DNA from: Rufibacter roseus
GTDB taxonomy: Bacteria; Bacteroidota; Bacteroidia; Cytophagales; Hymenobacteraceae
DNA length: 64,000 bases
Reading direction: 5' to 3'
Assembly (NCBI RefSeq): GCF_001647285.1
Contig: NZ_LRML01000004.1
Span: 124,001 to 188,000 of the forward strand
The position numbers were made by a program, and so were the translations under genes. The notes under the pieces are model-generated. The model was not told the origin of the DNA. It made no database searches and was given only the letters and a program-made list of their open reading frames with translations. Shown in pieces: positions 1-64,000 of the stretch. How positions within the stretch are numbered: the stretch's first letter is position 1; the number at the start of each line of letters is the position of its first letter.

Positions 1-453
1 GTTCTGGGCGTACAAATCCAGAATGTTTAATTGGTACGCAGGGTCTCCCAGCAAGAGTGTATCATGCTGCGAGTGAATATCCATCAGGAACTCACCTATG
101 CGGCGCAAGGTCTCCAGCGTTACAGGAGTGTCATTGATGAAAGCCCTTGACTTACCCGATGGACTGATCTCGCGGCGCAGCAGGCTAATGGGCTCAAAGT
201 CCAGGTCTTCCTCTTCAAAGAAAGACTGCAGCTTGTATTCAGCAATGTTAAAGGCCCCTTCAATCACACATTTCTGCTCCTGATTGAACAAGAGCTTTGA
301 GTCGGCGCGATTACCCAGCAGTAACCCAATAGCCCCCAGCATGATAGATTTACCGGCCCCGGTTTCTCCGGTAATAATATTAAGCAACGGCGAAGGCTGT
401 AACTCCAGCTGCTCAATGAGGGCGTAATTCTTTATTTTTAAATCTACGAGCAT
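1..453 (-). CDS. recN: DNA repair protein RecN, N-terminal part (runs off window)
   Basis: This is the first 151 codons of RecN, the SMC-like ATPase that acts at DNA double-strand breaks in recombinational repair. The start is the ATG whose complement is at 451-453. The Walker A motif GETGAGKS is at residues 29-36, preceded by the usual SMC-type start in which a short beta strand leads into 'NYALIE'. A 'DIHSQHD' stretch near residues 132-138 fits the RecN Q-loop region. The Walker B and coiled-coil parts lie outside the window. The next gene upstream on the same strand is the porD-like gene, a common neighbour in Bacteroidota. The reading frame is intact as far as it can be seen. Confidence 0.93.
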   Translation of the reverse strand, partial: MLVDLKIKNYALIEQLELQPSPLLNIITGETGAGKSIMLGAIGLLLGNRADSKLLFNQEQKCVIEGAFNIAEYKLQSFFEEEDLDFEPISLLRREISPSGKSRAFINDTPVTLETLRRIGEFLMDIHSQHDTLLLGDPAYQLNILDLYAQN

Positions 454-758
454 AGAGGTAGATACACCTGATTCAGGGCTTGAGGTTCTGTCTTTTTACA
501 AAGACAAATATGCCAATTTATTTAGTATGAATGCTAATATATATAGCCTTAGTTCCAGCTTTTTGAAGGAAAATTTTGCTCAACACAACAACTCCAAAAA
601 TCCTTCTTCGGCAGCAACTGTATCTTCTATTTTCACTGAAAGTAAAGATATCAATTGACTGTTCCTCTACGAAGCTGTTTTAGAGCTACTTTTTCAAAAT
701 TAGGCAAAAAACGGAAAGAATGAGTAGCCGCATAAAGGGCATGAAGCTCAGGAAAGAG
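454..758. other. Intergenic stretch recN/porD
   Basis: No gene is supported in this 305-bp stretch. It contains one copy of the 36-bp interspersed palindrome (677-712). Nothing else stands out. Confidence 0.6.
677..712. repeat. 36-bp interspersed palindrome, copy 1
   Basis: Imperfect palindrome with GTTTT at the left end and AAAAC at the right end. It is exactly 36 bp, as in the other eleven copies. This copy is one of the more diverged ones in its right half. Confidence 0.75.
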
Positions 759-1676
759 CTATCTTCTGGTCAAGGCTTCGTACTTGGCTCTGTTAGTGGG
801 ATCAATTTGAGTCAGAAGCTCAAAGGCCTGCTGCTTCTGTTCTGGAGCTGCCGCCGTGAAAACGTTGGTTAATTCAGATGATTTTGCCTCGAAAAAAGAA
901 CGGAGGGCTGCCGCGCCTGGCCGCACGCGTACTACCCGCTGTATGTTCTGTAGTGCTTCCAGAACGTTTTGGCGGGCTACCTCTTTGTCCTGCGCCATAA
1001 CATCCAGCCCCTGACGGTGGTACAGGTAAATGGCAGCGCGCAACGGCTCAAACTGCGGATCAAGCAGATTGTTCAAGAGCCAGTAGCGGCTTCGGGCGTC
1101 ATCATTCGCGCTCCAACCCCCACCGGTATTACCCGCCGATTGCACCAGGCTCACAATGTTATTGGCCTCAGTATAAGCGTTGGCTCCACCCAGTCTCGCA
1201 AATGTGTCTTGGTCTACGCCTATAATTGTATAAGCATAGAAGGAGAGCAATGCCATTAAGTTAGAAGTGTAGGTGTTGGGAGAGAACTGTAAAGGTTGGG
1301 CAGGGTTGTACTCAAAAGCGAACTTAGTATCTACAAAAGATAGAACAGTGGTTTCATAACCAGAGCCGTAGGTTGGCCTGCTAGAGATAATTTGGGTATT
1401 TGCCTCAAAAAGCCCAACCCTTGGCATAGCCCGCAAGGTGATAAACATCTTGCACCGGATCTTTTCTTCGTTCTGGTAGTATTCATTTGTCCAGCGGGTG
1501 TTGTTCATTATTTCAGAAATGGCGTTTTGCATTTGCTGAAACACCTGCCGGTCAGTGGCCTGTACCTGATCGCTGTTCACGATCACTTCACACCGCAGCT
1601 CTTGCGCCTTCACCGCAAAAGGCAGTAGAAGAAATAGCCCAACCACCCATATTAATCTTTTTGCCAACATGCCCAC
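759..1676 (-). CDS. porD: PorD-like (DUF4835) secretion-associated protein
   Basis: A 305-residue exported protein with a signal peptide at about residues 1-24, ending in the AQ of 'AVKAQ'. The mature part begins 'ELRCEVIVNSDQVQATDRQVF', characteristic of the DUF4835 family. I recall this family being renamed as the type IX secretion component PorD; that part is knowledge of the family, not visible in the sequence. The position between recN and coaBC is typical for Bacteroidota. The start overlaps the 3' end of coaB by 25 bp, so the genes are probably cotranscribed. The role in type IX secretion or gliding is inferred from family and context. Confidence 0.8.
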   Translation of the reverse strand: MGMLAKRLIWVVGLFLLLPFAVKAQELRCEVIVNSDQVQATDRQVFQQMQNAISEIMNNTRWTNEYYQNEEKIRCKMFITLRAMPRVGLFEANTQIISSRPTYGSGYETTVLSFVDTKFAFEYNPAQPLQFSPNTYTSNLMALLSFYAYTIIGVDQDTFARLGGANAYTEANNIVSLVQSAGNTGGGWSANDDARSRYWLLNNLLDPQFEPLRAAIYLYHRQGLDVMAQDKEVARQNVLEALQNIQRVVRVRPGAAALRSFFEAKSSELTNVFTAAAPEQKQQAFELLTQIDPTNRAKYEALTRR

Positions 1677-2320
1677 TCAGTTTTTATTGATTCCAGAATA
1701 TCCTGCGCTACCTGTTCTTTTGCTTTCAGCTCGTACTCCTCTACCGTGTGCGGCTTTACAATGGTGATTTTGTTTGTATCATGCCGGAAGCCAGCCCCTG
1801 TGTCACGCAGAGAGTTCAGCACCACCATGTCCAGATTTTTCTTCTGCAGTTTCGCTTGGGCGTTCTGCAACTCCTGATCCGTTTCAAGAGCGAACCCAAC
1901 AGCAAATTGATCTGACCTTTTCTGCTGCCCCAAGGTTGCTGCTATATCAACGTTCTTTACGAGTTGAATAGTAAAAGAATCGTCGCTTTTTTTTATTTTG
2001 GAAGTAGCCACCTGCTGTGGTTTATAGTCAGCTACGGCAGCGGCAAATACCCATACGTCGGTTTCGGCGGCCAAAGGTTGGCAGGCAGCAAACATATCAT
2101 CTGCTGACATTACATTGATCACCTCCACGTTGGGGTGTTCCAGCCTTAAAGCGGTTGGCCCTGAAACTAAAAACACCTGCGCCCCCTGCTCAGCAAAACA
2201 ACGAGCCAACGCATAGCCCATTTTACCGGTAGAGTGATTTCCTATAAAACGCACCGGGTCTATGGGTTCATAGGTGGGTCCAGCCGTAATTAAAACTTTC
2301 TTGCCGCTAAACAATTGCAC
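1652..2320 (-). CDS. coaBC: CoaB half of CoaBC: phosphopantothenoylcysteine synthetase
   Basis: A 222-residue protein matching the C-terminal CoaB domain of the bifunctional CoaBC (Dfp) enzyme, which joins cysteine to phosphopantothenate in coenzyme A synthesis. The motif 'ITAGPTYEPIDPVRFIGN' near residues 11-28 is the nucleotide-binding signature, and 'AAAVADYKP' near residue 94 is also typical. Its only in-frame start is a GTG at 2318-2320, which lies inside the end of the CoaC reading frame, overlapping by 14 nt in the -1 frame. In most bacteria the two domains form one chain of about 400 residues; here 186 plus 222 residues fit that length. It may be a true gene split with translational coupling, a frameshift event, or a sequencing error. 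Confidence 0.9.
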   Translation of the reverse strand: MQLFSGKKVLITAGPTYEPIDPVRFIGNHSTGKMGYALARCFAEQGAQVFLVSGPTALRLEHPNVEVINVMSADDMFAACQPLAAETDVWVFAAAVADYKPQQVATSKIKKSDDSFTIQLVKNVDIAATLGQQKRSDQFAVGFALETDQELQNAQAKLQKKNLDMVVLNSLRDTGAGFRHDTNKITIVKPHTVEEYELKAKEQVAQDILESIKTEWACWQKD

Positions 2321-2867
2321 GGGAGGTAAAATACTGTTCTAGGTGTTGCACAATTTCTTCTGGTTCCGCCATACGCCCCTGCCCTACCAAACCGCTGGCC
2401 AGTTCGCCGTAACCAGCTTCTATGATATGGTTGCCATAAGACTTCAACAACCTAAAGTTCTCCTGTACCGCCGGATGTTGGTACATGTCCAGATCCATGG
2501 CGGGAGCCACAAACACAGGGCATCTGGCTGATAGATAAGTGGCCGAAAGAAGGTTATCACAGAGGCCGCGTGCGAATTTAGCTACCGTGTTAGCACTGGC
2601 CGGTGCCACCACCAGAGCATCGGCCCACAGCCCCAGTTCCACGTGGTTATTCCACTGGCCAGACTGGTCATTGCGCACAAACTCTGTAAGTGCCGGTCTT
2701 TTAGATAAGGTGGCTAAAGTAACAGGGGTTATAAAAGCAGAAGCAGAAGTGGTCAGGATCACCTGCACTTCTGCTTCTGCTTTTACCAGCAGGCGTACCA
2801 GCATGGCCGCTTTATAAGCCGCAATGCTGCCGCACACCCCCAGTAGTATTTTCTTATGCCGAAGCAT
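2307..2867 (-). CDS. coaBC: CoaC half of CoaBC: phosphopantothenoylcysteine decarboxylase
   Basis: A 186-residue flavoprotein domain of the CoaBC enzyme. It decarboxylates phosphopantothenoylcysteine. 'GVCGSIAAYKA' at residues 10-20 is the FMN-binding start, H74 in 'WNNHVEL' is the likely catalytic histidine, 'APASAN' is at 87-92, and 'APAMDLDM' is the variant of the substrate-recognition motif that I associate with Bacteroidota. The frame stops with TAG right at the inter-domain linker, 14 nt past the GTG start of the CoaB frame. The gene lies directly downstream of rpoZ, 11 bp apart. Each half keeps its expected motifs, so function as two separate polypeptides is plausible. Confidence 0.9.
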   Translation of the reverse strand: MLRHKKILLGVCGSIAAYKAAMLVRLLVKAEAEVQVILTTSASAFITPVTLATLSKRPALTEFVRNDQSGQWNNHVELGLWADALVVAPASANTVAKFARGLCDNLLSATYLSARCPVFVAPAMDLDMYQHPAVQENFRLLKSYGNHIIEAGYGELASGLVGQGRMAEPEEIVQHLEQYFTSRAIV

Positions 2868-2878
2868 ACCAGACTACC

Positions 2879-3208
2879 TTATAAGGCGGAAGAGGTTTGC
2901 TCTTCGTCGTCAGCTTTACGGAAGTAAACTTTTCCTTCCACAAACTCTTCAATGGCCATGTTGGTAGGCTTGGGCATACGCTCGTAATACTTAGAGATTT
3001 CAATCTGCTCGCGGTTCTCGAATACCTCCTCCAGGTTATCAACGGTAGTGGCAAACTCAGCTAATTTAGAGTTCAATTCTTCTTTCACCTTTACCGCAAT
3101 CTGGTTTGCACGCTTTGAAATGATGGATACAGACTCATAAACGTTGCCGGTTTCAGCCGCCAGGTCAGAGACATTACGGGTAACGATGGATGCTGGTACT
3201 TGTGCCAT
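2879..3208 (-). CDS. rpoZ: RNA polymerase omega subunit (RpoZ/Rpb6 family)
   Basis: A 109-residue protein of the Bacteroidota-type omega family, the small subunit that helps beta-prime folding and RNA polymerase assembly. The helical core 'NVYESVSIISKRANQIAVKVKEEL' style region, with conserved arginine and alanine in 'SKRANQIA', is visible near residues 23-45; the acidic C-terminus is typical. It lies between bamD (27 bp upstream) and coaC, an arrangement common in this phylum, and probably belongs to one transcript running from bamD to porD. Identification rests on length, core motif and synteny. Confidence 0.85.
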   Translation of the reverse strand: MAQVPASIVTRNVSDLAAETGNVYESVSIISKRANQIAVKVKEELNSKLAEFATTVDNLEEVFENREQIEISKYYERMPKPTNMAIEEFVEGKVYFRKADDEEQTSSAL

Positions 3209-3235
3209 ATATCTAGTGAATTGAGTGTTTACAAA

Positions 3236-4090
3236 TTATTTATTAGTGGCCGTGGCAGCGGCCGGTTCATTCTTTTTCAGCCTTTCAATCTCTTTCAGGC
3301 TTGAATCATAAAGTCCTTCGGCAGCCCGTAGATACTTGCTCTGCGGGTATGCATCTACAAATGCCTGATAGAAGGCAATTACCTCCAGAAAACGTTCGCG
3401 TTGCTTAGCCTCGATACTTTGTTTAGCGTAACTATGCTGAGCATCTATACGCAGGTAAGCGGCTTCTTCATTAAATGAGGAAGACGGAAAATCTCTGCGA
3501 AAGTTCTCCAGGGCTACAACAGCAGCTTTGAAATACTGCGGATCATATTTTGTGAGCTTATGATTCAGCTTGGCGTTTTCAAAAGCTTTTAGCTCAATCT
3601 TGTAAGCTAGCTCATCATACACAGAGTTTGCCTCTGGCATAAATTTACTTTCAGGGTAACGGCGCATAAACTCCTGTAAAGCCGACATTGCCTGCACGGT
3701 ATTTTGCTGGTCCAGGTTGTGGCTAGGAGATTCATTCACCAATGACTTTGCGTTCATGTAGGCAGCTTCTTCCGCATACTGACTGCGCGGGAACGTCTGA
3801 CCAAATGAAATAAAGTGGTACGAGCTCTCTAAGTAAAGCCCCTGATGGTATTTAGTGTTTGCGTACAAGAAATTAGCCCGCTCATACTCGCTGCGGCCTT
3901 TCAGCAAAGGCATTAAGTCTTCTAAAAGCGAACCCGCTTTATCGTACTCCTTTTCTTCATAGTACTGTAGTGCCGCCGCGTATTTTTTATCTACGTCGTC
4001 ACTTTTCATTAATTTATTGAATTTACCGCAGCCGCTCAACAGTATTACAGAGAGCAGCAAGGGCAAAAAGGAAAGGATGCGTTGGGTCAT
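3236..4090 (-). CDS. bamD: Outer-membrane assembly lipoprotein BamD
   Basis: A 284-residue lipoprotein. The signal peptide ends in the lipobox 'LLSGC' with the lipidated cysteine at residue 21. The mature protein is a run of TPR-like helical hairpins (for example 'YYEEKEYDKAGSLLEDL' is split over residues 43-60) and has the typical 'YPESKFMPEA' and 'FPSSSFNEEA' spacing of BamD. BamD works with BamA in inserting beta-barrel proteins into the outer membrane from the periplasmic side. It sits upstream of rpoZ and downstream of the OstA-like gene; both neighbours fit an envelope-biogenesis context. Confidence 0.9.
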   Translation of the reverse strand: MTQRILSFLPLLLSVILLSGCGKFNKLMKSDDVDKKYAAALQYYEEKEYDKAGSLLEDLMPLLKGRSEYERANFLYANTKYHQGLYLESSYHFISFGQTFPRSQYAEEAAYMNAKSLVNESPSHNLDQQNTVQAMSALQEFMRRYPESKFMPEANSVYDELAYKIELKAFENAKLNHKLTKYDPQYFKAAVVALENFRRDFPSSSFNEEAAYLRIDAQHSYAKQSIEAKQRERFLEVIAFYQAFVDAYPQSKYLRAAEGLYDSSLKEIERLKKNEPAAATATNK

Positions 4091-4164
4091 AAGCGCGCAA
4101 AAATAACAAAAATCTTTTATATAATCACTGAACGATTGGCAAGCCTGCTAAGTATACTGCCGGT

Positions 4165-5889
4165 TTACTCTACTTCAAACTTCTTTAAGCCTGTTCCCTT
4201 TTGCTGAACTGGTGTCTTTGGAGGGGGGCTTTGGGTACGGGTTGGTTGTTTTTTAGGACTAACAGCGGGGGTTTTGGCTTTGGGAGTACTTTTTGCCGGA
4301 GTTGCCGCTTTTGTGCTTTTCGTGGTGCCCGATTTAGGTTGCCCTTGGTCAGCTACGTTTCTCTTGCCTGTTCTTGGCTCCAAGACCACGCTACGGGTGG
4401 GTCTTTGCTCTGAGAGCCACTCAAAACCTTTAAGCCTCCGCTCAGGCTCTTTCAACTCATGCGGAGGCACCAGTTTGGCATCGGGCTCGGTTAAGAAAGT
4501 AATGAATTGCACCTGCCCGTTATCAAACAACATGCGCATGTCACTGCAAAAGGCACGGTTCATTCCCATATTGGTTGTGTCACCTTGCAAAGCAAAATAC
4601 AGGCTTTCTCCGTTTCCGTTTACATCAACCCGTCTGATCTTACCTTCCCCAAAATGGGCTGTCATGTTACGGCCTTTTATCTGGTTGAAATTCTCCAGCG
4701 TATCTTGTGACACGGCAAATGAATTACCAAAAAGCTGCATCTGGCGCAAGGTATTGTTTTGCAGACGCAGAATCACACTATCAGCCGTCAACTGGTTTTT
4801 GCTGGCCCATAGCCTGGGGTTGCGGTTCATGTAAATAACCGAGTCGTTCAGGTTGTAGGTCAGTGAATCGCACAGCGCCTGCATGTCTGACTTGAAAATG
4901 CGCACATCTGGGTAGGCATACAGCATGCCTTTCTTGGTTTTATCAACCATGTTTTCTACTGAATACAAGGTATCTGCTGAGAGGTACATGGTGTCTTTTG
5001 CGGAGATAGAACGCATAACCGGGCTACCGTACACCTTCGCCCGCCCCTGAGACCGCCAATATTTAGCTACATTTCCGGTGATAACGGTGCTGTCTTTTAT
5101 AGCGGTCATAGACACGTTACGGGTGGCCGTGTAGAACTCCTGCACTTTGTCATAGGTCAGCACGTCTCCCCTAATCAGATAATCCGGAGTTTTGATGCTG
5201 GCATTACCTCTGAAATTAGATTCACGCGTAACGGTATTATAGGTACCGCGGGTGGCGTATAATGTACCATCTGGAGATTTGATAGTAGTGGGTCCGAAGA
5301 ATTCCACTACTTTGGTGACCGTATTGTAGGCCATGGTATCAGAAAGCACCTCCGCATTCTGCCCCTTGTACACCACGTTCTTTTTAAAAGAAAGCACTTT
5401 ATCAGTGGTGGTATAAGTACCGAACTGGCTTTTAATGGTGTAGTCTGGGCCTACAATATTGCCGGTTTGGGTATAATATGCCCGTTTGGCATTCAGATCA
5501 TAGTCAAGTGCCGGAGTTGACAAGGTCATTTCCTGATCGCGCAGCACTACGTTGCCCCGCATGTTGGCAACCCGCTTGGTACCGTCATAGCTGGCAGTAT
5601 TGCTGGTGGCATGCATGGTTTCCTGGGTAATGTTCACGTTGCTGAACACCTCCAGCCGGTTACGGTCGTTTGCGTATTGATAGGCAGAGTCTGATGTAAC
5701 AGTGGTACCGCCCTGACGCATGACCACATTGCCTAATAACCGGCGAATGGGTTCTCCATTATAAGTACCGGCCTGTAATGTATTGGCAGAAACCTCTACC
5801 GGTTGGCCCCCGCCCTGCGCAAAAGCAGTTACCGACCAAAGCACGGATAAAAGAGATACTACTATTACCTTTGTGAAATTCATTAACAA
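4165..5889 (-). CDS. OstA-like (LptA/LptD N-domain) periplasmic protein
   Basis: A 574-residue protein with a signal peptide at about residues 1-24 (cleavage after 'TAFA'). The body is made of repeated short beta segments with 'TSDSA', 'ATRGTYN' and 'GNASIKTPDY' motifs, typical of the OstA/LptA beta-jellyroll family that carries lipopolysaccharide between membranes. The last 65 residues or so are a Pro/Lys/Thr-rich low-complexity tail. It is larger than E. coli LptA and corresponds to the 'OstA-like protein' of Bacteroidota. It faces tilS divergently, with a 104-bp shared upstream region. The LPS-transport role is inferred from the fold family. Confidence 0.82.
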   Translation of the reverse strand: MLMNFTKVIVVSLLSVLWSVTAFAQGGGQPVEVSANTLQAGTYNGEPIRRLLGNVVMRQGGTTVTSDSAYQYANDRNRLEVFSNVNITQETMHATSNTASYDGTKRVANMRGNVVLRDQEMTLSTPALDYDLNAKRAYYTQTGNIVGPDYTIKSQFGTYTTTDKVLSFKKNVVYKGQNAEVLSDTMAYNTVTKVVEFFGPTTIKSPDGTLYATRGTYNTVTRESNFRGNASIKTPDYLIRGDVLTYDKVQEFYTATRNVSMTAIKDSTVITGNVAKYWRSQGRAKVYGSPVMRSISAKDTMYLSADTLYSVENMVDKTKKGMLYAYPDVRIFKSDMQALCDSLTYNLNDSVIYMNRNPRLWASKNQLTADSVILRLQNNTLRQMQLFGNSFAVSQDTLENFNQIKGRNMTAHFGEGKIRRVDVNGNGESLYFALQGDTTNMGMNRAFCSDMRMLFDNGQVQFITFLTEPDAKLVPPHELKEPERRLKGFEWLSEQRPTRSVVLEPRTGKRNVADQGQPKSGTTKSTKAATPAKSTPKAKTPAVSPKKQPTRTQSPPPKTPVQQKGTGLKKFEVE

Positions 5890-5993
5890 CTTAATAAAGA
5901 GTTAGGCCAGTTAAATAGGTGCTCGGCTGGTAAGCCATAAGCATTAAAGCTAAACTCAGAGACAAAACTACTAAAAATACCCTTCCTTCACTG

Positions 5994-7316
5994 ATGCTCC
6001 AGAAAGTTTTACACTATATAAATACCCACCAGTTGGCTGGTACAGAGACCAAAATCTTGGCGGCCGTCAGCGGAGGCCTAGACTCTGTGGTACTGGCCGA
6101 TGTGCTGCACCGTCTCAAGCTGCCTTTTGCCGTGCTGCACTGCAACTTTGGCCTCAGGGGCGAAGAGTCAGACGCCGACGAGCTGTTCGTGCGCAAACTG
6201 GCGAAGCAATACAGCGTGCCCTTTTACTCAGAGCAGTTCCAAACCCAGGCTTTTGCCGAACAGGAGGGCATTTCCATTCAAATGGCGGCCCGCGCCCTGC
6301 GGTACACCTGGTTTGAGCAAATGCGCCAGCAGCTGGGGTATGATGTCATTGCCACGGCGCACCACCAATCTGACGCGCTGGAAACGGTGCTCCTGAACCT
6401 GGTGCGTGGCACCGGTTTGGCCGGTCTTCATGGCATCTCGCCCAAGAACAACCACCTCATCCGGCCATTGCTCTGTCTGGCAAAAGACGACCTGTACGAC
6501 TGGCTCACTTCTAAACGCCTGGCTTGGAGAGAAGATTCCAGCAATGAGAGCCGAAAATACTCCCGAAACCTGATTCGTCACGAGGTGATTCCGCACCTCA
6601 AGGAGCTAAACCCCAACCTAGACCAAACATTTACCCAAACACTGGAGCGACTGCAAGGCGCCGAGGCCGTGTTTTTGGCCTCTTTTCAAGAAATCAAGGC
6701 TAAAACGCAACGCACAGAGAACGGTGTTACCTACCTGCGTATTGCCCCTTTGCAAAACAGTCCTTCCCCGACCGTGCTGCTACACGAGCTGCTAAAACCG
6801 TTCCACTTTTCTTATGTACAGGCGCAAGAGATTGCGGCTGCCTGGGATGGCCAATCAGGTAAAACCTTCACCTCCCCTACCCACGTGCTGGTAAAAGACC
6901 GCGAGGAACTGGTGATTACCCTTAAAAATCTGGAAAGCTTTGGTAGTATCAACTTACCCGAAGAAGCCACTGAAGTCCGTTTTGGGCCTTATTTAGCCAA
7001 AATAAGCCGAAAACCTGCCGAGGGCTATAAAGTACCGCGCGGCAAAAACGTAGCCGCCCTTGATGCCGATTTACTTAAGTTCCCTCTTAAACTGCGCCCC
7101 TGGAAAGAAGGAGACTGGTTTATACCATTGGGCATGAACGGCAAAAAGAAAGTGAGCGATCTGCTGATAGACCGAAAGGTGCCGGCTAACCTGAAGCCCA
7201 ATGTCTGGGTTTTGGTTTCAGATGCCTCTCTGACCTGGGTGCTGGGCCAACAACTCGACAACCGGTTCAAGGTCACCGAAAACACCCAGGAAGTGCTGGA
7301 AATCACTTTACATTAA
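5994..7316 (+). CDS. tilS: tRNA(Ile)-lysidine synthase TilS
   Basis: A 440-residue enzyme that converts the wobble cytidine of the CAU-anticodon isoleucine tRNA to lysidine, using lysine and ATP. The PP-loop motif SGGLDS is at residues 26-31. 'ATAHHQSDALETVLLNL' near residue 120 is the second signature of the N-type ATP pyrophosphatase domain, and the C-terminal TilS domain carries 'LRPWKEGDWFIPLGMNGKKK'. Length matches family members with both domains. The start ATG at 5994 is the only sensible one before the motif. It is transcribed away from the OstA-like gene and ends 258 bp before mdh. Confidence 0.95.
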   Translation: MLQKVLHYINTHQLAGTETKILAAVSGGLDSVVLADVLHRLKLPFAVLHCNFGLRGEESDADELFVRKLAKQYSVPFYSEQFQTQAFAEQEGISIQMAARALRYTWFEQMRQQLGYDVIATAHHQSDALETVLLNLVRGTGLAGLHGISPKNNHLIRPLLCLAKDDLYDWLTSKRLAWREDSSNESRKYSRNLIRHEVIPHLKELNPNLDQTFTQTLERLQGAEAVFLASFQEIKAKTQRTENGVTYLRIAPLQNSPSPTVLLHELLKPFHFSYVQAQEIAAAWDGQSGKTFTSPTHVLVKDREELVITLKNLESFGSINLPEEATEVRFGPYLAKISRKPAEGYKVPRGKNVAALDADLLKFPLKLRPWKEGDWFIPLGMNGKKKVSDLLIDRKVPANLKPNVWVLVSDASLTWVLGQQLDNRFKVTENTQEVLEITLH

Positions 7317-7402
7317 TTGTTGATTGCTGATTGATAATTTGCCCAGCTTGAGGATTAGCCACCTAGCTATACCTATAGGTAACGAAATGACAGTAGCAGA
7401 CT

Positions 7403-7438
7403 GTTTTGGGTCTGTTTTTCAGAAAATGGCCTGAAAAC
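7403..7438. repeat. 36-bp interspersed palindrome, copy 2
   Basis: Intergenic tilS/mdh copy; GTTTT and AAAAC ends, with the inner stem CTGTTTTTCAG facing GGCCTGAAAAC. It lies upstream of mdh rather than at a clear transcript end. Confidence 0.75.
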
Positions 7439-7574
7439 AGGGCAAAAATTATCTTTACTTAAAAGAACAATCAACAAATAGCAACCAACAATTAGCAATT
7501 AATTTCCTAGCTGACGCACTTTTATTTAATTTCGCCGCAAACATTTTAATATAGTCTAACCAAACCCAAGCATA

Positions 7575-8513
7575 ATGAAAGTAACTGTAGTTGGAGCCGG
7601 AAACGTAGGGGCCACCTGTGCCGACGTGTTGGCATACCGCGAAATCGCCAATGAAGTAGTGTTAGTGGATATCAAAGAAGGCTTCGCTGAAGGCAAAGCT
7701 CTGGATATCTGGCAGAAATCACCTATCAACTTGTATGACACCCGCACCGTGGGTGTAACCAATGATTACAGCCGCACCGCCAATTCAGACGTGGTAGTGA
7801 TCACTTCTGGTTTGCCGCGTAAGCCAGGCATGACCCGCGACGACCTGATCAGCACCAATGCTGGTATTGTTCGTTCCGTGACCGAGAACGTGATAAAGCA
7901 CTCTCCGGAGGCTATCATTATAGTGGTTTCTAACCCGCTAGACGTAATGACTTACGCCGCGCACCTTACTTCTAAGCTGCCACGCACGAAGGTGATGGGT
8001 ATGGCCGGTATCTTAGACACTGCCCGTTACCGCGCTTTCCTGGCTGAAGAGCTGAACGTGTCCCCAAAAGACATTCAGGCGGTATTGATGGGTGGCCACG
8101 GCGATACTATGGTTCCGCTTCCGCGTTACACTACCGTAGGTGGTATTCCAGTAACTGAACTGATTGACTCTGCCAAATTAGACGCTATTGTAGACCGCAC
8201 CAAAAACGGTGGTGGCGAGCTGGTGAAACTAATGGGCACTTCAGCCTGGTACGCTCCGGGTTCAGCAGCTGCTCAAATGGTAGAAGCCATTGTACGTGAC
8301 CAGAAGCGCGTATTCCCGGTTTGCATTAAGCTGGAAGGCGAGTACGGCATCAACGGCACTTACTTAGGTGTGCCAGTTGTGTTAGGCAAAAACGGCATTG
8401 AGAAAGTAATTGAACTGCAACTGAACGAAGACGAAATGGCGCTTCTGAAAGCTTCAGAGAAAGCCGTACGCGAGGTAATGGATGTGTTAGACAACATGCC
8501 TGCTAACTCCTAA
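7575..8513 (+). CDS. mdh: Malate dehydrogenase
   Basis: A 312-residue LDH-like malate dehydrogenase of the TCA cycle, interconverting malate and oxaloacetate with NAD. The Rossmann motif GAGNVG is at residues 7-12, D32 in 'VLVDI' is the NAD-selecting acid, and R82, R88 and R151 fit the substrate-binding arginines. The catalytic histidine is H175 in 'GGHGDTMVPL'. An arginine rather than glutamine at position 82 favours malate over lactate. It is a single-gene unit: repeat copy 2 lies upstream and a strong terminator follows at 8533-8562. Confidence 0.95.
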   Translation: MKVTVVGAGNVGATCADVLAYREIANEVVLVDIKEGFAEGKALDIWQKSPINLYDTRTVGVTNDYSRTANSDVVVITSGLPRKPGMTRDDLISTNAGIVRSVTENVIKHSPEAIIIVVSNPLDVMTYAAHLTSKLPRTKVMGMAGILDTARYRAFLAEELNVSPKDIQAVLMGGHGDTMVPLPRYTTVGGIPVTELIDSAKLDAIVDRTKNGGGELVKLMGTSAWYAPGSAAAQMVEAIVRDQKRVFPVCIKLEGEYGINGTYLGVPVVLGKNGIEKVIELQLNEDEMALLKASEKAVREVMDVLDNMPANS

Positions 8514-8532
8514 TCATAGTTGATTCTTATAA

Positions 8533-8562
8533 AAGAAGCCCGGCCACAAGGTCGGGCTTCTT
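8533..8562 (+). terminator. Rho-independent terminator of mdh
   Basis: A 12-bp stem AAGAAGCCCGGC / GTCGGGCTTCTT (one G-T wobble) with a short loop begins 19 bp after the mdh stop codon. A T-rich stretch follows within a few bases. Confidence 0.85.
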
Positions 8563-8564
8563 GC

Positions 8565-8600
8565 GTTTTAGGGCTATTTTTTGAAAAACAGACTAAAAAC
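8565..8600. repeat. 36-bp interspersed palindrome, copy 3
   Basis: It directly follows the mdh terminator; GTTTTAGGGCTATTTTTTG on the left, AAAAC at the right end. Length is exactly 36 bp. Confidence 0.78.
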
Positions 8601-8840
8601 AGCGCCTTTACCGCATACATTATATTTCACTGCCTTTTTCTTAATGCAGCAATGGTATGGCACCCACTCTGCCTTTACAGATAATTTATAATCATTCAAT
8701 TCTGGCCAGCTTACCGTAAGAAACCAGTCTTAAAACCGACTAACAGAGTAATAACTTCTGATATCGGTTCAGATTACCTGATTCCTACTCAGTTTCGTAA
8801 TCATATAAGGAGTGGGGAAATTCCCGACGTATCTAACTAC

Positions 8841-8870
8841 TTGTGAATTAGATCAAAATTTGTATCTTAC
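8841..8870 (+). promoter_or_regulatory. Bacteroidota-type promoter for the NfeD/stomatin pair
   Basis: TTG at 8841-8843 is followed by a 19-bp spacer and TATCTTAC at 8863-8870, close to the TTG/TAnnTTTG consensus. It sits 19 bp before the ATG at 8890, which supports that start over the upstream GTG at 8812, because the upstream start would lie before the promoter. Confidence 0.5.
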
Positions 8871-8889
8871 TGCTATAATATTTAAGACA

Positions 8890-9360
8890 ATGGATATTTC
8901 AATTTGGTGGTTATGGTTAGTGGCCGGCATTCTGCTTATAGTGGGCGAAATGTTCACGGTCAGCTTTTATTTCCTCTGGCTGGGTATAGCTGCTCTGGTT
9001 GCAGCCGTTCTTTCTTATTTCTTCCCTGAAACGTATTGGCTTCCGCCCGCTGCTGCCAGCGTAACGGGCCTCTTGCTTATAATTTTCACCAAACCGCTTA
9101 CCGCCCGGGCCAGCATAGCCAAAGGTTTTGATGACCCTGTCCATTTTATGGCCAATCGGGTAGGCGAAATCATTGAGCCCGTGACTCCTACCCGGCTGGG
9201 GCTAGTTAAAGTAGGCACGGAAGTGTGGTCGGCTAGTGCTCAGGAAGCATTGTACCCCGGGCAGCAAGTCTTGGTGGTCAGCCAAAGCAGCACGGTGCTG
9301 CAGGTGAAACCCTTGGTGGATGAGTTACAGGCAAACCCTCCTCAGCAAGCAGGTATTTAA
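8890..9360 (+). CDS. NfeD family membrane protein
   Basis: A 156-residue protein starting 'MDISIWWLWLVAG'. Three hydrophobic segments lie between about residues 5 and 75, followed by a C-terminal soluble part (about 85-145) with the 'GEIIEPVTPTRLGLVKVGTEVWSA' style of the NfeD OB-fold; that fold is described in residues 93-120. NfeD proteins pair with stomatin/SPFH proteins in the membrane, and the next gene encodes such a protein. A longer reading from a GTG at 8812 is possible in frame, but the likely promoter at 8841-8870 argues against it. Confidence 0.88.
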   Translation: MDISIWWLWLVAGILLIVGEMFTVSFYFLWLGIAALVAAVLSYFFPETYWLPPAAASVTGLLLIIFTKPLTARASIAKGFDDPVHFMANRVGEIIEPVTPTRLGLVKVGTEVWSASAQEALYPGQQVLVVSQSSTVLQVKPLVDELQANPPQQAGI

Positions 9361-9453
9361 CATCATTCTCCTTAACTAAAGCTTTTTATTTAACCAGCAG
9401 CTCTGAGCGTACCAGCTGGTCCTTTCCTTTCTAAACCCACCCTTAAAAAAACT

Positions 9454-10353
9454 ATGACCACATCTCTTATTATTCTTGGTGCCGTTATTCTGTTGATGGC
9501 CATGTCTATCCGAATCATCCAGCAACAGCGGGTGGCGGTGGTAGAACGGCTGGGCAAGTTCCAGCGCCTCATGCACCCCGGCCTGAACCTCTTCATACCT
9601 TTTATGGATAGGGTGCGGGTGTACCACGATTTACGCATTCAGCAGGCCAATGTGCCACCGCAGACGGTTATTACCCGCGACAACGTACAAGTGCTCATTG
9701 ACACCATTGTCTTCTATCAGGTTGTGGGACCAGAGCAGGCCACTTATGGTATTTTTGACTATGTAATGGGCGTGCGGAACATCACCACCGCCACCATGCG
9801 CCAGATTATCGGAAATCTGGAACTAGACGAAACCTTGTCAGGACGCGAGCGCATTTCCGCTGAAATCAGAACCGCTTTGGACGAGGCCACCGAGAAGTGG
9901 GGCGTGCGTATTGAGCGTGTAGAGGTAATTGACATAAAGCCGCCGCTTGACATTCAAGAGGCCATGGACAAGCAGATGAAAGCCGAGCGTTACCGCCGCG
10001 CCACCATTCTGGAAGCCGAAGCCGCCAAACAAGACATGATCCTTCGGGCTGAAGGTGACAAGACCAGTAAGATTCTTAGAGCCGAAGGGGAACGTGCTTC
10101 CGCTGAGTTACAGGCCTTGGGTGAAGCCCGCGCCATTTCAGACGTGGCTGAAGCCGAGAAAAGACGAATCCAACTTCTTATTGAGGCCGGCCTAGATGAT
10201 AGGGTGCTAACCTACCAATCGTTTGAGGCACTGGAGAAGATTGCCATGGGGCCAGCTAATAAAATTTTCATCCCTACCACCGCTGTGGAAACCCTGGGCA
10301 GCATTGGCGCCATCGGCGACATGCTGAAAGCCAGCGGTACAGGGAAAGCTTAA
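9454..10353 (+). CDS. SPFH/stomatin-like membrane protein (slipin)
   Basis: A 299-residue protein with one N-terminal membrane helix (about residues 3-20), then an SPFH/Band 7 domain beginning 'QQQRVAVVERLGKFQR' and a long charged helix rich in 'EAEAAKQ', 'RAEGDK' and 'RAEGER' repeats (about 175-235). These proteins form large membrane-bound rings associated with NfeD partners and membrane quality control. It lies 93 bp downstream of the NfeD gene, so the pair probably shares a transcript ended by the terminator at 10393-10434. Assignment to slipin/paraslipin (QmcA type) is from general similarity. Confidence 0.92.
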   Translation: MTTSLIILGAVILLMAMSIRIIQQQRVAVVERLGKFQRLMHPGLNLFIPFMDRVRVYHDLRIQQANVPPQTVITRDNVQVLIDTIVFYQVVGPEQATYGIFDYVMGVRNITTATMRQIIGNLELDETLSGRERISAEIRTALDEATEKWGVRIERVEVIDIKPPLDIQEAMDKQMKAERYRRATILEAEAAKQDMILRAEGDKTSKILRAEGERASAELQALGEARAISDVAEAEKRRIQLLIEAGLDDRVLTYQSFEALEKIAMGPANKIFIPTTAVETLGSIGAIGDMLKASGTGKA

Positions 10354-10356
10354 GCT

Positions 10357-10392
10357 GTTTTAGACCTATTTTAGAGAAAACAGTCCCAAAAC
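10357..10392. repeat. 36-bp interspersed palindrome, copy 4
   Basis: It begins 4 bp after the slipin stop codon and abuts the terminator stem at 10393. GTTTT and AAAAC ends are intact. Confidence 0.78.
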
Positions 10393-10434
10393 AAAAAGAA
10401 GGCCCTGATGGATAACCATCAGGGCCTTCTTTTT
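10393..10434 (+). terminator. Strong terminator of the NfeD/slipin unit
   Basis: A perfect 19-bp stem with a 4-base loop (ATAA). The left arm starts with five A and the right arm ends with five T, so it can work in both directions. Confidence 0.9.
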
Positions 10435-10443
10435 GCCTAAGCT

Positions 10444-10728
<285 letters not shown>

Positions 10729-11652
10729 CTACTTCTGGCTTGCCTTAAACAGTTTCTGCTTTTCTTCTTTCGTAAGGCTTTCGTAACCTGATACAGAGAT
10801 CTTGTCTAGAATCTGATCTATTTCTATTTGGGACGGGGACATGGAGCCTGAGTGAGATGGGCTCTGCGCTCTTGTGGAAGCAGAGGTACCAGAGCTGTAT
10901 GGCCGGCTGGGGTTGTTATAAGCCACCTTTAGCGGACGGCGCTTCTGGAACAGGCCACTGAAAAAGCCCAATACCGCCTGCACCGGACGCCCCAGGTCAG
11001 TGCCGCTTTGCAGTTGTTTTATGTACAGGAACCCGAGCAGAGCACCGCCAATGTGCGCAATATTTCCGCCTGCGTTACCGCCTGTTGCCCCAGAAATAGA
11101 CAAGAGCACCATCACCGCAGCTATGTACTTTATCCGCACCGGGCCTATCAAAATCAAGTTGAAGGTGTAGTTGGGCAACAATGTGGCGGCGGCTACCATT
11201 ACGGCAATCACACTGCCAGATGCACCAATCATAACGGCGTTTCCCTGGCTGTACAAATAGGGAATAGTATTTTGAGCCAGCAGAAACAACAGACCTCCGG
11301 CCAAGCCACCCAACACATACAAGTTCACCAAGCGCTTATCTCCTAAATACTCCCGCACCAACATCCCAAACCAATACAAATTCAGCATGTTGAAGATGAT
11401 GTGCAGAAAATCCAGGTGCGTGAAGAAATAGGTAATGATCGTCCAGGGCCGGTACGCAAACATACCCATGTCTGATGGTATCCTGAAAAAGCTCATCAGA
11501 TACGCAAAGGCGGCGGGGCCGGCGGTGAAATACATTATCATCCGGAGAACGAGCAGCACCGCAAACACCACCACATTGATAAGAATGAGCTGGTGCAGAA
11601 CGTTGTTCCCGCGGCTGAACGCCGATTTTATATCGTCAAAAATGCTGGTCAT
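10729..11652 (-). CDS. Rhomboid family intramembrane serine protease (1)
   Basis: A 307-residue membrane protease. The catalytic serine is S145 in 'MIGASGSV' and the catalytic histidine is H200 in 'NIAHIGGALLGF'. At least six hydrophobic segments cover residues 20-215. A hydrophilic Ser/Pro/Arg-rich tail follows (about 225-307). Rhomboids cleave substrates inside the membrane; the substrate here is unknown. The gene lies 5 bp downstream of a second rhomboid gene, so the two are very probably cotranscribed. The tail is absent from the partner protein. Confidence 0.92.
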   Translation of the reverse strand: MTSIFDDIKSAFSRGNNVLHQLILINVVVFAVLLVLRMIMYFTAGPAAFAYLMSFFRIPSDMGMFAYRPWTIITYFFTHLDFLHIIFNMLNLYWFGMLVREYLGDKRLVNLYVLGGLAGGLLFLLAQNTIPYLYSQGNAVMIGASGSVIAVMVAAATLLPNYTFNLILIGPVRIKYIAAVMVLLSISGATGGNAGGNIAHIGGALLGFLYIKQLQSGTDLGRPVQAVLGFFSGLFQKRRPLKVAYNNPSRPYSSGTSASTRAQSPSHSGSMSPSQIEIDQILDKISVSGYESLTKEEKQKLFKASQK

Positions 11653-11657
11653 AGATA

Positions 11658-12437
11658 TTAGTAGAAGTTATTGCGTTGCCGCTCCCAAATCTTGAGTAGG
11701 ATATACGCGAAAATCATGCCCCCGATATGAGCAAAATGCGCCACGTTATCTCCCGGATTCCGCTGCACACCCGCATATAACTCAAATGCACCGTATAAAA
11801 ACACAAAGTACTTGGCTTTGATTGGGAACGGGAAAAACAGCAGGAACAGCTTTGTGTTGGGGAACAGCATACCAAAGGCCATCAATATCCCAAACACCGC
11901 CCCAGACGCACCTAACATACTGCCATTCACCACCCGCTCAGACACGAGTTGGACAAATTCTTTTGTTTCTGCAATTAGCTGTGGATTTTCAGGGTTGCGG
12001 TAAAAGTCTACCAACACCTGCTCATACCGTTGGGTGTTCAAATTTGCCGCTTCCAGCAGCCGCTTAAAATCAATTGGGTCTGGGTTCTGCAGGAAAGCGG
12101 TGGCAGCATCCATCACCTGACTCACCTCGTAGTACCTAATGCCCATGTACAGCAAACTGGCTCCCAAACCGGTTACAAAATAAAAAATAAGAAAGCGCTT
12201 TCCGCCCCAGTGGTGCTCCAGCATGGGCCCGAATATAAACAAGCTGAACATGTTGCTGAACAGGTGCATGGTGTCACCGTGCATGAACATGTGCGTGATA
12301 AACTGGTGAGGTCTGAAGTACTCAGACCTTGGGTCGTGCAGGGCAAATAAATCAACCGGAAACAAGTTGCCGCTCGCGAAGTACAAAAGCACGTTCACAA
12401 TCAGCAGGTTCCGCACCGTTGGTGTGATAGGTGGCAT
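11658..12437 (-). CDS. Rhomboid family intramembrane serine protease (2)
   Basis: A 259-residue rhomboid with S178 in 'MLGASGAVFG' and H237 in 'FAHIGGM' as catalytic residues; 'HMFMHGDTMHLFSNMFSL' near residues 49-66 is the typical loop with the oxyanion-side histidine and asparagine. A soluble insertion of about 65 residues (105-170) separates two membrane helices just before the GASG motif. That insertion is not present in its neighbour. First gene of the two-gene unit; it starts 140 bp from the end of mutL. Confidence 0.92.
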   Translation of the reverse strand: MPPITPTVRNLLIVNVLLYFASGNLFPVDLFALHDPRSEYFRPHQFITHMFMHGDTMHLFSNMFSLFIFGPMLEHHWGGKRFLIFYFVTGLGASLLYMGIRYYEVSQVMDAATAFLQNPDPIDFKRLLEAANLNTQRYEQVLVDFYRNPENPQLIAETKEFVQLVSERVVNGSMLGASGAVFGILMAFGMLFPNTKLFLLFFPFPIKAKYFVFLYGAFELYAGVQRNPGDNVAHFAHIGGMIFAYILLKIWERQRNNFY

Positions 12438-12530
12438 ATAAGTTAGTTCTTAGAGCTGGTACAACTTTAGCAACAGCTTCTTGTTAGTTTTGATAGTTTA
12501 TAAACTCTCCCCCTCTTTCTGTCATTATTC

Positions 12531-12566
12531 GTTTTTGGCTTCTTTTTAGAAAAACAGACCAAAAAC
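12531..12566. repeat. 36-bp interspersed palindrome, copy 5
   Basis: Located between the mutL stop and the rhomboid start. It is the last copy before a 32.7-kb stretch without any copy. Confidence 0.78.
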
Positions 12567-12577
12567 GGGCATTAAAA

Positions 12578-14476
12578 TTATTTCAGAAACAGGTCCTGCA
12601 ACTGGTTTGTCTGCAAAATAACCAAAGTCTTCTGACCGCCGGGCGTATAGTTAGGAACTTGGCACGCAAAGAGCCTATCAACCAGCGCATTCATTTCATG
12701 GTCAGTTAAGCGGCCGGTCTGGCGGGAGGCTACGCGTTTGGCCATGGCCCTAGCCAAGTTTTCCTGCCTGTCTACCTTTAACGACGAAAGATTGTTCTTA
12801 TATTGTTCCAGGAGCCCCTCAATCAGCTCCCGCTCGTCGCGCAAAGGCACTTCGGCAGGTATACCGTTCACCACCAACGTATTCTGCCCGAACTCATTGA
12901 AGATAAAACCCAGCGCTTTGAATTCCTCGGCCAGCTCCATCACCAGCGAATAGTCGGCGGGCGAAAGGTGCAGGGTTTGCGGGAACAGCAGTTGCTGGGA
13001 GGCTCCTGAACGTTTTCCCAACGCCTGGCTGTATTTTTCAAACAGAATCCGCTCCTGGGCTGCCTGCTGGTCTACCACCATCAGTCCGCTCTTCACTTGC
13101 ACCATAATGTACTTCTGATGCACCTGCAGGGTTTTAGAACCGCCAGTTGCCGCTGAAGCAGTGGCGGCAAAACTATCTTCTTCCTCCGCAAACAATTTAC
13201 TCTCGCCGGTATTTGCTTCTTGCTGCGCCTGTCGCAAAGCAGAGGGGGTGAAAAAGCTTTCATCCCGCCCGCTCCCGCCCGCAGAGGCGCGGCTGGTAAA
13301 GGTGTTGCTACCTGTGGCAGAGGCGGCAGAAACTGGCCGCGCCGAAGGCGAAGAAAAAGCAGGAGGCATTGAAGATGCCCGTGGAGCCTGTGCCGGAGCG
13401 GCCTCAAAATCCATGGACGCCGGAAATTTGGTTGGCTGTAAGGGGATATAATTCACATCGGCCCCAAAGTCTAATGAAGGCGCAATATTGTGCAGCCCAA
13501 GGCTTTGCTTTACCGCCGCCCGCACAATGGCGTATACCGTTTTTTCGTCCTCAAACTTAATCTCGGTTTTGGTAGGGTGCACGTTTATGTCTATCGTTTC
13601 GGGGGCTATTTCCAAAAACAAGACGTAAAACGGAAAGCTGTCTTTTGGCAGCAGCCCCTCATAAGCCGTCAGCACCGCGTGGTTCAGGTATTGGCTTTTG
13701 ATGTAGCGGTTGTTCACAAAAAAGAACTGCTCCCCGCGGCTTTTCTTCGCAAACTCCGGCTTCCCGATATAGCCTTTGATGGTCAGAAACGGCGTGTTCT
13801 CCTCACAGCTGGCAAGCTGCTCTTTATACTCTTTCCCGAAGATGGAGACAATGCGCTGGCTCAGCTTTCCGGCCGGCAAATTCATTACCTCCACCTCGTT
13901 CTGATACAGCGTGAAGGCAATCTCAGGGTTTGCCAAGGCTACCCGCTGAAACTCATCCAAAATGTGCCGCATCTCCACCGGGTTACTTTTTAGGAAGTTG
14001 CGGCGAGCGGGCACGTTAAAGAAGAGGTTCTTCACGCACACCACGGTACCCTCGGCCATGGCCACCGGCTCCTGCTTCAGAACTTCGTTGCCTTCAATGG
14101 TCAGGCAGGTACCCAGCTCCGTGCCGCGGGCGCGGGTTTTCAGCTCTACCTGGGCCACGGCGGCAATAGAGGCCATAGCCTCGCCCCTGAACCCCATGGT
14201 CCGGATGCGGAACAAGTCCTCTGTGCTTTGTATTTTAGAGGTGGCGTGGCGTTCAAAGCACATACGGGCATCCGTCTCGGTCATGCCCAGGCCGTCGTCT
14301 ACCACCTGAATGAGCTGCTTGCCCGCGTCTTTTACAATCAGCTGCACGCTGGTACTCTTCGCGTCTACGCTATTCTCCAACAATTCCTTCACCACCGAGG
14401 CCGGGCGCTGCACCACCTCGCCGGCGGCGATCTGGTTGGCCAGGTACTCGGGCAACAAACGGATAATATCTGCCAT
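12578..14476 (-). CDS. mutL: DNA mismatch repair protein MutL
   Basis: A 632-residue MutL. The GHKL ATPase domain is intact at the N-terminus: 'EVVQRPASVVKELLENSVDA' is spread over residues 19-41, 'DDGLGM' near 60 and 'TMGFRGEA' near 92. The C-terminal dimerisation domain carries 'VDQQAAQERILFE', a variant of the DQHA endonuclease motif with glutamine in place of histidine. A Ser/Ala/Gly-rich linker separates the halves. The first codons form part of a 16-bp sequence (14462-14477) repeated at 45022-45037, suggesting that foreign DNA inserted at the start of this gene and replaced its upstream region. Confidence 0.95.
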   Translation of the reverse strand: MADIIRLLPEYLANQIAAGEVVQRPASVVKELLENSVDAKSTSVQLIVKDAGKQLIQVVDDGLGMTETDARMCFERHATSKIQSTEDLFRIRTMGFRGEAMASIAAVAQVELKTRARGTELGTCLTIEGNEVLKQEPVAMAEGTVVCVKNLFFNVPARRNFLKSNPVEMRHILDEFQRVALANPEIAFTLYQNEVEVMNLPAGKLSQRIVSIFGKEYKEQLASCEENTPFLTIKGYIGKPEFAKKSRGEQFFFVNNRYIKSQYLNHAVLTAYEGLLPKDSFPFYVLFLEIAPETIDINVHPTKTEIKFEDEKTVYAIVRAAVKQSLGLHNIAPSLDFGADVNYIPLQPTKFPASMDFEAAPAQAPRASSMPPAFSSPSARPVSAASATGSNTFTSRASAGGSGRDESFFTPSALRQAQQEANTGESKLFAEEEDSFAATASAATGGSKTLQVHQKYIMVQVKSGLMVVDQQAAQERILFEKYSQALGKRSGASQQLLFPQTLHLSPADYSLVMELAEEFKALGFIFNEFGQNTLVVNGIPAEVPLRDERELIEGLLEQYKNNLSSLKVDRQENLARAMAKRVASRQTGRLTDHEMNALVDRLFACQVPNYTPGGQKTLVILQTNQLQDLFLK

Positions 14477-14477
14477 A
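14462..14477. repeat. 16-bp direct repeat, left copy (possible attachment site at mutL start)
   Basis: GATAATATCTGCCATA, read on the minus strand as the mutL start codon plus codons 2-5. An identical copy is at 45022-45037. It lies at the left border of the accessory region. Confidence 0.6.
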
Positions 14478-14981
14478 TAAACCTTACTCTATTATAAACG
14501 CCAAAATCAGGCAGAAAACATGGGGCTAAAGGAAGCTTTTAAATAAAGCACCTCTATTTCCACACATACAATTTGAAACAATACTCACTCAGGCTCATCA
14601 AAATCTTAACGCGGCCTTTCGTTAGAAGCTGGAACGATTTCACAAAAGTCTCAAGCTATTCTGCAGGCGTGGCTAAAAGCAGAGAGCTAACTTCATTATC
14701 TTAATGAGCAACGGGCGAAGTTCGCCATTGGCCACTTTAAAGGCAAATATGTTTAGGCCTTGGAGATGTTATTCTTGATAGTCATCATGTTAATATCTTA
14801 CAGTTAAGTAATTGATCTCGAATGTTCTTAAGCAGCCTTTATGAAGCTTTTTCAGAAGCAGTAATATTTATCAAATTAACAAGGGTCTTTAAGTCCCTAG
14901 TCATTTAAAAATTTATTGTTGATTATATATAGAAATAATATATCTAAATTACTTATCCTTATTACCTATCTCGCTTTTAAA
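14478..14981. other. Gene-free stretch between mutL and addA
   Basis: About 500 bp with no supported gene. Near 14503-14520 there is a short sequence resembling the right half of the 36-bp palindrome, too little to count as a copy. I saw no terminator, RNA gene or integrase remnant. Confidence 0.55.
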
Positions 14982-17900
14982 ATGAGCTTAACCATACTCC
15001 GTGCATCAGCTGGTAGTGGCAAAACCTATGCCTTAACCATGAACTACCTGCAGTTACTTCTGGGCCAAGATGATCCTACCTATTTCCGGAGTATCCTCGC
15101 CGTAACTTTTACTAATAAGGCAACGCAGGAAATGAAAACCCGCATTCTGAAGGAACTGGAATTGATTGCTTCTGGCCAAACAGATAAGGGTATGGGCAAA
15201 GCCCTTTTAGAATCTATTGATATAAATCCCGTTGACCTTCAAAACCGAGCTAAAAACGCTTTGGTTAGCATATTGCATAACTTCAGCCATTTCAACGTCA
15301 GCACCATTGATAGCTTTTTCCAGAAGGTAGTCCGTTCTTTTGCACGCGAGGCCAATTTGTCAGCTGGCTATACGATAGAATTAAACATTGCCAAGGTTTT
15401 GGAAGAGCTGACAGACCAACTGATGGATAATGCGGAGAAGGATGATTTTCTGCGCAATTGGCTTGTAAGATTTTCAACAGAACAGATAAGCCAGGGAAAG
15501 CCTTGGGATATCCGCAAAAATCTGCACAAGCTAATTGGAGAAGTGGTGAAGGAGGGATTTGCAGACCAAGAGGAGGGTCTGAAACAATTATCAAAAGACA
15601 GAACTGTTTCTCAGAAATTCTTAGACAGCCTGATTAAAATTAAGAGGGACTTTGAGGCGGAAATGAGGCAAATTGGCGAAGAAGCTTTAGAAGCAATTGA
15701 TAATGCAGGTCTTTCGGTTGATGATTTTAGGGGTGGAAGTACAAAAAGTGTTGCGAAGTATTTCAAGAAAATAGCCAGCGGCTCTAATTATGAGCCAACC
15801 AAAACAAACAGACAAATTCTTAAGGAAGGATTAACATGGTTTACTGGAGATATAAAAAGAGATAAATCTGGAAAACTAGCGTTAATAGCAGCTCTTGGCT
15901 CAGCCTGTTTGGACGCCTGCCTTGAGGAAGCGATAAGCCTATATGATAATGGACGTTACAAAGAGTACTGTTCAGCCTGCGCCGTACTGGAGCACTTTAC
16001 TACTTGTGCTTTATTAGGTGAGTACTTGCAATTACTGAATGACTATAGGAAAGACAACAATGCACTACTCATATCTGATGTAGCGGAAATACTGAATGAG
16101 ATCATAGGGAAAGATGAAGCTCCTTTTGTATATGAGAAAACCGGCAACCGCTATAACCATTTTCTCATTGACGAGTTCCAAGACACCAGCCGCATGCACT
16201 GGAACAACTTCTATCCATTATTAGGAAACAGTATAGCTTCGGGTAACAAAAACTTAATAGTTGGGGACCCAAAGCAGAGCATATACCGTTGGCGCGGCGG
16301 TGATCTTAGGCTAATGCTACAAGATGTTGAAAAGGATCTACACTCTGTCACTAAGGAACAGCTACAGCACAATTGGCGAAGCAGCAAAGAACTAATAGCG
16401 TTCAACAACTGCCTATTTAAGCATGCGGCAGAAGTGGTAGCGGAAGTAGCTGAAGTAGCAGCAGCAGAAAAAAAGCAGTTCCCTAAAGAACGCGAAGATA
16501 TCATAGACGGCCTGTTAAATAACATAGAAGCTGTATATGAACAAAGTGAACAGTTATTCCCTGAAGAAAATGCCATCAACAATAACAGTGGATTTATTCA
16601 GGTGCAACTTGTGAGTGACCAAAACAGAGGTCAAAATGCTTTGGGGCTTACATTTAAAGAGCAGGCCAAAGCATTATTAATAAACAGTATAACAAAGAGT
16701 TGTAACGCCGGTTATGTCCTTCAAGACATAGCACTACTCGTACGAAGCAACGGTGAAGCAAGAGAACTAGCCTCCTTTTTAGCTGAGCATGGGTTTGATG
16801 TTTTGAGTGAGGAGGCCCTGCGGTTAGGTGCTGCTACTTCTGTGCAGTTAATGGTAAACCTCTTGCATTTGCTGCACAACATCAAAAATAAGCCTGCTAT
16901 TGCTGCCGCAGTAAAATTATATGCCGCTGTTAGAAATTTGAGTTGCCCGGATGCTACCACACTAGCAAAAGCAGCTACGGCAGGCATGAGTGATATGGCA
17001 GGTCTATTACCCGAAGAATTTACCAGAGAGCATATCAGCCTGAGCCGGATGGCCCTCTATGACCTGTGCAGCCGCTTATCACGCATATTTGGGCTCAACA
17101 CGTTGCGTGATGAAGAGCATTACTTGGAAGCCTTTATGAATGAAGTGCACCGTTACAGCCATGAAGAAAACGGAGACCTCGGCGGCTTCTTGGAATGGTG
17201 GCAGGAAGAGGGCGCCAAACAAAGCCTCAAACGTGACCAGGCTCCTAATGCTATCCGAATCTTAACCGTTCATAAAAGTAAGGGATTGCAATATCCGGTT
17301 GTCATCATACCATTCTGTAACTGGAAACTTGATGTAGACACCCAAGGGAAAACCAACATCATTTGGGCTGATTGTAAACCGGAAGGAGTTACCGCTATGC
17401 ATAAACTCCTCTTCCAAAGCTTGCCTCTCTCGGGTGTACCAATTACTTATAAGAGTGAGTTGTCCTCTACTTATTTCAGCTTCGAGCATCTGCAGGAAAA
17501 GCTTCAGGCTTATTTGGATAACCTGAACCTGTTATATGTTGCCCTCACCCGCGCAGAAGATGCCTTACTTATCACGGCGCAAGATGTAGACGAAGGAGGT
17601 AGAAGCCGTCATGTTGGTTGGTTAATCAAGGAGTGCCTTACCAGTATGAACGCACCATCAGAGGAACAATATAGCTCTATAGGTGTTGAAGAATTTCAAT
17701 ACAAACAAGCTGCTTTCGGTAGGTTAACTCAAAAAACAGTGAAGGAAACAGTTACTGCTTCTGAAGAGAACTCTTATCATACGCCACTAAAGAGCTGGGA
17801 TCATGTGCTGCGTTTGCGCCGCCATGCCAAACCTGTTTATATAGAAGCCAATGAGCACATAGCCCAAAGCATAGATTATGGCACATTGGTACATGATGTA

Positions 17901-18308
17901 TTGGCTAAAGTAAAATACCTAGACTCGTTACCTACAGTACTGAAAAGTATGCAGCTTACGTCAGAGATAACACAGAAGGATGCTGAAATCCTGGAAAATA
18001 AAATGAAGACACTGCTCCAAAATACACAAGTGGCGTCTTGGTTCAGTACCGATTGGCAGATACTCAATGAGCAACCCATACTTGGTGTAGGTGGTGAAAT
18101 TCACCGCCCAGACAGAATATTATTAAATGGGAAACAAGCAGTTGTGATAGACTATAAAACGGGTGCACACAGCAAGTCACACCATAAACAGCTTAGGCGG
18201 TATATGAGCCAACTAGAGCAAATGGGATTTGAAGCAGAAGGGTACCTCCTTTACATCAAAGAAGAAACTCCTGTAGTGCAAGTAGAAAAAGAGGCCCTTC
18301 TTGCATAA
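14982..18308 (+). CDS. addA: AddA-like UvrD helicase/PD-(D/E)XK nuclease
   Basis: An 1108-residue protein from the ATG at 14982; an upstream ATG at 14916 would add 22 residues ahead of the natural 'MSLTILRASAGSGKT' start. Walker A ASAGSGKT is at residues 8-15, 'LAVTFTNKATQEMK' follows, 'FLIDEFQDTSR' is Walker B, 'GDPKQSIYRWRGGD' is motif III and 'LTVHKSKGLQYPVV' is motif V. The C-terminal nuclease has 'EIHRPDRILL' and 'VVIDYKTGAH'. With the next gene it makes an AddAB/RecBCD-type end-resection enzyme. Base composition is more AT-rich than that of the flanking housekeeping genes. The gene lies inside the suspected island. Confidence 0.9.
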   Translation: MSLTILRASAGSGKTYALTMNYLQLLLGQDDPTYFRSILAVTFTNKATQEMKTRILKELELIASGQTDKGMGKALLESIDINPVDLQNRAKNALVSILHNFSHFNVSTIDSFFQKVVRSFAREANLSAGYTIELNIAKVLEELTDQLMDNAEKDDFLRNWLVRFSTEQISQGKPWDIRKNLHKLIGEVVKEGFADQEEGLKQLSKDRTVSQKFLDSLIKIKRDFEAEMRQIGEEALEAIDNAGLSVDDFRGGSTKSVAKYFKKIASGSNYEPTKTNRQILKEGLTWFTGDIKRDKSGKLALIAALGSACLDACLEEAISLYDNGRYKEYCSACAVLEHFTTCALLGEYLQLLNDYRKDNNALLISDVAEILNEIIGKDEAPFVYEKTGNRYNHFLIDEFQDTSRMHWNNFYPLLGNSIASGNKNLIVGDPKQSIYRWRGGDLRLMLQDVEKDLHSVTKEQLQHNWRSSKELIAFNNCLFKHAAEVVAEVAEVAAAEKKQFPKEREDIIDGLLNNIEAVYEQSEQLFPEENAINNNSGFIQVQLVSDQNRGQNALGLTFKEQAKALLINSITKSCNAGYVLQDIALLVRSNGEARELASFLAEHGFDVLSEEALRLGAATSVQLMVNLLHLLHNIKNKPAIAAAVKLYAAVRNLSCPDATTLAKAATAGMSDMAGLLPEEFTREHISLSRMALYDLCSRLSRIFGLNTLRDEEHYLEAFMNEVHRYSHEENGDLGGFLEWWQEEGAKQSLKRDQAPNAIRILTVHKSKGLQYPVVIIPFCNWKLDVDTQGKTNIIWADCKPEGVTAMHKLLFQSLPLSGVPITYKSELSSTYFSFEHLQEKLQAYLDNLNLLYVALTRAEDALLITAQDVDEGGRSRHVGWLIKECLTSMNAPSEEQYSSIGVEEFQYKQAAFGRLTQKTVKETVTASEENSYHTPLKSWDHVLRLRRHAKPVYIEANEHIAQSIDYGTLVHDVLAKVKYLDSLPTVLKSMQLTSEITQKDAEILENKMKTLLQNTQVASWFSTDWQILNEQPILGVGGEIHRPDRILLNGKQAVVIDYKTGAHSKSHHKQLRRYMSQLEQMGFEAEGYLLYIKEETPVVQVEKEALLA

Positions 18309-18352
18309 AGTGCTAGTAGCTTCTTTTCCTTTACCAATAACAACACCCTTTT

Positions 18353-21220
18353 ATGAGCATTGATTTTCTACAGGAAGTAGCCAATACCCTATTCAAAGAT
18401 TACAGCGGACGTTTTCATCAATTACAATTAGTTTTTCCCAATCGCAGAGCAGGTCAGTTTCTTCTAAAGCATTTGGCTCAAAAAAGCCAAGTTCCTACGT
18501 GGGCTCCACGGGTGCTGAGTATGGGTGAATTCCTGGAACAGTTCTCCGACTTAAAGCGGGCTGACACCCTCCAACTTTGCTTTAAGCTATACCCAATCTA
18601 CAAAAATCTAATGCCTGGGGACGAGTCCTTCGATCAGTTTTATGCGTGGGGAGAGATTATTTTAAAAGATTTCAATAACCTGGATCAAGCCTGCGTTGAT
18701 GCTGAAAAAGTATTCTTCCACCTGAAGGATATAAAAACCCTAGAAAGCGATGATCTGTTAAGTGACGAGCAAAAGACCGCTCTTCAGGCTTTCTATGGCA
18801 GCTTTACTGAAGACAAAAAATTATCTGGTCATAAAGAAAGATTTCTGGCTTTTTGGGAAGTATTGCCTAAGCTTTACAAAGAGTTCAGGGAAACGCTCCT
18901 ACAGGAAAAAGTAGGATATAGCGGGCTTATCGCCAAAAGCGTAGCTGAACAAGCCCGATATCTTGACACCCTGGAGGACCAAACAATTTTATTCTGCGGA
19001 TTTAATGACTTAACCAAAGTTGAAGAGAAAGTAATAAAACAGCTAATTAAGAAAGACAAAGCCCGAATTTTCTGGGATGTAGATGCCCATTTACTAAAAC
19101 CAGAACAAGAAGCGGGGCTATACATGCGTCGGTGGTTAAAAGATGAAGTACTAGGTCCTACTTTCCCAGCTCAAGTTCCGAATCTCTTATCTAATAAGCT
19201 GCAAGAAACGATACAGCTTACAGAGCTGCCATTGGAGCATGCGCAGGCGCGCGAGGCTGGGCGGCAGTTGCAGCAGCAGTTAGCAGAAATTGGCGTGCCC
19301 AATGACCAGGAACTAACTCGTACGGCTGTGGTACTCCCAGATGAAAGCCAGTTGTTTCCTTTTCTATATCAATTGCCTACCGCCCTTGAAAACTCTACGG
19401 TAAATGTTACCATGGGCGTACCCCTCCGGGTAACTCCTGTCTACAGCTTGTTAGATGCTTTGCTGGAGCTTCAAAAGACATGCGTAAAATCTGAAACAAA
19501 TCAGTTTCATTACAAACCTATTACTACATTGCTCCGGCACCCCTATGTACGTGGCCTAAACCCGAAACTCACCTATGGTGTTCTTCAGGAAATTGAAAAG
19601 AACAGCAAACGTTACGTAAGCGAAGCTGAACTGCAGCAAGACAAACAACTCGCAGTCATCTTTAAATGTACCTCTTCTGGAAAAGGGATTGGGAAATATT
19701 TATTAGAGGTTCTTGAGGTGGTAAACAAGCACCTTAGAAAGGACCAGGCTGCACAGCGAACTCTGGAAGAAGAGTATATTACCCGTACCCGGACTCAGCT
19801 GGAAAATATGCTGGAAACAGCAGAAGAAGCTGACATAGAAATGAGTTCTGATCTGTTGGAAAAACTAATACGGCACCTTCTCCAACAGCTCTCCATTCCG
19901 TTTACAGGTGAGCCTTTGCAAGGCCTTCAGGTAATGGGTATGCTGGAGACCAGGTGCCTAGATTTTGATAACCTATACATCCTCAGCTTAAATGAGGGTG
20001 TATTGCCAGCCGCCTCTGATGAACCTTCTCTGATTCCTTACTTTATACGGAGCGCCTATGGGCTCCCTACTACAGACCAGCATGATGCCATTTACGCCTA
20101 TCACTTTTACAGGCTTCTGCAACGAGCTAAAAAGGTACATTTGTTTTACAGCAGCTATCGGGCAGGTGGCAAACAAAGTGAACTGAGCCGCTTTGTAAAG
20201 CAGTTATTATTTGAGTTATGGCCATGTGTAACACCACAGCAACTCCATCTAAAAGCCAAACCGGCTGCAACTTCAGCACTTGACCTTAAAAAATCTGATG
20301 TACTGCCTGCGCTTTTAAAGTATATAGATAACGGTGAGCAAGCGAAGCCCCTCTCCCCTAGCGCTTTGAATACCTGGCTCCATTGCCGCACGCAGTTCGC
20401 TTTCCGATACCTTGTCGGAATTAAAGAGCCTGATGAAGTACAAGAAGATGTAGATAACTCTGTCTTCGGTAAGCTTATGCACAAGGTACTACAGGATTTC
20501 TATGAAGAGTATAGAGAAGGTTCTAAGGTAACCAAAGAAGGTATTGATCAGAAACTAAATGAGTTGCCGCTATTAGAAAGAGTTACTAACGCTTATCAGG
20601 CGGAGTCCGGGACAGTACCTTTTCTGGGCCGCAATAGCTTACCATTGCACATGGTGGCTGAAATGGTAAAGCAGGTATTGGAAGTAGATATGGCCTATGC
20701 CCCTTTCCATATTATAGGATTAGAAAAAACCTACAATATGGCAATTGATGTTCCTTACGGAGACTCAAATCAAACCATGCGCTTGAAAGGACACATTGAT
20801 AGAATAGACGAGAAAAACGGAGAAGTAAGAGTCTTAGATTATAAGACCGGTAAAGATATTCGCGCTTTCAAAACCATACCAGAGTTGTTTGACCGGGAAA
20901 CAAAAGACAGAAACAAAGCCGCCATGCAGGTGCTTCTATACTCGTTGCTTTTTAGACTTAACAACAAAGAGGAGCTTGATGGTAAAAACGTGGTGCCAGC
21001 ACTATACAATAGCAAAGAGCTATACAGTAAGGGCTTTGATGCTAAGTTAAGTGCAGGAGATGAAAAACTTCTTTCTTTGACAAAGGCACAAGCAGATGAG
21101 ATAGAACATCAGGTTAAAAAACTGTTAGAAGAAGTACTATCTTCAGATGGTGTTTTAAATCAGCGTGAGGAAATCAAGGGTTGTGAGTATTGTGGGTATG
21201 CAGGAATTTGCGGGAGGTAG
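18353..21220 (+). CDS. addB: AddB-like PD-(D/E)XK nuclease subunit
   Basis: A 955-residue partner of the AddA-like protein, 44 bp downstream. The N-terminus 'LVFPNRRAGQFLLKHLAQ' is the degenerate helicase start seen in AddB proteins. The nuclease domain has 'KGHIDRIDE' and 'VRVLDYKTGKD'. It is bracketed by C678 in 'WLHCRTQFAF' and C944, C947 and C953 in 'CEYCGYAGIC', the four-cysteine pattern of an iron-sulfur nuclease domain. The central 'ILSLNEGVLPAASDEPSLIP' region, here split over residues 543-562, is also characteristic. The pair should process double-strand ends for recombination and can degrade foreign linear DNA. Confidence 0.88.
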   Translation: MSIDFLQEVANTLFKDYSGRFHQLQLVFPNRRAGQFLLKHLAQKSQVPTWAPRVLSMGEFLEQFSDLKRADTLQLCFKLYPIYKNLMPGDESFDQFYAWGEIILKDFNNLDQACVDAEKVFFHLKDIKTLESDDLLSDEQKTALQAFYGSFTEDKKLSGHKERFLAFWEVLPKLYKEFRETLLQEKVGYSGLIAKSVAEQARYLDTLEDQTILFCGFNDLTKVEEKVIKQLIKKDKARIFWDVDAHLLKPEQEAGLYMRRWLKDEVLGPTFPAQVPNLLSNKLQETIQLTELPLEHAQAREAGRQLQQQLAEIGVPNDQELTRTAVVLPDESQLFPFLYQLPTALENSTVNVTMGVPLRVTPVYSLLDALLELQKTCVKSETNQFHYKPITTLLRHPYVRGLNPKLTYGVLQEIEKNSKRYVSEAELQQDKQLAVIFKCTSSGKGIGKYLLEVLEVVNKHLRKDQAAQRTLEEEYITRTRTQLENMLETAEEADIEMSSDLLEKLIRHLLQQLSIPFTGEPLQGLQVMGMLETRCLDFDNLYILSLNEGVLPAASDEPSLIPYFIRSAYGLPTTDQHDAIYAYHFYRLLQRAKKVHLFYSSYRAGGKQSELSRFVKQLLFELWPCVTPQQLHLKAKPAATSALDLKKSDVLPALLKYIDNGEQAKPLSPSALNTWLHCRTQFAFRYLVGIKEPDEVQEDVDNSVFGKLMHKVLQDFYEEYREGSKVTKEGIDQKLNELPLLERVTNAYQAESGTVPFLGRNSLPLHMVAEMVKQVLEVDMAYAPFHIIGLEKTYNMAIDVPYGDSNQTMRLKGHIDRIDEKNGEVRVLDYKTGKDIRAFKTIPELFDRETKDRNKAAMQVLLYSLLFRLNNKEELDGKNVVPALYNSKELYSKGFDAKLSAGDEKLLSLTKAQADEIEHQVKKLLEEVLSSDGVLNQREEIKGCEYCGYAGICGR

Positions 21221-21931
21221 TTAATTGTGAGGTACATACTACCTAATAGTAAAAAATTACTATACAATAATAAAAAAGTGAATAATGCTTAAAGCTTAAG
21301 ACATGGTATATTTGTATATGGTTATTATTGATTAACTAGTTTATGTGGCTACTCACATCTAAGATGAGTTGCAGAAAAATGCTGTTACGCTTAGAAAGCA
21401 TAGTCTATCATAAAGCCCCCACTTATAATGAAATTCAACAACAACGCATACTTCAATTCAAAAGGTGATAGCAAAATTGGGCAAATTACGAAAGCTTCTT
21501 TATAAATAATATAGGAAGTCAAATGGCCTGTGACAAATGGCACGTTTCGCTAGAAAGCAATTTTATTCATTACTGAGAATAGTGGGTCTTAGCTAAAGTT
21601 TCTATTTAGCAGTCGTAAATCATAAATTTTTAATGGCGGGCTAACAGCAGGAAGAATAGTCTAATAGGTGTTAGCTACTACATGAATACTTTTTAAAAAG
21701 GCGGAAACAAAAGTTCTTGATGAACCAACTATTCTTAGCAAGATAAAAAGAGATAATAAATTGCTAGCAAGGGACAGATTAAGTCATTGATTGTTTTTAC
21801 TAGAATAAAAACAATAGAATGTTTATTATTTGGCTAATTGACAAGTTGATTAACCAAGTGGAATATTGATAATTGTCATTGCAGCCAATGTTGGCCGCAG
21901 ATGGAAAAAAGTTAAAATAGTTTAGAAAAAA
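21221..21931. other. Gene-free stretch upstream of the RM/Dnd-like operon
   Basis: AT-rich 711 bp without a supported gene. It has a perfect 10-bp inverted repeat ATTGTTTTTA / TAAAAACAAT with a 6-bp loop (21790-21815), about 115 bp before the operon start, which could be an operator or weak terminator. A TATATTTG box at 21307-21314 fits a -7 element but has no clear -33 partner. Confidence 0.5.
21790..21815. promoter_or_regulatory. Inverted repeat upstream of the RM/Dnd-like operon
   Basis: Arms ATTGTTTTTA and TAAAAACAAT, loop CTAGAA, perfect match. It lies in the leader of the putative methylase operon, where such repeats often bind a repressor. The function is not visible. Confidence 0.35.
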
Positions 21932-24751
21932 ATGAATGCACATCAGGTAATAGATAAGATCTTTAGAGATCCTAACGTAAAGTACGAACTTACTGAATTT
22001 GAAGGATTAGGTAAGCCTATTCACGAAATGTTAACTATCTACAGTAAGAACGGGACCGGAAAACAAACTGGAAAAAAACTTTTTTACATCAAGCCTCTTG
22101 CTCCTTTACACTCTGGGAAAGAAGAAGTTTTAATATATATCGAGGATGGAAAATCTTCACCTGAAGAAGTAGTTCGTCAACTTTGGTTGTACAAATTGAT
22201 TAATTATTACAATTATAAAACAGACCAAATTGAATGTGAAATTCCGGTTCAGTTTGGCACAGAAGTCAATACTAAGTTTGCAGACATTGCGGTATATCGA
22301 GATAACACCAAGCAAACTGTAAAATTGCTTTTCGAAATTAAGAAGCCGAAAAGAAAAGAAGGCATAGAGCAACTTAAAACTTATTTAGGTGCTAAGGGAA
22401 ATCCTATTGGCATTTGGTCCAATGGTTCAGATAGGTTGATTTTGTACAGACCGCAAAACAGGGATTTTGATACCTTATCTGAAATACCAAAAGTTAACGA
22501 GGAGGAAAAAGATGTATTAGAGGTAAAGAGAACACTGGCACAGCTTAAGACTTCTTTTAATTTCAAGAAAATCATTCAGGATCTGGAAGAACTTGTGTTG
22601 GCTGATAGTGGAGTGGATGAATTCAACGAAATTTTTAAAATCATTTTTGCCAAGATCTGGGACGAAAAAGAAGCAAACGACAACCGCAGAACTAGACCTA
22701 ACAAAGAAGTTGAATTTAAAAAATTTGAAGATGCAGAATTGACATACGATACGATTAATGGACTTTTTAGAAGGGCTTGTAACGAATGGCAAGGTGTTTT
22801 TGAAGAAAATGAAAACATCAAGCTAAGAAAAGACCACTTGCAAGTGTGTATTGGTCCGGTAGAGCCTGTGCGCTTGATGGGGTCCAACCTCCGCATTATG
22901 GATGATGCTTTTGAATATTTGCTGCCTACCGAAGCCAAGAAAAAGAAAGGACAGTTTTTTACGCCACGCCATGTGATAGAAATGTGTGTGCGAATGCTTA
23001 ACCCACAAGATAATGAATATGTTATGGACCCAAGTTGTGGTTCGGCAGGATTCCTTTTGCACGCTATGGAATGGGCAGTGCCCGCAGTTACTACGCAAGA
23101 GCAGGAACTGAGAAAACACCGATATGCCAGCAAATATTTGTGGGGAATTGATTTTGAAGCCAGAGCCGCCAAAACTTCAAGAGCCTTGATGTTAATTGCA
23201 GGTGACGGACATACCAACATTTTCGGACCCGATGTGAGCAGCATTGATCCACGCACATGGTACACCACTAAATCAGGACAATACCTGATGACTGAATTAA
23301 GCAAACATTCTTCTCTTCTTAAAGCACGTGTACCCGAAGGTGAGACATTCAAAGACGATGACAAAGCTTGGGAATATTTCGGAGAAATGAATTTTGATGT
23401 TATTCTAGCCAATCCGCCCTTTGCAGGAGAGATGAGAGATAAGAAGATGCTTTCTCAGTACGATTTGGCTAAGCCTGCTCTTAAAAGAGCTAAAGATAAA
23501 ACAGCCAAAGAAGAAAGAGATGTATTGTTCATTGAACGCATCGTTAAAATGCTACGTCCCGGAGGTAGAGCGGCTATCGTGTTACCACAGGGTAAATTTA
23601 ACAATTCATCGCTGGCATTCATACGTGAATGGATTTTGAGAAAGGCCCGTTTGTTGGCGGTTGTGGGTTTGCACGGAAATTCGTTTAAACCTCACACCGG
23701 AACCAAAACGTCGGTGCTCTTTATCCAAAAATATACCCAAGCTCAACTGGATAATATCATAAAGATTCAAAGGGAAGTGGAAAACAGTTGCCCTGATTAT
23801 GCAAATCAAATCCAAGAATTATTATATCAATTTGAAAATACATTAGACATACCCGAAGAAGAAATTCCTGAAAATATTTACGAGTTAATTTTAGAAGAAT
23901 ATCCCGAACCAGAAATGGCTGAGGAAGAGAATGCAGATAGTGAAAAGGAAACTTCAGAAGATGAGGAGACAGAAGAAACTACAGAGCTCACCTTAGAAGA
24001 AAAACTCGATCTGTTGGATGAGCGCATTTCTGAATTAAAAGATAGTTTGCTGAAGACAAAAACTAAATTGGAAGGCTTAAATGATGAAGTAGAGGCCCTG
24101 GTACTTACCCAAAAGGCGGAAATAGAAATTGCCAAGGACAACTGGGAAGGAACTAAGGCTGCCTGTACTGCACACATTAAGTCCATCAAAGAAGCGCACA
24201 AGATAGCCTTAAAAACTTTGAAAGATGGCCAAAAAGAAAAAGCGAAGCAGTTAAAATCTGAAATAAAGAGTTACGAAAATGCCATTCCGTTGGCAGTAGA
24301 AGAAAAACTTCTACTTACCAACAAAGGTAAATTACAACTCCTGCTAAACAATGATGACAGTATAGAAAAATTACGAAATCGTTTTATAGATGCCGAAGTA
24401 GCCAAACGTTCAGATTATGACATTTTTATGGCCGTGAGTGAGCGCGGTGGCAAGAACAACAGTGGCGACTATATATATAGGACCGATAAAGACGGCAACA
24501 TAGTAGAAGATGCCTTCGGCAACCCTGAGATAGACCAAGATTTGGTAAACCATAAAATTTCCAGAAACGAACTGCTTTCAATGGTAGCCGCCCAAGGACA
24601 CTCCTTACAAACGGCAACAGCAGAAGCAAGCACACTGCCCATGGCCGCTGACTCTAACGGAAAATACCTAGCCAAAGAAAAAAAACTGTGTATAGCCGAA
24701 GCCTTTGTACAATTTGCGATTGAACAAGAATTTGACTTCTGGAAAAATTAA
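21932..24751 (+). CDS. Fused PD-(D/E)XK nuclease (HsdR_N-like) and HsdM-type adenine methylase
   Basis: A 939-residue fusion. Residues 1-180 resemble the N-terminal nuclease domain of type I restriction subunits: D118 in 'FADIAVY', E135 and K137 in 'LFEIKKPK', Q147. Residues 270-640 are an HsdM-like N6-adenine methyltransferase with 'QFFTPRHVIEMC' at 341-352, SAM motif 'DPSCGSAGFLL' at 366-376 and catalytic NPPF at 494-497. Residues about 650-830 form an acidic, coiled-coil insertion before a short C-terminal piece. No helicase motor is present, unlike in a type I HsdR. The next gene, 4 bp on, encodes HsdS, so the protein should methylate, and perhaps cut, at a sequence set by that subunit. 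Confidence 0.88.
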   Translation: MNAHQVIDKIFRDPNVKYELTEFEGLGKPIHEMLTIYSKNGTGKQTGKKLFYIKPLAPLHSGKEEVLIYIEDGKSSPEEVVRQLWLYKLINYYNYKTDQIECEIPVQFGTEVNTKFADIAVYRDNTKQTVKLLFEIKKPKRKEGIEQLKTYLGAKGNPIGIWSNGSDRLILYRPQNRDFDTLSEIPKVNEEEKDVLEVKRTLAQLKTSFNFKKIIQDLEELVLADSGVDEFNEIFKIIFAKIWDEKEANDNRRTRPNKEVEFKKFEDAELTYDTINGLFRRACNEWQGVFEENENIKLRKDHLQVCIGPVEPVRLMGSNLRIMDDAFEYLLPTEAKKKKGQFFTPRHVIEMCVRMLNPQDNEYVMDPSCGSAGFLLHAMEWAVPAVTTQEQELRKHRYASKYLWGIDFEARAAKTSRALMLIAGDGHTNIFGPDVSSIDPRTWYTTKSGQYLMTELSKHSSLLKARVPEGETFKDDDKAWEYFGEMNFDVILANPPFAGEMRDKKMLSQYDLAKPALKRAKDKTAKEERDVLFIERIVKMLRPGGRAAIVLPQGKFNNSSLAFIREWILRKARLLAVVGLHGNSFKPHTGTKTSVLFIQKYTQAQLDNIIKIQREVENSCPDYANQIQELLYQFENTLDIPEEEIPENIYELILEEYPEPEMAEEENADSEKETSEDEETEETTELTLEEKLDLLDERISELKDSLLKTKTKLEGLNDEVEALVLTQKAEIEIAKDNWEGTKAACTAHIKSIKEAHKIALKTLKDGQKEKAKQLKSEIKSYENAIPLAVEEKLLLTNKGKLQLLLNNDDSIEKLRNRFIDAEVAKRSDYDIFMAVSERGGKNNSGDYIYRTDKDGNIVEDAFGNPEIDQDLVNHKISRNELLSMVAAQGHSLQTATAEASTLPMAADSNGKYLAKEKKLCIAEAFVQFAIEQEFDFWKN

Positions 24752-24755
24752 TATT

Positions 24756-26141
24756 ATGGCATCAATAACACAAGTTCGTTTAACCGATACAATTTCAGAA
24801 AATAGATGGGCTGCTGAATATTTTGACCCAAAATACGCCTTTCAACCTAACGAAAAATATAAATGGATTAGATTGGGAAAGACTTTTACAAAGTGTCAGT
24901 ATGGAATTTCTATATCGATGAACGAAAAGTTAAAAGGATTCCCAATATTTCGGATGAATGAAATCAATAACTGTGTATTAGAAAAAGCTAAGAAATATGC
25001 TAATATTCCTAAAGCTATTTTTGAAAAGTACAAGTTATTGCCTAATGATGTATTATTTAACAGAACTAATTCTATTGATTTTGTTGGAAGAACAGGGATT
25101 TTTAAAGAAGGAGAAGAAAGTACTTTCGCATCTTATTTAGTGAGAGTAAACACGAATGAAGACTTAGTTCTACCGGAATTCTTAACAATGTACTTAAATA
25201 CAGAATTTGGTAAAGGTCAAATTCGTAGAAGAGCAATGCCATCCATTAACCAAGCAAATGTCTCTGCTGCAGAATTGAGGAGGATTTTTATTCCATTAGT
25301 TGATTTAGTTGAGCAAAACTCTTTAAAAAAAATATTTAATAGATCATACAATCTAAAAAAAGAATCCCAAGCCCTCTATCAAAAAGCCACCCAACTTTTG
25401 GAACAAGAATTAGGATTAGATAAAATCACGTTTGAAAAACCTAAACGTTATTCAGCTAGGTTTAGTGAGGTAGTGAATAGCAATCGAGCGGATGGAGAAT
25501 TTTATAATCCAGAGTTAAAAAACTATTATAAATATATTACTGAAACACAGGGAAGGATTTTAAAACCGCTTACTTACTTTACCAAGGTAATAAAGTTCAG
25601 TAATCCAGATTATGCGTCAGAAGGTGTACCCATTATTACTCAAAAACACCTGACAAAAATTTCTCCAGAAGGTTATAATAGCTTCCCGATTGCTTCTGAA
25701 GAGTGGGTTTCAAAGAATTCTGCTGCTTTACTGCGAGAAAATGATTTACTATTCTATTCAGTAGGAGCTTATCTTGGTAAAACAAACATTTGGTTTAGTG
25801 ATGACAGAGCTGTCCACGCAAGTTTCATCACCATGTTGAGGTGTGATAATAAATTTGATGCAGGATATTTGATGGTTTTATTAAATTCTAAATACGGTAT
25901 TCTTCAATCTAAAGTATACCAAAGCGGTTCTTCACAGCCATACATATACCCAAAAGATATTCGTCAATTTTTGATTCCAGATATTAACGAAGATTTAAAA
26001 AAACAACTTTATGAATTGATTAGATCAAGCTATGATTCAAAAATTGAATCACAGAGATTGCTTGAAAAAGCTAAAGCAAGAGTGGAACAATTGATTGAAG
26101 AAGGAAGTCAAACCAAGGTACAATCTTCTACTACAGCCTAA
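24756..26141 (+). CDS. hsdS: Type I restriction specificity subunit HsdS
   Basis: A 461-residue protein from the ATG at 24756 (an in-frame TTG upstream overlaps the methylase gene and is unlikely). It has two target-recognition domains of similar layout, each followed by a helical spacer: 'QALYQKATQLLEQELGL' near residues 205-225 and 'SQRLLEKAKARVEQLIEEG' near the C-terminus. Motifs such as 'LLPNDVLFNRTNS' and 'LLRENDLLFYSVGAYLGK' occur at equivalent places in the two halves. It gives sequence specificity to the adjacent methylase. The frame is intact, so there is no sign of recombinational breakage. Confidence 0.9.
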   Translation: MASITQVRLTDTISENRWAAEYFDPKYAFQPNEKYKWIRLGKTFTKCQYGISISMNEKLKGFPIFRMNEINNCVLEKAKKYANIPKAIFEKYKLLPNDVLFNRTNSIDFVGRTGIFKEGEESTFASYLVRVNTNEDLVLPEFLTMYLNTEFGKGQIRRRAMPSINQANVSAAELRRIFIPLVDLVEQNSLKKIFNRSYNLKKESQALYQKATQLLEQELGLDKITFEKPKRYSARFSEVVNSNRADGEFYNPELKNYYKYITETQGRILKPLTYFTKVIKFSNPDYASEGVPIITQKHLTKISPEGYNSFPIASEEWVSKNSAALLRENDLLFYSVGAYLGKTNIWFSDDRAVHASFITMLRCDNKFDAGYLMVLLNSKYGILQSKVYQSGSSQPYIYPKDIRQFLIPDINEDLKKQLYELIRSSYDSKIESQRLLEKAKARVEQLIEEGSQTKVQSSTTA

Positions 26142-26249
26142 GTTCTGACGCAATAGAAGTATTGGCGTATTATAAAGCGGCTGAATATAGTGGGCATTAA
26201 ATGAAATAGGGTAAGCTTATTGGACTTTATTCGCAAAAACATTTATACA

Positions 26250-26420
26250 ATGAAACAAGAAGATAACGAACTGCTCAAGGAGCTTTGTCTCCAATATAAT
26301 GTTTCGCTTGAAATAGTAGAAAAGCTATTGGCTACGGTAAGAGAATATCAATTCAAAGACCGCAGAACAGGTATATATGATGCTCTGAAAGAAATTCTGA
26401 AATCAGACATAAAAAAATAG
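26250..26420 (+). CDS. Small protein of the RM/Dnd-like operon
   Basis: A 56-residue, highly charged protein from the ATG at 26250; the longer frame from a TTG at 26220 is less likely. It is predicted to be mostly helical, with 'LLKELCLQYNVSLEIVEKLL' at residues 8-27 and a lysine-rich end. It sits 3 bp before the DndD-like gene and 108 bp after hsdS. I recall small proteins of this size being annotated as associated with DNA modification systems next to DndD-like genes, but I cannot confirm the family. The tight spacing suggests a structural or regulatory partner of the ATPases. Confidence 0.6.
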   Translation: MKQEDNELLKELCLQYNVSLEIVEKLLATVREYQFKDRRTGIYDALKEILKSDIKK

Positions 26421-26423
26421 GCG

Positions 26424-28409
26424 ATGAAGTTCAATAAGCTCACCATAGAAAATTACAAATCGTTTCAGTTTCCAACAGTTTTCAACTTTCCGCAAAGTAG
26501 CGAAGGCAAGAGCATCTTTTTGGTTGGTGGTATGAACGGTGCGGGTAAAACCTCTATTATGGAAGCCATCAATGTTTGCCTGTATGGAGCCAAGCCCGAC
26601 TGGCTGTACAAGTACATTAACCGCAAGGAATTGAGCAAAGGCAACGCCTATGTCTCTTTTGAACTGGAGCTGGAAACAGGTGAGCATGAAACTATAGTAA
26701 TTCACCGCTCTTGGAGTGCCGGTGTTACAGAAACACCACGATACAAAGATCTGGAGGAAAAACTGGTGGTAGTAAAGGACGGTAAAAGAGTGAGCGTACA
26801 AAATAAAGAAATGTGGCAGGATTTCATTAATGCTACAATTCCAAAAAGTATCACTCAATTCTTTTTCTTTGACGGTGAAAAAATACAAGAAATTGCCGCA
26901 GACGATCATTCAGAAGTACGGCTGCAAACTTCACTCGAAGCGGCTTTGGGCATTCAGTACATTTCCCGATTAGCAAATGATATTTTGTATTTGAAACAAG
27001 AAGAGCGAAAAGGATTTGTAGAAATTTCGGATGAGGACATTGAATACAAAGAAAGCGAACTTAAAAAAGAGCAACGCAAACATCATTCTAAAAAACAAGA
27101 AAGAGACGACCTGAGCCAAGAACTTGAAAACTTTAAAAGTGAAAAAGAAGAAGCACAGGAACGATTCAAAGCCATATTTAGCATTGATGCCGAATCGACG
27201 GAAATAGTTAAACAGAAAGAAAAAAAGCGTATCCAGCTTTCCAACAAGAGCAATCAGTTGGAAAATCAAATTAAAGTACTCAACGATCAGTTCTTACCGT
27301 GGGCTATAGCAGGAAAACTTTTTGATAGTGTAAAGAAACAAATAGAAGCTGAAAGAGAAAGTCAGAAGCAAAATGCCCTATCTGCCAATGCACAAGATTT
27401 AGCCAAACAAATAGTAGATAAATTAGAACTGCCCGAACCCATCATAGAACACCCTTTGACCACGGAGCAAAAAGCAAAGTTAGAAAAACGGGTTCTAGAC
27501 ATATTACAGCAAAACAAAAGTGCCGGGGATATCAAGAAGATTCTAAATCTCTCGGAGCGAGATGCTGCCAAGGTCTTAAACAGAATAGAAGAAATTGAGC
27601 AAAGCGATGTACTTCAGTTAGAGCAACTATTAAAAGAAAAAGAAGAACTTGATTTTGAAATTCGCTCTATTGAAGCTAGCCTGAGCAGTACTGCCTCCGA
27701 AAGCGAGAGAGAGTTGTTTGACACACTACAAAACACCATAGAGAGTTGTCAAACTCAAATAGGTAGAATTTCGGTAAGGCTTTCTAATGTAAATGAAGAA
27801 ATAGTCGTAATTGAAACCCGAATTAAAGACATTGAGCTTGAAATTAACAAGCTATATGAAAAACACAATGTTTCTAAAGAGCGAGCAGACTTCATTCAGG
27901 AATGTGATACCATTGCCAATTTGTTAAATACTTACATTGTAAAGCTCAGAAAAAACAAAGTGAAGGTGCTTCAAGAAAAAACTCTTGAAATGTACAAGAT
28001 GCTTTCCAGCAAATCAGGCTTAATCAAAGATTTAGAAATTAACGACAAGACTTATGAAATAATCATACGTGACAGGAGCGGACACGAAATGAAAAAGTCA
28101 GGGCTTTCTGCCGGAGAAAAAGAGGTTTTTGCTGTTTCTTTGCTTTGGGGCTTAGCTCAAACTTCTCAATTAAATCTACCATTGATTATAGACACTCCCC
28201 TTTCTCGCTTAGATAGTATTCACAGAGACAATATTGTGAACCATTACTTCCCTAATGCAGCAGAACAGGTAATAATCTTATCAACTGACACAGAAGTAGA
28301 TAGTAATTATTTCAAAAACTTAGAACCCCACTTAACAGGTGCAGCTAGGTTGGAATTTAGTCACATTAACGAAATAACGAGTATCAAAGAGGGCTACTTC
28401 TGGAATTAA
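26424..28409 (+). CDS. DndD-like SMC-family ATPase
   Basis: A 661-residue SMC-like protein with Walker A GMNGAGKT at residues 36-43, then a Q-loop stretch 'TQFFFFDGEKIQEIA' near 145-160. A long coiled coil spans about 195-545. The signature motif is 'LSAGEKEVFAVSLLWGLAQ', and 'PLIIDTPLSRLDS' is Walker B plus D-loop. The combination of 'FFFFDGEKI', 'LSAGE..LLWGLA' and 'IDTPL.RLDS.HR' closely follows DndD, the ATPase of DNA phosphorothioation systems. However, no dndA, dndB or dndC genes are nearby. It probably works with the HerA-like protein encoded 12 bp downstream as a motor or sensor on DNA. Confidence 0.85.
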   Translation: MKFNKLTIENYKSFQFPTVFNFPQSSEGKSIFLVGGMNGAGKTSIMEAINVCLYGAKPDWLYKYINRKELSKGNAYVSFELELETGEHETIVIHRSWSAGVTETPRYKDLEEKLVVVKDGKRVSVQNKEMWQDFINATIPKSITQFFFFDGEKIQEIAADDHSEVRLQTSLEAALGIQYISRLANDILYLKQEERKGFVEISDEDIEYKESELKKEQRKHHSKKQERDDLSQELENFKSEKEEAQERFKAIFSIDAESTEIVKQKEKKRIQLSNKSNQLENQIKVLNDQFLPWAIAGKLFDSVKKQIEAERESQKQNALSANAQDLAKQIVDKLELPEPIIEHPLTTEQKAKLEKRVLDILQQNKSAGDIKKILNLSERDAAKVLNRIEEIEQSDVLQLEQLLKEKEELDFEIRSIEASLSSTASESERELFDTLQNTIESCQTQIGRISVRLSNVNEEIVVIETRIKDIELEINKLYEKHNVSKERADFIQECDTIANLLNTYIVKLRKNKVKVLQEKTLEMYKMLSSKSGLIKDLEINDKTYEIIIRDRSGHEMKKSGLSAGEKEVFAVSLLWGLAQTSQLNLPLIIDTPLSRLDSIHRDNIVNHYFPNAAEQVIILSTDTEVDSNYFKNLEPHLTGAARLEFSHINEITSIKEGYFWN

Positions 28410-28421
28410 GAAATTGAAATT

Positions 28422-29954
28422 ATGGCAGATAGACTATATACATCACAGCAAGCAGACGAAATTATAAGCTCTTTAAGAGTTTTAACTAAATTAGACAAAG
28501 CTGTTATTGCGCGAATGGCCTTTTCGTATTCTTTAGTCCAAAATGGCAAGGATGTTAGTTTAAGTACAAACTTTTCAGGAGGCGAAATGAAGCGCCCAAC
28601 TTTTATTGCATCAGATGAAGTACTGATAAAGACATTAATTAGTCAGGTTTACGAAAACGACAGCATAGATGAAAACGAATTCTACAGTAATAAATCTATT
28701 ATCAAAAACCATATAGATAATGGTGCTACTCTCCTTTGGAATGTTTTCAAAAAGAATGGCGAAGACATTAATAAATGGTATACTGAAATAGTAACTGGAA
28801 TTGAATTAAGAGGAGCCAAAACGCTAAAGACAAAAGACCTTGATATTTTTATTGGTCGCAACATTTTGCAGAACAATGAACTGATCATGCACCTAAACGA
28901 CACAACCAAACACGCCAATTCACATTTGGCAATAATGGGAAAACCAGGTGTAGGTAAAACACAGTTTTTATTAAAACTTTTGGCTGACATACGGATTCAG
29001 TCAAACTACGAGACAAACTTCATTTTCTTTGATTATAAAGGGGATGTTGTAGACAATGAGAATTTCATTGATATTACCAGATCAAGAACTTACAGGCTTT
29101 TGCAAAATAATGAAACGCTCCCCATTAGTCCTTTCATTCTGGCAAACTACAAGGAGCAAGACATTCAGCTTTCTGCTAGAGAAAAGGCGGAAAGTTTTGC
29201 ATCTATCAATTCTAAATTTGGTCCGGTTCAAAAAGGTGCATTAACCGAAGCCATCATAGCAGGTTATACCACAAGAGCTTTAATGACTCCAAATCATCCA
29301 TTCCCAGATTTTGGCGATATTCTTCAGATAGCTTTAGCCAATTATGAAGATGAAGGTAAAAACGATGATACACTTATCGAAGTATTACGTGACTTAGCGA
29401 ACTTCAATTTGTTTTGGGCGCACGGTTCATCAGTTCCTCCGATCGAAAAAGTAAGTAACCGAACGATGATCATTGATGTTCACAAAATGCCTGTATTGAA
29501 AGAACTTGTGGGTTATTTAGTTATTGAGAGACTTTACAAAGAAATGGCATCTTTGCCCGACAGTCCAATAAAAGATGGCCGTAGAACAATCAGAACAATT
29601 TTGGTAATAGATGAAGCTCACAACTACTTAGGACAAAAAAACATTTTCCTTGAAAAAATTATAAGAGAAGGACGTTCAAAAGGAATTGTAGTGTTTTTCG
29701 CTTCACAATCTCCATCAGACTATCAGCAGAAGTTCTTCAACTTCCAAGAGTTACTTGAATTTTCATACATATTTCAGTGTGAAGGAGCATCATCCAAAGC
29801 ATTACAAGATATTCTAGGGTGCAGTACTAAAACAGCGAAAGACCTTCAAGCAGAAGTAGCAAGACTTGAGCCGTTTCAAGTGATAAGTAGAAGCAATATC
29901 AAAACCGAGGAGTTCACGAAGTTTGTAGCAGAACCGTTTTATAAAAATTATTAG
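28422..29954 (+). CDS. DndE-like domain fused to a HerA-type ATPase
   Basis: A 510-residue protein. The first 110 residues or so resemble DndE: 'LYTSQQADEIISSLRVLT' at 5-22, 'ARMAFSYSL' near 31-39, and 'IKNHIDNGATLLWNVF' near 93-108, matching the DndE pattern ending in a helix with 'AHINRG'. The remainder is a HerA/FtsK-type motor: Walker A GKPGVGKT at about 173-180, 'FIFFDYKGD', Walker B 'TILVIDEAHNYLG' around 393-405 and an arginine-rich sensor 'IIREGRSKGIVVFFASQ'. HerA motors usually act as hexamers with a nuclease. The nuclease in this operon would be the N-terminal domain of the methylase fusion; that pairing is inference. Confidence 0.82.
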   Translation: MADRLYTSQQADEIISSLRVLTKLDKAVIARMAFSYSLVQNGKDVSLSTNFSGGEMKRPTFIASDEVLIKTLISQVYENDSIDENEFYSNKSIIKNHIDNGATLLWNVFKKNGEDINKWYTEIVTGIELRGAKTLKTKDLDIFIGRNILQNNELIMHLNDTTKHANSHLAIMGKPGVGKTQFLLKLLADIRIQSNYETNFIFFDYKGDVVDNENFIDITRSRTYRLLQNNETLPISPFILANYKEQDIQLSAREKAESFASINSKFGPVQKGALTEAIIAGYTTRALMTPNHPFPDFGDILQIALANYEDEGKNDDTLIEVLRDLANFNLFWAHGSSVPPIEKVSNRTMIIDVHKMPVLKELVGYLVIERLYKEMASLPDSPIKDGRRTIRTILVIDEAHNYLGQKNIFLEKIIREGRSKGIVVFFASQSPSDYQQKFFNFQELLEFSYIFQCEGASSKALQDILGCSTKTAKDLQAEVARLEPFQVISRSNIKTEEFTKFVAEPFYKNY

Positions 29955-30235
29955 CTAAAGTCTTTTTAGGCTCTATAGATGGGAAGGTCTCTTTAGCTAA
30001 AAGAATAATGGATAAAATAATTATCAAAACTCTGACAGACACAAGGCTAACAATCATTTATATCCTGTTTATGAATGGCGATTTTCTGAGAAAAAACTAT
30101 TTCCCGCAGCACAACTATCTAATTACGTATCAGTCTGTAAAATGCCACACTGCTTATGCCAAGCAAAATAAGCAGGTTATTGGAACTACTGGTTTTTAAG
30201 CTAGTAGATGTTTTTATATTTTTTATAAAATTTCA

Positions 30236-31210
30236 CTAGTTCACAAGGGCTAGCACCTCAAGATAACCCTCTGTCAATGGTGAGATATAAAGAAGGTGTT
30301 GCAGCCCCTTTAACTGATGGGCTTCGTATAGACGGTCAACAGTTGAAGGAAATTCAACAAAGTCAGGGAGCGAGGCATACCAGGGATCAATGGTACAATT
30401 CCCTTTTTGATCATACTTAATAAAGCCATTGGCATGGCACCACGCTAAATAGATAAGAAACTTGGTCAACTTATCGTTAGTGGGTGTATTATAAAAACGG
30501 TCGAGGTGATTTATAAACTTTTCTCTGATGATAGGGGGTATTTCATTAAAATTATAATACTTAAAAATAGGCTCCTCCATTTCCAAGTCACTTGCTGGGG
30601 AGTTTGGCTTACCAGAAGTATGAACTGCTTCTGTTACTACTTCTTGAGGAATAAAACTGTTTAAGAAATTGTCTTCATCTATTTCTCTGTCCGCCTCAGT
30701 TAAGTAATCAAATTTTGGCAACTCCGATTTTACCACGTATCCATGCTCATCTTCAAAAAGGCAGCGCTGTTGAAGGCGGTCTAAAGCCTCTTTTGGCTTT
30801 TTCCCATTGTACTTCCTTATTTCCCCGTTACGCAAAATCACAAGAATACCCTCGGGAGACAGGACTAATAGCCGATTACCTTTCCAAAGCAGGAAGTCAC
30901 ATACTTCTAAATATTCTTTAGTTTTTATAAAAACCCCAGGATGTGTGGAAACAAAACGCGATTTCGTGACTAATGCACCCTCTTTATCATTAATCCTCTG
31001 GAAGTAAGTTACCTCCGCGCTTAAAGTTGCATCATGCAGGATTCTGTTCTCAAGCGTAGAGTAAATACCAAACTGGTTGTCTTGCCGGAATCCAATTAAA
31101 TCTTTTGTTATCCGCCAAAGCTTATTGTTATTGCAGGGAATAACTTCTGTTCCCTGGTACTTCAACCCAAAATAGTATCCATTAGAAGTTATCTCATATT
31201 GTAAAGGCAT
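30236..31210 (-). CDS. Protein of unknown function (324 aa)
   Basis: No family recognised. The N-terminal half (about 1-150) is made of short beta segments with repeating 'WRITKDLIGFRQDNQFGIYS' and 'FLLWKGNRLLVLSPEG' elements, suggesting a small beta-propeller or similar repeat fold. The C-terminal part (about 210-324) is helical. There is no signal peptide. It is the last gene of the first peptidase operon (32880 down to 30236), 45 bp after the 127-residue gene. Its first 22 residues resemble the start of the transglutaminase-like protein at 34702 (both have M-x-L-x-Y near the start and F-G-L-x-Y at about residues 14-18), which suggests a shared 5' segment. Confidence 0.7.
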   Translation of the reverse strand: MPLQYEITSNGYYFGLKYQGTEVIPCNNNKLWRITKDLIGFRQDNQFGIYSTLENRILHDATLSAEVTYFQRINDKEGALVTKSRFVSTHPGVFIKTKEYLEVCDFLLWKGNRLLVLSPEGILVILRNGEIRKYNGKKPKEALDRLQQRCLFEDEHGYVVKSELPKFDYLTEADREIDEDNFLNSFIPQEVVTEAVHTSGKPNSPASDLEMEEPIFKYYNFNEIPPIIREKFINHLDRFYNTPTNDKLTKFLIYLAWCHANGFIKYDQKGNCTIDPWYASLPDFVEFPSTVDRLYEAHQLKGLQHLLYISPLTEGYLEVLALVN

Positions 31211-31255
31211 AGGCTATAAGTTATTGATTTATGTAGATAAAAATTAAAAAAGGGG

Positions 31256-31639
31256 CTAAAAGATGGCAGAGAGTAATTTAAAGCCAAAACTATTAATGAG
31301 GCTCCCCTTGCCATCACAGTACCTGCAAGTATCTTGGGTCCGGGTTTTTATACAATTACAAACTGAATTTTTAATTATAGTAGAACTCCATTCACCTTCT
31401 TCCTCCTCTGAGAGCTCTATTCTTGTCCCCTTCAAGTCAATGCCATAGTATTGCTCCAGTTGGTCTACCACAACAAACTCCCCTTTCTCAAATTTGAATA
31501 CATGCAAGAATACTGGCTCCAGATAGGTACCTGCAATGTTAATATGCACCCCGTACAGATCCTTAACGGTGTCGTAAGTTTTATAGAAAGTGCTCCGCCC
31601 AGCCTGGTGCAGCACTTCGTTCAATAGAATCATCACCAT
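31256..31639 (-). CDS. Unknown protein with C-terminal cysteine cluster
   Basis: A 127-residue protein with no recognised family. The C-terminal third carries 'CNCIKTRTQDTCRYCDGKG' (about residues 94-112), a four- to five-cysteine cluster that ends like a DnaJ zinc-finger repeat (CxxCxGxG), so zinc binding is likely. The N-terminal part is mixed alpha/beta. It starts 6 bp after the stop of the 138-residue gene, so it is part of the peptidase-1 operon. No counterpart is visible in the second peptidase module. Confidence 0.65.
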   Translation of the reverse strand: MVMILLNEVLHQAGRSTFYKTYDTVKDLYGVHINIAGTYLEPVFLHVFKFEKGEFVVVDQLEQYYGIDLKGTRIELSEEEEGEWSSTIIKNSVCNCIKTRTQDTCRYCDGKGSLINSFGFKLLSAIF

Positions 31640-31645
31640 ACACTA

Positions 31646-32062
31646 CTATTTAGAACTAGATTCGCTAGAACTAATGAGTCTTGGCAGGGAAGGGTCCTGA
31701 AAAATTCTGATAAGGTTAAGTAATACGGCAGAGTCTTGTGCTAACTGTATTTGCACATCAGTGCTCAGGCTTGTATCATGCAAAAGGGCAAGCATAACAT
31801 CGGCTCTTTTACACAAGGCCACTCTGATTTTATAAAGTAGTGCCAAAAAATATTCCTCAGGGAATGCCAGACACCCATTTTTATCAGGGTTCTTGTTTAG
31901 GTAGGCTTCTATGGTACTTTTAGAGAACTGAGCTTTTTTAGCCACCTGAGTTAAATTTTCTGCATCTTTGATGGTGGCATCTAAATAGGGAATGGATTTC
32001 TCAAGCAGCTCCCTGATCAAACTTGCTTCCTGTACATTTAGTGGTATTGTGGGGTTATTCAT
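31646..32062 (-). CDS. Small helical protein, paralogue A
   Basis: A 138-residue, largely helical protein of unknown function. It starts 'MNNPTIPLNVQEASLIRELL' and ends in a Ser-rich tail. A similar protein is encoded at 35125-35526, also directly downstream of a peptidase gene; the two share the start 'MN', a Leu/Gln-rich first helix with 'ELLxK', an 'RF/QF-K-S' element around residue 47 and overall length. The resemblance is weak, but the conserved position supports common origin. Gap to the upstream peptidase gene is 59 bp. Confidence 0.65.
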   Translation of the reverse strand: MNNPTIPLNVQEASLIRELLEKSIPYLDATIKDAENLTQVAKKAQFSKSTIEAYLNKNPDKNGCLAFPEEYFLALLYKIRVALCKRADVMLALLHDTSLSTDVQIQLAQDSAVLLNLIRIFQDPSLPRLISSSESSSK

Positions 32063-32121
32063 GATATATACAGTTTAAAAGTAAAACATTACATTAATGA
32101 TTAAGATTTAGCATACAGAGG

Positions 32122-32880
32122 CTATGCTGCCTGCCTTTGAATGCGTAAAGGGTCTCGGGCTGAAGGCAAATCTTCCCATTGAACCTTGGCAGCTGCTTTG
32201 GCGATCTGCTCCACAATTTTAATATTGACATATTCTCCCCTTCGGTGTTCGTTCCACACCCCCGCAGATAGATTTGTACATTCCGGGATAATATCTGTAA
32301 AAACTGCTGTATCAGTGAACACTCCAGTAGGATCTGCTTCATAGCCCAATCCATGCAAGCCAAACTCATCTGCCAGTGCCACTGCAAACTGGTCGCTGCA
32401 GCACCTCGCTCCTCGCTGGTGTGTTATAATGGAGCCCTCCCCTCTTCTGTCAAAAGCCACTGCCCTTTTGAATTGCGAAAAGAAAAGTCTGTTGGCTCGT
32501 AATGCTGCTCTGCTGCCTACGGTGCCTATCTCTTCTCCTACAAAAAAGTAGTAAGTACCTGGCACACCCTGGCTGATGAGGTACAACAGTATGGTAACAC
32601 CAGCCTTATTGTCTCCTCCCAGAATAGTGGTGCCATCAGTAGCAATGATATCTCCATTGATAACATGGTTTACTTTCTCTCTGGAAAAAGAACAGGTGTC
32701 CAGGTGGGAAGTGAACAGCGTGGAAGACTCACCAACGGTGATGAAATAGTTACCATCCTCATCCTGTTGTATGCCCTCCGGCAAGTGTTGCCTATGAGTA
32801 TATTCGTCTCCATAGGGCACCGTATACTGTGTTAGATTCAGGAAAGTGTTTTTGAAATCGAAGTGTTTAGTTTTAAACAT
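32122..32880 (-). CDS. M20/M28-type metallopeptidase, paralogue 1
   Basis: A 252-residue co-catalytic zinc peptidase-like protein without a signal peptide. Metal and catalytic positions expected for the clan are present: H59 and D61 in 'SHLDT', D90 in 'LGGDNKAG', E116 and E117 in 'VGEEIG', D144 in 'AFDRR' and H212 in 'NEHRRGEY'. It aligns without gaps to the protein at 35574-36332; counting by eye over the first 220 residues gives about 68% identity. It is shorter than most family members, with no lid domain visible. The gene heads a four-gene operon with a 47-bp promoter element at 33158-33204. Substrate unknown. Confidence 0.8.
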   Translation of the reverse strand: MFKTKHFDFKNTFLNLTQYTVPYGDEYTHRQHLPEGIQQDEDGNYFITVGESSTLFTSHLDTCSFSREKVNHVINGDIIATDGTTILGGDNKAGVTILLYLISQGVPGTYYFFVGEEIGTVGSRAALRANRLFFSQFKRAVAFDRRGEGSIITHQRGARCCSDQFAVALADEFGLHGLGYEADPTGVFTDTAVFTDIIPECTNLSAGVWNEHRRGEYVNIKIVEQIAKAAAKVQWEDLPSARDPLRIQRQAA

Positions 32881-33157
32881 ATAGTTGTTTTAATTGGTGA
32901 AAAGTTTAGACATAGCTTTCCTGGCCCTCTAAAAATGAGGCTATAACAATAGCTTTGGGAAGACAAAGCCATAATAGAAAAGTTATATTTATGAAACTAC
33001 CCTTAAAAACAGGTAGCTTTAGAAGCATTCTTCTGTATAATTAGGACTCCCGCAACAATTTGCCAGAAGTAAAGCGCGGCAAGTGAATGGCTAACAATAC
33101 TAAACACCTCAACCTACCTGCTTAGCAGGTAATCTATCCTGTTATTGCAGCATGATA

Positions 33158-33204
33158 CAAAGGTACCAGGTTCACTTCTTAAATGGCATTCTTCGCAAGC
33201 TTGT
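33158..33204 (-). promoter_or_regulatory. Palindrome-N29-TACCTTTG promoter, peptidase-1 operon
   Basis: Read on the minus strand: ACAAGCTTGC (one change from the perfect palindrome), 29 bp, then TACCTTTG, an exact TAnnTTTG -7 box. The spacer starts with an A-rich GAAGAAT, as in the sister elements. The leader to the peptidase start is about 270 nt. Confidence 0.7.
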
Positions 33205-33289
33205 AAGAATGTCCGCTTGCGGGAATCAACTTTTGGCGCACCATAATCTTAGCATCTTATTTTTGTAGATAAGCCCTTGAGGCAAAATT

Positions 33290-33567
33290 CACATATTACA
33301 TTTAAAGGAAGCCCATCAAAGACGCTACGGGAACCTTAACAGATGACAAAAGGTGGTATTTGTGTCTGCCTAAGCTGCACTGGAATTCTCTCTTGACTAT
33401 ACAAGTAAGGCTGGCTTCCGGAGGAAAATGGCAATGGAGAAAAAACAGTACAATGCCCTTACTGTTGTCTTGATGCAATCTTGGGTGATGCTTCTGGATT
33501 TCCTGTTACTGAACAGGATTTTATTACTGCAATGAATAAGGCTGGTTTTGGAGGGCAAATAGGCTAA
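33290..33567 (+). pseudogene. Decayed copy of the cysteine-motif gene
   Basis: Translating in pieces gives 'LKEAHQRRYGNLN', then 'CVCLSC', then 'GWLPEENG', 'EKTVQCPYC', 'AILGDASGFPVTEQDF'. These match in order the intact protein at 37886-38200 ('IKDAHRKSYNNLM', 'CCCFAC', 'GWLGEED', 'EQTVQCPYC', 'VLGDSSGFPVSDKGF'). At least one frameshift and three in-frame stops break it. It lies upstream of and divergent from a peptidase gene, as the intact copy does. Confidence 0.8.
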
Positions 33568-33655
33568 ATGTTCTTATTTAACTCTTTAGCTAATCACTCA
33601 ATAGCAAAGCAATACTGCCCGCCTTGTAATTATAAAGGTATATTAGAAATTCCTG

Positions 33656-34702
33656 TCAGTACACCTCTTCTGGTTTATGCGTTCTTGAGAGCTCTTTTTC
33701 ACTTATAAGGTAATAATAATTTGTTTTTTCTTTAATGCATGAGGCCCAAGTACTTTCTATAAGAAATGGATACCCTTCTATTTCAACAGAATTCCAGGCA
33801 TGATTTCCTGCAGGGCGCCCCTCTGCATATCCTTCTATACGGTATGCTTTAATACCTGCTTTCAAACACATTTCTTTAAAAAGATAGCTAAACCCACTAC
33901 AGACTCCCTTATTAGCCTTAAAAGTGGTTTGCGCATCATAAATCTTATAACTATAATCGTAAGATATGTTTTGTACAATCCATATATATATGGCCCGTAC
34001 TTTTTCGAAATCATATTTAAAATCTTTCGTTAAAGCAAAAGCCTGATTTTCAATACTAGATTGTTTCTTCACCATTAAAGCTTTTCTATCAATTTCAGAA
34101 TAATCATAATTCTTAATAAATTCATGGAGCGCTTCTTTATTTGCAAGGTACAACGCTTCTTTTACAGGGTATACTTTTCTATAAGCCGCGACTGTATCTC
34201 CCTGTAAAGCTAAAACGTCTACGAACAGCCTGGAGGCGGCTAAGTTATTTTTGTCAACCGTACTCTCCAGTGTTTTTATTATAAGTTGTTTAAAGTCTTG
34301 ATATTGTGGCTGATTTACAAATTGCTTTGTACTGTCTAAAAGAAATAGCCTTTTATATAATCCTACGGATTCCTTTAAGGAACCTATTTTTTTCAAAAGG
34401 ATACGGCTTGACAGTTTATAGTGGTAGTACCGTACTTCTTTATACAAAGAATACTTCAGCCTTCCCTCTTTCGAAAACCTATTTCTTTCTAAAAGTCTAA
34501 TTTGGTCTAGTACTTTTTCATACTTCCCTCTAGAAAAAAGTTTTTCTGCCTTTTTAAAAGAATAGTCTTCCGAAGCCGCAGTCAGCTGACCAGGACATAA
34601 CAAAACCAGCACAAGCAAAACTACTATGGGCAGCATTACTGTTTCCTTATACAATAAACCAAAAGGATTTCTGTTGGGAATTACCTGATAGTGGAGGGTC
34701 AT
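33656..34702 (-). CDS. Transglutaminase-like exported protein
   Basis: A 348-residue protein. From residue 23 there is a signal peptide ('MLPIVVLLVLVLLCPGQLTA'), then a helical region (about 45-200) and a transglutaminase-like cysteine-protease domain (about 215-330): Cys in 'NKGVCSGFSYLF', His in 'GNHAWNSVEI', and a Glu in 'LIESTW' where the family usually has Asp. The 22 residues before the signal peptide resemble the start of the 324-residue protein at 31210, so translation may begin at either 34702 or 34636; the second gives a normal exported protein. Function unknown. Confidence 0.75.
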   Translation of the reverse strand: MTLHYQVIPNRNPFGLLYKETVMLPIVVLLVLVLLCPGQLTAASEDYSFKKAEKLFSRGKYEKVLDQIRLLERNRFSKEGRLKYSLYKEVRYYHYKLSSRILLKKIGSLKESVGLYKRLFLLDSTKQFVNQPQYQDFKQLIIKTLESTVDKNNLAASRLFVDVLALQGDTVAAYRKVYPVKEALYLANKEALHEFIKNYDYSEIDRKALMVKKQSSIENQAFALTKDFKYDFEKVRAIYIWIVQNISYDYSYKIYDAQTTFKANKGVCSGFSYLFKEMCLKAGIKAYRIEGYAEGRPAGNHAWNSVEIEGYPFLIESTWASCIKEKTNYYYLISEKELSRTHKPEEVY

Positions 34703-35124
34703 TGGTTTATTGATATTTTAGTGTTTACCGGACTAACTAACTTTTTTAACGCAGAAAAGCGAAAAATTATTGAACGCTATAAAGATTCCTGGCCCTGTCC
34801 TCCTCAATACCTGCAATTGCTTACTCCATGGCCCTGAATCAGTTACAAACTAAATCTTTAAATAATACGCAACCCCATTTCTTATACTTTCCTGGGAATT
34901 CTGCGTTTTATGCCTTTCCAATTTATGCCATAACAGAATTTTTCCTGATCTGTCACTATAAATTTACCGGCTCAAAAAGGGAACGCGCAGGAAAGCAGGC
35001 GATAAATACGCGCTCACCGAATTTGTGTACCTACGCACAGGTTTTTTACAGTGTTGGAAGTTTTACAGAAAGTGCACCCGCCTAAATTATAGAGCGCACT
35101 TTCTCCCTATATCATCAACATAGG
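34703..35124. other. Gene-free stretch between the transglutaminase-like gene and peptidase-2 operon
   Basis: 422 bp with no supported gene; short plus-strand frames here look random. A 9-bp perfect inverted repeat AGAAAGTGC / GCACTTTCT (35067-35104, 20-bp loop) lies just after the small helical gene and may end the peptidase-2 transcript, though there is no T tract. Confidence 0.5.
35067..35104 (-). terminator. Weak hairpin at end of peptidase-2 operon
   Basis: Arms AGAAAGTGC and GCACTTTCT, 9 bp perfect, separated by 20 bp, located 21 bp after the stop codon of paralogue B. A T tract is missing, so the terminator role is uncertain. Confidence 0.3.
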
Positions 35125-35526
35125 TTAAACAGCATCTTTTTCAAATTGTAGCGTCTCATGTGTCATGCAGTGCATCATATTGAGCAACCCAATACCGCGC
35201 ATAACCACCTGAAACTGATTTTCATTCTCCAGGCTTTCGTCCTGCATCAGGTCCACCATGATTTTCATCTGGTTTTCCAGCATGCTCTTGAGCTGAAGTA
35301 ATACTGGCACGAAAAGCACATCGGGCATGCTAACTACCGTTTTGCCCTGCTGAAGCGCCTGAAGCAAAATGTTAGTGCATTCGCTTTTAAACCGTACCCT
35401 GTTGCCCACAGGACTGATACTATCGGTGCTATTGATAATTACTTCCCATTCGTGCAAGGCTTTTTGCAGAAGCTCCTGAGCAAGCTGGGACTGCTCATGT
35501 GTGAGAGATAAAGTTAAAGTATTCAT
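35125..35526 (-). CDS. Small helical protein, paralogue B
   Basis: A 133-residue helical protein of unknown function, directly downstream (47 bp) of the second peptidase gene. It begins 'MNTLTLSLTHEQSQLAQELL' and has a Met/Leu-rich C-terminal half. It occupies the same place as paralogue A (31646-32062) in the other module, and the N-terminal helices look related. A constant partner of a peptidase suggests it is a substrate, inhibitor or chaperone of that peptidase, but nothing in the sequence shows which. Confidence 0.65.
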   Translation of the reverse strand: MNTLTLSLTHEQSQLAQELLQKALHEWEVIINSTDSISPVGNRVRFKSECTNILLQALQQGKTVVSMPDVLFVPVLLQLKSMLENQMKIMVDLMQDESLENENQFQVVMRGIGLLNMMHCMTHETLQFEKDAV

Positions 35527-35573
35527 ACCTGTAGAAATTAGAGTGAAAAAATATGGTGAAGAGACATGATAAA

Positions 35574-36332
35574 TTATGCTACCTGGTTATAGTCTATTGG
35601 AATATTGCGATGTGCCGGCAAGCCTTCCCAATTAACCCCTTCAGCGGCTCTGGCTATCTGCTCAAGCAACAGGATATCCACGTACTCTTCTGAAGTATGT
35701 TCGCCCCATACCCCTGAAGACAGGTTCGTACATTCCGGGATCACCTCCACAAAAACAGCCGTATCGGTAAAGACCCCATATGGGTCGGCATGGTAGGCCA
35801 GGCCCTGGTTTAAGAACTGAAGCGAAAGCGCCTCGGCAAACTGGTCGCTGCAGCAACGCCCACACCGTTGATGGGTAACAATGGAACCAGCCTTTCTGCG
35901 GTCAAAAGTAACAGCACGGTCAAATTGGGCGAAAAACGAAGCGTCTGATTTTAATGCGGCACGACTACCCAGGCAGCCCACTTCTTCCCCAATAAAAAAG
36001 TAATAGGTACCTGGCACACGCTTGCTTATAAGATAAAGCAGAATGGTCACACCTGCCTTGTTATCGCCCCCCAATATGGTACTGCCATCCGTGCGGATGA
36101 TGGTGCCATCCAATACATGGCTTACCTTCTTGCGCTCTCTTGAGTAGGTATCCAGATGGGCCGTAAAAAGCGTGGTTGACTCCCCTATTCTGATGAAGTA
36201 GTTGCCGAAACTATCTTTTTGCACACCTGCGGGCAGACAAGGCTCTAGTTGGCTCTCATAACCATAAGGCACAGTATACTCTGTCAGGTTAAGGAAGGTG
36301 TTTTTAAAATCAAATGAATAGTTATTGCGCAT
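35574..36332 (-). CDS. M20/M28-type metallopeptidase, paralogue 2
   Basis: A 252-residue protein, the same length as paralogue 1 and gapless against it. All likely metal and catalytic positions are retained: H59, D61, D90, E116, E117, D144 and H212 ('GEHTSEEY'). The cysteine-rich stretch 'HQRCGRCCSDQF' (about 154-165) has more cysteines than paralogue 1. There is no signal peptide, so it should act in the cytoplasm. It heads its own operon behind the promoter element at 36568-36614. Keeping both active sites intact while diverging by about a third suggests both copies are under selection. Confidence 0.8.
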   Translation of the reverse strand: MRNNYSFDFKNTFLNLTEYTVPYGYESQLEPCLPAGVQKDSFGNYFIRIGESTTLFTAHLDTYSRERKKVSHVLDGTIIRTDGSTILGGDNKAGVTILLYLISKRVPGTYYFFIGEEVGCLGSRAALKSDASFFAQFDRAVTFDRRKAGSIVTHQRCGRCCSDQFAEALSLQFLNQGLAYHADPYGVFTDTAVFVEVIPECTNLSSGVWGEHTSEEYVDILLLEQIARAAEGVNWEGLPAHRNIPIDYNQVA

Positions 36333-36636
36333 ATAAAATTGATTTGGTTTTGGTTAAACAATAATTTAATGACATAGGGGGCCTGTGCGGCTTCGGAAGA
36401 GCCGTAAAACAAAAACACAAAGCCAGAGATAATTATATTAATCCTGCAAAGACTGCAGATACTGTTGCACTAAATTTCCAGTGAAGTGCAGAAAAAAATC
36501 AGGTTAAATGCGGCAGTAAAAGAACAGAGAAGCTCCGACTCCAAACGCCTTATTTATTTTAATAATACAAAGATAGGGTACCCATAATCGCTTTCCATTT
36601 CTTTACAAGCTTGTCGTCTATATTCCGACATCGGGT
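36333..36636. other. Leader of the peptidase-2 operon
   Basis: 304 bp with no gene. It holds the promoter element 36568-36614 and a leader of roughly 230 nt, similar in length to that of peptidase 1. I saw no obvious attenuator or riboswitch fold. Confidence 0.5.
36568..36614 (-). promoter_or_regulatory. Palindrome-N29-TATCTTTG promoter, peptidase-2 operon
   Basis: On the minus strand: perfect palindrome ACAAGCTTGT at 36605-36614, exactly 29 bp, then TATCTTTG at 36568-36575. The spacer begins AAAGAAA. There is no usual TTTG -33 box at the expected place, so an activator may be needed. Confidence 0.72.
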
Positions 36637-37515
36637 TCAAAACCTGGTCCGCAGCCTTTTTACATCGTTAAGAAAAGTCACTACCTGTTGTACTGTAGTG
36701 GTCTCAAGTACCCTTGAGTGGTCGTTAAGCGTCCGGCTGAACTCCAGTGCCGCCATATTGCCAAGCTGCTGCTGTTTCTCCATCACAAAGCCATAGGAAG
36801 CGGCTAGCTGCCTCAACTTCTCTATACTTTCCCTTATCATGTCGGCTACATATACAGCCGTACCATTCAGGGCAAAGCGCCTTCGCTCGTCGTCAGTCAG
36901 CTCCAACTCAAGCACGGTATCCACTTTGATTACTGGCATACAAAATCTATCCTGCACCAAATTATAACTTATGCGCTCCTCCCCACCGGACTCTATTTCT
37001 GAAATAATAGTAACTGTGCGCCTGAAATCTTCGCGAAGTGTCAACAATTGATAACTTTCCCGTTCCTCTATTGGCCTCCCCTCCTTCAGCTCCCGCACCA
37101 CCTGCTCCAAAGGCACCGCCAGCTCTTTTTCAGGAAACATTTTCCTGAAATTATTCAGGTAGCGCAACATGGCGCCAGTTGTGAATCCGTCAGGTTTCTC
37201 CCTGGTAAACCTGCCATTGTTCATGGAATACCCTACGAAGTCTGCCACATGTCCACTCAGCGGACTGCCAGCTCCCCGCAATGGCAGAATATCACTTCCG
37301 CCCCATCTCTCTAAGAAGTTTTCCCAGACCATTAAATACCCTCCTAAGTGGCAATCAAAGATGGATGTATGGTTATCCCCGATATAGCATTTACCCAAAG
37401 GGCGCATCATCCTAAGGCGCAACCTGCTGCATCTGTAGGGGGCATGGTCCAGGATCTCGTGCTGATTTTCCAGGATCAGATCAAAATTGTTTACTAAAGC
37501 TGATATACCGCTCAT
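36637..37515 (-). CDS. Protein of unknown function (292 aa)
   Basis: No family recognised. From the ATG at 37515 ('MSGISALVNNFDLILENQHE') the protein has 292 residues; a second ATG at 37557 would add 14 residues, but a TATCTTTC box overlapping that extension suggests the shorter form. The middle is mixed alpha/beta with 'YIGDNHTSIFDCHLGG' near residues 43-58, and the C-terminal 80 residues are helical. It lies between the second peptidase operon and the cysteine-motif gene and has no counterpart in the first module. Confidence 0.65.
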   Translation of the reverse strand: MSGISALVNNFDLILENQHEILDHAPYRCSRLRLRMMRPLGKCYIGDNHTSIFDCHLGGYLMVWENFLERWGGSDILPLRGAGSPLSGHVADFVGYSMNNGRFTREKPDGFTTGAMLRYLNNFRKMFPEKELAVPLEQVVRELKEGRPIEERESYQLLTLREDFRRTVTIISEIESGGEERISYNLVQDRFCMPVIKVDTVLELELTDDERRRFALNGTAVYVADMIRESIEKLRQLAASYGFVMEKQQQLGNMAALEFSRTLNDHSRVLETTTVQQVVTFLNDVKRLRTRF

Positions 37516-37885
37516 AAGTTTTGCGTAAAAAGTGAAAGATATAAATCCTGGGCCCATGCTATTGGCATAAGCAGCACGGCCTGGTTAATTTTCAATAAAA
37601 ACTGTTAAGCTATTCGCAGTAAACCGCTTTTAGCTTTTTTTCGGAAGAAGCCGCACATTGTCTTGGCACCGATGGAGCTTAAACCCGGTTGCCGTGCCCA
37701 CTGGCACTCTGAATGCTTTTATGAATTGAAAGATGCTACAAGGAGCATCTGTATATGAATTTCATTAAAATTTATTACCTTTCTATCCGGGTATTTTTAT
37801 GGTGCACTTATTAATTTAGCCTGGTCGCACCCTTAGCTTGATCTTTTACTCCATCTCCTTTTAGCCACACAAACAATAGCCAAGC
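37516..37885. other. Divergent intergenic region
   Basis: About 370 bp between the minus-strand unknown gene and the plus-strand cysteine-motif gene. Apart from a possible TATCTTTC -7 box for the former (37531-37538 on the minus strand) and a small 7-bp hairpin AGATGCT / AGCATCT near 37730-37752, I see nothing. Confidence 0.45.
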
Positions 37886-38200
37886 ATGGATAATTATCCT
37901 TATGAGTACATAAAGGATGCACACAGGAAAAGTTATAATAACCTAATGCAGGTAAAAGCCAGTTCAACCTGCTGTTGCTTTGCCTGCCTGGAAGTCTTTA
38001 CCTTATCTGATTTCCCCGATGGCTGGCTTGGAGAAGAGGATCCGGAGAAAGAGCAGACCGTGCAATGCCCCTATTGTGGTATGGATTCTGTATTAGGTGA
38101 TTCCTCCGGTTTTCCGGTTTCAGACAAAGGCTTTGTTGAAACAATGAACGAGATATATTTCGGAGAACCTTTATCTCAGTTTTCCCAAAACCCTGATTAA
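37886..38200 (+). CDS. Cysteine-motif (putative zinc-binding) small protein
   Basis: A 104-residue acidic protein of unknown function. Two cysteine pairs, in 'CCCFAC' (about residues 29-34) and 'CPYC' (about 62-65), are spaced like a zinc ribbon, separated by a 'FPDGWLGEED' loop. A decayed copy of the same gene lies at 33290-33567, where the CPYC motif and the 'GDxSGFPV' segment are still readable. In both cases a minus-strand peptidase gene follows to the left. No signal peptide or membrane segment. It may bind nucleic acid or a protein partner; function unknown. Confidence 0.7.
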   Translation: MDNYPYEYIKDAHRKSYNNLMQVKASSTCCCFACLEVFTLSDFPDGWLGEEDPEKEQTVQCPYCGMDSVLGDSSGFPVSDKGFVETMNEIYFGEPLSQFSQNPD

Positions 38201-38301
38201 GTCCCTTATTTTAGGCAAACACAATTTATGCTAACCGCTATTCCTTATTGACACAATAGCCCTACTGTTACAGAAAGTATATTGCGCAACAAGAAAGATA
38301 G

Positions 38302-39231
38302 TTACCCTAGTAAACTGCTTAGGAAGTTCTCAACCGCAGCCTGGCTGTCAAGTCTAGAAACACCTTTCTGTTGAATTAAAGCCTTGTTGCCGGCAAATGC
38401 TGTTTCACTTGTTTCATTTGCTTGCGTCGGACACAGGCAGGCAAGTGATTTTTTTTGTTTTAGTGCATAATCTACTGTATGCCTGGTGCCGCCCGTCAAA
38501 CCTGTTTCCAACACTACCACTCCACGACTCAAACCTGTCTGTATCCGTTTTCTTAATTTGAATGAACTCCTGGATGGATTTGTCCCAAAGGAGCATTCGC
38601 TGATCAACAAGCCTCCGGCTTCTACTATGCGATTGGCCAATGCAACATTTTCATTTGGGTAAATGGCATGCAACCCACCCGCCATAACAGCAATGGTAGG
38701 CTTTCCATGCTCTAAAGCCGCTTCGTGCGCGATGGTATCGCAGCCTAATGCCAACCCACTCACTATGGCGAACCCTGCTTCTGCAACAGACTCCGAAAAT
38801 CTTCTGCCTTCCATCTTTGTATAGGCAGATGGCTCCCTGGTTCCAACTACGGCAACTGCAGGGTTTTCCAGTGCAGCCAGATTTCCTTTGAAATGCAATA
38901 GCAATGGTTTATCAGGAAGGAAGATCATCATTGAGGGGTACCCCTCCTCCAGATAAGATATAATCTTTACTCCATTCGCTTCTGACCGTTGCATGAACTG
39001 CTCGCTCTTTTTGCGAGCTTTAGCAACTGCATCAAGAGTTGCTAATTTTAACCGCGGGTAATATTTCTTTACTTCTTTAAGTAGTTTAACCACCCCATCG
39101 TCAGTTGCAGGGAAGGTTACACCTCGGTCTAGATACGCTATAATTGCATTGATAGCAGCAGGACCAATGCCAGCTAAGTTTTCCAGTAAAAGAAGCTGTG
39201 CTACTGAAATTACAGGTTTCTGTTTTGTCAT
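38302..39231 (-). CDS. dprA: DprA/Smf-like DNA-processing protein
   Basis: A 309-residue protein with the DprA Rossmann domain: 'AVVGTREPSAYTKMEGRRF' near 128-146, 'IVSGLALGCDTIAHEAAL' near 155-172, 'MAGGLHAIYP' near 179-188 and 'FKLRKRIQTGLSRGVVVLE' near 219-237. The N-terminus has a helix-hairpin-helix-like segment ('LENLAGIGPAAINAI'). It lacks the C-terminal winged helix of many full-length DprA proteins. DprA binds single-stranded DNA and loads RecA in transformation; related proteins also occur in defence islands. Its promoter element ends 4 bp before the ATG, implying a leaderless mRNA. Confidence 0.85.
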   Translation of the reverse strand: MTKQKPVISVAQLLLLENLAGIGPAAINAIIAYLDRGVTFPATDDGVVKLLKEVKKYYPRLKLATLDAVAKARKKSEQFMQRSEANGVKIISYLEEGYPSMMIFLPDKPLLLHFKGNLAALENPAVAVVGTREPSAYTKMEGRRFSESVAEAGFAIVSGLALGCDTIAHEAALEHGKPTIAVMAGGLHAIYPNENVALANRIVEAGGLLISECSFGTNPSRSSFKLRKRIQTGLSRGVVVLETGLTGGTRHTVDYALKQKKSLACLCPTQANETSETAFAGNKALIQQKGVSRLDSQAAVENFLSSLLG

Positions 39232-39235
39232 AGTG

Positions 39236-39282
39236 CAAAAATCAGCATTATGACGGCCAGAATGAATTCTTTACAAGCTTGT
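39236..39282 (-). promoter_or_regulatory. Palindrome-N29-GATTTTTG promoter, dprA
   Basis: On the minus strand: perfect ACAAGCTTGT (39273-39282), 29 bp starting AAAGAAT, then GATTTTTG (39236-39243). The box has G for T at its first position. The dprA ATG follows after 4 bp, so the transcript would start at or next to the start codon. Confidence 0.68.
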
Positions 39283-39393
39283 GAGGCTTGGCTTAGTTTT
39301 GTAATTGAGCTATTTTTAGCTGGTTGAATAGAGCTCTAAAGGATAATGCATATAGAAAATGTATAGTTTTGATATTCAGACCAATAAATAAAA

Positions 39394-39430
39394 ACCCCTA
39401 AAGTTTTTTATGCTTACAAGCCTTAGGGGT
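39394..39430 (-). terminator. Terminator of the 415-residue gene
   Basis: Arms ACCCCTAA and TTAGGGGT (8 bp, 21-bp loop). On the minus strand the second arm runs into TTTTTATTT. It lies 50 bp after the stop codon at 39480. Confidence 0.6.
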
Positions 39431-39479
39431 GTAAATATGTATTTAATACAATAGCATCAGGTATGCTACTACTTCACAC

Positions 39480-40727
39480 CTACTTTTTCAATTTAGCAGG
39501 AAAAACAGTTGTGCCGTAAATGTCGCTATCACATGTTACTAATGACCGATCTAGGTTGATTTTATATGGCTCTTTATCTGCTCCTAATATTATGTAATAA
39601 CTGGCAGCATCTTGCCCTATAACGTTGATGAAGCTAGCTTTAATATTTGACCTCTTTTCAGACATTGAGTTGCTAGTCCTTTTAATTAGAGCAGTTACAC
39701 TACTTTCAATCTTATTCTTTATTTTTACCTCGACTTCATTATATCTTTCTTCAATAGCAGCTTCTACAGTCTTAGAATCTGTCCCTTTTAACTTTAATTT
39801 TATTGCTGCTATTTCTGCATTATTTACTGTTGGAATATTATTATTAAGTTGTTTATAAATTTCTTCGATTTCTGTTCGGTAGTTAGGCAAATCCTCATTT
39901 TTTATACCATCCGGATACATTAGGTAAAAGAGAAAAACGGTTTTTTCCAAAGGAGTTAATCTAATTATTGAATTTCTATAATCTCTTAGAACAATCTCAT
40001 TCTCTTTAGTTATATATAATCTACTTGGCCGAGGTTTATGATGTTGTTTATAAAGTAGTTTTCCTCTAATCTCCTCAAATAAAGAAAATGCTTGATTAAG
40101 TAGCTTGTCATTTTTTTTATTTAAAGTAAAATCGTCTAAACATACGGGGCAAATATCAGCAGTTCTAAGTTTCAAACTAATTTGAGATTTAGTCTCGCAA
40201 AAGTCATTCATACAACCTAAGGCCTCGTAGTGCACATGTTTTAATTTCTCATCGATTGTTTGATACACCGTTTTCTGTATAACCTGTGAGGTAACTAAAT
40301 AAGTTATCGGGTAAATGGCAGGAGTATTAGCCAAATAATATTCCCAATCCGCGGTATGAGCAAAAATATTATTTGTTTCGTCAGCGTATGAAGCAAACCA
40401 GTTATTTGTATTGTAATGAGGTGTAAGAAGTACAACAAAATCTTCTTTCCCCAATTTATTTTCTTTCCTATAAACGTCACATAGCTTAAAAAAATCTTCC
40501 CACTCCAAAAAGGTTGTGATCTCGTCAAGCTTAAATTGCGATTCAGGTGACAAGAAATCCTTAGAGGATGTGGCTAGGATAGCGTTCTCCTGTTCCCACA
40601 TTGTTTTGTGTGCCTCTTTTAAAGCCCCATGAAAAGTCAAAGGACCAGGCTTAGAATTTAAAAGCTGCAATACTTGTTGGTAATCTTCTTCAAGGAAGTA
40701 GGCAGACCGGATAATATGTACGTTCAT
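39480..40727 (-). CDS. Unknown protein with zinc-ribbon-like cysteines (415 aa)
   Basis: No family recognised with confidence. Residues about 95-135 contain 'TPHYNTNNWFASYADE' and 'IFAHTADWEYYL'. Around residues 170-200, 'GCMNDFCETKSQISLKLRTADICPVC' style cysteines (two pairs: CMNDFC and CPVC) look like a zinc site. The C-terminal half is mostly helical and lysine-rich, with 'RLTPLEKTVFLFYLMYPDG' near 265-283. The gene is AT-rich and stands alone, with its own terminator, between dprA and the 66-residue gene. It has no palindrome-type promoter. It could be a phage- or defence-related protein; that is only context. Confidence 0.65.
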   Translation of the reverse strand: MNVHIIRSAYFLEEDYQQVLQLLNSKPGPLTFHGALKEAHKTMWEQENAILATSSKDFLSPESQFKLDEITTFLEWEDFFKLCDVYRKENKLGKEDFVVLLTPHYNTNNWFASYADETNNIFAHTADWEYYLANTPAIYPITYLVTSQVIQKTVYQTIDEKLKHVHYEALGCMNDFCETKSQISLKLRTADICPVCLDDFTLNKKNDKLLNQAFSLFEEIRGKLLYKQHHKPRPSRLYITKENEIVLRDYRNSIIRLTPLEKTVFLFYLMYPDGIKNEDLPNYRTEIEEIYKQLNNNIPTVNNAEIAAIKLKLKGTDSKTVEAAIEERYNEVEVKIKNKIESSVTALIKRTSNSMSEKRSNIKASFINVIGQDAASYYIILGADKEPYKINLDRSLVTCDSDIYGTTVFPAKLKK

Positions 40728-40831
40728 AAAATGTTAATAATATTAGTAATACAATATATGTTGTATCTATCTTATTTTTGAGTTTTAAAAAAAATATCAT
40801 TGACTTTTAGGTCTTATTAAGAAAAGGAAGG

Positions 40832-41032
40832 CTAAGCTGCCGCCTTCCTGCCTGTGAATGGCAACCTTGCCAGGTGCAATTCACCTTTTACATATGGCTG
40901 TTTCTTTCGTGTAAGGTAGTTGGTAATAGTGTACTCATTATAATCAGGATAATACTCCAAGAAACCTTTCAAAGAGCTGAACACTTCCATTTTGCCTGAT
41001 TCACGCCAGGTAGCAACAATTACATTCTTCAT
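40832..41032 (-). CDS. Small basic protein (66 aa)
   Basis: A 66-residue basic protein of unknown function. The pattern 'EVFSSLKGFLEYYPDYNEYT' followed by 'TNYLTRKKQPYVKGELHLARLPF' resembles short proteins common in Bacteroidota mobile elements, in which a helical part precedes a basic 'RKK-P-x-KG' segment; DNA binding is possible. Its reality is supported by a perfect palindrome-N29-TACCTTTG promoter (41095-41141) with a 60-nt leader. It could be the regulator of the palindrome regulon, but nothing proves that. Confidence 0.6.
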   Translation of the reverse strand: MKNVIVATWRESGKMEVFSSLKGFLEYYPDYNEYTITNYLTRKKQPYVKGELHLARLPFTGRKAAA

Positions 41033-41094
41033 AATAATAAAAATTAAGGTTACACATTAGGAGCAGCGCCAACCGCCTGCCCTTGGATCTGAAA

Positions 41095-41141
41095 CAAAGG
41101 TAATGGATATACCTGCCTAGGCCGTTTTTATACAAGCTTGT
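41095..41141 (-). promoter_or_regulatory. Palindrome-N29-TACCTTTG promoter, 66-residue gene
   Basis: On the minus strand: ACAAGCTTGT (41132-41141), 29 bp starting ATAAAAA, TACCTTTG (41095-41102). Both key parts are perfect. Confidence 0.72.
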
Positions 41142-41303
41142 AGAGAAAGGCACATGGTAGAAAAGAAAAGACTTTCTATAGGCATACCACTACCTGTTAA
41201 GTGAAACCCGGGCCACCAAACTGCCTTATTGGTTAGCATCCGTTTCTTAAGGGTACAGGATTTATGGCCTTTTCTATTATTCAAGAAATGACCGTCAACC
41301 TTA

Positions 41304-41350
41304 ACAAGCTTGTAGAGAAAAGTATAAGTTCTGTTCTATGTGCAACTTTG
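41304..41350 (+). promoter_or_regulatory. Palindrome-N29-CAACTTTG promoter, 328-residue gene
   Basis: On the plus strand: ACAAGCTTGT (41304-41313), 29 bp starting AGAGAAA, CAACTTTG (41343-41350). The box has C for T at its first position. It fixes the downstream ATG at 41401 as the start, because the upstream ATG at 41338 lies inside the promoter. Confidence 0.68.
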
Positions 41351-41400
41351 TGGTGTCGGATCGGAAACACCGGTTCTTTTATCACCATTCAACTTCGTAT

Positions 41401-42387
41401 ATGCCCAAAATACCTTCTCAAAAAACCCAATCTGATGTACAATCGTTGGCTGCTATGCTACGTGAGCGGCTGAAAACCGGCAGAAGCCTGGTCTACTTTG
41501 CTTCAGGACGCATAGTCCGTAAAGAGTACTATTCCCTGCCCTACGACCATATTGTGCTGGTTGATTATAACTTCCGCTCTACATTTGCTGTGCGGGGTAA
41601 GGTTATAATTATTGGGATGACTGCCCTACAGGCTACTGCTGCCTTCACGGCCGCCGGTGTTAAGTTTGACGCCTTTGTATGTATAAATGAGGGGCTAAGT
41701 GAAGGGGGCGGTTACTATCCTATTAACGGAAACTGGAGCATGGGCACCATCCTGCCTATACTGAAAGACACTTATCTGCACCTTGCCTGCCCCGGCTACT
41801 ATGGCCGGACCCGCTGGTGTGAGAAGATGTTTAACTTGCCTCATCAGGTATCTTTACTGACTGCTACCGATCCGGATTATATTGACCCGGCCATTTTCTC
41901 AGAGTACAGCCGCTACGGCAAAGAAGCTGGTGTCTGGCGTGTAACAAAGCAACCCGGCAAGGCTGTGTCTTTCAAGGTGGGCAATAGAACAATTACCCTG
42001 CAGCGCAAAAACATCTGGGACGATTATAACCTATTGGATTCCCTAATGGTGCGGTGCTCACCCAGTGAGGAAAGGCAACTGCAGCAAATGGCCCCGAAGG
42101 CAAAGCCGCTTTACCGTCCGAGGTACTACCGAAGCGAAGAGCAGGACGCTAACTTCGAGTCGATTCTAGACTTTTGCAATCAGCACCAAATAAGTAAACT
42201 GGGCCTTACCCCCTGGCTGGGTGGCAACTACAACCGCTTCATGAACTATCTGAAAGATAACGAAGCGCGCTTTCCCTATCCACAGGAACTATACCTGTAC
42301 CACCTGCACCACAACGACTACCAGCAACTGTACCAGCAGGCCGGCGAAAACAGCAGGATACCCCGTCCTGTTGTAGAACTTCCTTAG
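41401..42387 (+). CDS. Protein of unknown function (328 aa)
   Basis: No family recognised. The start is the ATG at 41401 ('MPKIPSQKTQSDVQSL'). The first 200 residues look like an alpha/beta fold with 'LVYFASGRIVRKEYYSLPYD' near 31-50, 'IVLVDYNFRS' near 52-61 and 'VIIIGMTALQAT' near 68-79, somewhat like a nucleotide- or sugar-binding Rossmann-type protein. The C-terminal third is aromatic-rich and helical, ending 'YLYHLHHNDYQQLYQQAGE'. It is expressed from the palindrome promoter and followed 90 bp later by a small hydrolase gene, so the two may be cotranscribed. Confidence 0.65.
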   Translation: MPKIPSQKTQSDVQSLAAMLRERLKTGRSLVYFASGRIVRKEYYSLPYDHIVLVDYNFRSTFAVRGKVIIIGMTALQATAAFTAAGVKFDAFVCINEGLSEGGGYYPINGNWSMGTILPILKDTYLHLACPGYYGRTRWCEKMFNLPHQVSLLTATDPDYIDPAIFSEYSRYGKEAGVWRVTKQPGKAVSFKVGNRTITLQRKNIWDDYNLLDSLMVRCSPSEERQLQQMAPKAKPLYRPRYYRSEEQDANFESILDFCNQHQISKLGLTPWLGGNYNRFMNYLKDNEARFPYPQELYLYHLHHNDYQQLYQQAGENSRIPRPVVELP

Positions 42388-42477
42388 GGCATGTTTAAAT
42401 TTTGACCCTGCGCTGCAAAAAGGCAAGTTCCTACTATCAACTTTTCTCCTACAAATTCAAGCCCTTAACCCGACTTT

Positions 42478-42993
42478 ATGAAGAAGAATATACTTTACCT
42501 GCATGGCTATAATGGCTCCCTTACACCAGCAAAACAAACTGTCCTGGAGCGTTTTGGCTATGTGATGGCTCCTTCCATAGTTTATGATAATCCTGACTAC
42601 TTTAATAAGTTGGTCGTTCCAGCGGCCACAGCTGATATTATAATAGGCTCCAGCTTTGGCGGGCACACAGCACACTTACTTTCTTTACTGTACAATAAGC
42701 CGGCCCTGCTCTTTAACCCCGCGTTTGTCACCAGTATTCCAAATCCTGATCTGTCAGGGTTTGCGTTTCCCCATTTCAAAAGCAGCAGAACCCACATCAT
42801 ACTCGGCAAAAAAGATGACGTAATCTTTTACAAAGACAACCTTGAATATATTAACCGCACGATAACACAAAAGGATATGTCACTGATTAGCCTTGAGCAC
42901 TTGGGGCACCGCATTCCGGAAGATGTATTTGCGGAACAGGTGGCAACCTTCATGGAAGAGGTTGCTGCTGAACCCAAAACATCCACACATTAG
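42478..42993 (+). CDS. Small alpha/beta-hydrolase (YqiA/YcfP-like esterase)
   Basis: A 171-residue alpha/beta-hydrolase. 'NILYLHGYNGS' at residues 4-14 is the oxyanion-hole region and 'IIGSSFGGHTA' near 56-66 holds the nucleophile serine (GxSxG with S59-type position). The late 'LGKKDDVI' and 'LEHLGHRI' supply the acid and histidine of the triad. The small size and 'HGYN' start fit the YqiA/YcfP group of esterases. The substrate is unknown. It lies downstream of the 328-residue gene on the same strand, probably within the same transcript. Confidence 0.8.
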   Translation: MKKNILYLHGYNGSLTPAKQTVLERFGYVMAPSIVYDNPDYFNKLVVPAATADIIIGSSFGGHTAHLLSLLYNKPALLFNPAFVTSIPNPDLSGFAFPHFKSSRTHIILGKKDDVIFYKDNLEYINRTITQKDMSLISLEHLGHRIPEDVFAEQVATFMEEVAAEPKTSTH

Positions 42994-43216
42994 GTGCATG
43001 GATGTTATCAGCCCAATGGATATACCCTCAGAATTTGGCAGGGAATTTCCTTAATGACTGTTCTTCAAGTGAATGTATCTGAAATCTCATTTAAAGAAAT
43101 CAATTACACACCTATTGCTAAACCAAAGATATAAACACCATAAAAATGGATTCAGCATCAAAAACAGCAAGGCTACACAAAATTGCTATCAAATAAATGA
43201 CTAACTATAATAACCA

Positions 43217-43501
43217 ATGAAAACGAAACAAATGACTAAAAGCAGTACAATGCTTATCCATGGATATAAAATGGAAAAAGTTTTAAATTACTTGAAGTAT
43301 TTAGCAGGTATGGGGAAATTAGCCACCTATCATGTAAATCTTTTGACTGTAATTGAACCAACTTTAACCTCTTCTGCCAGCCTTTCTGAGAAAGCTAAAA
43401 GCAAGGAGTATTTAGGAGAAGTACTTACTGATCTCCTCCATAAATACGATTTTGCAGTCACATTAAGTGAACGCAGAAAAACTATAGTTGGAGCACTATA
43501 G
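43217..43501 (+). CDS. Small protein with recently altered C-terminus
   Basis: A 94-residue basic protein of unknown function; the start could also be the internal Met at residue 12 ('MLIHGYKMEK'). It is helical with no recognised motif. The last codons run into a perfect 14-bp tandem duplication (43481-43508). The duplicated unit creates the present stop; without it the frame would end two residues later ('IPT' instead of 'L'). Whether it is a real gene is uncertain: it has no visible promoter. Confidence 0.4.
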   Translation: MKTKQMTKSSTMLIHGYKMEKVLNYLKYLAGMGKLATYHVNLLTVIEPTLTSSASLSEKAKSKEYLGEVLTDLLHKYDFAVTLSERRKTIVGAL

Positions 43502-43508
43502 TTGGAGC
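43481..43508. repeat. 14-bp perfect tandem duplication
   Basis: ACTATAGTTGGAGC occurs twice head to tail. The second unit supplies the TAG stop of the 94-residue frame. It is a likely recent slippage event. Confidence 0.9.
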
Positions 43509-43544
43509 GATCCCCACTTGACACCACCTTATCTAAGAGCACCT

Positions 43545-43590
43545 TTACATGCTGCATTACAAGGGATAAAACTTGTAATGCAGCATGTAA
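43545..43590. repeat. Perfect 19-bp hairpin without T tract
   Basis: Arms of 19 bp, TTACATGCTGCATTACAAG and its exact complement, with an 8-bp loop. It lies between two convergent genes. No T run follows on either strand, so it is not a standard terminator. Confidence 0.85.
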
Positions 43591-43704
43591 TGATGCAAAA
43601 ATTGTTTCGCCACGTATCTTCTTAAGCATTTGAAGATAAAGGGCTCCTATTTAAAGCCATTATTTTCCAGGAACTCAATCAGGAAAACACAAACGAAATT
43701 CCAG

Positions 43705-44610
43705 TTATTTGCCCGGAAAACCAGACGCAATCAAGGTCACTCGGATATTGTCCCCAAGATAAGGATCAGTTCCGTGACCAAATATTACCTCTGCCTCTTC
43801 TCCCGCTTTTGCCTGGATTGCATCCGTTATTTCTATCAACTCCTCCATATCCAATTCGGTTTCTTCACCTGACATAACGGAGATCAAAATCTTTCTTGCA
43901 CCAGACAGCTCTTTGTTCAGATTACCATTAAATCCAAGGGCTTCCTCTATTACACAGGCAGAGCGCCCCGGTCCTGAGGCCACAGCAGTTCCCACAAGGG
44001 CCTCGCCCGCGTCGGCCAACACATAACGAACATCCTGCAAATCAACATTCACCTCCGTTTGTACATCCTGAAGATGTACAATTGATTGGATTGTTGACAT
44101 TATAACTCCCCTTGTCTGCTGAAGCACCATCTTGGAATTGGGTTTTTCCTTTGTACCCAAGGAAGTATCAGGAAACAAGCTAAGAATAGAATCATAAGAT
44201 TTTCTTATTTCGAGCAGGCTTTCGTCAGAAGGCAATGCGTTGGCAGCATCCCCAGGGGAAAAGGGAAGGCACACAACACCAATGGTGAGTACCCCCAGCT
44301 CTTTGGCTTTCTTGGCAATCAATGGGGCCGCCAACACTGCACTGCTATGGCTAGAATCAATAAGCACGAAAATTATTTCAGTGTCCTCTTCCAAAAATGC
44401 CTGAACATCCGGCAAAACATTTTTGGTGACAATTTTACCGCTCAAGTATGCAGGCTCAAGTTTAAGGACAGGAATTTTGTAAGGCTTGTTTCCTGGCACA
44501 ACTACTGAGGTCGAGTTCAGGGGCGTAGATTCACTAGTTACTAAAAGCTCCCCGTGTAAGCCTTCTTCCACATCAGGAAAATTACTACCTGTTACGATTA
44601 ACTTGATCAA
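43705..44610 (-). CDS. Divergent FtsZ-like protein lacking the tubulin signature
   Basis: A 301-residue protein that follows the FtsZ pattern over most of its length. 'AAPLIAKKAKELGVLTIGVVCLPF' style homology spans residues 94-118, 'VLADAGEALVGTAVASG' lies near 203-219, 'LSGARKILISVMSGEE' near 240-255 and 'GDNIRVTLIASGF' near 287-299. The GTP-binding loop GGGTGTG is replaced by SHSSAVL at residues 87-93, and the N-terminal 'GVGGGGxNA' loop is missing. So it probably cannot bind GTP as FtsZ does. It may associate with FtsZ or have another role. A GCAAGCTTGC site lies 190 bp upstream. Confidence 0.75.
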   Translation of the reverse strand: MIKLIVTGSNFPDVEEGLHGELLVTSESTPLNSTSVVVPGNKPYKIPVLKLEPAYLSGKIVTKNVLPDVQAFLEEDTEIIFVLIDSSHSSAVLAAPLIAKKAKELGVLTIGVVCLPFSPGDAANALPSDESLLEIRKSYDSILSLFPDTSLGTKEKPNSKMVLQQTRGVIMSTIQSIVHLQDVQTEVNVDLQDVRYVLADAGEALVGTAVASGPGRSACVIEEALGFNGNLNKELSGARKILISVMSGEETELDMEELIEITDAIQAKAGEEAEVIFGHGTDPYLGDNIRVTLIASGFPGK

Positions 44611-44762
44611 TGGCGTATTTGAGTTAATGATTTGAACCTACACTTAATATATGCCTTACACTCTGCCTTGGCAAGGTATAAGCCTTTAATGTGCTTTTAT
44701 GTTAGCTTGCCTCAGAGAATAAATTGGTGCCTCCAAAACTTGAAAATGACAAGAACTACTCT

Positions 44763-44809
44763 AAAAGAAGGGCAGCCAAATTCCTTCATTGAGTTTTCTG
44801 CAAGCTTGC
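44763..44809 (-). promoter_or_regulatory. Weak palindrome-N29 element upstream of the FtsZ-like gene
   Basis: On the minus strand: GCAAGCTTGC (a palindrome with both outer bases changed), 29 bp starting AGAAAAC, then CTTCTTTT, which keeps only TTT of the -7 box. It is about 150 bp upstream of the FtsZ-like start. It may be a degenerate member of the same family. Confidence 0.3.
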
Positions 44810-45021
44810 AAACACCATTCTGCAGAAACTTACTTCGTGTAGGGAGAATAAATCAAAAGATTTTTACCTTTTCCCAAACAAGACAGGGCTGAGGCCTTCC
44901 AGCTGCTAAGGCCACGCTCAATCAAATCACTTTACCCTAAAAGGATCAAAAACTGGCAGAAAAAGAAGTAAAGCTGCTCTGGATCTTAATTCCATACTTG
45001 AATACCACAAAGGTTCAATAT

Positions 45022-45037
45022 GATAATATCTGCCATA
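45022..45037. repeat. 16-bp direct repeat, right copy (possible attachment site)
   Basis: GATAATATCTGCCATA, identical to 14462-14477 at the mutL start. On the minus strand it reads as an ATG with the first four mutL codons after it, then departs from mutL and soon stops. Confidence 0.6.
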
Positions 45038-45078
45038 CAACTCTCTCCTGCGTAGTAACTATTTGAATCACAAAAATA
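45036..45078 (-). promoter_or_regulatory. Orphan leader that looks like the original mutL promoter
   Basis: On the minus strand: TATTTTTG (45071-45078), a perfect TAnnTTTG box; then about 30 nt; then a purine-rich AGGAGAGAG; then the ATG at 45034-45036 of the mutL start duplicate. No intact gene follows it. It fits the displaced 5' region of mutL. Confidence 0.5.
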
Positions 45079-45296
45079 AGAAAAAAGACACCTGTAAATC
45101 TGGCTCCTGTCTCTCTTTTTTTGCGGTGTAAAAGCAAAATTTTCAGTAATATTACAAGCTTAATCAGCGGCCTTGGCTCTCTGATAACATTCTTGCCTGC
45201 TCTACGGTTATGTATTTGACGGTGTATTGGTTTTACCACTGCCGCCGTTTTAATTCTGAAGAGCAAAGTTTCTTTGCGAACACCCGAACAATTCTT

Positions 45297-45332
45297 GTTT
45301 TTGGGCTGTTTCCGGAAAAACGGGCGGAAAAC
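45297..45332. repeat. 36-bp interspersed palindrome, copy 6
   Basis: First copy after the 32.7-kb gap. The right arm is changed to GGGCGGAAAAC and the left is GTTTTTGGGCTG; the arms still pair. Confidence 0.72.
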
Positions 45333-45423
45333 ACCAGAGAATCGGCAAAGATCCAAGGGCTTCAATTCCTCTGCGAAATTAGCCCTATGAAACAGTTATT
45401 CAAATTTTATTACGCGTTGTGAA

Positions 45424-48375
45424 ATGCTAAGACGATATAGCCTGGTGCTGTTGGCGGTGGTGATGGGCACATGGTGGGCTTTGTCGGGATTTAGACCGAC
45501 GGGGCGCGGCAAGGTTTCCCTGCAAGAGCAGCGTTGGGTAGACAGTGTGTACCAGAGCCTTACGCCTGACCAGCGTTTAGGCCAGCTCTTTATGGTGGCA
45601 GCCTATTCTAACAAAACCCAAAGCCACGTAAAAGAAATTGAACAATTAGTAAGCCAGTACGGCATTGGGGGCATCATGTTTATGCAGGGCGGCCCGGTGC
45701 GCCAGGCTAAACTAACGAACCATTACCAAGCCTTAGCCAAAGTTCCGCTGCTTATTGCCATAGATGCCGAGTGGGGGCTGGACATGCGCCTGGACAGCAG
45801 CATGCACTTTGCCAAGCAGATGACTTTGGGCGCGCTGCCCGACGACCGCTACGTCTACCTGATGGGGCGTGAGATTGCCCTTAAGCTGAAGCGCCTGGGC
45901 GTACACGTTAATTTCTCGCCGGTGGTAGACGTGAACAGCAACCCCAGCAACCCCGTTATCGGCAACCGCTCTTTCGGCGAAAACAAGGAGCAGGTAACCC
46001 AGCGCAGCATTGCCTACATCAAAGGTTTGCAAGATCATGGCATTATTGCGGTAGCCAAGCATTTTCCCGGCCACGGCGACACTGATACTGATTCTCATAA
46101 AACTCTTCCGGTTTTACAGCATGATTTTGCCCGTCTTACAGAGGTTGAGTTATATCCATTCAAGCGTTCTTTTGAGGCCGGGGTAATGGGCGTCATGGTG
46201 GCGCACCTGCACGTACCAAAGCTAGACTCCATCGCTAACCGTGCCGCTACTTTATCACCGTACCTGGTAAATGACCTGCTGAAAGGCAAAATGCAGTACG
46301 AAGGGCTGGTGTTTACTGATGCCCTGAACATGAAAGGCGTGACCCGTTACCACAAACCCGGTGAGGTGGATGCTCTTGCTCTCCAGGCCGGAAATGATGT
46401 GTTGCTTTTCTCTGAAGATGTACCCAAAGCCATTGCCAATATTCGCCAAGCCATTGAGGAAGGCCGAATAAACGAGCGGGAAATTGAGCTTCGGGTACGT
46501 AAAATGCTACATGCCAAGTACTGGGCTGGTTTAAACCAGTTCTCTCCGATAGAACTGGAAGAATTAACCAATGACCTGTCTCGCCCTATCAGCACCGTAC
46601 TGCAGCAGCAACTATATGAGCAGGCCGTAACGGTGGTAGCCAACAAAGGAAATTTACTCCCTTTCCGGGTGCTCGACACGACTGAATTTGCCTCGGTTTC
46701 TATTGGTTTGGGCTATAACAATACCTTTACCCGCACTTTAGAAAAATACGCCCCTTTCCGTAATTTTTCCATCACCAATCGCTCTGCCCCTGACAGTGTG
46801 TACGCCAGCATAAAGCGTGGTTTGGCTACCGCCGATGTGGTGGTGGTTTCTCTGCATGGCCTCGGCAACACCCCAGGCCGAAATTACGGAATCCCGGGCA
46901 ATGCCCTTGGCTTTATCAAAGAGCTGCAGCGCGACCCCACCAAAAAAGTAGTGGTGGTGGTGATGGGCAATGCCTATAGCCTCAAGAATTTTGAAGACAT
47001 CAACTGGCTGGTGTGCGGGTACGAAGACAATGAGATTACACAGCGTGTGGTGCCTCAAGTGCTATTCGGAGGCTTGCCCGCTAATGGGAGGCTGCCAGTT
47101 ACCGCTTCACCTAAATTTAAAGCAGGTTCTGGTGTTGCTACGCCTTCGCTCAATAGGCTTAAATATTCAGTGCCTGAGAGTGTGGGTATGAACTCAGCCA
47201 CCTTAAAGAAAATAGATAATATTGCTCTGGAAGCCATTGCCTACGGTGCCACGCCTGGTATGCAAGTGTTGGTGGTAAAAGATGGCACGGTGATCATGGA
47301 CAAAGCCTATGGCTACTACACCTATGACCGTACCCAACCCGTCACTGACAAAACCATCTATGACTTAGCGTCCATCACCAAAGTGGCCGCCACCCTGCAG
47401 GCTGTTATGTTCCTGAAAGACATGGGGCGGCTTAATTTAGATGCTAAATTGGTGACGTACCTGCCTGAGTTGAAAGGCTCTAACAAAGCCAACCTGACGG
47501 TGCGCGACGTGCTGCTGCACCAGGCTGGTTTGCCTGCATACATTCCTTTTCATAAAAGAACCTTGATTGGCGGCAAGCCCAATCCTATCTATTATGATAC
47601 CGTACCCTCTGTTGCTTACCCTAACATGGTGGCCCCAAATTTATTTGCAGGGAAAAGAGTGGAAGACAGCGTCTGGAACTGGATTGTAAAATCTGATTTA
47701 GTGGGCAAGCGTGTAGCCAGCGGGAAATTTGAATACCGCTACTCCGACCTGGGGCTGCACATCATGAAACGGTTAGCCGAGCGGTTGCTCAACCAGCCGA
47801 TTACTGATTTTCTGGAGCAGAACTTCTACGGTCCGCTGGGAGCCAACTCCCTTACCTATACTCCGCTTCGCAAATTCCTAAAAGAACAGATTGCGCCCAC
47901 CGCCCTTGACCCTGAATTCCGCTGGATGCAGTTGCAAGGCACCGTGCATGATGCCGGAGCCGCCATGCTGGGAGGTGTTGCCGGACACGCCGGTTTGTTT
48001 TCAAATGCCAATGATTTGGCCATTCTTATGCAAATGAACCTGCAGAACGGCAAGTACGGCGGGCAAGAGTATTTCCGCTCACCGGTGGTGTCAGAATTTG
48101 CCAAAAGCGCCAGCAAAGACAGTAGGCGTGGCATAGGGTGGGACAAACCCGAACCTGATGGGAATGGTCCTACTTCAGACCTGGCCCCGCTTAGTACTTT
48201 TGGGCATACTGGTTTTACCGGAACCGGCGTCTGGGTAGACCCAGAAAACAAGCTGGTATACATTTTCCTATCGAACCGCGTACATCCTGATTCTGAGAAT
48301 GATAAGCTCCTGAAGTATAATATCCGAACCCGCATTCATGATGTGGTGTATCAATCGTTAGAACCGAAACCGTAA
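45424..48375 (+). CDS. GH3 beta-N-acetylhexosaminidase (NagZ-like) fused to a serine beta-lactamase-type domain
   Basis: A 983-residue exported protein with an N-terminal membrane/signal segment (about residues 5-25). The GH3 domain (about 40-380) contains 'AKHFPGHGDTDTDSHKTLP', the NagZ His/Asp loop, and the nucleophile in 'VFTDALNMKGV'. A GH3 C-terminal domain follows (about 390-570). The last part (about 590-975) is a class C beta-lactamase-like serine hydrolase: SxxK in 'DLASITKVAAT', YSD in 'EYRYSDLGLH' and HTG in 'FGHTGFTGTG'. The fusion is common in Bacteroidota. It should remove GlcNAc from cell-wall fragments and hydrolyse a second bond or peptide. Lipidation is not evident. Confidence 0.9.
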   Translation: MLRRYSLVLLAVVMGTWWALSGFRPTGRGKVSLQEQRWVDSVYQSLTPDQRLGQLFMVAAYSNKTQSHVKEIEQLVSQYGIGGIMFMQGGPVRQAKLTNHYQALAKVPLLIAIDAEWGLDMRLDSSMHFAKQMTLGALPDDRYVYLMGREIALKLKRLGVHVNFSPVVDVNSNPSNPVIGNRSFGENKEQVTQRSIAYIKGLQDHGIIAVAKHFPGHGDTDTDSHKTLPVLQHDFARLTEVELYPFKRSFEAGVMGVMVAHLHVPKLDSIANRAATLSPYLVNDLLKGKMQYEGLVFTDALNMKGVTRYHKPGEVDALALQAGNDVLLFSEDVPKAIANIRQAIEEGRINEREIELRVRKMLHAKYWAGLNQFSPIELEELTNDLSRPISTVLQQQLYEQAVTVVANKGNLLPFRVLDTTEFASVSIGLGYNNTFTRTLEKYAPFRNFSITNRSAPDSVYASIKRGLATADVVVVSLHGLGNTPGRNYGIPGNALGFIKELQRDPTKKVVVVVMGNAYSLKNFEDINWLVCGYEDNEITQRVVPQVLFGGLPANGRLPVTASPKFKAGSGVATPSLNRLKYSVPESVGMNSATLKKIDNIALEAIAYGATPGMQVLVVKDGTVIMDKAYGYYTYDRTQPVTDKTIYDLASITKVAATLQAVMFLKDMGRLNLDAKLVTYLPELKGSNKANLTVRDVLLHQAGLPAYIPFHKRTLIGGKPNPIYYDTVPSVAYPNMVAPNLFAGKRVEDSVWNWIVKSDLVGKRVASGKFEYRYSDLGLHIMKRLAERLLNQPITDFLEQNFYGPLGANSLTYTPLRKFLKEQIAPTALDPEFRWMQLQGTVHDAGAAMLGGVAGHAGLFSNANDLAILMQMNLQNGKYGGQEYFRSPVVSEFAKSASKDSRRGIGWDKPEPDGNGPTSDLAPLSTFGHTGFTGTGVWVDPENKLVYIFLSNRVHPDSENDKLLKYNIRTRIHDVVYQSLEPKP

Positions 48376-48398
48376 CTTCGCGGTAAACACATACACTC

Positions 48399-49535
48399 AT
48401 GAAGATAGGAATTGTATGCTATCCCACGTTTGGCGGTAGCGGAGTGGTCGCCACCGAACTAGGCAAAGCCTTGGCGCAGAAAGGCCATCGGGTGCACTTT
48501 ATCACCTACAGCCAACCAGCCCGGTTAGACTTTTTCAGTGAAAATGTTTTTTACCACGAGGTCAACATCCCCAACTACCCCCTTTTTCAGTACCCGCCTT
48601 ATGAGTTGGCGCTGGCCAGCAAGATGGTAGATATTGTGCAGTTTGAGAAGTTGGATGTGTTGCACGTGCACTATGCTATACCGCATGCCTCGGCGGCGTT
48701 CATGGCCAAGCAGATTCTTAAAACCAAAGGCATACACATACCAGTTATCACCACGCTGCACGGCACTGATATTACCTTAGTAGGCAAAGACGCCTCTTTT
48801 GAGCCGGTGGTTACGTTCAGCATCAATCAGTCTGATGCAGTTACGTCGGTGTCGCATGACCTGCGCAAAGAAACATATGAGTACTTCCCTATCGATAAAG
48901 ACATAGTTGTCATCCCAAACTTCATCAACTTAGAGCGGTTCCAGAAACAGCGGAAAGAGCACTTTAAATCGGCTATTGCGCCTTTCGGCGAAAAGCTTTT
49001 GGTGCATACTTCCAACTTCAGAGGCGTGAAGCGAATTGGCGACGTCATCAAAATTTTTTCTAAAGTACGGGAGCAGGTCCCTTCCAAACTGTTGCTGGTA
49101 GGCGACGGACCGGAGCGCCCAAAAATGGAAAACCTCTGCCGGAAGCTGGGCATTTGCCAAGACGTGCGGTTTTTAGGCAAGTTAGAGGCGGTAGAAGAAC
49201 TGCTTTCGGTGGCCGACGTCTTTCTGATGCCTTCTGAGAAAGAGAGTTTTGGGTTGGCTGCCCTGGAAGCCATGGCCTGTGAAGTACCTGTCATCTCCTC
49301 AAATGCCGGAGGCTTGCCAGAACTCAATGTGCATGGTTACTCTGGATTTGTGAGTGAAGTCGGTGATGTGAAAGACATGGTGAAGAACACCTTATTTATA
49401 CTGCAAGACGACCAGCTGCCTATTTTCAAAGCCAATGCCCTTGCCAGAGCCAAGGAGTTTGAGATCAATAACATTGTACCTATGTACGAGGCCGTTTACC
49501 AACAAGCAGTAGAAGCGGTAAAAGCTGAGGTATAA
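48399..49535 (+). CDS. bshA: BshA, N-acetylglucosaminyl-malate synthase
   Basis: A 378-residue GT4-family glycosyltransferase that joins GlcNAc from UDP-GlcNAc to malate, the first step of bacillithiol synthesis. 'MKIGIVCYPTFGGSGVVATELGKAL' style N-terminus (residues 1-25), 'HVHYAIPHASAA' near 88-99, 'TTLHGTDITLVG' near 117-128 and the donor-binding 'MPSEKESFGLAALEAMACEVPVI' region near 277-299 are typical of BshA. It starts 24 bp after the fusion gene, so they may be cotranscribed. Repeat copy 7 follows the stop. Confidence 0.92.
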   Translation: MKIGIVCYPTFGGSGVVATELGKALAQKGHRVHFITYSQPARLDFFSENVFYHEVNIPNYPLFQYPPYELALASKMVDIVQFEKLDVLHVHYAIPHASAAFMAKQILKTKGIHIPVITTLHGTDITLVGKDASFEPVVTFSINQSDAVTSVSHDLRKETYEYFPIDKDIVVIPNFINLERFQKQRKEHFKSAIAPFGEKLLVHTSNFRGVKRIGDVIKIFSKVREQVPSKLLLVGDGPERPKMENLCRKLGICQDVRFLGKLEAVEELLSVADVFLMPSEKESFGLAALEAMACEVPVISSNAGGLPELNVHGYSGFVSEVGDVKDMVKNTLFILQDDQLPIFKANALARAKEFEINNIVPMYEAVYQQAVEAVKAEV

Positions 49536-49540
49536 TTTCT

Positions 49541-49576
49541 GTTTTAGGCCTATTTTCTTGAAAACAGGCCTAAAAC
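49541..49576. repeat. 36-bp interspersed palindrome, copy 7 (best symmetry)
   Basis: Arms GTTTTAGGCCT and AGGCCTAAAAC are perfectly complementary. It starts 6 bp after the bshA stop. This copy is the closest to the family consensus. Confidence 0.82.
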
Positions 49577-49785
49577 AGGAGTATTTACAAGTCTCCCCAC
49601 TTTCTTTCAGGGCTTGTTTGAAACATATTTTATAGAATATCCACTTTTTACCCGCTGTCACAGCTCGCCAACAAGATTCATCTAGGTTACAATAAGTTAG
49701 GAGTGAGCTTCTCCTCTCCCTACCCAATCCCGCTTTCTGCGTATTTTAAATCATCAGCAAAAACAGCCACTTTCACCTCTACCCT

Positions 49786-50157
49786 ATGATCAATTTCAAA
49801 ATAAGCACGTTTGTGGGCCTTATCTGTTTGGTTCAGTTGCTGGTAGTGTTTGGCTTTGGGCTATACAATGAGAATGGCGACATCATTGCTGCCTCTTTGT
49901 ATCTGCTGGTTTTCTTTCTGCCTGCCGTTTTGATCAACTTCATCATGGGGTTTTCTCTGATTCTCATCAATTTCAAAAGCCGGCTGGATCGGCTGGTCTT
50001 TCTGCTGTTGTTTGTGACAGTGGCCTTTCTGGTAGGGAATGAGCTCCTGGAAACTACAGGTTACGTATTGTATAGATGGGTGATAATAGCCTCCTCTCTG
50101 CTCTGTGGCCTGTACTTCTACCGTGGTCTAAAAAAGAACCAAGCTGCGGCCCAGTAA
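49786..50157 (+). CDS. Small integral membrane protein of unknown function
   Basis: A 123-residue protein with four hydrophobic segments (about 7-25, 33-60, 67-86 and 94-113) separated by short charged loops. The N-terminal side is 'MINFKISTFVGLICLVQLLV'. No family recognised. It lies alone between two 36-bp palindromes and no promoter is obvious. The coding potential is supported by the clear membrane pattern and by codon use like the neighbours. Confidence 0.7.
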   Translation: MINFKISTFVGLICLVQLLVVFGFGLYNENGDIIAASLYLLVFFLPAVLINFIMGFSLILINFKSRLDRLVFLLLFVTVAFLVGNELLETTGYVLYRWVIIASSLLCGLYFYRGLKKNQAAAQ

Positions 50158-50176
50158 CTTTATTTTCAGAAATCCT

Positions 50177-50212
50177 GTTTTAGAGCTGTTTTTCTAAAAA
50201 GAAGTCAAAAAC
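50177..50212. repeat. 36-bp interspersed palindrome, copy 8
   Basis: It lies 19 bp after the stop of the membrane protein. GTTTTAGAGCTG left arm and a diverged right arm ending AAAAC. Confidence 0.75.
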
Positions 50213-50258
50213 AGAATCCTTCTTTAATTTAGCGCATCACCTCATAAATATTCAGCAA

Positions 50259-50840
50259 GTGAAACCCGAACATTCCCTCGACACCCCCTGGACTACTTTG
50301 GAATCTAAACCTGTGTACAGTAACCCCTGGATTTCTGTACGCGAGGACCAGGTGATTAATCCCAGCGGTGGCCGGGGTATTTACGGAGTAGTCTCCATGA
50401 AAAACAAGGCTATTGGCATCATTCCCATTGATCAAGAAGGAAATACATGGCTGGTGGGGCAGTACCGTTACCCGTTGAACGAATACTCCTGGGAAATACC
50501 AATGGGCGGAGGTCCGGTAGAACTAAGTCCATTGGAGTCGGCGCAACGTGAATTGAAAGAAGAGACCGGTTTTACCGCTGCCCGCTGGACTAAAATTGCC
50601 CGAATTCACACCTCTAACTCGGTCACTGACGAGGAAGGATTCGTGTTTCTGGCCGAGGAGTTAACAGCCGGCGAGACCGAATTTGAAGAAACTGAAGACC
50701 TTAAGATCTGGAAGCTGCCGTTTGCTGATGCCGTAAAAATGGCTCTGAATGATGAGATAACAGACGCCATAAGTGTAGCGGGCTTATTAAAGGCTGACAG
50801 AATTTTGGCTTCAAGAGAACAAATAATCAGCAATATTTAG
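50259..50840 (+). CDS. Nudix hydrolase (ADP-ribose pyrophosphatase-like)
   Basis: A 193-residue protein using a GTG start at 50259. The Nudix box is visible as 'GGGPVELSPLESAQRELKEETGF' split across residues 86-108, with REL-KEETG intact; it has one residue more than the standard spacing between the first glutamate and the RE pair. Upstream 'WEIPMGG' and 'QYRYPL' are typical of ADP-ribose/NDP-sugar pyrophosphatases, which clean up nucleotide sugars. It is flanked by 36-bp palindrome copies 8 and 9. No promoter could be called with confidence. Confidence 0.88.
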   Translation: MKPEHSLDTPWTTLESKPVYSNPWISVREDQVINPSGGRGIYGVVSMKNKAIGIIPIDQEGNTWLVGQYRYPLNEYSWEIPMGGGPVELSPLESAQRELKEETGFTAARWTKIARIHTSNSVTDEEGFVFLAEELTAGETEFEETEDLKIWKLPFADAVKMALNDEITDAISVAGLLKADRILASREQIISNI

Positions 50841-50878
50841 CACTAACTTTCTTTTGCCAGCGTTGCCGTGGAAGAACT

Positions 50879-50914
50879 GTTTTAGGCCTTGTTTTTTAAA
50901 AACAGGTTAAAAAC
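50879..50914. repeat. 36-bp interspersed palindrome, copy 9
   Basis: Between the Nudix gene and the acyltransferase gene. GTTTTAGGCCTTG left arm, right arm ending AAAAC. Confidence 0.77.
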
Positions 50915-50970
50915 AGCTCTGGTCAGTCAGAGGCGTGGTGCTTTTGCTAATAATTTGTAATTTTGAAGAG

Positions 50971-51765
50971 ATGAAAAGGATTAAAGGAATCGGCAGAATG
51001 TTGTATTCCGTGTGGTGCACCACATGGTTTGTACTTCCGTTCATAACGTCGTACCCCCTCTTCAGGCTGTTGATTGCCAAGCCCAACCGGCTGCGGCACG
51101 CCCACACACTTAATCGCATCTGGTCTAAGCTGCAGCTGCGCATGTACCTCATGCCCGTAACAGTGCAGGGCTTGGAGCAGATTGACCCGAAACAGAAGTA
51201 CGTGTTCGCGCCCAACCACAGCTCATACATTGACATACCTATGATTTTGGCGGCCATTCCGGGCTTCATCAACTTTGTGGGCAAGAAGTCTTTAACTAAA
51301 GTGCCGCTGTGGGGTCGCATCTACGACGCCCTGTACATTTCCGTTGATCGGGACAGCCCCATCAGCAGTGCTAAGGCGTATATTGCCTCTAAGCAAAGCA
51401 TAGAGGCAGGGCGCAGCGTCGTAATTTTTCCGGAAGGCAAAATCTCTCCTGATTCTGGCAACAACCTGCTCCCATTCAAAGACGGTCCTTTCAAACTGGC
51501 CATTGAGAAACAGGTACCTTTGGTGCCTATTACTATGCCATACAACCACCTGTTTTTACCCGATAAAAAAGGCAAACTGGTGATTAGATACCATCCACTG
51601 GAAATAATCATTCATCCGCCTATCTCAACCGAGGGCCTTACCCGCCATGACATTGAGTTTTTAAAGGAGAAGACGTTCCAGATTATTCAAGAAGAACTGC
51701 ATAAGAAACACCATGAGCACCAATATAGAAACACTGCGCCAGTTAGCGCACTTAGCCCGGCTTGA
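50971..51765 (+). CDS. 1-acyl-glycerol-3-phosphate acyltransferase (PlsC family)
   Basis: A 264-residue acyltransferase for phospholipid synthesis. The HX4D motif is H83 to D88 in 'NHSSYID' and the second motif is 'FPEGKIS' near residue 155. A hydrophobic segment at about 8-30 anchors it at the membrane. The start is the ATG at 50971 ('MKRIKGIGRM'); an in-frame ATG at 50935 would add 12 residues from within the untranslated region. The 3' end overlaps the start of gatC by 53 bp, indicating cotranscription. Confidence 0.9.
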   Translation: MKRIKGIGRMLYSVWCTTWFVLPFITSYPLFRLLIAKPNRLRHAHTLNRIWSKLQLRMYLMPVTVQGLEQIDPKQKYVFAPNHSSYIDIPMILAAIPGFINFVGKKSLTKVPLWGRIYDALYISVDRDSPISSAKAYIASKQSIEAGRSVVIFPEGKISPDSGNNLLPFKDGPFKLAIEKQVPLVPITMPYNHLFLPDKKGKLVIRYHPLEIIIHPPISTEGLTRHDIEFLKEKTFQIIQEELHKKHHEHQYRNTAPVSALSPA

Positions 51766-52000
51766 GTTTGACCCTGCCAAAGAGCAGGAAATGCTGAAAG
51801 ACCTGAACAATATTCTGGACTGGGTAGACCAGCTTCGGCAGTTAGACACTCAGAATGTAGAGCCGCTGGTGCACATATCAGAAGAGCTGAACGTGATGCG
51901 CGAAGATGTGGCCCAAAACACCGTACGTCATGAAGATGCTCTGCGCCTGGCCCCTCGCAAAGACTCTGATTATTTCCGGGTACCCAAAGTGATGGAGTAG
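51713..52000 (+). CDS. gatC: Glutamyl-tRNA(Gln) amidotransferase subunit C
   Basis: A 95-residue GatC, the small subunit of the GatCAB amidotransferase that converts Glu-tRNA(Gln) to Gln-tRNA(Gln). The pattern 'LRQLAHLARLEFDPAKEQ' near residues 8-25, 'LNNILDWVDQL' near 32-42 and 'LREDVAQ'-like 'MREDVAQ' near 64-70 is characteristic. It overlaps the plsC-like gene by 53 bp and is followed 5 bp later by the TPR membrane protein. gatA and gatB are not in the window. Confidence 0.92.
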   Translation: MSTNIETLRQLAHLARLEFDPAKEQEMLKDLNNILDWVDQLRQLDTQNVEPLVHISEELNVMREDVAQNTVRHEDALRLAPRKDSDYFRVPKVME

Positions 52001-52005
52001 CCTTG

Positions 52006-55000
52006 ATGGATATCTTTTCTTTTTGGCCCCGTTTAGAGCCTAGCCGCCGCTTTCTATATTTATTGTTAGCGGCGTTGCTTTTTATCGCCCTTGGGTTCGG
52101 TGTCTACGGATACTTCAAAGGAGCTGACACCATTTTCCCGGTAATCAAGCTGACTGAACTTTATCCGGCAGAAGCCCAGCTTTTTCCTTCTACTCACCTT
52201 CTCACGCCTATTCATGTAAAAGCCAATGCGTACCTGGTGTATGAGCAATATGCCTTGGGTGACATGCAGTTCCCCATGTGGGGTGCTTGGCTGTACTTTA
52301 TAGGCCTGGCCGCCGCCCTTGCTTTTTTCTGGGCGCTCATTAGTACGTTCAAGCGCATTCCGTATTATGTGGGGGTAACGCTGGGCATGCTGTGGCTGGC
52401 AACGCTTAACTTAGACTTGATTGGTATCTTCTCAGAAACCAGCCGAACTGTTCTCCTAGTTACGTTGGCCGTTCTGGTGGTCACCAGTTATTTCTTCCAT
52501 GCTTTCCGGCAGTACGCGTCTCTGTTCCTCCGTTTTCTGGTGAATGCTGTTTTGGTACTGGTTCTGGCAGCTGCTCTATTCTATTTCACGCCCCTACCAG
52601 TAAGCTTTACCGCCCTTCATGTAGTACAGCACGGTACTCTTGCCAGTGCAGTGGTGTCTTTGCTGTTCATGATCTTGGTGTCATATGAGAACCTCCACGG
52701 CCTTTTGTGGTTTAACACCCAGGCTCAAAACCCGCAACGACGGTTTGGTTTAGTGCAGTTTTTAATGATCAGCTTGCTTTACTTAGGCAATTTGCTTTTG
52801 CTGTACTTAAACCAAATAGGCTCTCTGCAGTTTGATTTTGCAGGCATTGATGCTATGCTGGTGTTCCTGTTCTCGGCTGTTATTGGTTTTTGGGGACTAA
52901 GACAACGGCAAGTTCAGTACGCCCGCTTTTTTAGGTTTGAGACAGAGGCATTACCACTTTACCTGCTGTTGGCCCTGCTTACGTTCTTAAACTTCGGGTA
53001 TGCTGCCTTAATGGCCAACGACCCTGTGGTGCAGGCCTACCGAAGCGCCATCATCTTCACCCACCTTGCCTACGGTGTAGCTTTTCTGCTTTACCTTTTA
53101 GTTAACTACGCACATTTGATAAAACAGCGCTTAAGGGTGTACAGAGTGGTGTATGACCCCAAAAGGCTTCCATACTTTGTGGTGTATCTGGTCGGGACGG
53201 TATTTGTTATTGTGCTATTCACCTGGTCTAACTTCTCGGTTTATTATCTTACCAAAGCGGGTCATTACAACTACCTAGGCGATTTATACCGGCATACAGA
53301 AGAAAAGCCTTTGCTAGCAGAGCAGTATTACCTGGAAGGTCAGGTTATGGCTTGGGGAAGTCAGCGCTCTACGCTCTCCTTGGTAGACATGTATCATCAG
53401 GAGCACATGCGTACTCTTGAAATTCAGCAGCTCAGCGAACTTCTGAGAAGAAAGCCGTCACCCGAGGTCTACTTACGCTTGGCTAATTTACGTACCTCCT
53501 CTTCAGAATTGTTTGACCAGATAAAAGTGTTGCAGAACGGCATAAAAGCCTACCCTACCTACGCGCCCTTGCTCAACAATCTGGGGCTGGTGTATAGCAA
53601 TACTACTTTTAAAGATTCTGCCGCTTTCTATTTAGATGCAGCCCTGGAAAACAGCCAGGAACCAGAAGTCATTCAAGCTAATCAGTTGATGTTCCTGACC
53701 CGGCATCAGTTTTACCAGCAGGCGCAGGAATTTTCTAACAAGTACCAAGGCAACTATGGCCCGTTACTGACGAACAGACTAGCGGTAAAAGTAATTACGG
53801 GCAGTAGTAAAACCGTGGCGGAAGCAGAAACCTCAACGGTTCAGGACAGTGTTCTCTCTACACAAAGCTTTGCCCAATTTTACCTGAAGCACCTGACGGT
53901 TAACCGCTCTACTGATACCACAGCACTGGTGCAGGTTGAAAGAATGCTAAAGCAAGAAGAAAACAGCGTCTTTGTGCAGGATCTCACTATTTTAAAAGCA
54001 TTCCTGCAGCAAAGAACAGGCAGACCTACCCGCGCCAAAGCTACCATGGAGTATTTAGCTGCCAACGGCGGAAGAACTTCTGGTTACTATTATGACGTCT
54101 TGGGCCAGTGGATGCTACAGGTGCAGTTATATCCGTTAGCCGCCGATTATTTTGAACAAGCTGCCGAAAGAGGCTTCCTTGATGCCCAGCTACATGCGGC
54201 TATTGCACACGCTTTGGCAGGCAATACCAACAGAGCGGCACAACTAGCTTTAGACGCATCTAACATTTCTCAAAACAACCGGCGGAAGAAAGCAGGCACT
54301 CAACTAGCCATGGTGACGCAGCTTACTCCGGACATGGCGGCCAACGCCCCAGATTCGTTGAAGGTGCAGTTCTTACAGATTTTTGCCCGCTCTTTACCGG
54401 TAGAACAGCTAGAACAAGTAGCCAATAAAATTACCACTCCTGAACTGGCGCCTGTGGCCGCCTTGCCGCTGATGGAGCGGTTCATCTCCGAAAAAGAATT
54501 CCAGAAGGCCAGTAATTTACTGGGCGCTCACTTTCCGGCCTCTTTTCCTGAAAACAGGGTAAAATCTAAAGCGCATGTACTTGCCGCTGAGTTATGGTGG
54601 AAAGCGGAGCGGTACCAGATGCTGGAACAGCAGTTGCCCACCCTATATTTTGCTCCGGAAGATGCCGGAGCTCCTCATTACTACCGCGCATTGCTGGCAC
54701 AGCGTAATAAAAATACCCAGGAAGCGACTAATCAATTCAACGCCTTAGTTCAGAAAGCTCCTTGGTCAGAAATGGGTTACTTGGCGGCCGCTAACTTCTT
54801 TGTCAATCAGAAGAAGCCGCTACGGGCCTATGACCTCCTGCTGGAAGGAATTGAGTACAACCCACAGTCTACTTCTTTGCGCAAAGCTTATATAAGAATT
54901 GCCCTGAACCAAGGCTTTGAGAGCTTCGGCCTTACCGCATTAGAGCAGTTAAAGCCAATGTTGCCCCCTCAGGAGTACCTTACGTTCAAACAGGAAATAG

Positions 55001-55047
55001 ACGCTCAATTGCAGCAAAGGCAGGCGCAGCAAGAAAAGTGGCAATAA
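52006..55047 (+). CDS. Large membrane protein with TPR repeats
   Basis: A 1013-residue protein from the ATG at 52006. Residues about 15-415 contain ten or more hydrophobic segments, and the rest is a long, probably periplasmic or cytoplasmic run of TPR-like helices ('[21 protein letters not shown]' lies near 522-542; '[21 protein letters not shown]' near 712-732). No enzymatic motif is visible. It is embedded between gatC and an ABC-transporter ATPase, probably in one operon. The function is unknown; TPR membrane proteins of this size in Bacteroidota often assist envelope assembly, which is only a guess. Confidence 0.8.
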
Positions 55048-55057
55048 CATTATACGT

Positions 55058-55792
55058 ATGAGCACGATTATTAAAACCGAAAATGTTTCTAAGGTGTACC
55101 AAATGGGTGCGGAGCGAATACATGCTTTGCGCTCGGTTTCCATAGAAATAAAAAAAGGGGAATATGTAGCCTTTATGGGCCCCTCCGGCTCGGGAAAATC
55201 AACGCTCATGAACATTGTAGGCTGCTTAGACACCCCTACTGATGGTCATTACATCCTGAACGGCAACGATGTCAGTAACATGGCCGACAATGAGTTGGCC
55301 ACTGTGCGTAACAAAGAGATAGGCTTCGTGTTCCAGACCTTTAATTTATTGCCCCGTGCCTCTTCTTTAGACAACGTGGCACTGCCGCTTATTTATGCGG
55401 GGTACGGCAAATCTCAACGGGAAGAAATTGCGCTGGCGGCACTGGAAAGCGTCGGCCTTGGCTCCCGAGCTAAACACAAACCCAATGAGCTTTCAGGTGG
55501 GCAGCGTCAACGGGTAGCCATTGCCCGAGCCTTGGTGAACAACCCCAGCATTATTCTGGCAGATGAACCCACCGGTAACTTAGATACCAAGACCTCTTAT
55601 GAGATCATGGATTTGTTTGAGAAGCTGCACGCTAAAGGCAATACTATTATCATGGTAACCCACGAAGACGATATTGCCCATTACGCTCACCGCATAGTTC
55701 GCTTAAGAGACGGCTTGGTAGAGTCTGATATCATTAATGAAAACATCACCATACCTGCCATGCAGGCGGCGGCACATAATTCTGCTTCATGA
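55058..55792 (+). CDS. ABC transporter ATP-binding protein (LolD/MacB type)
   Basis: A 244-residue ABC ATPase. Walker [10 protein letters not shown] lies near residues 41-49, signature '[15 protein letters not shown]' near 147-161 and Walker B '[12 protein letters not shown]' near 167-178. The order '[22 protein letters not shown]' near 91-112 is typical of the LolD/MacB group that energises mechanotransmission or lipoprotein release. No permease gene is adjacent; the partner must lie elsewhere. It overlaps the following adenosyltransferase gene by 4 bp (ATGA). Confidence 0.92.
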
Positions 55793-56340
55793 AAATTTAC
55801 ACCAAAACCGGAGACAAAGGCGAAACTTCATTGATTGGCGGTACCCGGGTTAAAAAATCGCACCTGCGCATTGATGCCTACGGCACTGTAGATGAGCTGA
55901 ATTCATTCATTGGTGTGGTGCGTGACCAGGAGGTAAACCAGAAAAGGCAAGAACTTTTCTCTGAGATACAAGACCGGCTGTTCACCATAGGCTCTACTTT
56001 AGCCACAGACCCAGACAAAACTGGTAAAACACAGATCCCTGACCTGCACGAGCAGGACATTACCTTTCTGGAGCTGCAGATGGACCAACTAGACCAGAAC
56101 CTGCCGCCCCTGCGAAATTTTATACTGCCTGGCGGTCACCCCGCCGTGTCTTTCTGCCACGTTGCCCGCAGCGTTTGCCGCCGTGCCGAGCGGTTGGCTA
56201 TTGCCTTACAGGAAGAATCTTTTGTGTCAGACCTGGTGATTAAGTATTTAAACCGATTGTCTGACCTGCTTTTTGTTTTAAGTAGGGCTATTAGTTTTGA
56301 ATTAGACGTAAAAGAAATAACTTGGAAGCCTCGAATCTGA
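55789..56340 (+). CDS. Corrinoid adenosyltransferase (PduO/MMAB type)
   Basis: A 183-residue ATP:cob(I)alamin adenosyltransferase that makes adenosylcobalamin. The N-terminal '[17 protein letters not shown]' (2-18) binds ATP, '[14 protein letters not shown]' lies near 29-42 and the C-terminal '[18 protein letters not shown]' near 125-142 is the conserved helix. Length matches the family. Its stop codon lies inside the terminator hairpin at 56326-56350. Adenosylcobalamin-dependent enzymes are not in the window. Confidence 0.93.
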
Positions 56341-56350
56341 GGCTTTTTTT
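56326..56350 (+). terminator. Terminator overlapping the adenosyltransferase stop
   Basis: Stem AAGCCTC / GAGGCTT with a 6-base loop, followed by TTTTT. The stop codon TGA (56338-56340) spans the loop and second arm. Confidence 0.85.
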
Positions 56351-56394
56351 ATTCCCAAAGATCAGATTTCCGTACATCATTACCGTTGACTAAC

Positions 56395-57465
56395 ATGCAA
56401 ACCGAAGCAATGCCCATTCATACCACCGTTACCACTGCCAGCCAGCTGGCAAATTTAGATTTAGACAACCTGCAGTTCGGGAAAGTTTTTGCTGACCACA
56501 TGCTGGTAGTTGATTATGCAGACGGCGCCTGGCAAGATCCTCAAATTGTACCGTATGGTCCTATTGAAGTAAGTCCGGCTACCGCAGCGCTACACTATGG
56601 CCAAGCCTTGTTTGAAGGAATGAAAGCCTACAAAACCGTAGACGGACAAGTAGTTCTCTTCAGACCAAGAGACAACTGGGCCCGCATGAACGAATCTGCC
56701 AAACGCCTGTGCATGCCTGAGATTCCAGAAGAGATTTTCATGGAAGGTTTAAAGCAGCTCATTTCTATTGACGCCGACTGGGTGCCGCAACGTCAGGGCT
56801 ATTCTTTGTACATCCGTCCGTTTATGTTCGGTTCAGAAGGATTATTAGGCGTGCGCCCGGCCAACAGCTATAAGTTCATTATCTTCTGCAGCCCAGCCAG
56901 CAGCTACTATGCTGAACCAGTACGTGTCAAAATTGAAGAGTACTACACCCGTGCCGTAGAAGGAGGTTTTGGCTACGCCAAGGCAGCCGGCAATTACGGA
57001 GGGTCTTTACTGCCTGCCAAACTAGCCGGCGAGCAAGGTTTTCACCAAATCATTTGGACCGATGGCCGCGAGCACAACTACATTGAAGAGTCTGGCACCA
57101 TGAACGTAATGTTTGTGATAGACGGTACTTTGGTTACTCCGGCTCTAAGCACTTCTATTTTGGCCGGTATCACCCGCGACAGCGTACTCACACTGGCCCG
57201 CGATTGGGGCATGAAAGTAGAGGAGCGTCGTATTCCGATTCAGGAAGTAGTAGATGCCTATGCGGCCGGCAAGCTGCAAGATGCTTTTGGTACGGGTACT
57301 GCCGCTACCATAGCCCACATTAAGTCCATCACGTTCAGAGATCAGGAAATGGAATTACCACCGCTTGCTGAGCGTGAATTCTCTAATCGGGTTTCCAAAG
57401 AACTAGACGCCATCCGGTACGGACAAGCTCCAGATCCGCACGTCTGGGTTGTTCCGGTACAGTAG
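56395..57465 (+). CDS. ilvE: Branched-chain amino acid aminotransferase
   Basis: A 356-residue PLP-dependent transaminase acting on valine, leucine and isoleucine. The start is the ATG at 56395 ('MQTEAMPIH'); an in-frame TTG at 56386 is less likely. 'HYGQALFEGMKAYK' near 65-78, the PLP lysine in 'GFGYAKAAGNYGGSL' near 184-198, 'IEESGTMNVMFV' near 224-235 and 'GTGTAATIAHIKSI' near 302-315 are all typical of the large (class II) BCAT. Followed by a long hairpin at 57482-57546 and repeat copy 10. Confidence 0.93.
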   Translation: MQTEAMPIHTTVTTASQLANLDLDNLQFGKVFADHMLVVDYADGAWQDPQIVPYGPIEVSPATAALHYGQALFEGMKAYKTVDGQVVLFRPRDNWARMNESAKRLCMPEIPEEIFMEGLKQLISIDADWVPQRQGYSLYIRPFMFGSEGLLGVRPANSYKFIIFCSPASSYYAEPVRVKIEEYYTRAVEGGFGYAKAAGNYGGSLLPAKLAGEQGFHQIIWTDGREHNYIEESGTMNVMFVIDGTLVTPALSTSILAGITRDSVLTLARDWGMKVEERRIPIQEVVDAYAAGKLQDAFGTGTAATIAHIKSITFRDQEMELPPLAEREFSNRVSKELDAIRYGQAPDPHVWVVPVQ

Positions 57466-57481
57466 GTCACAGACTCAAGAC

Positions 57482-57546
57482 AGAAGACGCAAGACTCAAG
57501 ACTTCTCAGGTGATTCACTTGAGAAACTTGTATCTTGCGTCTTTCT
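57482..57546 (+). terminator. Long two-tier hairpin after ilvE
   Basis: Outer arms AGAAGACGCAAGA and TCTTGCGTCTTTCT pair over about 12 bp; an inner stem TTCTCA / TGAGAA lies between. It begins 17 bp after the ilvE stop. The T tract is weak (TTTCTT). Confidence 0.6.
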
Positions 57547-57572
57547 TATGAATAGAATGTAGAAGATGTCAC

Positions 57573-57608
57573 GTTTTCAGGCTCATTTTCGGAAAAAAGG
57601 CTAAAAAC
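57573..57608. repeat. 36-bp interspersed palindrome, copy 10
   Basis: Between ilvE and prfB. GTTTTCAGGCTC left arm; right arm GGCTAAAAAC. Confidence 0.75.
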
Positions 57609-57670
57609 AAAAATCATTTCCACATCTTCTCATTTTCAAATCTTCAAATTGAATTAGGACATTATAACCC

Positions 57671-58748
57671 ATGACTCAAGACCAGATAAAGGAATTGAAA
57701 GGCCGCGTTGAGGCTTTGAGGAGGTATCTTTGACTACGATACTAAAAAAGAGAAAGTAAAAGAGATCGAGGAACAGTCTACCGCCCCAGATTTCTGGGAT
57801 GACCCCAAAAAAGCGGAAACCGTGCTGAAAGAGGCCAAAAGCCTGAAGACCTGGACCGATGATTTTGAGGCCACTTCCAAAGCGGTAGATGACGTGGAGG
57901 TGCTCTTTGATTTCTACAAAGAAGGCGAAGTGTCTGAGGAAGACATTGCTGCTGAATTTAAGACCGCCGAAGAAGTGGTGGAGAACTTGGAGTTCAAGCG
58001 CATGCTCAGCAACGAGGAAGACCAGCTAGGCGCCGTACTGGAGGTAAACTCAGGTGCCGGCGGAACAGAGAGCCAAGACTGGGCTGAAATGCTGTACCGC
58101 ATGTACCTCATGTGGGGCGAACGTAAAGGCTATTCCGTAAAGGAAATTGACATTCAGCCGGGTGAAGGCGCAGGTGTGAAGTCTGCTACTCTGCAGTTTG
58201 AAGGCGATTTTGCCTATGGCTACCTGAAAGCTGAAATTGGTGTACACCGGCTGGTGCGCATCTCTCCGTTCGACTCCGGTGGACGTCGTCACACGTCGTT
58301 TGCCTCCGTATTCGTGTACCCAATTGTAGATGACACCATTGAAATTACCGTGAACCCCGCCGATATTGAGTGGGATACTTTCCGTTCAGGCGGTGCCGGT
58401 GGTCAGAATGTAAACAAGGTTGAAACTGCGGTACGCCTGAAGCACAAGCCTTCAGGTATTGTGATTGCCTGCCAGATTGAGCGCTCGCAGCTCATGAACA
58501 AAGAGCACGCCATCAGAATGCTAAAATCGCAGCTCTACCAGATTGAGATCAATAAGCGCAACGAGGAGCGCGACAAGTTGGAAAGCACTAAAAAACGAAT
58601 TGACTTTGGTTCTCAAATCCGAAACTACGTGCTGCACCCTTACAAGCTGGTGAAAGACATAAGAACCGGTGTTGAGCGATCAGACGTGCAAAATGTACTT
58701 GACGGTGACCTTGACGAATACATTAAAGCCTATCTGATGCAGAGTTGA
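57671..58748 (+). CDS. prfB: Peptide chain release factor 2 with programmed +1 frameshift
   Basis: RF2 recognises UGA and UAA stops. The gene starts at the ATG at 57671; after 20 codons the frame meets TGA (57731-57733) in CTTTGAC, preceded by an internal AGGAGG. That is the classic RF2 autoregulatory +1 frameshift site. Reading on in the +1 frame from GAC at 57732 gives 338 more codons, about 358 residues in total, the normal length. The anticodon-like SPF is in '[13 protein letters not shown]' and the catalytic GGQ in '[13 protein letters not shown]'. A pipeline that ignores the shift will call a false start at 57822. Confidence 0.95.
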
Positions 58749-58778
58749 TTTTTGCACCTTGTAAGTAATATTAATAAC

Positions 58779-59369
58779 ATGAAATATCTGTCTTTGGGTT
58801 TGTGCTTACTGCTATTCTCTTGCGGGAAAAAGATTTCCAACGACAATCATTCTATTGAGTACAAAGGAGACTATTCAAAATATAAAGGAATAGATACCTT
58901 AAGCACATTCTTAGTCGACAGATATGCCATTGACCTAGACTACGATAGTAAAATTGACACTATAGTACTAGAGAACCATGAAGATTTAAGAGGGGACCCG
59001 CAAACTTTTACCATTATGAAAGTACAGTTGGGAACAAATAAGGAGTACGTTTTCAAGAATATTCAGGGCGGACAACTTGACCAAAAGGCAAAGCTTCGTT
59101 TACCTAACAGGATAAAGTCTGACAAACTCTATATTCCAGAAACAAGGGAAAAAAGTAGTTTAATTTTCATCTGGGATTACCAGTATCCAGATTGTACCGC
59201 TGGACTTGCTATCTATCTTATTGACAGCAAAGACATAACTGAAAAGCGAAACCAAAACTTTTATGTTTCTGAAGTGTCAAATTCAACCTATAAAGGCAAA
59301 GTTGCAGTTATTGGAAAACCAGATTGTGAAGAAGAGACCGCTTCAGACACAATTTTTGTAAGCTTGTAG
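58779..59369 (+). CDS. Putative lipoprotein of unknown function
   Basis: A 196-residue protein from the ATG at 58779 ('MKYLSLGLCLLLFSCGKK'); the signal ends in the lipobox 'LLFSC', so the cysteine at residue 15 is probably lipidated. The mature part is beta-rich ('DYDSKIDTIVLENHEDLRGD', near 49-68) and contains a cysteine pair in the last third. It starts 31 bp after prfB. The codon use is more AT-rich than prfB. No family recognised. Confidence 0.75.
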   Translation: MKYLSLGLCLLLFSCGKKISNDNHSIEYKGDYSKYKGIDTLSTFLVDRYAIDLDYDSKIDTIVLENHEDLRGDPQTFTIMKVQLGTNKEYVFKNIQGGQLDQKAKLRLPNRIKSDKLYIPETREKSSLIFIWDYQYPDCTAGLAIYLIDSKDITEKRNQNFYVSEVSNSTYKGKVAVIGKPDCEEETASDTIFVSL

Positions 59370-59477
59370 AGAAATCAACTTAAAAAGAGCAGCATCAGAA
59401 GTAAAAATTCAGCTGATAATAAGTTTTAAACGTCGCCTCGGCCCACAGTCCTTCGTCATTTATATTATGCTTCTTCA

Positions 59478-59515
59478 CAAAACCGCCACTTTGGATAACT
59501 AAAGTGGCGGTTTTG
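59478..59515. terminator. Bidirectional terminator
   Basis: Perfect 15-bp stem CAAAACCGCCACTTT / AAAGTGGCGGTTTTG with an 8-base loop; TTTT follows on the plus strand. It lies 108 bp after the lipoprotein gene. Confidence 0.85.
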
Positions 59516-59554
59516 TTTTGCCCCTCAGCAACTGAGAAAATAGCTTGATGATGT

Positions 59555-59590
59555 GTTTTTGGCCTAGTTTCAGAAAAACAACCCCAAAAC
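59555..59590. repeat. 36-bp interspersed palindrome, copy 11
   Basis: Follows the terminator by 39 bp. GTTTTTGGCCTAG left arm; right arm CCCCAAAAC. Confidence 0.77.
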
Positions 59591-59800
59591 ATAGAATTCA
59601 AACGAAGGGTTGTAGCTATTATAGAAGTTCATTCAAAAGGAGTTAATCATTTCTTCTATAGGTGCTGCCATTGCAGATAGATCAGTTTCATAAGTCGTTG
59701 ACTGTTTGGGAACTGATGCCGCTGCGGCCATGTTCGTCCTCTGTAAAGCTCTACATCCAAAACTAATCTAGTCTGCCTGAAGAGCTCTATATGCTGCGCC

Positions 59801-60943
59801 ATGAACCCTACCCGTGCAATACATCATATCTGTGTCCGCTTGACTTCTTCAGCGAGGATCTTGGCTGTGCTCTTCTTGTTAGCAGGTTGCCTTAGCTTTA
59901 CATTTCTTCAAAGGTCAATATCAAACACTTCTCCCTCCCCTATTGCTCTGGCAACAGACAAGCTAGATTTTACTCCAAATGAGTTTTACATAGCTGATGT
60001 GCGGGATGAACGACCCAATACCAAAGCCATAGCTTTTTTAGTACCAACCACGCCTCCAGGTGCTACCCCACAGGCTGTTGATTTAGAAGGCGGCACGGCA
60101 AATTCAATCCGGAAATACATCAGAGCTAGTCTAGCCCACAACACTCAGTTAAGGCCTGTGGTTATGCGGCTAAAGGAATTCAAAGTAACTGAAACTATGT
60201 CGCTTAAAGGGCGGGTAGAGGGGAAAATGGAGTATGTAGTGGCGTTTGAGGTAAAGCGCGAGGGACAGTTGCTTCATTTATTTGAATACAAAAGCGGCGC
60301 CCGATATGACCGGCCAGCGGGCCAAGCCGCCGCTTTAGAACCAACCTTACGCCAGGCCATTGCCGAATCTTTACGATACCTGCACCGATGGATGGCTTTA
60401 GAAGTGAAGCATAACGAAAAGCTGGCTCGTGAAATCAAAGTAACCTTTGAAGATTTCACCCAAAATAACGAACCTGACACACTCTTTTATGACCCTAACC
60501 GGCCCTTGAATTGGTCAGATTTTAAGGGTGGGCCAGTTACGTCTGGTAAATTTGCCGCATTTATCTTTCCTGGGTTGTCTTCAGAATCATATGCAGTGGT
60601 CAAAAACGGGGTCATTCATGTAAAGGTGACACTGCGGGTTTATACACTGCGGCAATTGTCTAAAGTTAGGGCAGACTCAAAGACAGCCTATGTTCTGAAC
60701 CATGAGCAGCGGCATTTTGACATAGTAAAGCTAGTGGCAGAGCATTACAAACAGCGGGTGCAGCCACAAAAGCTTACCTTGCAAGACTATGACAGCATGA
60801 TCAAGTACCAATATTTGGAAGCGCTGTGGGAGTTAGACCAATTGCAAAAGCAGTACGACGAAGAAACGCACCACGGCCTGAACCATACCGCCCAAGAGCG
60901 CTGGAACCGAAAAATTCAGGATGAGCTGCAATCTTTTATGTAG
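59801..60943 (+). CDS. DUF922-like exported putative metalloprotease
   Basis: A 380-residue protein with an N-terminal hydrophobic segment (about 18-38) serving as signal or anchor. The C-terminal half has 'DPNRPLNWSDFKGGP' near 227-241 and 'VLNHEQRHFDIVKLVAEHY' near 297-315; the HEQRH fits an HExxH zinc-protease core, and both motifs recall DUF922 proteins, proposed as secreted zinc proteases. The first half (40-220) has a separate unrecognised domain. The start codon is uncertain because a Met a few residues further on is absent; the ATG at 59801 is the only one. Confidence 0.75.
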   Translation: MNPTRAIHHICVRLTSSARILAVLFLLAGCLSFTFLQRSISNTSPSPIALATDKLDFTPNEFYIADVRDERPNTKAIAFLVPTTPPGATPQAVDLEGGTANSIRKYIRASLAHNTQLRPVVMRLKEFKVTETMSLKGRVEGKMEYVVAFEVKREGQLLHLFEYKSGARYDRPAGQAAALEPTLRQAIAESLRYLHRWMALEVKHNEKLAREIKVTFEDFTQNNEPDTLFYDPNRPLNWSDFKGGPVTSGKFAAFIFPGLSSESYAVVKNGVIHVKVTLRVYTLRQLSKVRADSKTAYVLNHEQRHFDIVKLVAEHYKQRVQPQKLTLQDYDSMIKYQYLEALWELDQLQKQYDEETHHGLNHTAQERWNRKIQDELQSFM

Positions 60944-60950
60944 CCTCTGC

Positions 60951-61541
60951 TCAGAAACCTGCTGGATAGTCATTGCTGGATTCCGGTAGCACCAGCCCAA
61001 GTACTACTAACAGAAAGAACACCACTCCAAAAACCAAGGTGGCTATTTCTCCTCCTGTAAAAGCAGAAGTCCGCTTTTCCTCGGGTTCAAACTGTGAAAA
61101 GAAATAGTTTCGAGCTTTTACTATTGGCAGTAGCGGCAGGAAAGAAAACAGAGACACCAACCACAGTGGATCTGGCAGCCGGTGCATAAATGAAATGATA
61201 AAGAAGGCAAACAGCAGCCAACCCGCTGGATAATAACCGCTGTAGCCGTGCTCCTGCGCCTTGTGCAGAATCTTCTTGAAAAGAGTGTTTCCGAAAAAAA
61301 TGATGAAGATGGCACGCCAAAATGGTTTGGTGTCCTCATCTTCCTCCATTTCTTTAAAAAAGTAGAAGTTCTTGTAGAACCAATACACCTCGTAAATGCC
61401 AAAGGTAAAAAAGCAAAGTAGCGCAAACTGCCATAAGGGCTGTACTTTGTGGTACTCTTGTATGATCTCTTGTTCCCGCTCAGAATAGTCTGACGTGTGG
61501 GCTTCAAAGATAGGTAGTTCAGCGGGTAGAGATTGTTCCAT
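60951..61541 (-). CDS. Membrane protein, DUF4234-like
   Basis: A 196-residue integral membrane protein with about four hydrophobic segments (36-55, 75-90, 108-140 and 168-185). The stretch 'LLCFFTFGIYEVYWFYKNFY' near 42-61 resembles the 'TFGIYxxYWxYK' signature of the DUF4234 group. Function unknown. It converges with the DUF922-like gene, 7 bp between the stops, with no room for a separate terminator. Confidence 0.7.
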   Translation of the reverse strand: MEQSLPAELPIFEAHTSDYSEREQEIIQEYHKVQPLWQFALLCFFTFGIYEVYWFYKNFYFFKEMEEDEDTKPFWRAIFIIFFGNTLFKKILHKAQEHGYSGYYPAGWLLFAFFIISFMHRLPDPLWLVSLFSFLPLLPIVKARNYFFSQFEPEEKRTSAFTGGEIATLVFGVVFFLLVVLGLVLPESSNDYPAGF

Positions 61542-61919
61542 AACAAGTCGTGTAAAGTAGTATTGGATAGAAAGATAGTTATAATCTTATAAATTCAAAA
61601 CAGCCTCGGTTAGAGCCAGAACAGTTTTTTCTTGCTACAGCCTGTCTTGGTTCTGTCACCACTTCTTGAATGCGTTTTCCGAAGAATGCCATCTGAAACC
61701 AGTTTCTCTTAGGCAGACGGTAGTTATGGAAACTTATAATGATTTCTATTGCTTCCAATACCTCTCTTTATCTCTGATAGTTTGGTAAGAACTTTGAGGC
61801 GTTCTAAGAAAATGAATTGAGCTTCAGCCAAGAAAAGAACAGCCCTACTGTAAAGTGATAAAAAAAGCCTGCGGCAAAAGCATTTGCCGCAGGCTTCGGT
61901 TATAAAGGCTGTGAAAATA
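61542..61919. other. Gene-free stretch upstream of the DUF4234-like gene
   Basis: 378 bp with only the S1/P1 nuclease terminator (61861-61896) at its right end. No other feature seen. Confidence 0.55.
61861..61896 (-). terminator. Terminator of the S1/P1 nuclease gene
   Basis: Perfect 14-bp stem AAGCCTGCGGCAAA / TTTGCCGCAGGCTT with a 4-base loop, followed on the minus strand by a run of T. It lies 24 bp after the stop codon. Confidence 0.9.
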
Positions 61920-62711
61920 CTACCCAAAAATCTCGTTCAGCAAACCAGCCAAATGAATGCCACCTTTCAGTAATTGCTCATTCAGGGTGTCTACATGGTC
62001 AAAGTTGTAGCGGTAACTGAGCTTTTCTTCAGGCTTTACGCTATCATATAATTTATCAGCAATTTGGTAGGAGTTTAAGAACCACTGGCTGATTGGCTGC
62101 GCCTGCCAAGTCTTTATTTGTTCTTTGGTGGTACAGTTTAGTACCGTTGCATATTCAGTGTAAGATAATTGCTGGTACTCAATCAATTGACTGTCCCACA
62201 AACGGTGCAGGTTGGTTGGGCTGTTAAACCACTCCAACCGCACTCTGTTTCCACCTAAATCTTCCGGTCTACCCACATGCATAGGTTGGTGTACATCGCC
62301 TACCAAGTGAATAAGAATGCGCAGATACATTTGCTTAGTAGCCTGTGGTAGTTCCTGCTTTTTCAACTCACTTACCAGAAAGTTGATTTTGGTGTAGGCA
62401 TTGGTGGTGGTGTCTTGCCTCAGATGCGCTTCCACTGCTTCAGCAAACATACCGTCCTTCAAATTAATGTAATGCCAGTTATCAAGGTATTTGTATGCAG
62501 GGTCTGATTTCACAAAATCCGGCCAATTACTGGCCATAGCCACCGACTCACCCAATATCTGACGCACTTTCTTTTTGGCCTTGTTGCTCATGTTGCGCTC
62601 GGCAATCTCGCCCACAATGCGGTGCCCCAGCATGCCCCACGCCATTGACTGCAGCGGCAAGTACACAAACAGCGCCAGCAGGGCTATTCTTTTGATCATT
62701 CTTGACATCAT
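61920..62711 (-). CDS. Secreted S1/P1-type zinc nuclease
   Basis: A 263-residue S1/P1 nuclease, which degrades single-stranded nucleic acid. After a signal peptide (about 1-24) the mature protein begins with the zinc-binding tryptophan in 'WGMLGHRIVGEIAE'. Further metal ligands are visible in 'NWPDFVKSD', 'NWHYINL', 'HLVGDVHQPMHVG' and 'NLHRLWDSQLI', as in the family. Three close Met codons at the start make the exact one uncertain; 62711 is the longest. It is exported, so it probably serves nutrient scavenging from DNA and RNA. Confidence 0.9.
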   Translation of the reverse strand: MMSRMIKRIALLALFVYLPLQSMAWGMLGHRIVGEIAERNMSNKAKKKVRQILGESVAMASNWPDFVKSDPAYKYLDNWHYINLKDGMFAEAVEAHLRQDTTTNAYTKINFLVSELKKQELPQATKQMYLRILIHLVGDVHQPMHVGRPEDLGGNRVRLEWFNSPTNLHRLWDSQLIEYQQLSYTEYATVLNCTTKEQIKTWQAQPISQWFLNSYQIADKLYDSVKPEEKLSYRYNFDHVDTLNEQLLKGGIHLAGLLNEIFG

Positions 62712-62832
62712 TGTTCTTAAAACTTTAGAAAATCAGGTGTAAAAGTAGGCGAAAAAAGCGGTATAGGGAACAGTAGCTTAGCTAATTGTATTCAATCTTG
62801 GTGTATCTTTACTTAAAGCCACACCACATGTT

Positions 62833-63513
62833 ATGAAATTCCTTTACTCTATTGCCCCCACTTTTCTTTTATTCCTCTTGTGTTTCACACCGCTTCTAAC
62901 GGTGGCACAGACTAAGAAAGTAAAAGCCAAAGGCCCCAGCCGATATATTCAAATAGAATCTTCAGTATTAAAAAGTGATCCTTCTATCAAAGATGGCCCC
63001 TCCAGAACCTTAATGAGTGGCAGAGTAGTGGAAAAAGGAAACTTTGAAAACAACAAGAAAGTTGGCGTCTGGACTTACTTAGATAGTAGCCCTAATCAGT
63101 ACCTGGAGTTTGACCATACGCTGAATAAAGTTATAGATGATACCCGAAAGAAGTCTGCTGAGCAACTCAGGAAAATAACGAATGCACCTGCTGATTCAAC
63201 TGTCTCTCTAGAGCCAGTCTTTCTAGGAAGCTGGGGAATTGTGTACCGCCAATTAACAGACAAATTTAGAGTAACTGCAGAAGCCGTAAGAGCCAGTGTT
63301 GACGGCACCATTGTGGTTGCCATAAAAATTGGAGATGATGGCAAACCAGCAGCATATGAGGTTGTAGAAAAAATGGGCTATGGGATGGATGAAGAGCTAC
63401 TTAGGGTGCTGATTCCTATTCTGGAGGATTCAGAATGGCATTTGCCAGAGCTTGATACGCAGCAAGAACCAAACAAGACATTTCTATTCCCCTTTAAAAT
63501 CAGGATGAGATAG
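62833..63513 (+). CDS. Exported protein with TonB-like C-terminal domain
   Basis: A 226-residue protein with a signal peptide (about 1-25, ending 'TVAQ'). The C-terminal 90 residues contain 'GTIVVAIKIGDDGKPAAYEV' near 159-178 and 'MDEELLRVLIP' near 185-195, the pattern of the TonB C-terminal fold found in many Bacteroidota periplasmic proteins. The middle holds 'VEKGNFENNKKVGVWTY' near 58-74, an antitoxin/MORN-like 'G-xW-xY' repeat. It lacks the membrane anchor and proline region of a true TonB, so energy transduction is doubtful. Confidence 0.75.
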   Translation: MKFLYSIAPTFLLFLLCFTPLLTVAQTKKVKAKGPSRYIQIESSVLKSDPSIKDGPSRTLMSGRVVEKGNFENNKKVGVWTYLDSSPNQYLEFDHTLNKVIDDTRKKSAEQLRKITNAPADSTVSLEPVFLGSWGIVYRQLTDKFRVTAEAVRASVDGTIVVAIKIGDDGKPAAYEVVEKMGYGMDEELLRVLIPILEDSEWHLPELDTQQEPNKTFLFPFKIRMR

Positions 63514-63540
63514 CGCTCTTGTTCCTTTGTGTTTTAGCTT

Positions 63541-63576
63541 GTTTTAGCCCTGCTTTTCAAAAATCAGCCCTAAAAC
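63541..63576. repeat. 36-bp interspersed palindrome, copy 12
   Basis: Between convergent genes. GTTTTAGCCCTG left arm, right arm CAGCCCTAAAAC; it ends 2 bp before the stop of the SDR gene. Confidence 0.78.
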
Positions 63577-63578
63577 GC

Positions 63579-64000
63579 TTAAAAATCCCGCACCGAGCAC
63601 ACCACTCCCCGAGCTAAGCTGGTGTTCTCCATGAGTTGAATCACCTTCTGGGCAGTATGCTCTGGTGCTGCCAGATCTCCGTTAGCTTTATAGTCTCTGA
63701 ACTGTTGAACGCTGCTAAACTGCACAGGGTCGGCCTCTCTGATCTGCTCCTGCATTTCAGTGTCTATAATACCAGGTGAGAGGGAGAAGACCTTTACGCC
63801 GGTTCCTAATTTGTCTTGCTCCAGTTGGGCAGTCTGCGAGAGCATGTCAAGCGCGGCTTTTGAGGCGCAGTAAGCGGCCCAGCCGTCTTTGGCTTTCTGA
63901 CCGGCTCCTGAACTTATGTTAACAATCATTTTCTCCACGTCTTTCCGGTGCTGGTAGCTCTGCAGGAACAAGTTCATAAACATGGCCGGCACAATTACGT
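63579..64000 (-). CDS. Short-chain dehydrogenase/reductase, C-terminal part (runs off window)
   Basis: The last 140 residues or so of an SDR-family oxidoreductase. The catalytic tyrosine and lysine are in 'WAAYCASKAALDM', and the preceding serine in 'IVNISSGAG'. 'LSPGIIDTEMQEQI' is the usual segment after the active site. The N-terminal NAD(P)-binding Rossmann part lies beyond the right edge; the apparent GTG start at 63992 is internal. The type resembles benzil reductase/sepiapterin-reductase-like SDRs. Repeat copy 12 abuts its stop. Confidence 0.88.
   Translation of the reverse strand, partial: VIVPAMFMNLFLQSYQHRKDVEKMIVNISSGAGQKAKDGWAAYCASKAALDMLSQTAQLEQDKLGTGVKVFSLSPGIIDTEMQEQIREADPVQFSSVQQFRDYKANGDLAAPEHTAQKVIQLMENTSLARGVVCSVRDF

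Follow-up and report, generated by a model that had tools for sequence, protein, structure and literature searches.

The window analysed here, a stretch of 64,000 nt from the genome of Rufibacter roseus, carries within 8.2 kb five copies of the palindrome ACAAGCTTGT (one copy varies, ending in TTGC), each followed by 29 bp and a TAnnTTTG-like box, which raises the question of what reads this arrangement and to what end. An earlier note had described five such promoters with an exact 29-bp distance, and all of them were found at the places and on the strands given there, including four exact palindromes (at 36605, 39273, 41132 and 41304) and a single-change copy (GCAAGCTTGT at 33195); the A-rich start of the spacer is likewise present in all five. 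The sites, together with a candidate sixth one, are as follows.

33158..33204, minus strand: site 1, ACAAGCTTGC-N29-TACCTTTG, promoter of peptidase 1
36568..36614, minus strand: site 2, ACAAGCTTGT-N29-TATCTTTG, promoter of peptidase 2
39236..39282, minus strand: site 3, ACAAGCTTGT-N29-GATTTTTG, promoter of the dprA/ShosA-like gene
41095..41141, minus strand: site 4, ACAAGCTTGT-N29-TACCTTTG, promoter of a 66-residue gene (p66)
41304..41350, plus strand: site 5, ACAAGCTTGT-N29-CAACTTTG, promoter of a 328-residue gene (p349)
44762..44809, minus strand: degenerate candidate for a sixth site, GCAAGCTTGC-N30-TTCTTTTA, upstream of an FtsZ-like gene

Promoters of the primary sigma factor in Bacteroidota have the -7 box consensus TAnnTTTG and normally a TTG (-33) about 20 bp upstream of it. 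The boxes of sites 1–5 fitted this consensus in three cases, with GATTTTTG and CAACTTTG being one base off, while TTG was found in none of the five 29-bp spacers, so that the usual -33 contact is missing. Measured from the first base of the box, the palindrome is centred 34 bp further upstream. Sites from several genomes gave the consensus RCAAGCTTGY, followed by RAA-rich bases, a total distance of 29 or 30 bp and TAnnTTTG. Judged by position, site 4 probably also drives the p415 gene located behind p66. At site 3 the box ends 4 bases before the ATG of the dprA/ShosA-like gene, whose transcript may therefore be leaderless. The 30-bp arrangement before the FtsZ-like gene is likely a degenerate sixth site; a relative of this gene in genome G145 (48% identical) is preceded by a good site (L070, 14244, minus strand, N30, TATCTTTG).

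The pattern was sought in the whole genome (39 contigs, 5,117,794 bases). The exact 10-mer occurred in seven places, four of them inside the window; none of the remaining three was followed by a box at 29 bp, and two were located inside predicted ORFs. At zero or one mismatch the full pattern had five matches, all within the window, and at two mismatches three in the whole genome, while allowing up to three mismatches gave 70 matches genome-wide against 28 for the reversed pattern. Such scans have a background, as two others also showed, with 35 matches against 13 and 49 against 7 for the reversed pattern. Numerous palindromes without spacing preference, the outcome that the earlier note had set against its own proposal, were not seen, and at one mismatch or fewer the complete pattern was confined to the window. 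The palindrome alone is not rare, since with one mismatch allowed it was present seven times in the window against 3.7 expected. With the box at 28–31 bp, RCAAGCTTGY was found six times in the window compared to a mean of 0.013 and a maximum of 1 in 300 dinucleotide shuffles, but the sixth match, in which the dprA palindrome is read in reverse with TATTTTTA at 28 bp, was not counted as a site. In a box-free spacing test, ACAAGCTTGYRAA alone was located in 10 genomes picked for having sites (29 places, 31 site orientations) and a loosely defined box was sought afterwards at any spacing from 10 to 59 bp: it stood at 29 bp in 19 orientations, at 30 bp in three and elsewhere in three, and was lacking in six. 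The 22 cases at 29 or 30 bp are not all independent, since they include six addA orthologues and three of the window's own sites. Genome G012, which has no p415, carries two one-mismatch matches 10 kb apart, one of them within a 476-residue ORF.

The genes in and around the cluster are listed below.

32122..32880, minus strand: peptidase 1, paralogue of peptidase 2
35574..36332, minus strand: peptidase 2, phrog_4191 peptidase with weak PepT/M28 similarity
36637..37557, minus strand: 306-residue gene, conserved island member without its own palindrome site
37626..37721, minus strand: SAM-I/IV riboswitch aptamer preceding the 306-residue gene
38302..39231, minus strand: DprA-family gene (Pfam DNA_processg_A), best PADLOC match ShosA
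39480..40727, minus strand: p415, 415 residues, proposed palindrome-binding activator
40832..41032, minus strand: p66, with relatives in 3 of 204 family genomes
41401..42387, plus strand: p349, 77–78% identical in three relatives
43705..44610, minus strand: FtsZ-like gene (Pfam FtsZ_C), downstream of the possible sixth site

The dprA-like gene matched ShosA at 1e-69 and scored 179.4 bits with the NCBIfam dprA equivalog TIGR00732, under the cut-off of 191.15. Relatives of peptidase 2 are present in huge phages (61% identity to LR756504), and the 328-residue protein gave no match with phage records. A viral origin of the element was considered and rejected: the 22 IMG/VR contigs with a match had one each, judged likely to be chance. 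Inspection by eye revealed no clear shared structure in the 227–277-nt leaders of five peptidase genes and no site for the window's second addA-like gene, at about 14981.

The element precedes orthologous genes in Rufibacter and Pontibacter and also occurs in other Cytophagales families. Subsets of the island genes (those for 324-, 127- and 133-residue proteins, the peptidase, the 306-residue protein, a transglutaminase-like protein, dprA-like, p415, p66, p349 and a hydrolase) sit together in G145, G186, G191 and G137; the stretches read from G186 contained neither a dprA-like nor a p66 relative, and those from G137 lacked a peptidase relative as well. A site stands before p349 in five genomes (window included) and before the peptidase in four, with different spacers. 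In Rufibacter SYSU D00344 a single palindrome separates p349 from p415; in either direction it is followed by 29 bp and a TAnnTTTA box, towards two divergent genes. Other sites lie at the head of an operon containing an HDAC-like gene in G191, G186 and G189 (30 bp), and precede a 219/216-residue gene in G191 and G186, an addA-like gene in G186 and, in G191, an ADP-ribosylglycohydrolase gene, a 113-residue gene and, at 30 bp, a UvrD helicase with a PD-(D/E)XK nuclease domain. The core addA of Pontibacter is a single-site case: among 30 loci examined (the gene was found in 50 genomes), all had TAnCTTTA, seven the palindrome at 29 bp, eight an exact SOS-type CTAA-N5-TTAG box and none both elements. 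Across 390 Cytophagales genomes, spacings of 27–30 bp gave 89 matches in 61 genomes, part of which are chance, since the reversed pattern gave 16; match clusters stood out in G385, G514, G242 and G269. Several matches in the 17 stretches opened from 13 genomes outside the family were inside ORFs. In G514 a site lies directly behind a p415-family gene, and in G332 a site is followed by a VWA-like gene and then p415.

The clustered sites tend to co-occur with p415. Full-length p415 (profile, E < 1e-100) was detected in 6 of 204 family genomes, all six of which have at least two sites in one island, and weak partial relatives in six more. Five of the six were already known for clustered sites, while in G189 two sites at 30 bp were found afterwards, one heading the p415-containing operon. 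The association between p415 and the motif in the order-level set is partly circular for seven genomes that gave rows to the profile; with the profile-supplying genomes omitted, p was 0.007 when any match counted and 1.4e-4 when at least two were required. Among 26 further loci fetched by protein profile, 10 had RCAAGCTTGY at 29 or 30 bp before a box near p415, compared to a mean of 0.005 and a maximum of 1 in 200 shuffles; the sites of L278 and L279 were already known, L284 belongs to a genome with known sites, and L281–L283, as well as L289 and L290, are mutually close relatives. At the corresponding position two loci of one genus (L292 and L294) carry GCAACGTTGC with a 29-bp spacing, a natural variant with the centre changed from AGCT to ACGT. 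The order site, 215–217-residue DxSGSM gene, p415 was found in L278, L280–L283, L289, L290, L292 and L294; when three of the DxSGSM genes were compared with Pfam VWA, one was above the cut-off, one just under it and one without a match. Many p415 genomes had no matching site in the stretches read, so either specificity varies or their sites lie outside these stretches.

The p415 protein had no family match in Pfam, including none to receiver, WYL or M54 domains, and sequence profiles of PDB gave nothing credible. Fold comparison of its AlphaFold model pointed to an archaemetzincin-like N-terminal domain, aligning to archaemetzincin-type peptidases and not to a receiver domain, and a C-terminal winged helix of the OmpR/PhoB type, with matches including BaeR, SaeR, CosR, GlnR, PhoB, ToxR and CadC. 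The catalytic HExxH was absent from all 30 full-length p415 ORFs (27 distinct), while a separate archaemetzincin-like gene with HExxH is located near the island in G191, G145 and G189. Proteins of the two site types have different recognition helices, yet this proves nothing, as the helix is highly variable even among those with the common site. Literature searches under these terms found nothing joining archaemetzincin with a helix-turn-helix, a Bacteroidetes transcription factor or a bacterial VWA protein; for CAAGCTTG with Bacteroidetes, none of the matches listed was on promoters by title.

On the basis of fold, place and distribution p415 is the best candidate for the binder, and we consider it fairly probable that the palindrome is bound by a dimeric activator, most likely p415, which would replace the -33 contact. 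Two winged helices would occupy the palindrome head to head, placing the dimer about one helical turn upstream of the normal position of the -33 contact; by making up for that contact it would recruit RNA polymerase with the ordinary primary sigma, which would still read the TAnnTTTG -7 box. An activator and a sigma factor positioned in this way would explain the rule of 29 (or 30) bp, and a dimer on a palindrome centred 34 bp from the box, in a promoter lacking the -33 element, would agree with an activator in direct contact with RNA polymerase. The archaemetzincin-like domain without HExxH could be a sensor, which is a guess. Gene order (site 4, p66, p415) suggests that p415 probably feeds back on its own operon; the p66–p415 gap of 104 bp may also hold a separate p415 promoter. 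The p66 protein, at first suspected to be a small DNA-binding protein, was rejected as the binder, since it was found in 3 of 204 family genomes and is absent from G137 and G186 despite their sites.

The proposal of the earlier note is thus partly supported: the evidence favours a small local regulon that uses the ordinary -7 box and whose geometry points to a dimeric activator at a fixed upstream position, as do the spacers without TTG and the two-sided palindrome of SYSU D00344. Its further claim, that dprA and the peptidases belong to a single DNA response, is less secure; the dprA-like gene is best matched with ShosA and falls below the NCBIfam dprA cut-off. The target annotations in several genomes (UvrD/PD-(D/E)XK helicase-nucleases, DprA/ShosA-like, ADP-ribosylglycohydrolase, peptidases) suggest that the islands may respond to DNA damage or to invading DNA. 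New in comparison with that note are a candidate binder within the cluster and the presence of the element beyond this genus and family, where the distance can also be 30 bp.

The main competing explanation, which we regard as rather unlikely, accepts the palindrome promoter as real but assigns its binding to another regulator, for instance a WYL-domain activator like PafBC or DriD, with p415 as a mere target. A WYL/WCX gene is indeed located directly upstream of the site and the addA-like gene in G186, the addA site is kept in six Pontibacter genomes that have no match to the p415 C-domain, and in L105/L188, G189 and the VWA-p415 loci p415 or its operon has the site in front of it, as a target would. 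However, the WYL protein of G186 has no match (E <= 0.001) in G174 and G160, both of which keep the addA site, the palindrome is absent from all seven other WYL loci (L112–L118), and among the candidates considered p415 is the one that recurs with the sites across families. Very improbable is the origin of the palindrome as a diverged SOS operator of a non-canonical Bacteroidetes LexA paralogue. PMC8565304 describes diverged motifs among such paralogues and gives CTAA-N5-TTAG as the SOS motif of Hymenobacteraceae, and the fact that none of the 30 Pontibacter addA loci examined had both the SOS box and the palindrome would agree with this; yet the dyad is unlike that motif and has no N5 spacer, fixed spacing to the -7 box together with the missing -33 contact suits activation, and exact CTAA-N5-TTAG is absent within 150 bp of the five sites as well as from the whole window. 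That the sites cluster by chance, or that a promoter was duplicated together with its gene, has practically no standing: the peptidases are paralogues and their sites may therefore share descent, but the other three genes belong to different families, the spacers differ, shuffles gave only about 0.01 matches, and the element is kept at orthologous promoters, its conservation across genera contradicting both.

Taking p415 as the probable reader, the system can be compared with known ones. In its model p415 shares the C-terminal winged-helix fold with OmpR/PhoB-type regulators, including the one-component ToxR and CadC, and in both the site adjoins the core promoter. In contrast to them, p415 has an archaemetzincin-like N-terminus with no receiver domain found, and its element is a 10-bp palindrome, while OmpR/PhoB sites are usually direct repeats. 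The modelled N-terminal fold is that of archaemetzincins (M54), from which p415 differs by the lack of HExxH and of a Pfam M54 match and by the fused winged helix. PafBC and DriD are WYL-domain activators of DNA-processing genes outside SOS; p415 would resemble them in activating such genes outside SOS, but has no WYL match and another fold. LexA (SOS) boxes and the palindrome share a target, addA, in different Pontibacter species, although the p415 system differs from non-canonical LexA in its palindrome, its activator-like geometry and its protein.

More tentatively, p415 may be the founding member of a so far undescribed family of one-component activators. Its dead archaemetzincin domain would act as the sensor and an OmpR-type winged helix as the reader of RCAAGCTTGY at 29–30 bp, replacing the -33 contact in islands that answer DNA damage or invasion, with the active archaemetzincin alongside in some genomes as a possible sensing partner. 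The prediction is simple to test, since the site, the spacing rule and the natural variant are all in hand. In several families of the Cytophagales the finding brings together a promoter code and its candidate reader and, if true, would mean that a dead peptidase fold has gained a role in transcription.

Relatives carried the following archaemetzincin-like genes near islands of palindrome promoters; the copy in relative G137 was degraded:

L066 12942-13556, with HExxH, M54 by Pfam
L070 (relative G145) 12447-11914, with HExxH, near island
L277 (relative G189) 7226-7888, with HExxH, near island
L187 about 2654-3104, near island

By eye, PP2C-like, Ser/Thr kinase-like and FHA-like genes were also recognized in the G189 island (L276-L277) encoding p415, the proposed palindrome binder. 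Five records of uncultured phages, each 635-735 kb long, contained stretches with 49-61% identity to peptidase 2 (window 35574-36332).

The window's palindrome island adjoins a defence region (21932-29954), in which a Type I-like methyltransferase gene is followed by DndD-like and DndH/HerA-like genes, with what appeared by eye to be a specificity-subunit-like gene in between. A second addA-like/addB-like pair was likewise recognized by eye at window 14981-21220, where visual inspection found no palindrome promoter; its addA-like relative in G186 had one.

SAM-I/IV riboswitch aptamers (Rfam RF01725) were detected over the gathering score:

window 37626-37721, (-), one aptamer
L070 4478-4573 and 9614-9709, (-), two aptamers
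L069 9787-9883, (-), one aptamer
L066 12315-12411 and 14702-14798, (+), two aptamers

The aptamer was located upstream of the 306-residue island gene in four genomes and upstream of p66, the 66-residue gene, in G145 and G191, whereas the window p66 had a palindrome promoter in its place. Placement of genes without a known methionine role under a SAM sensor was unexpected.
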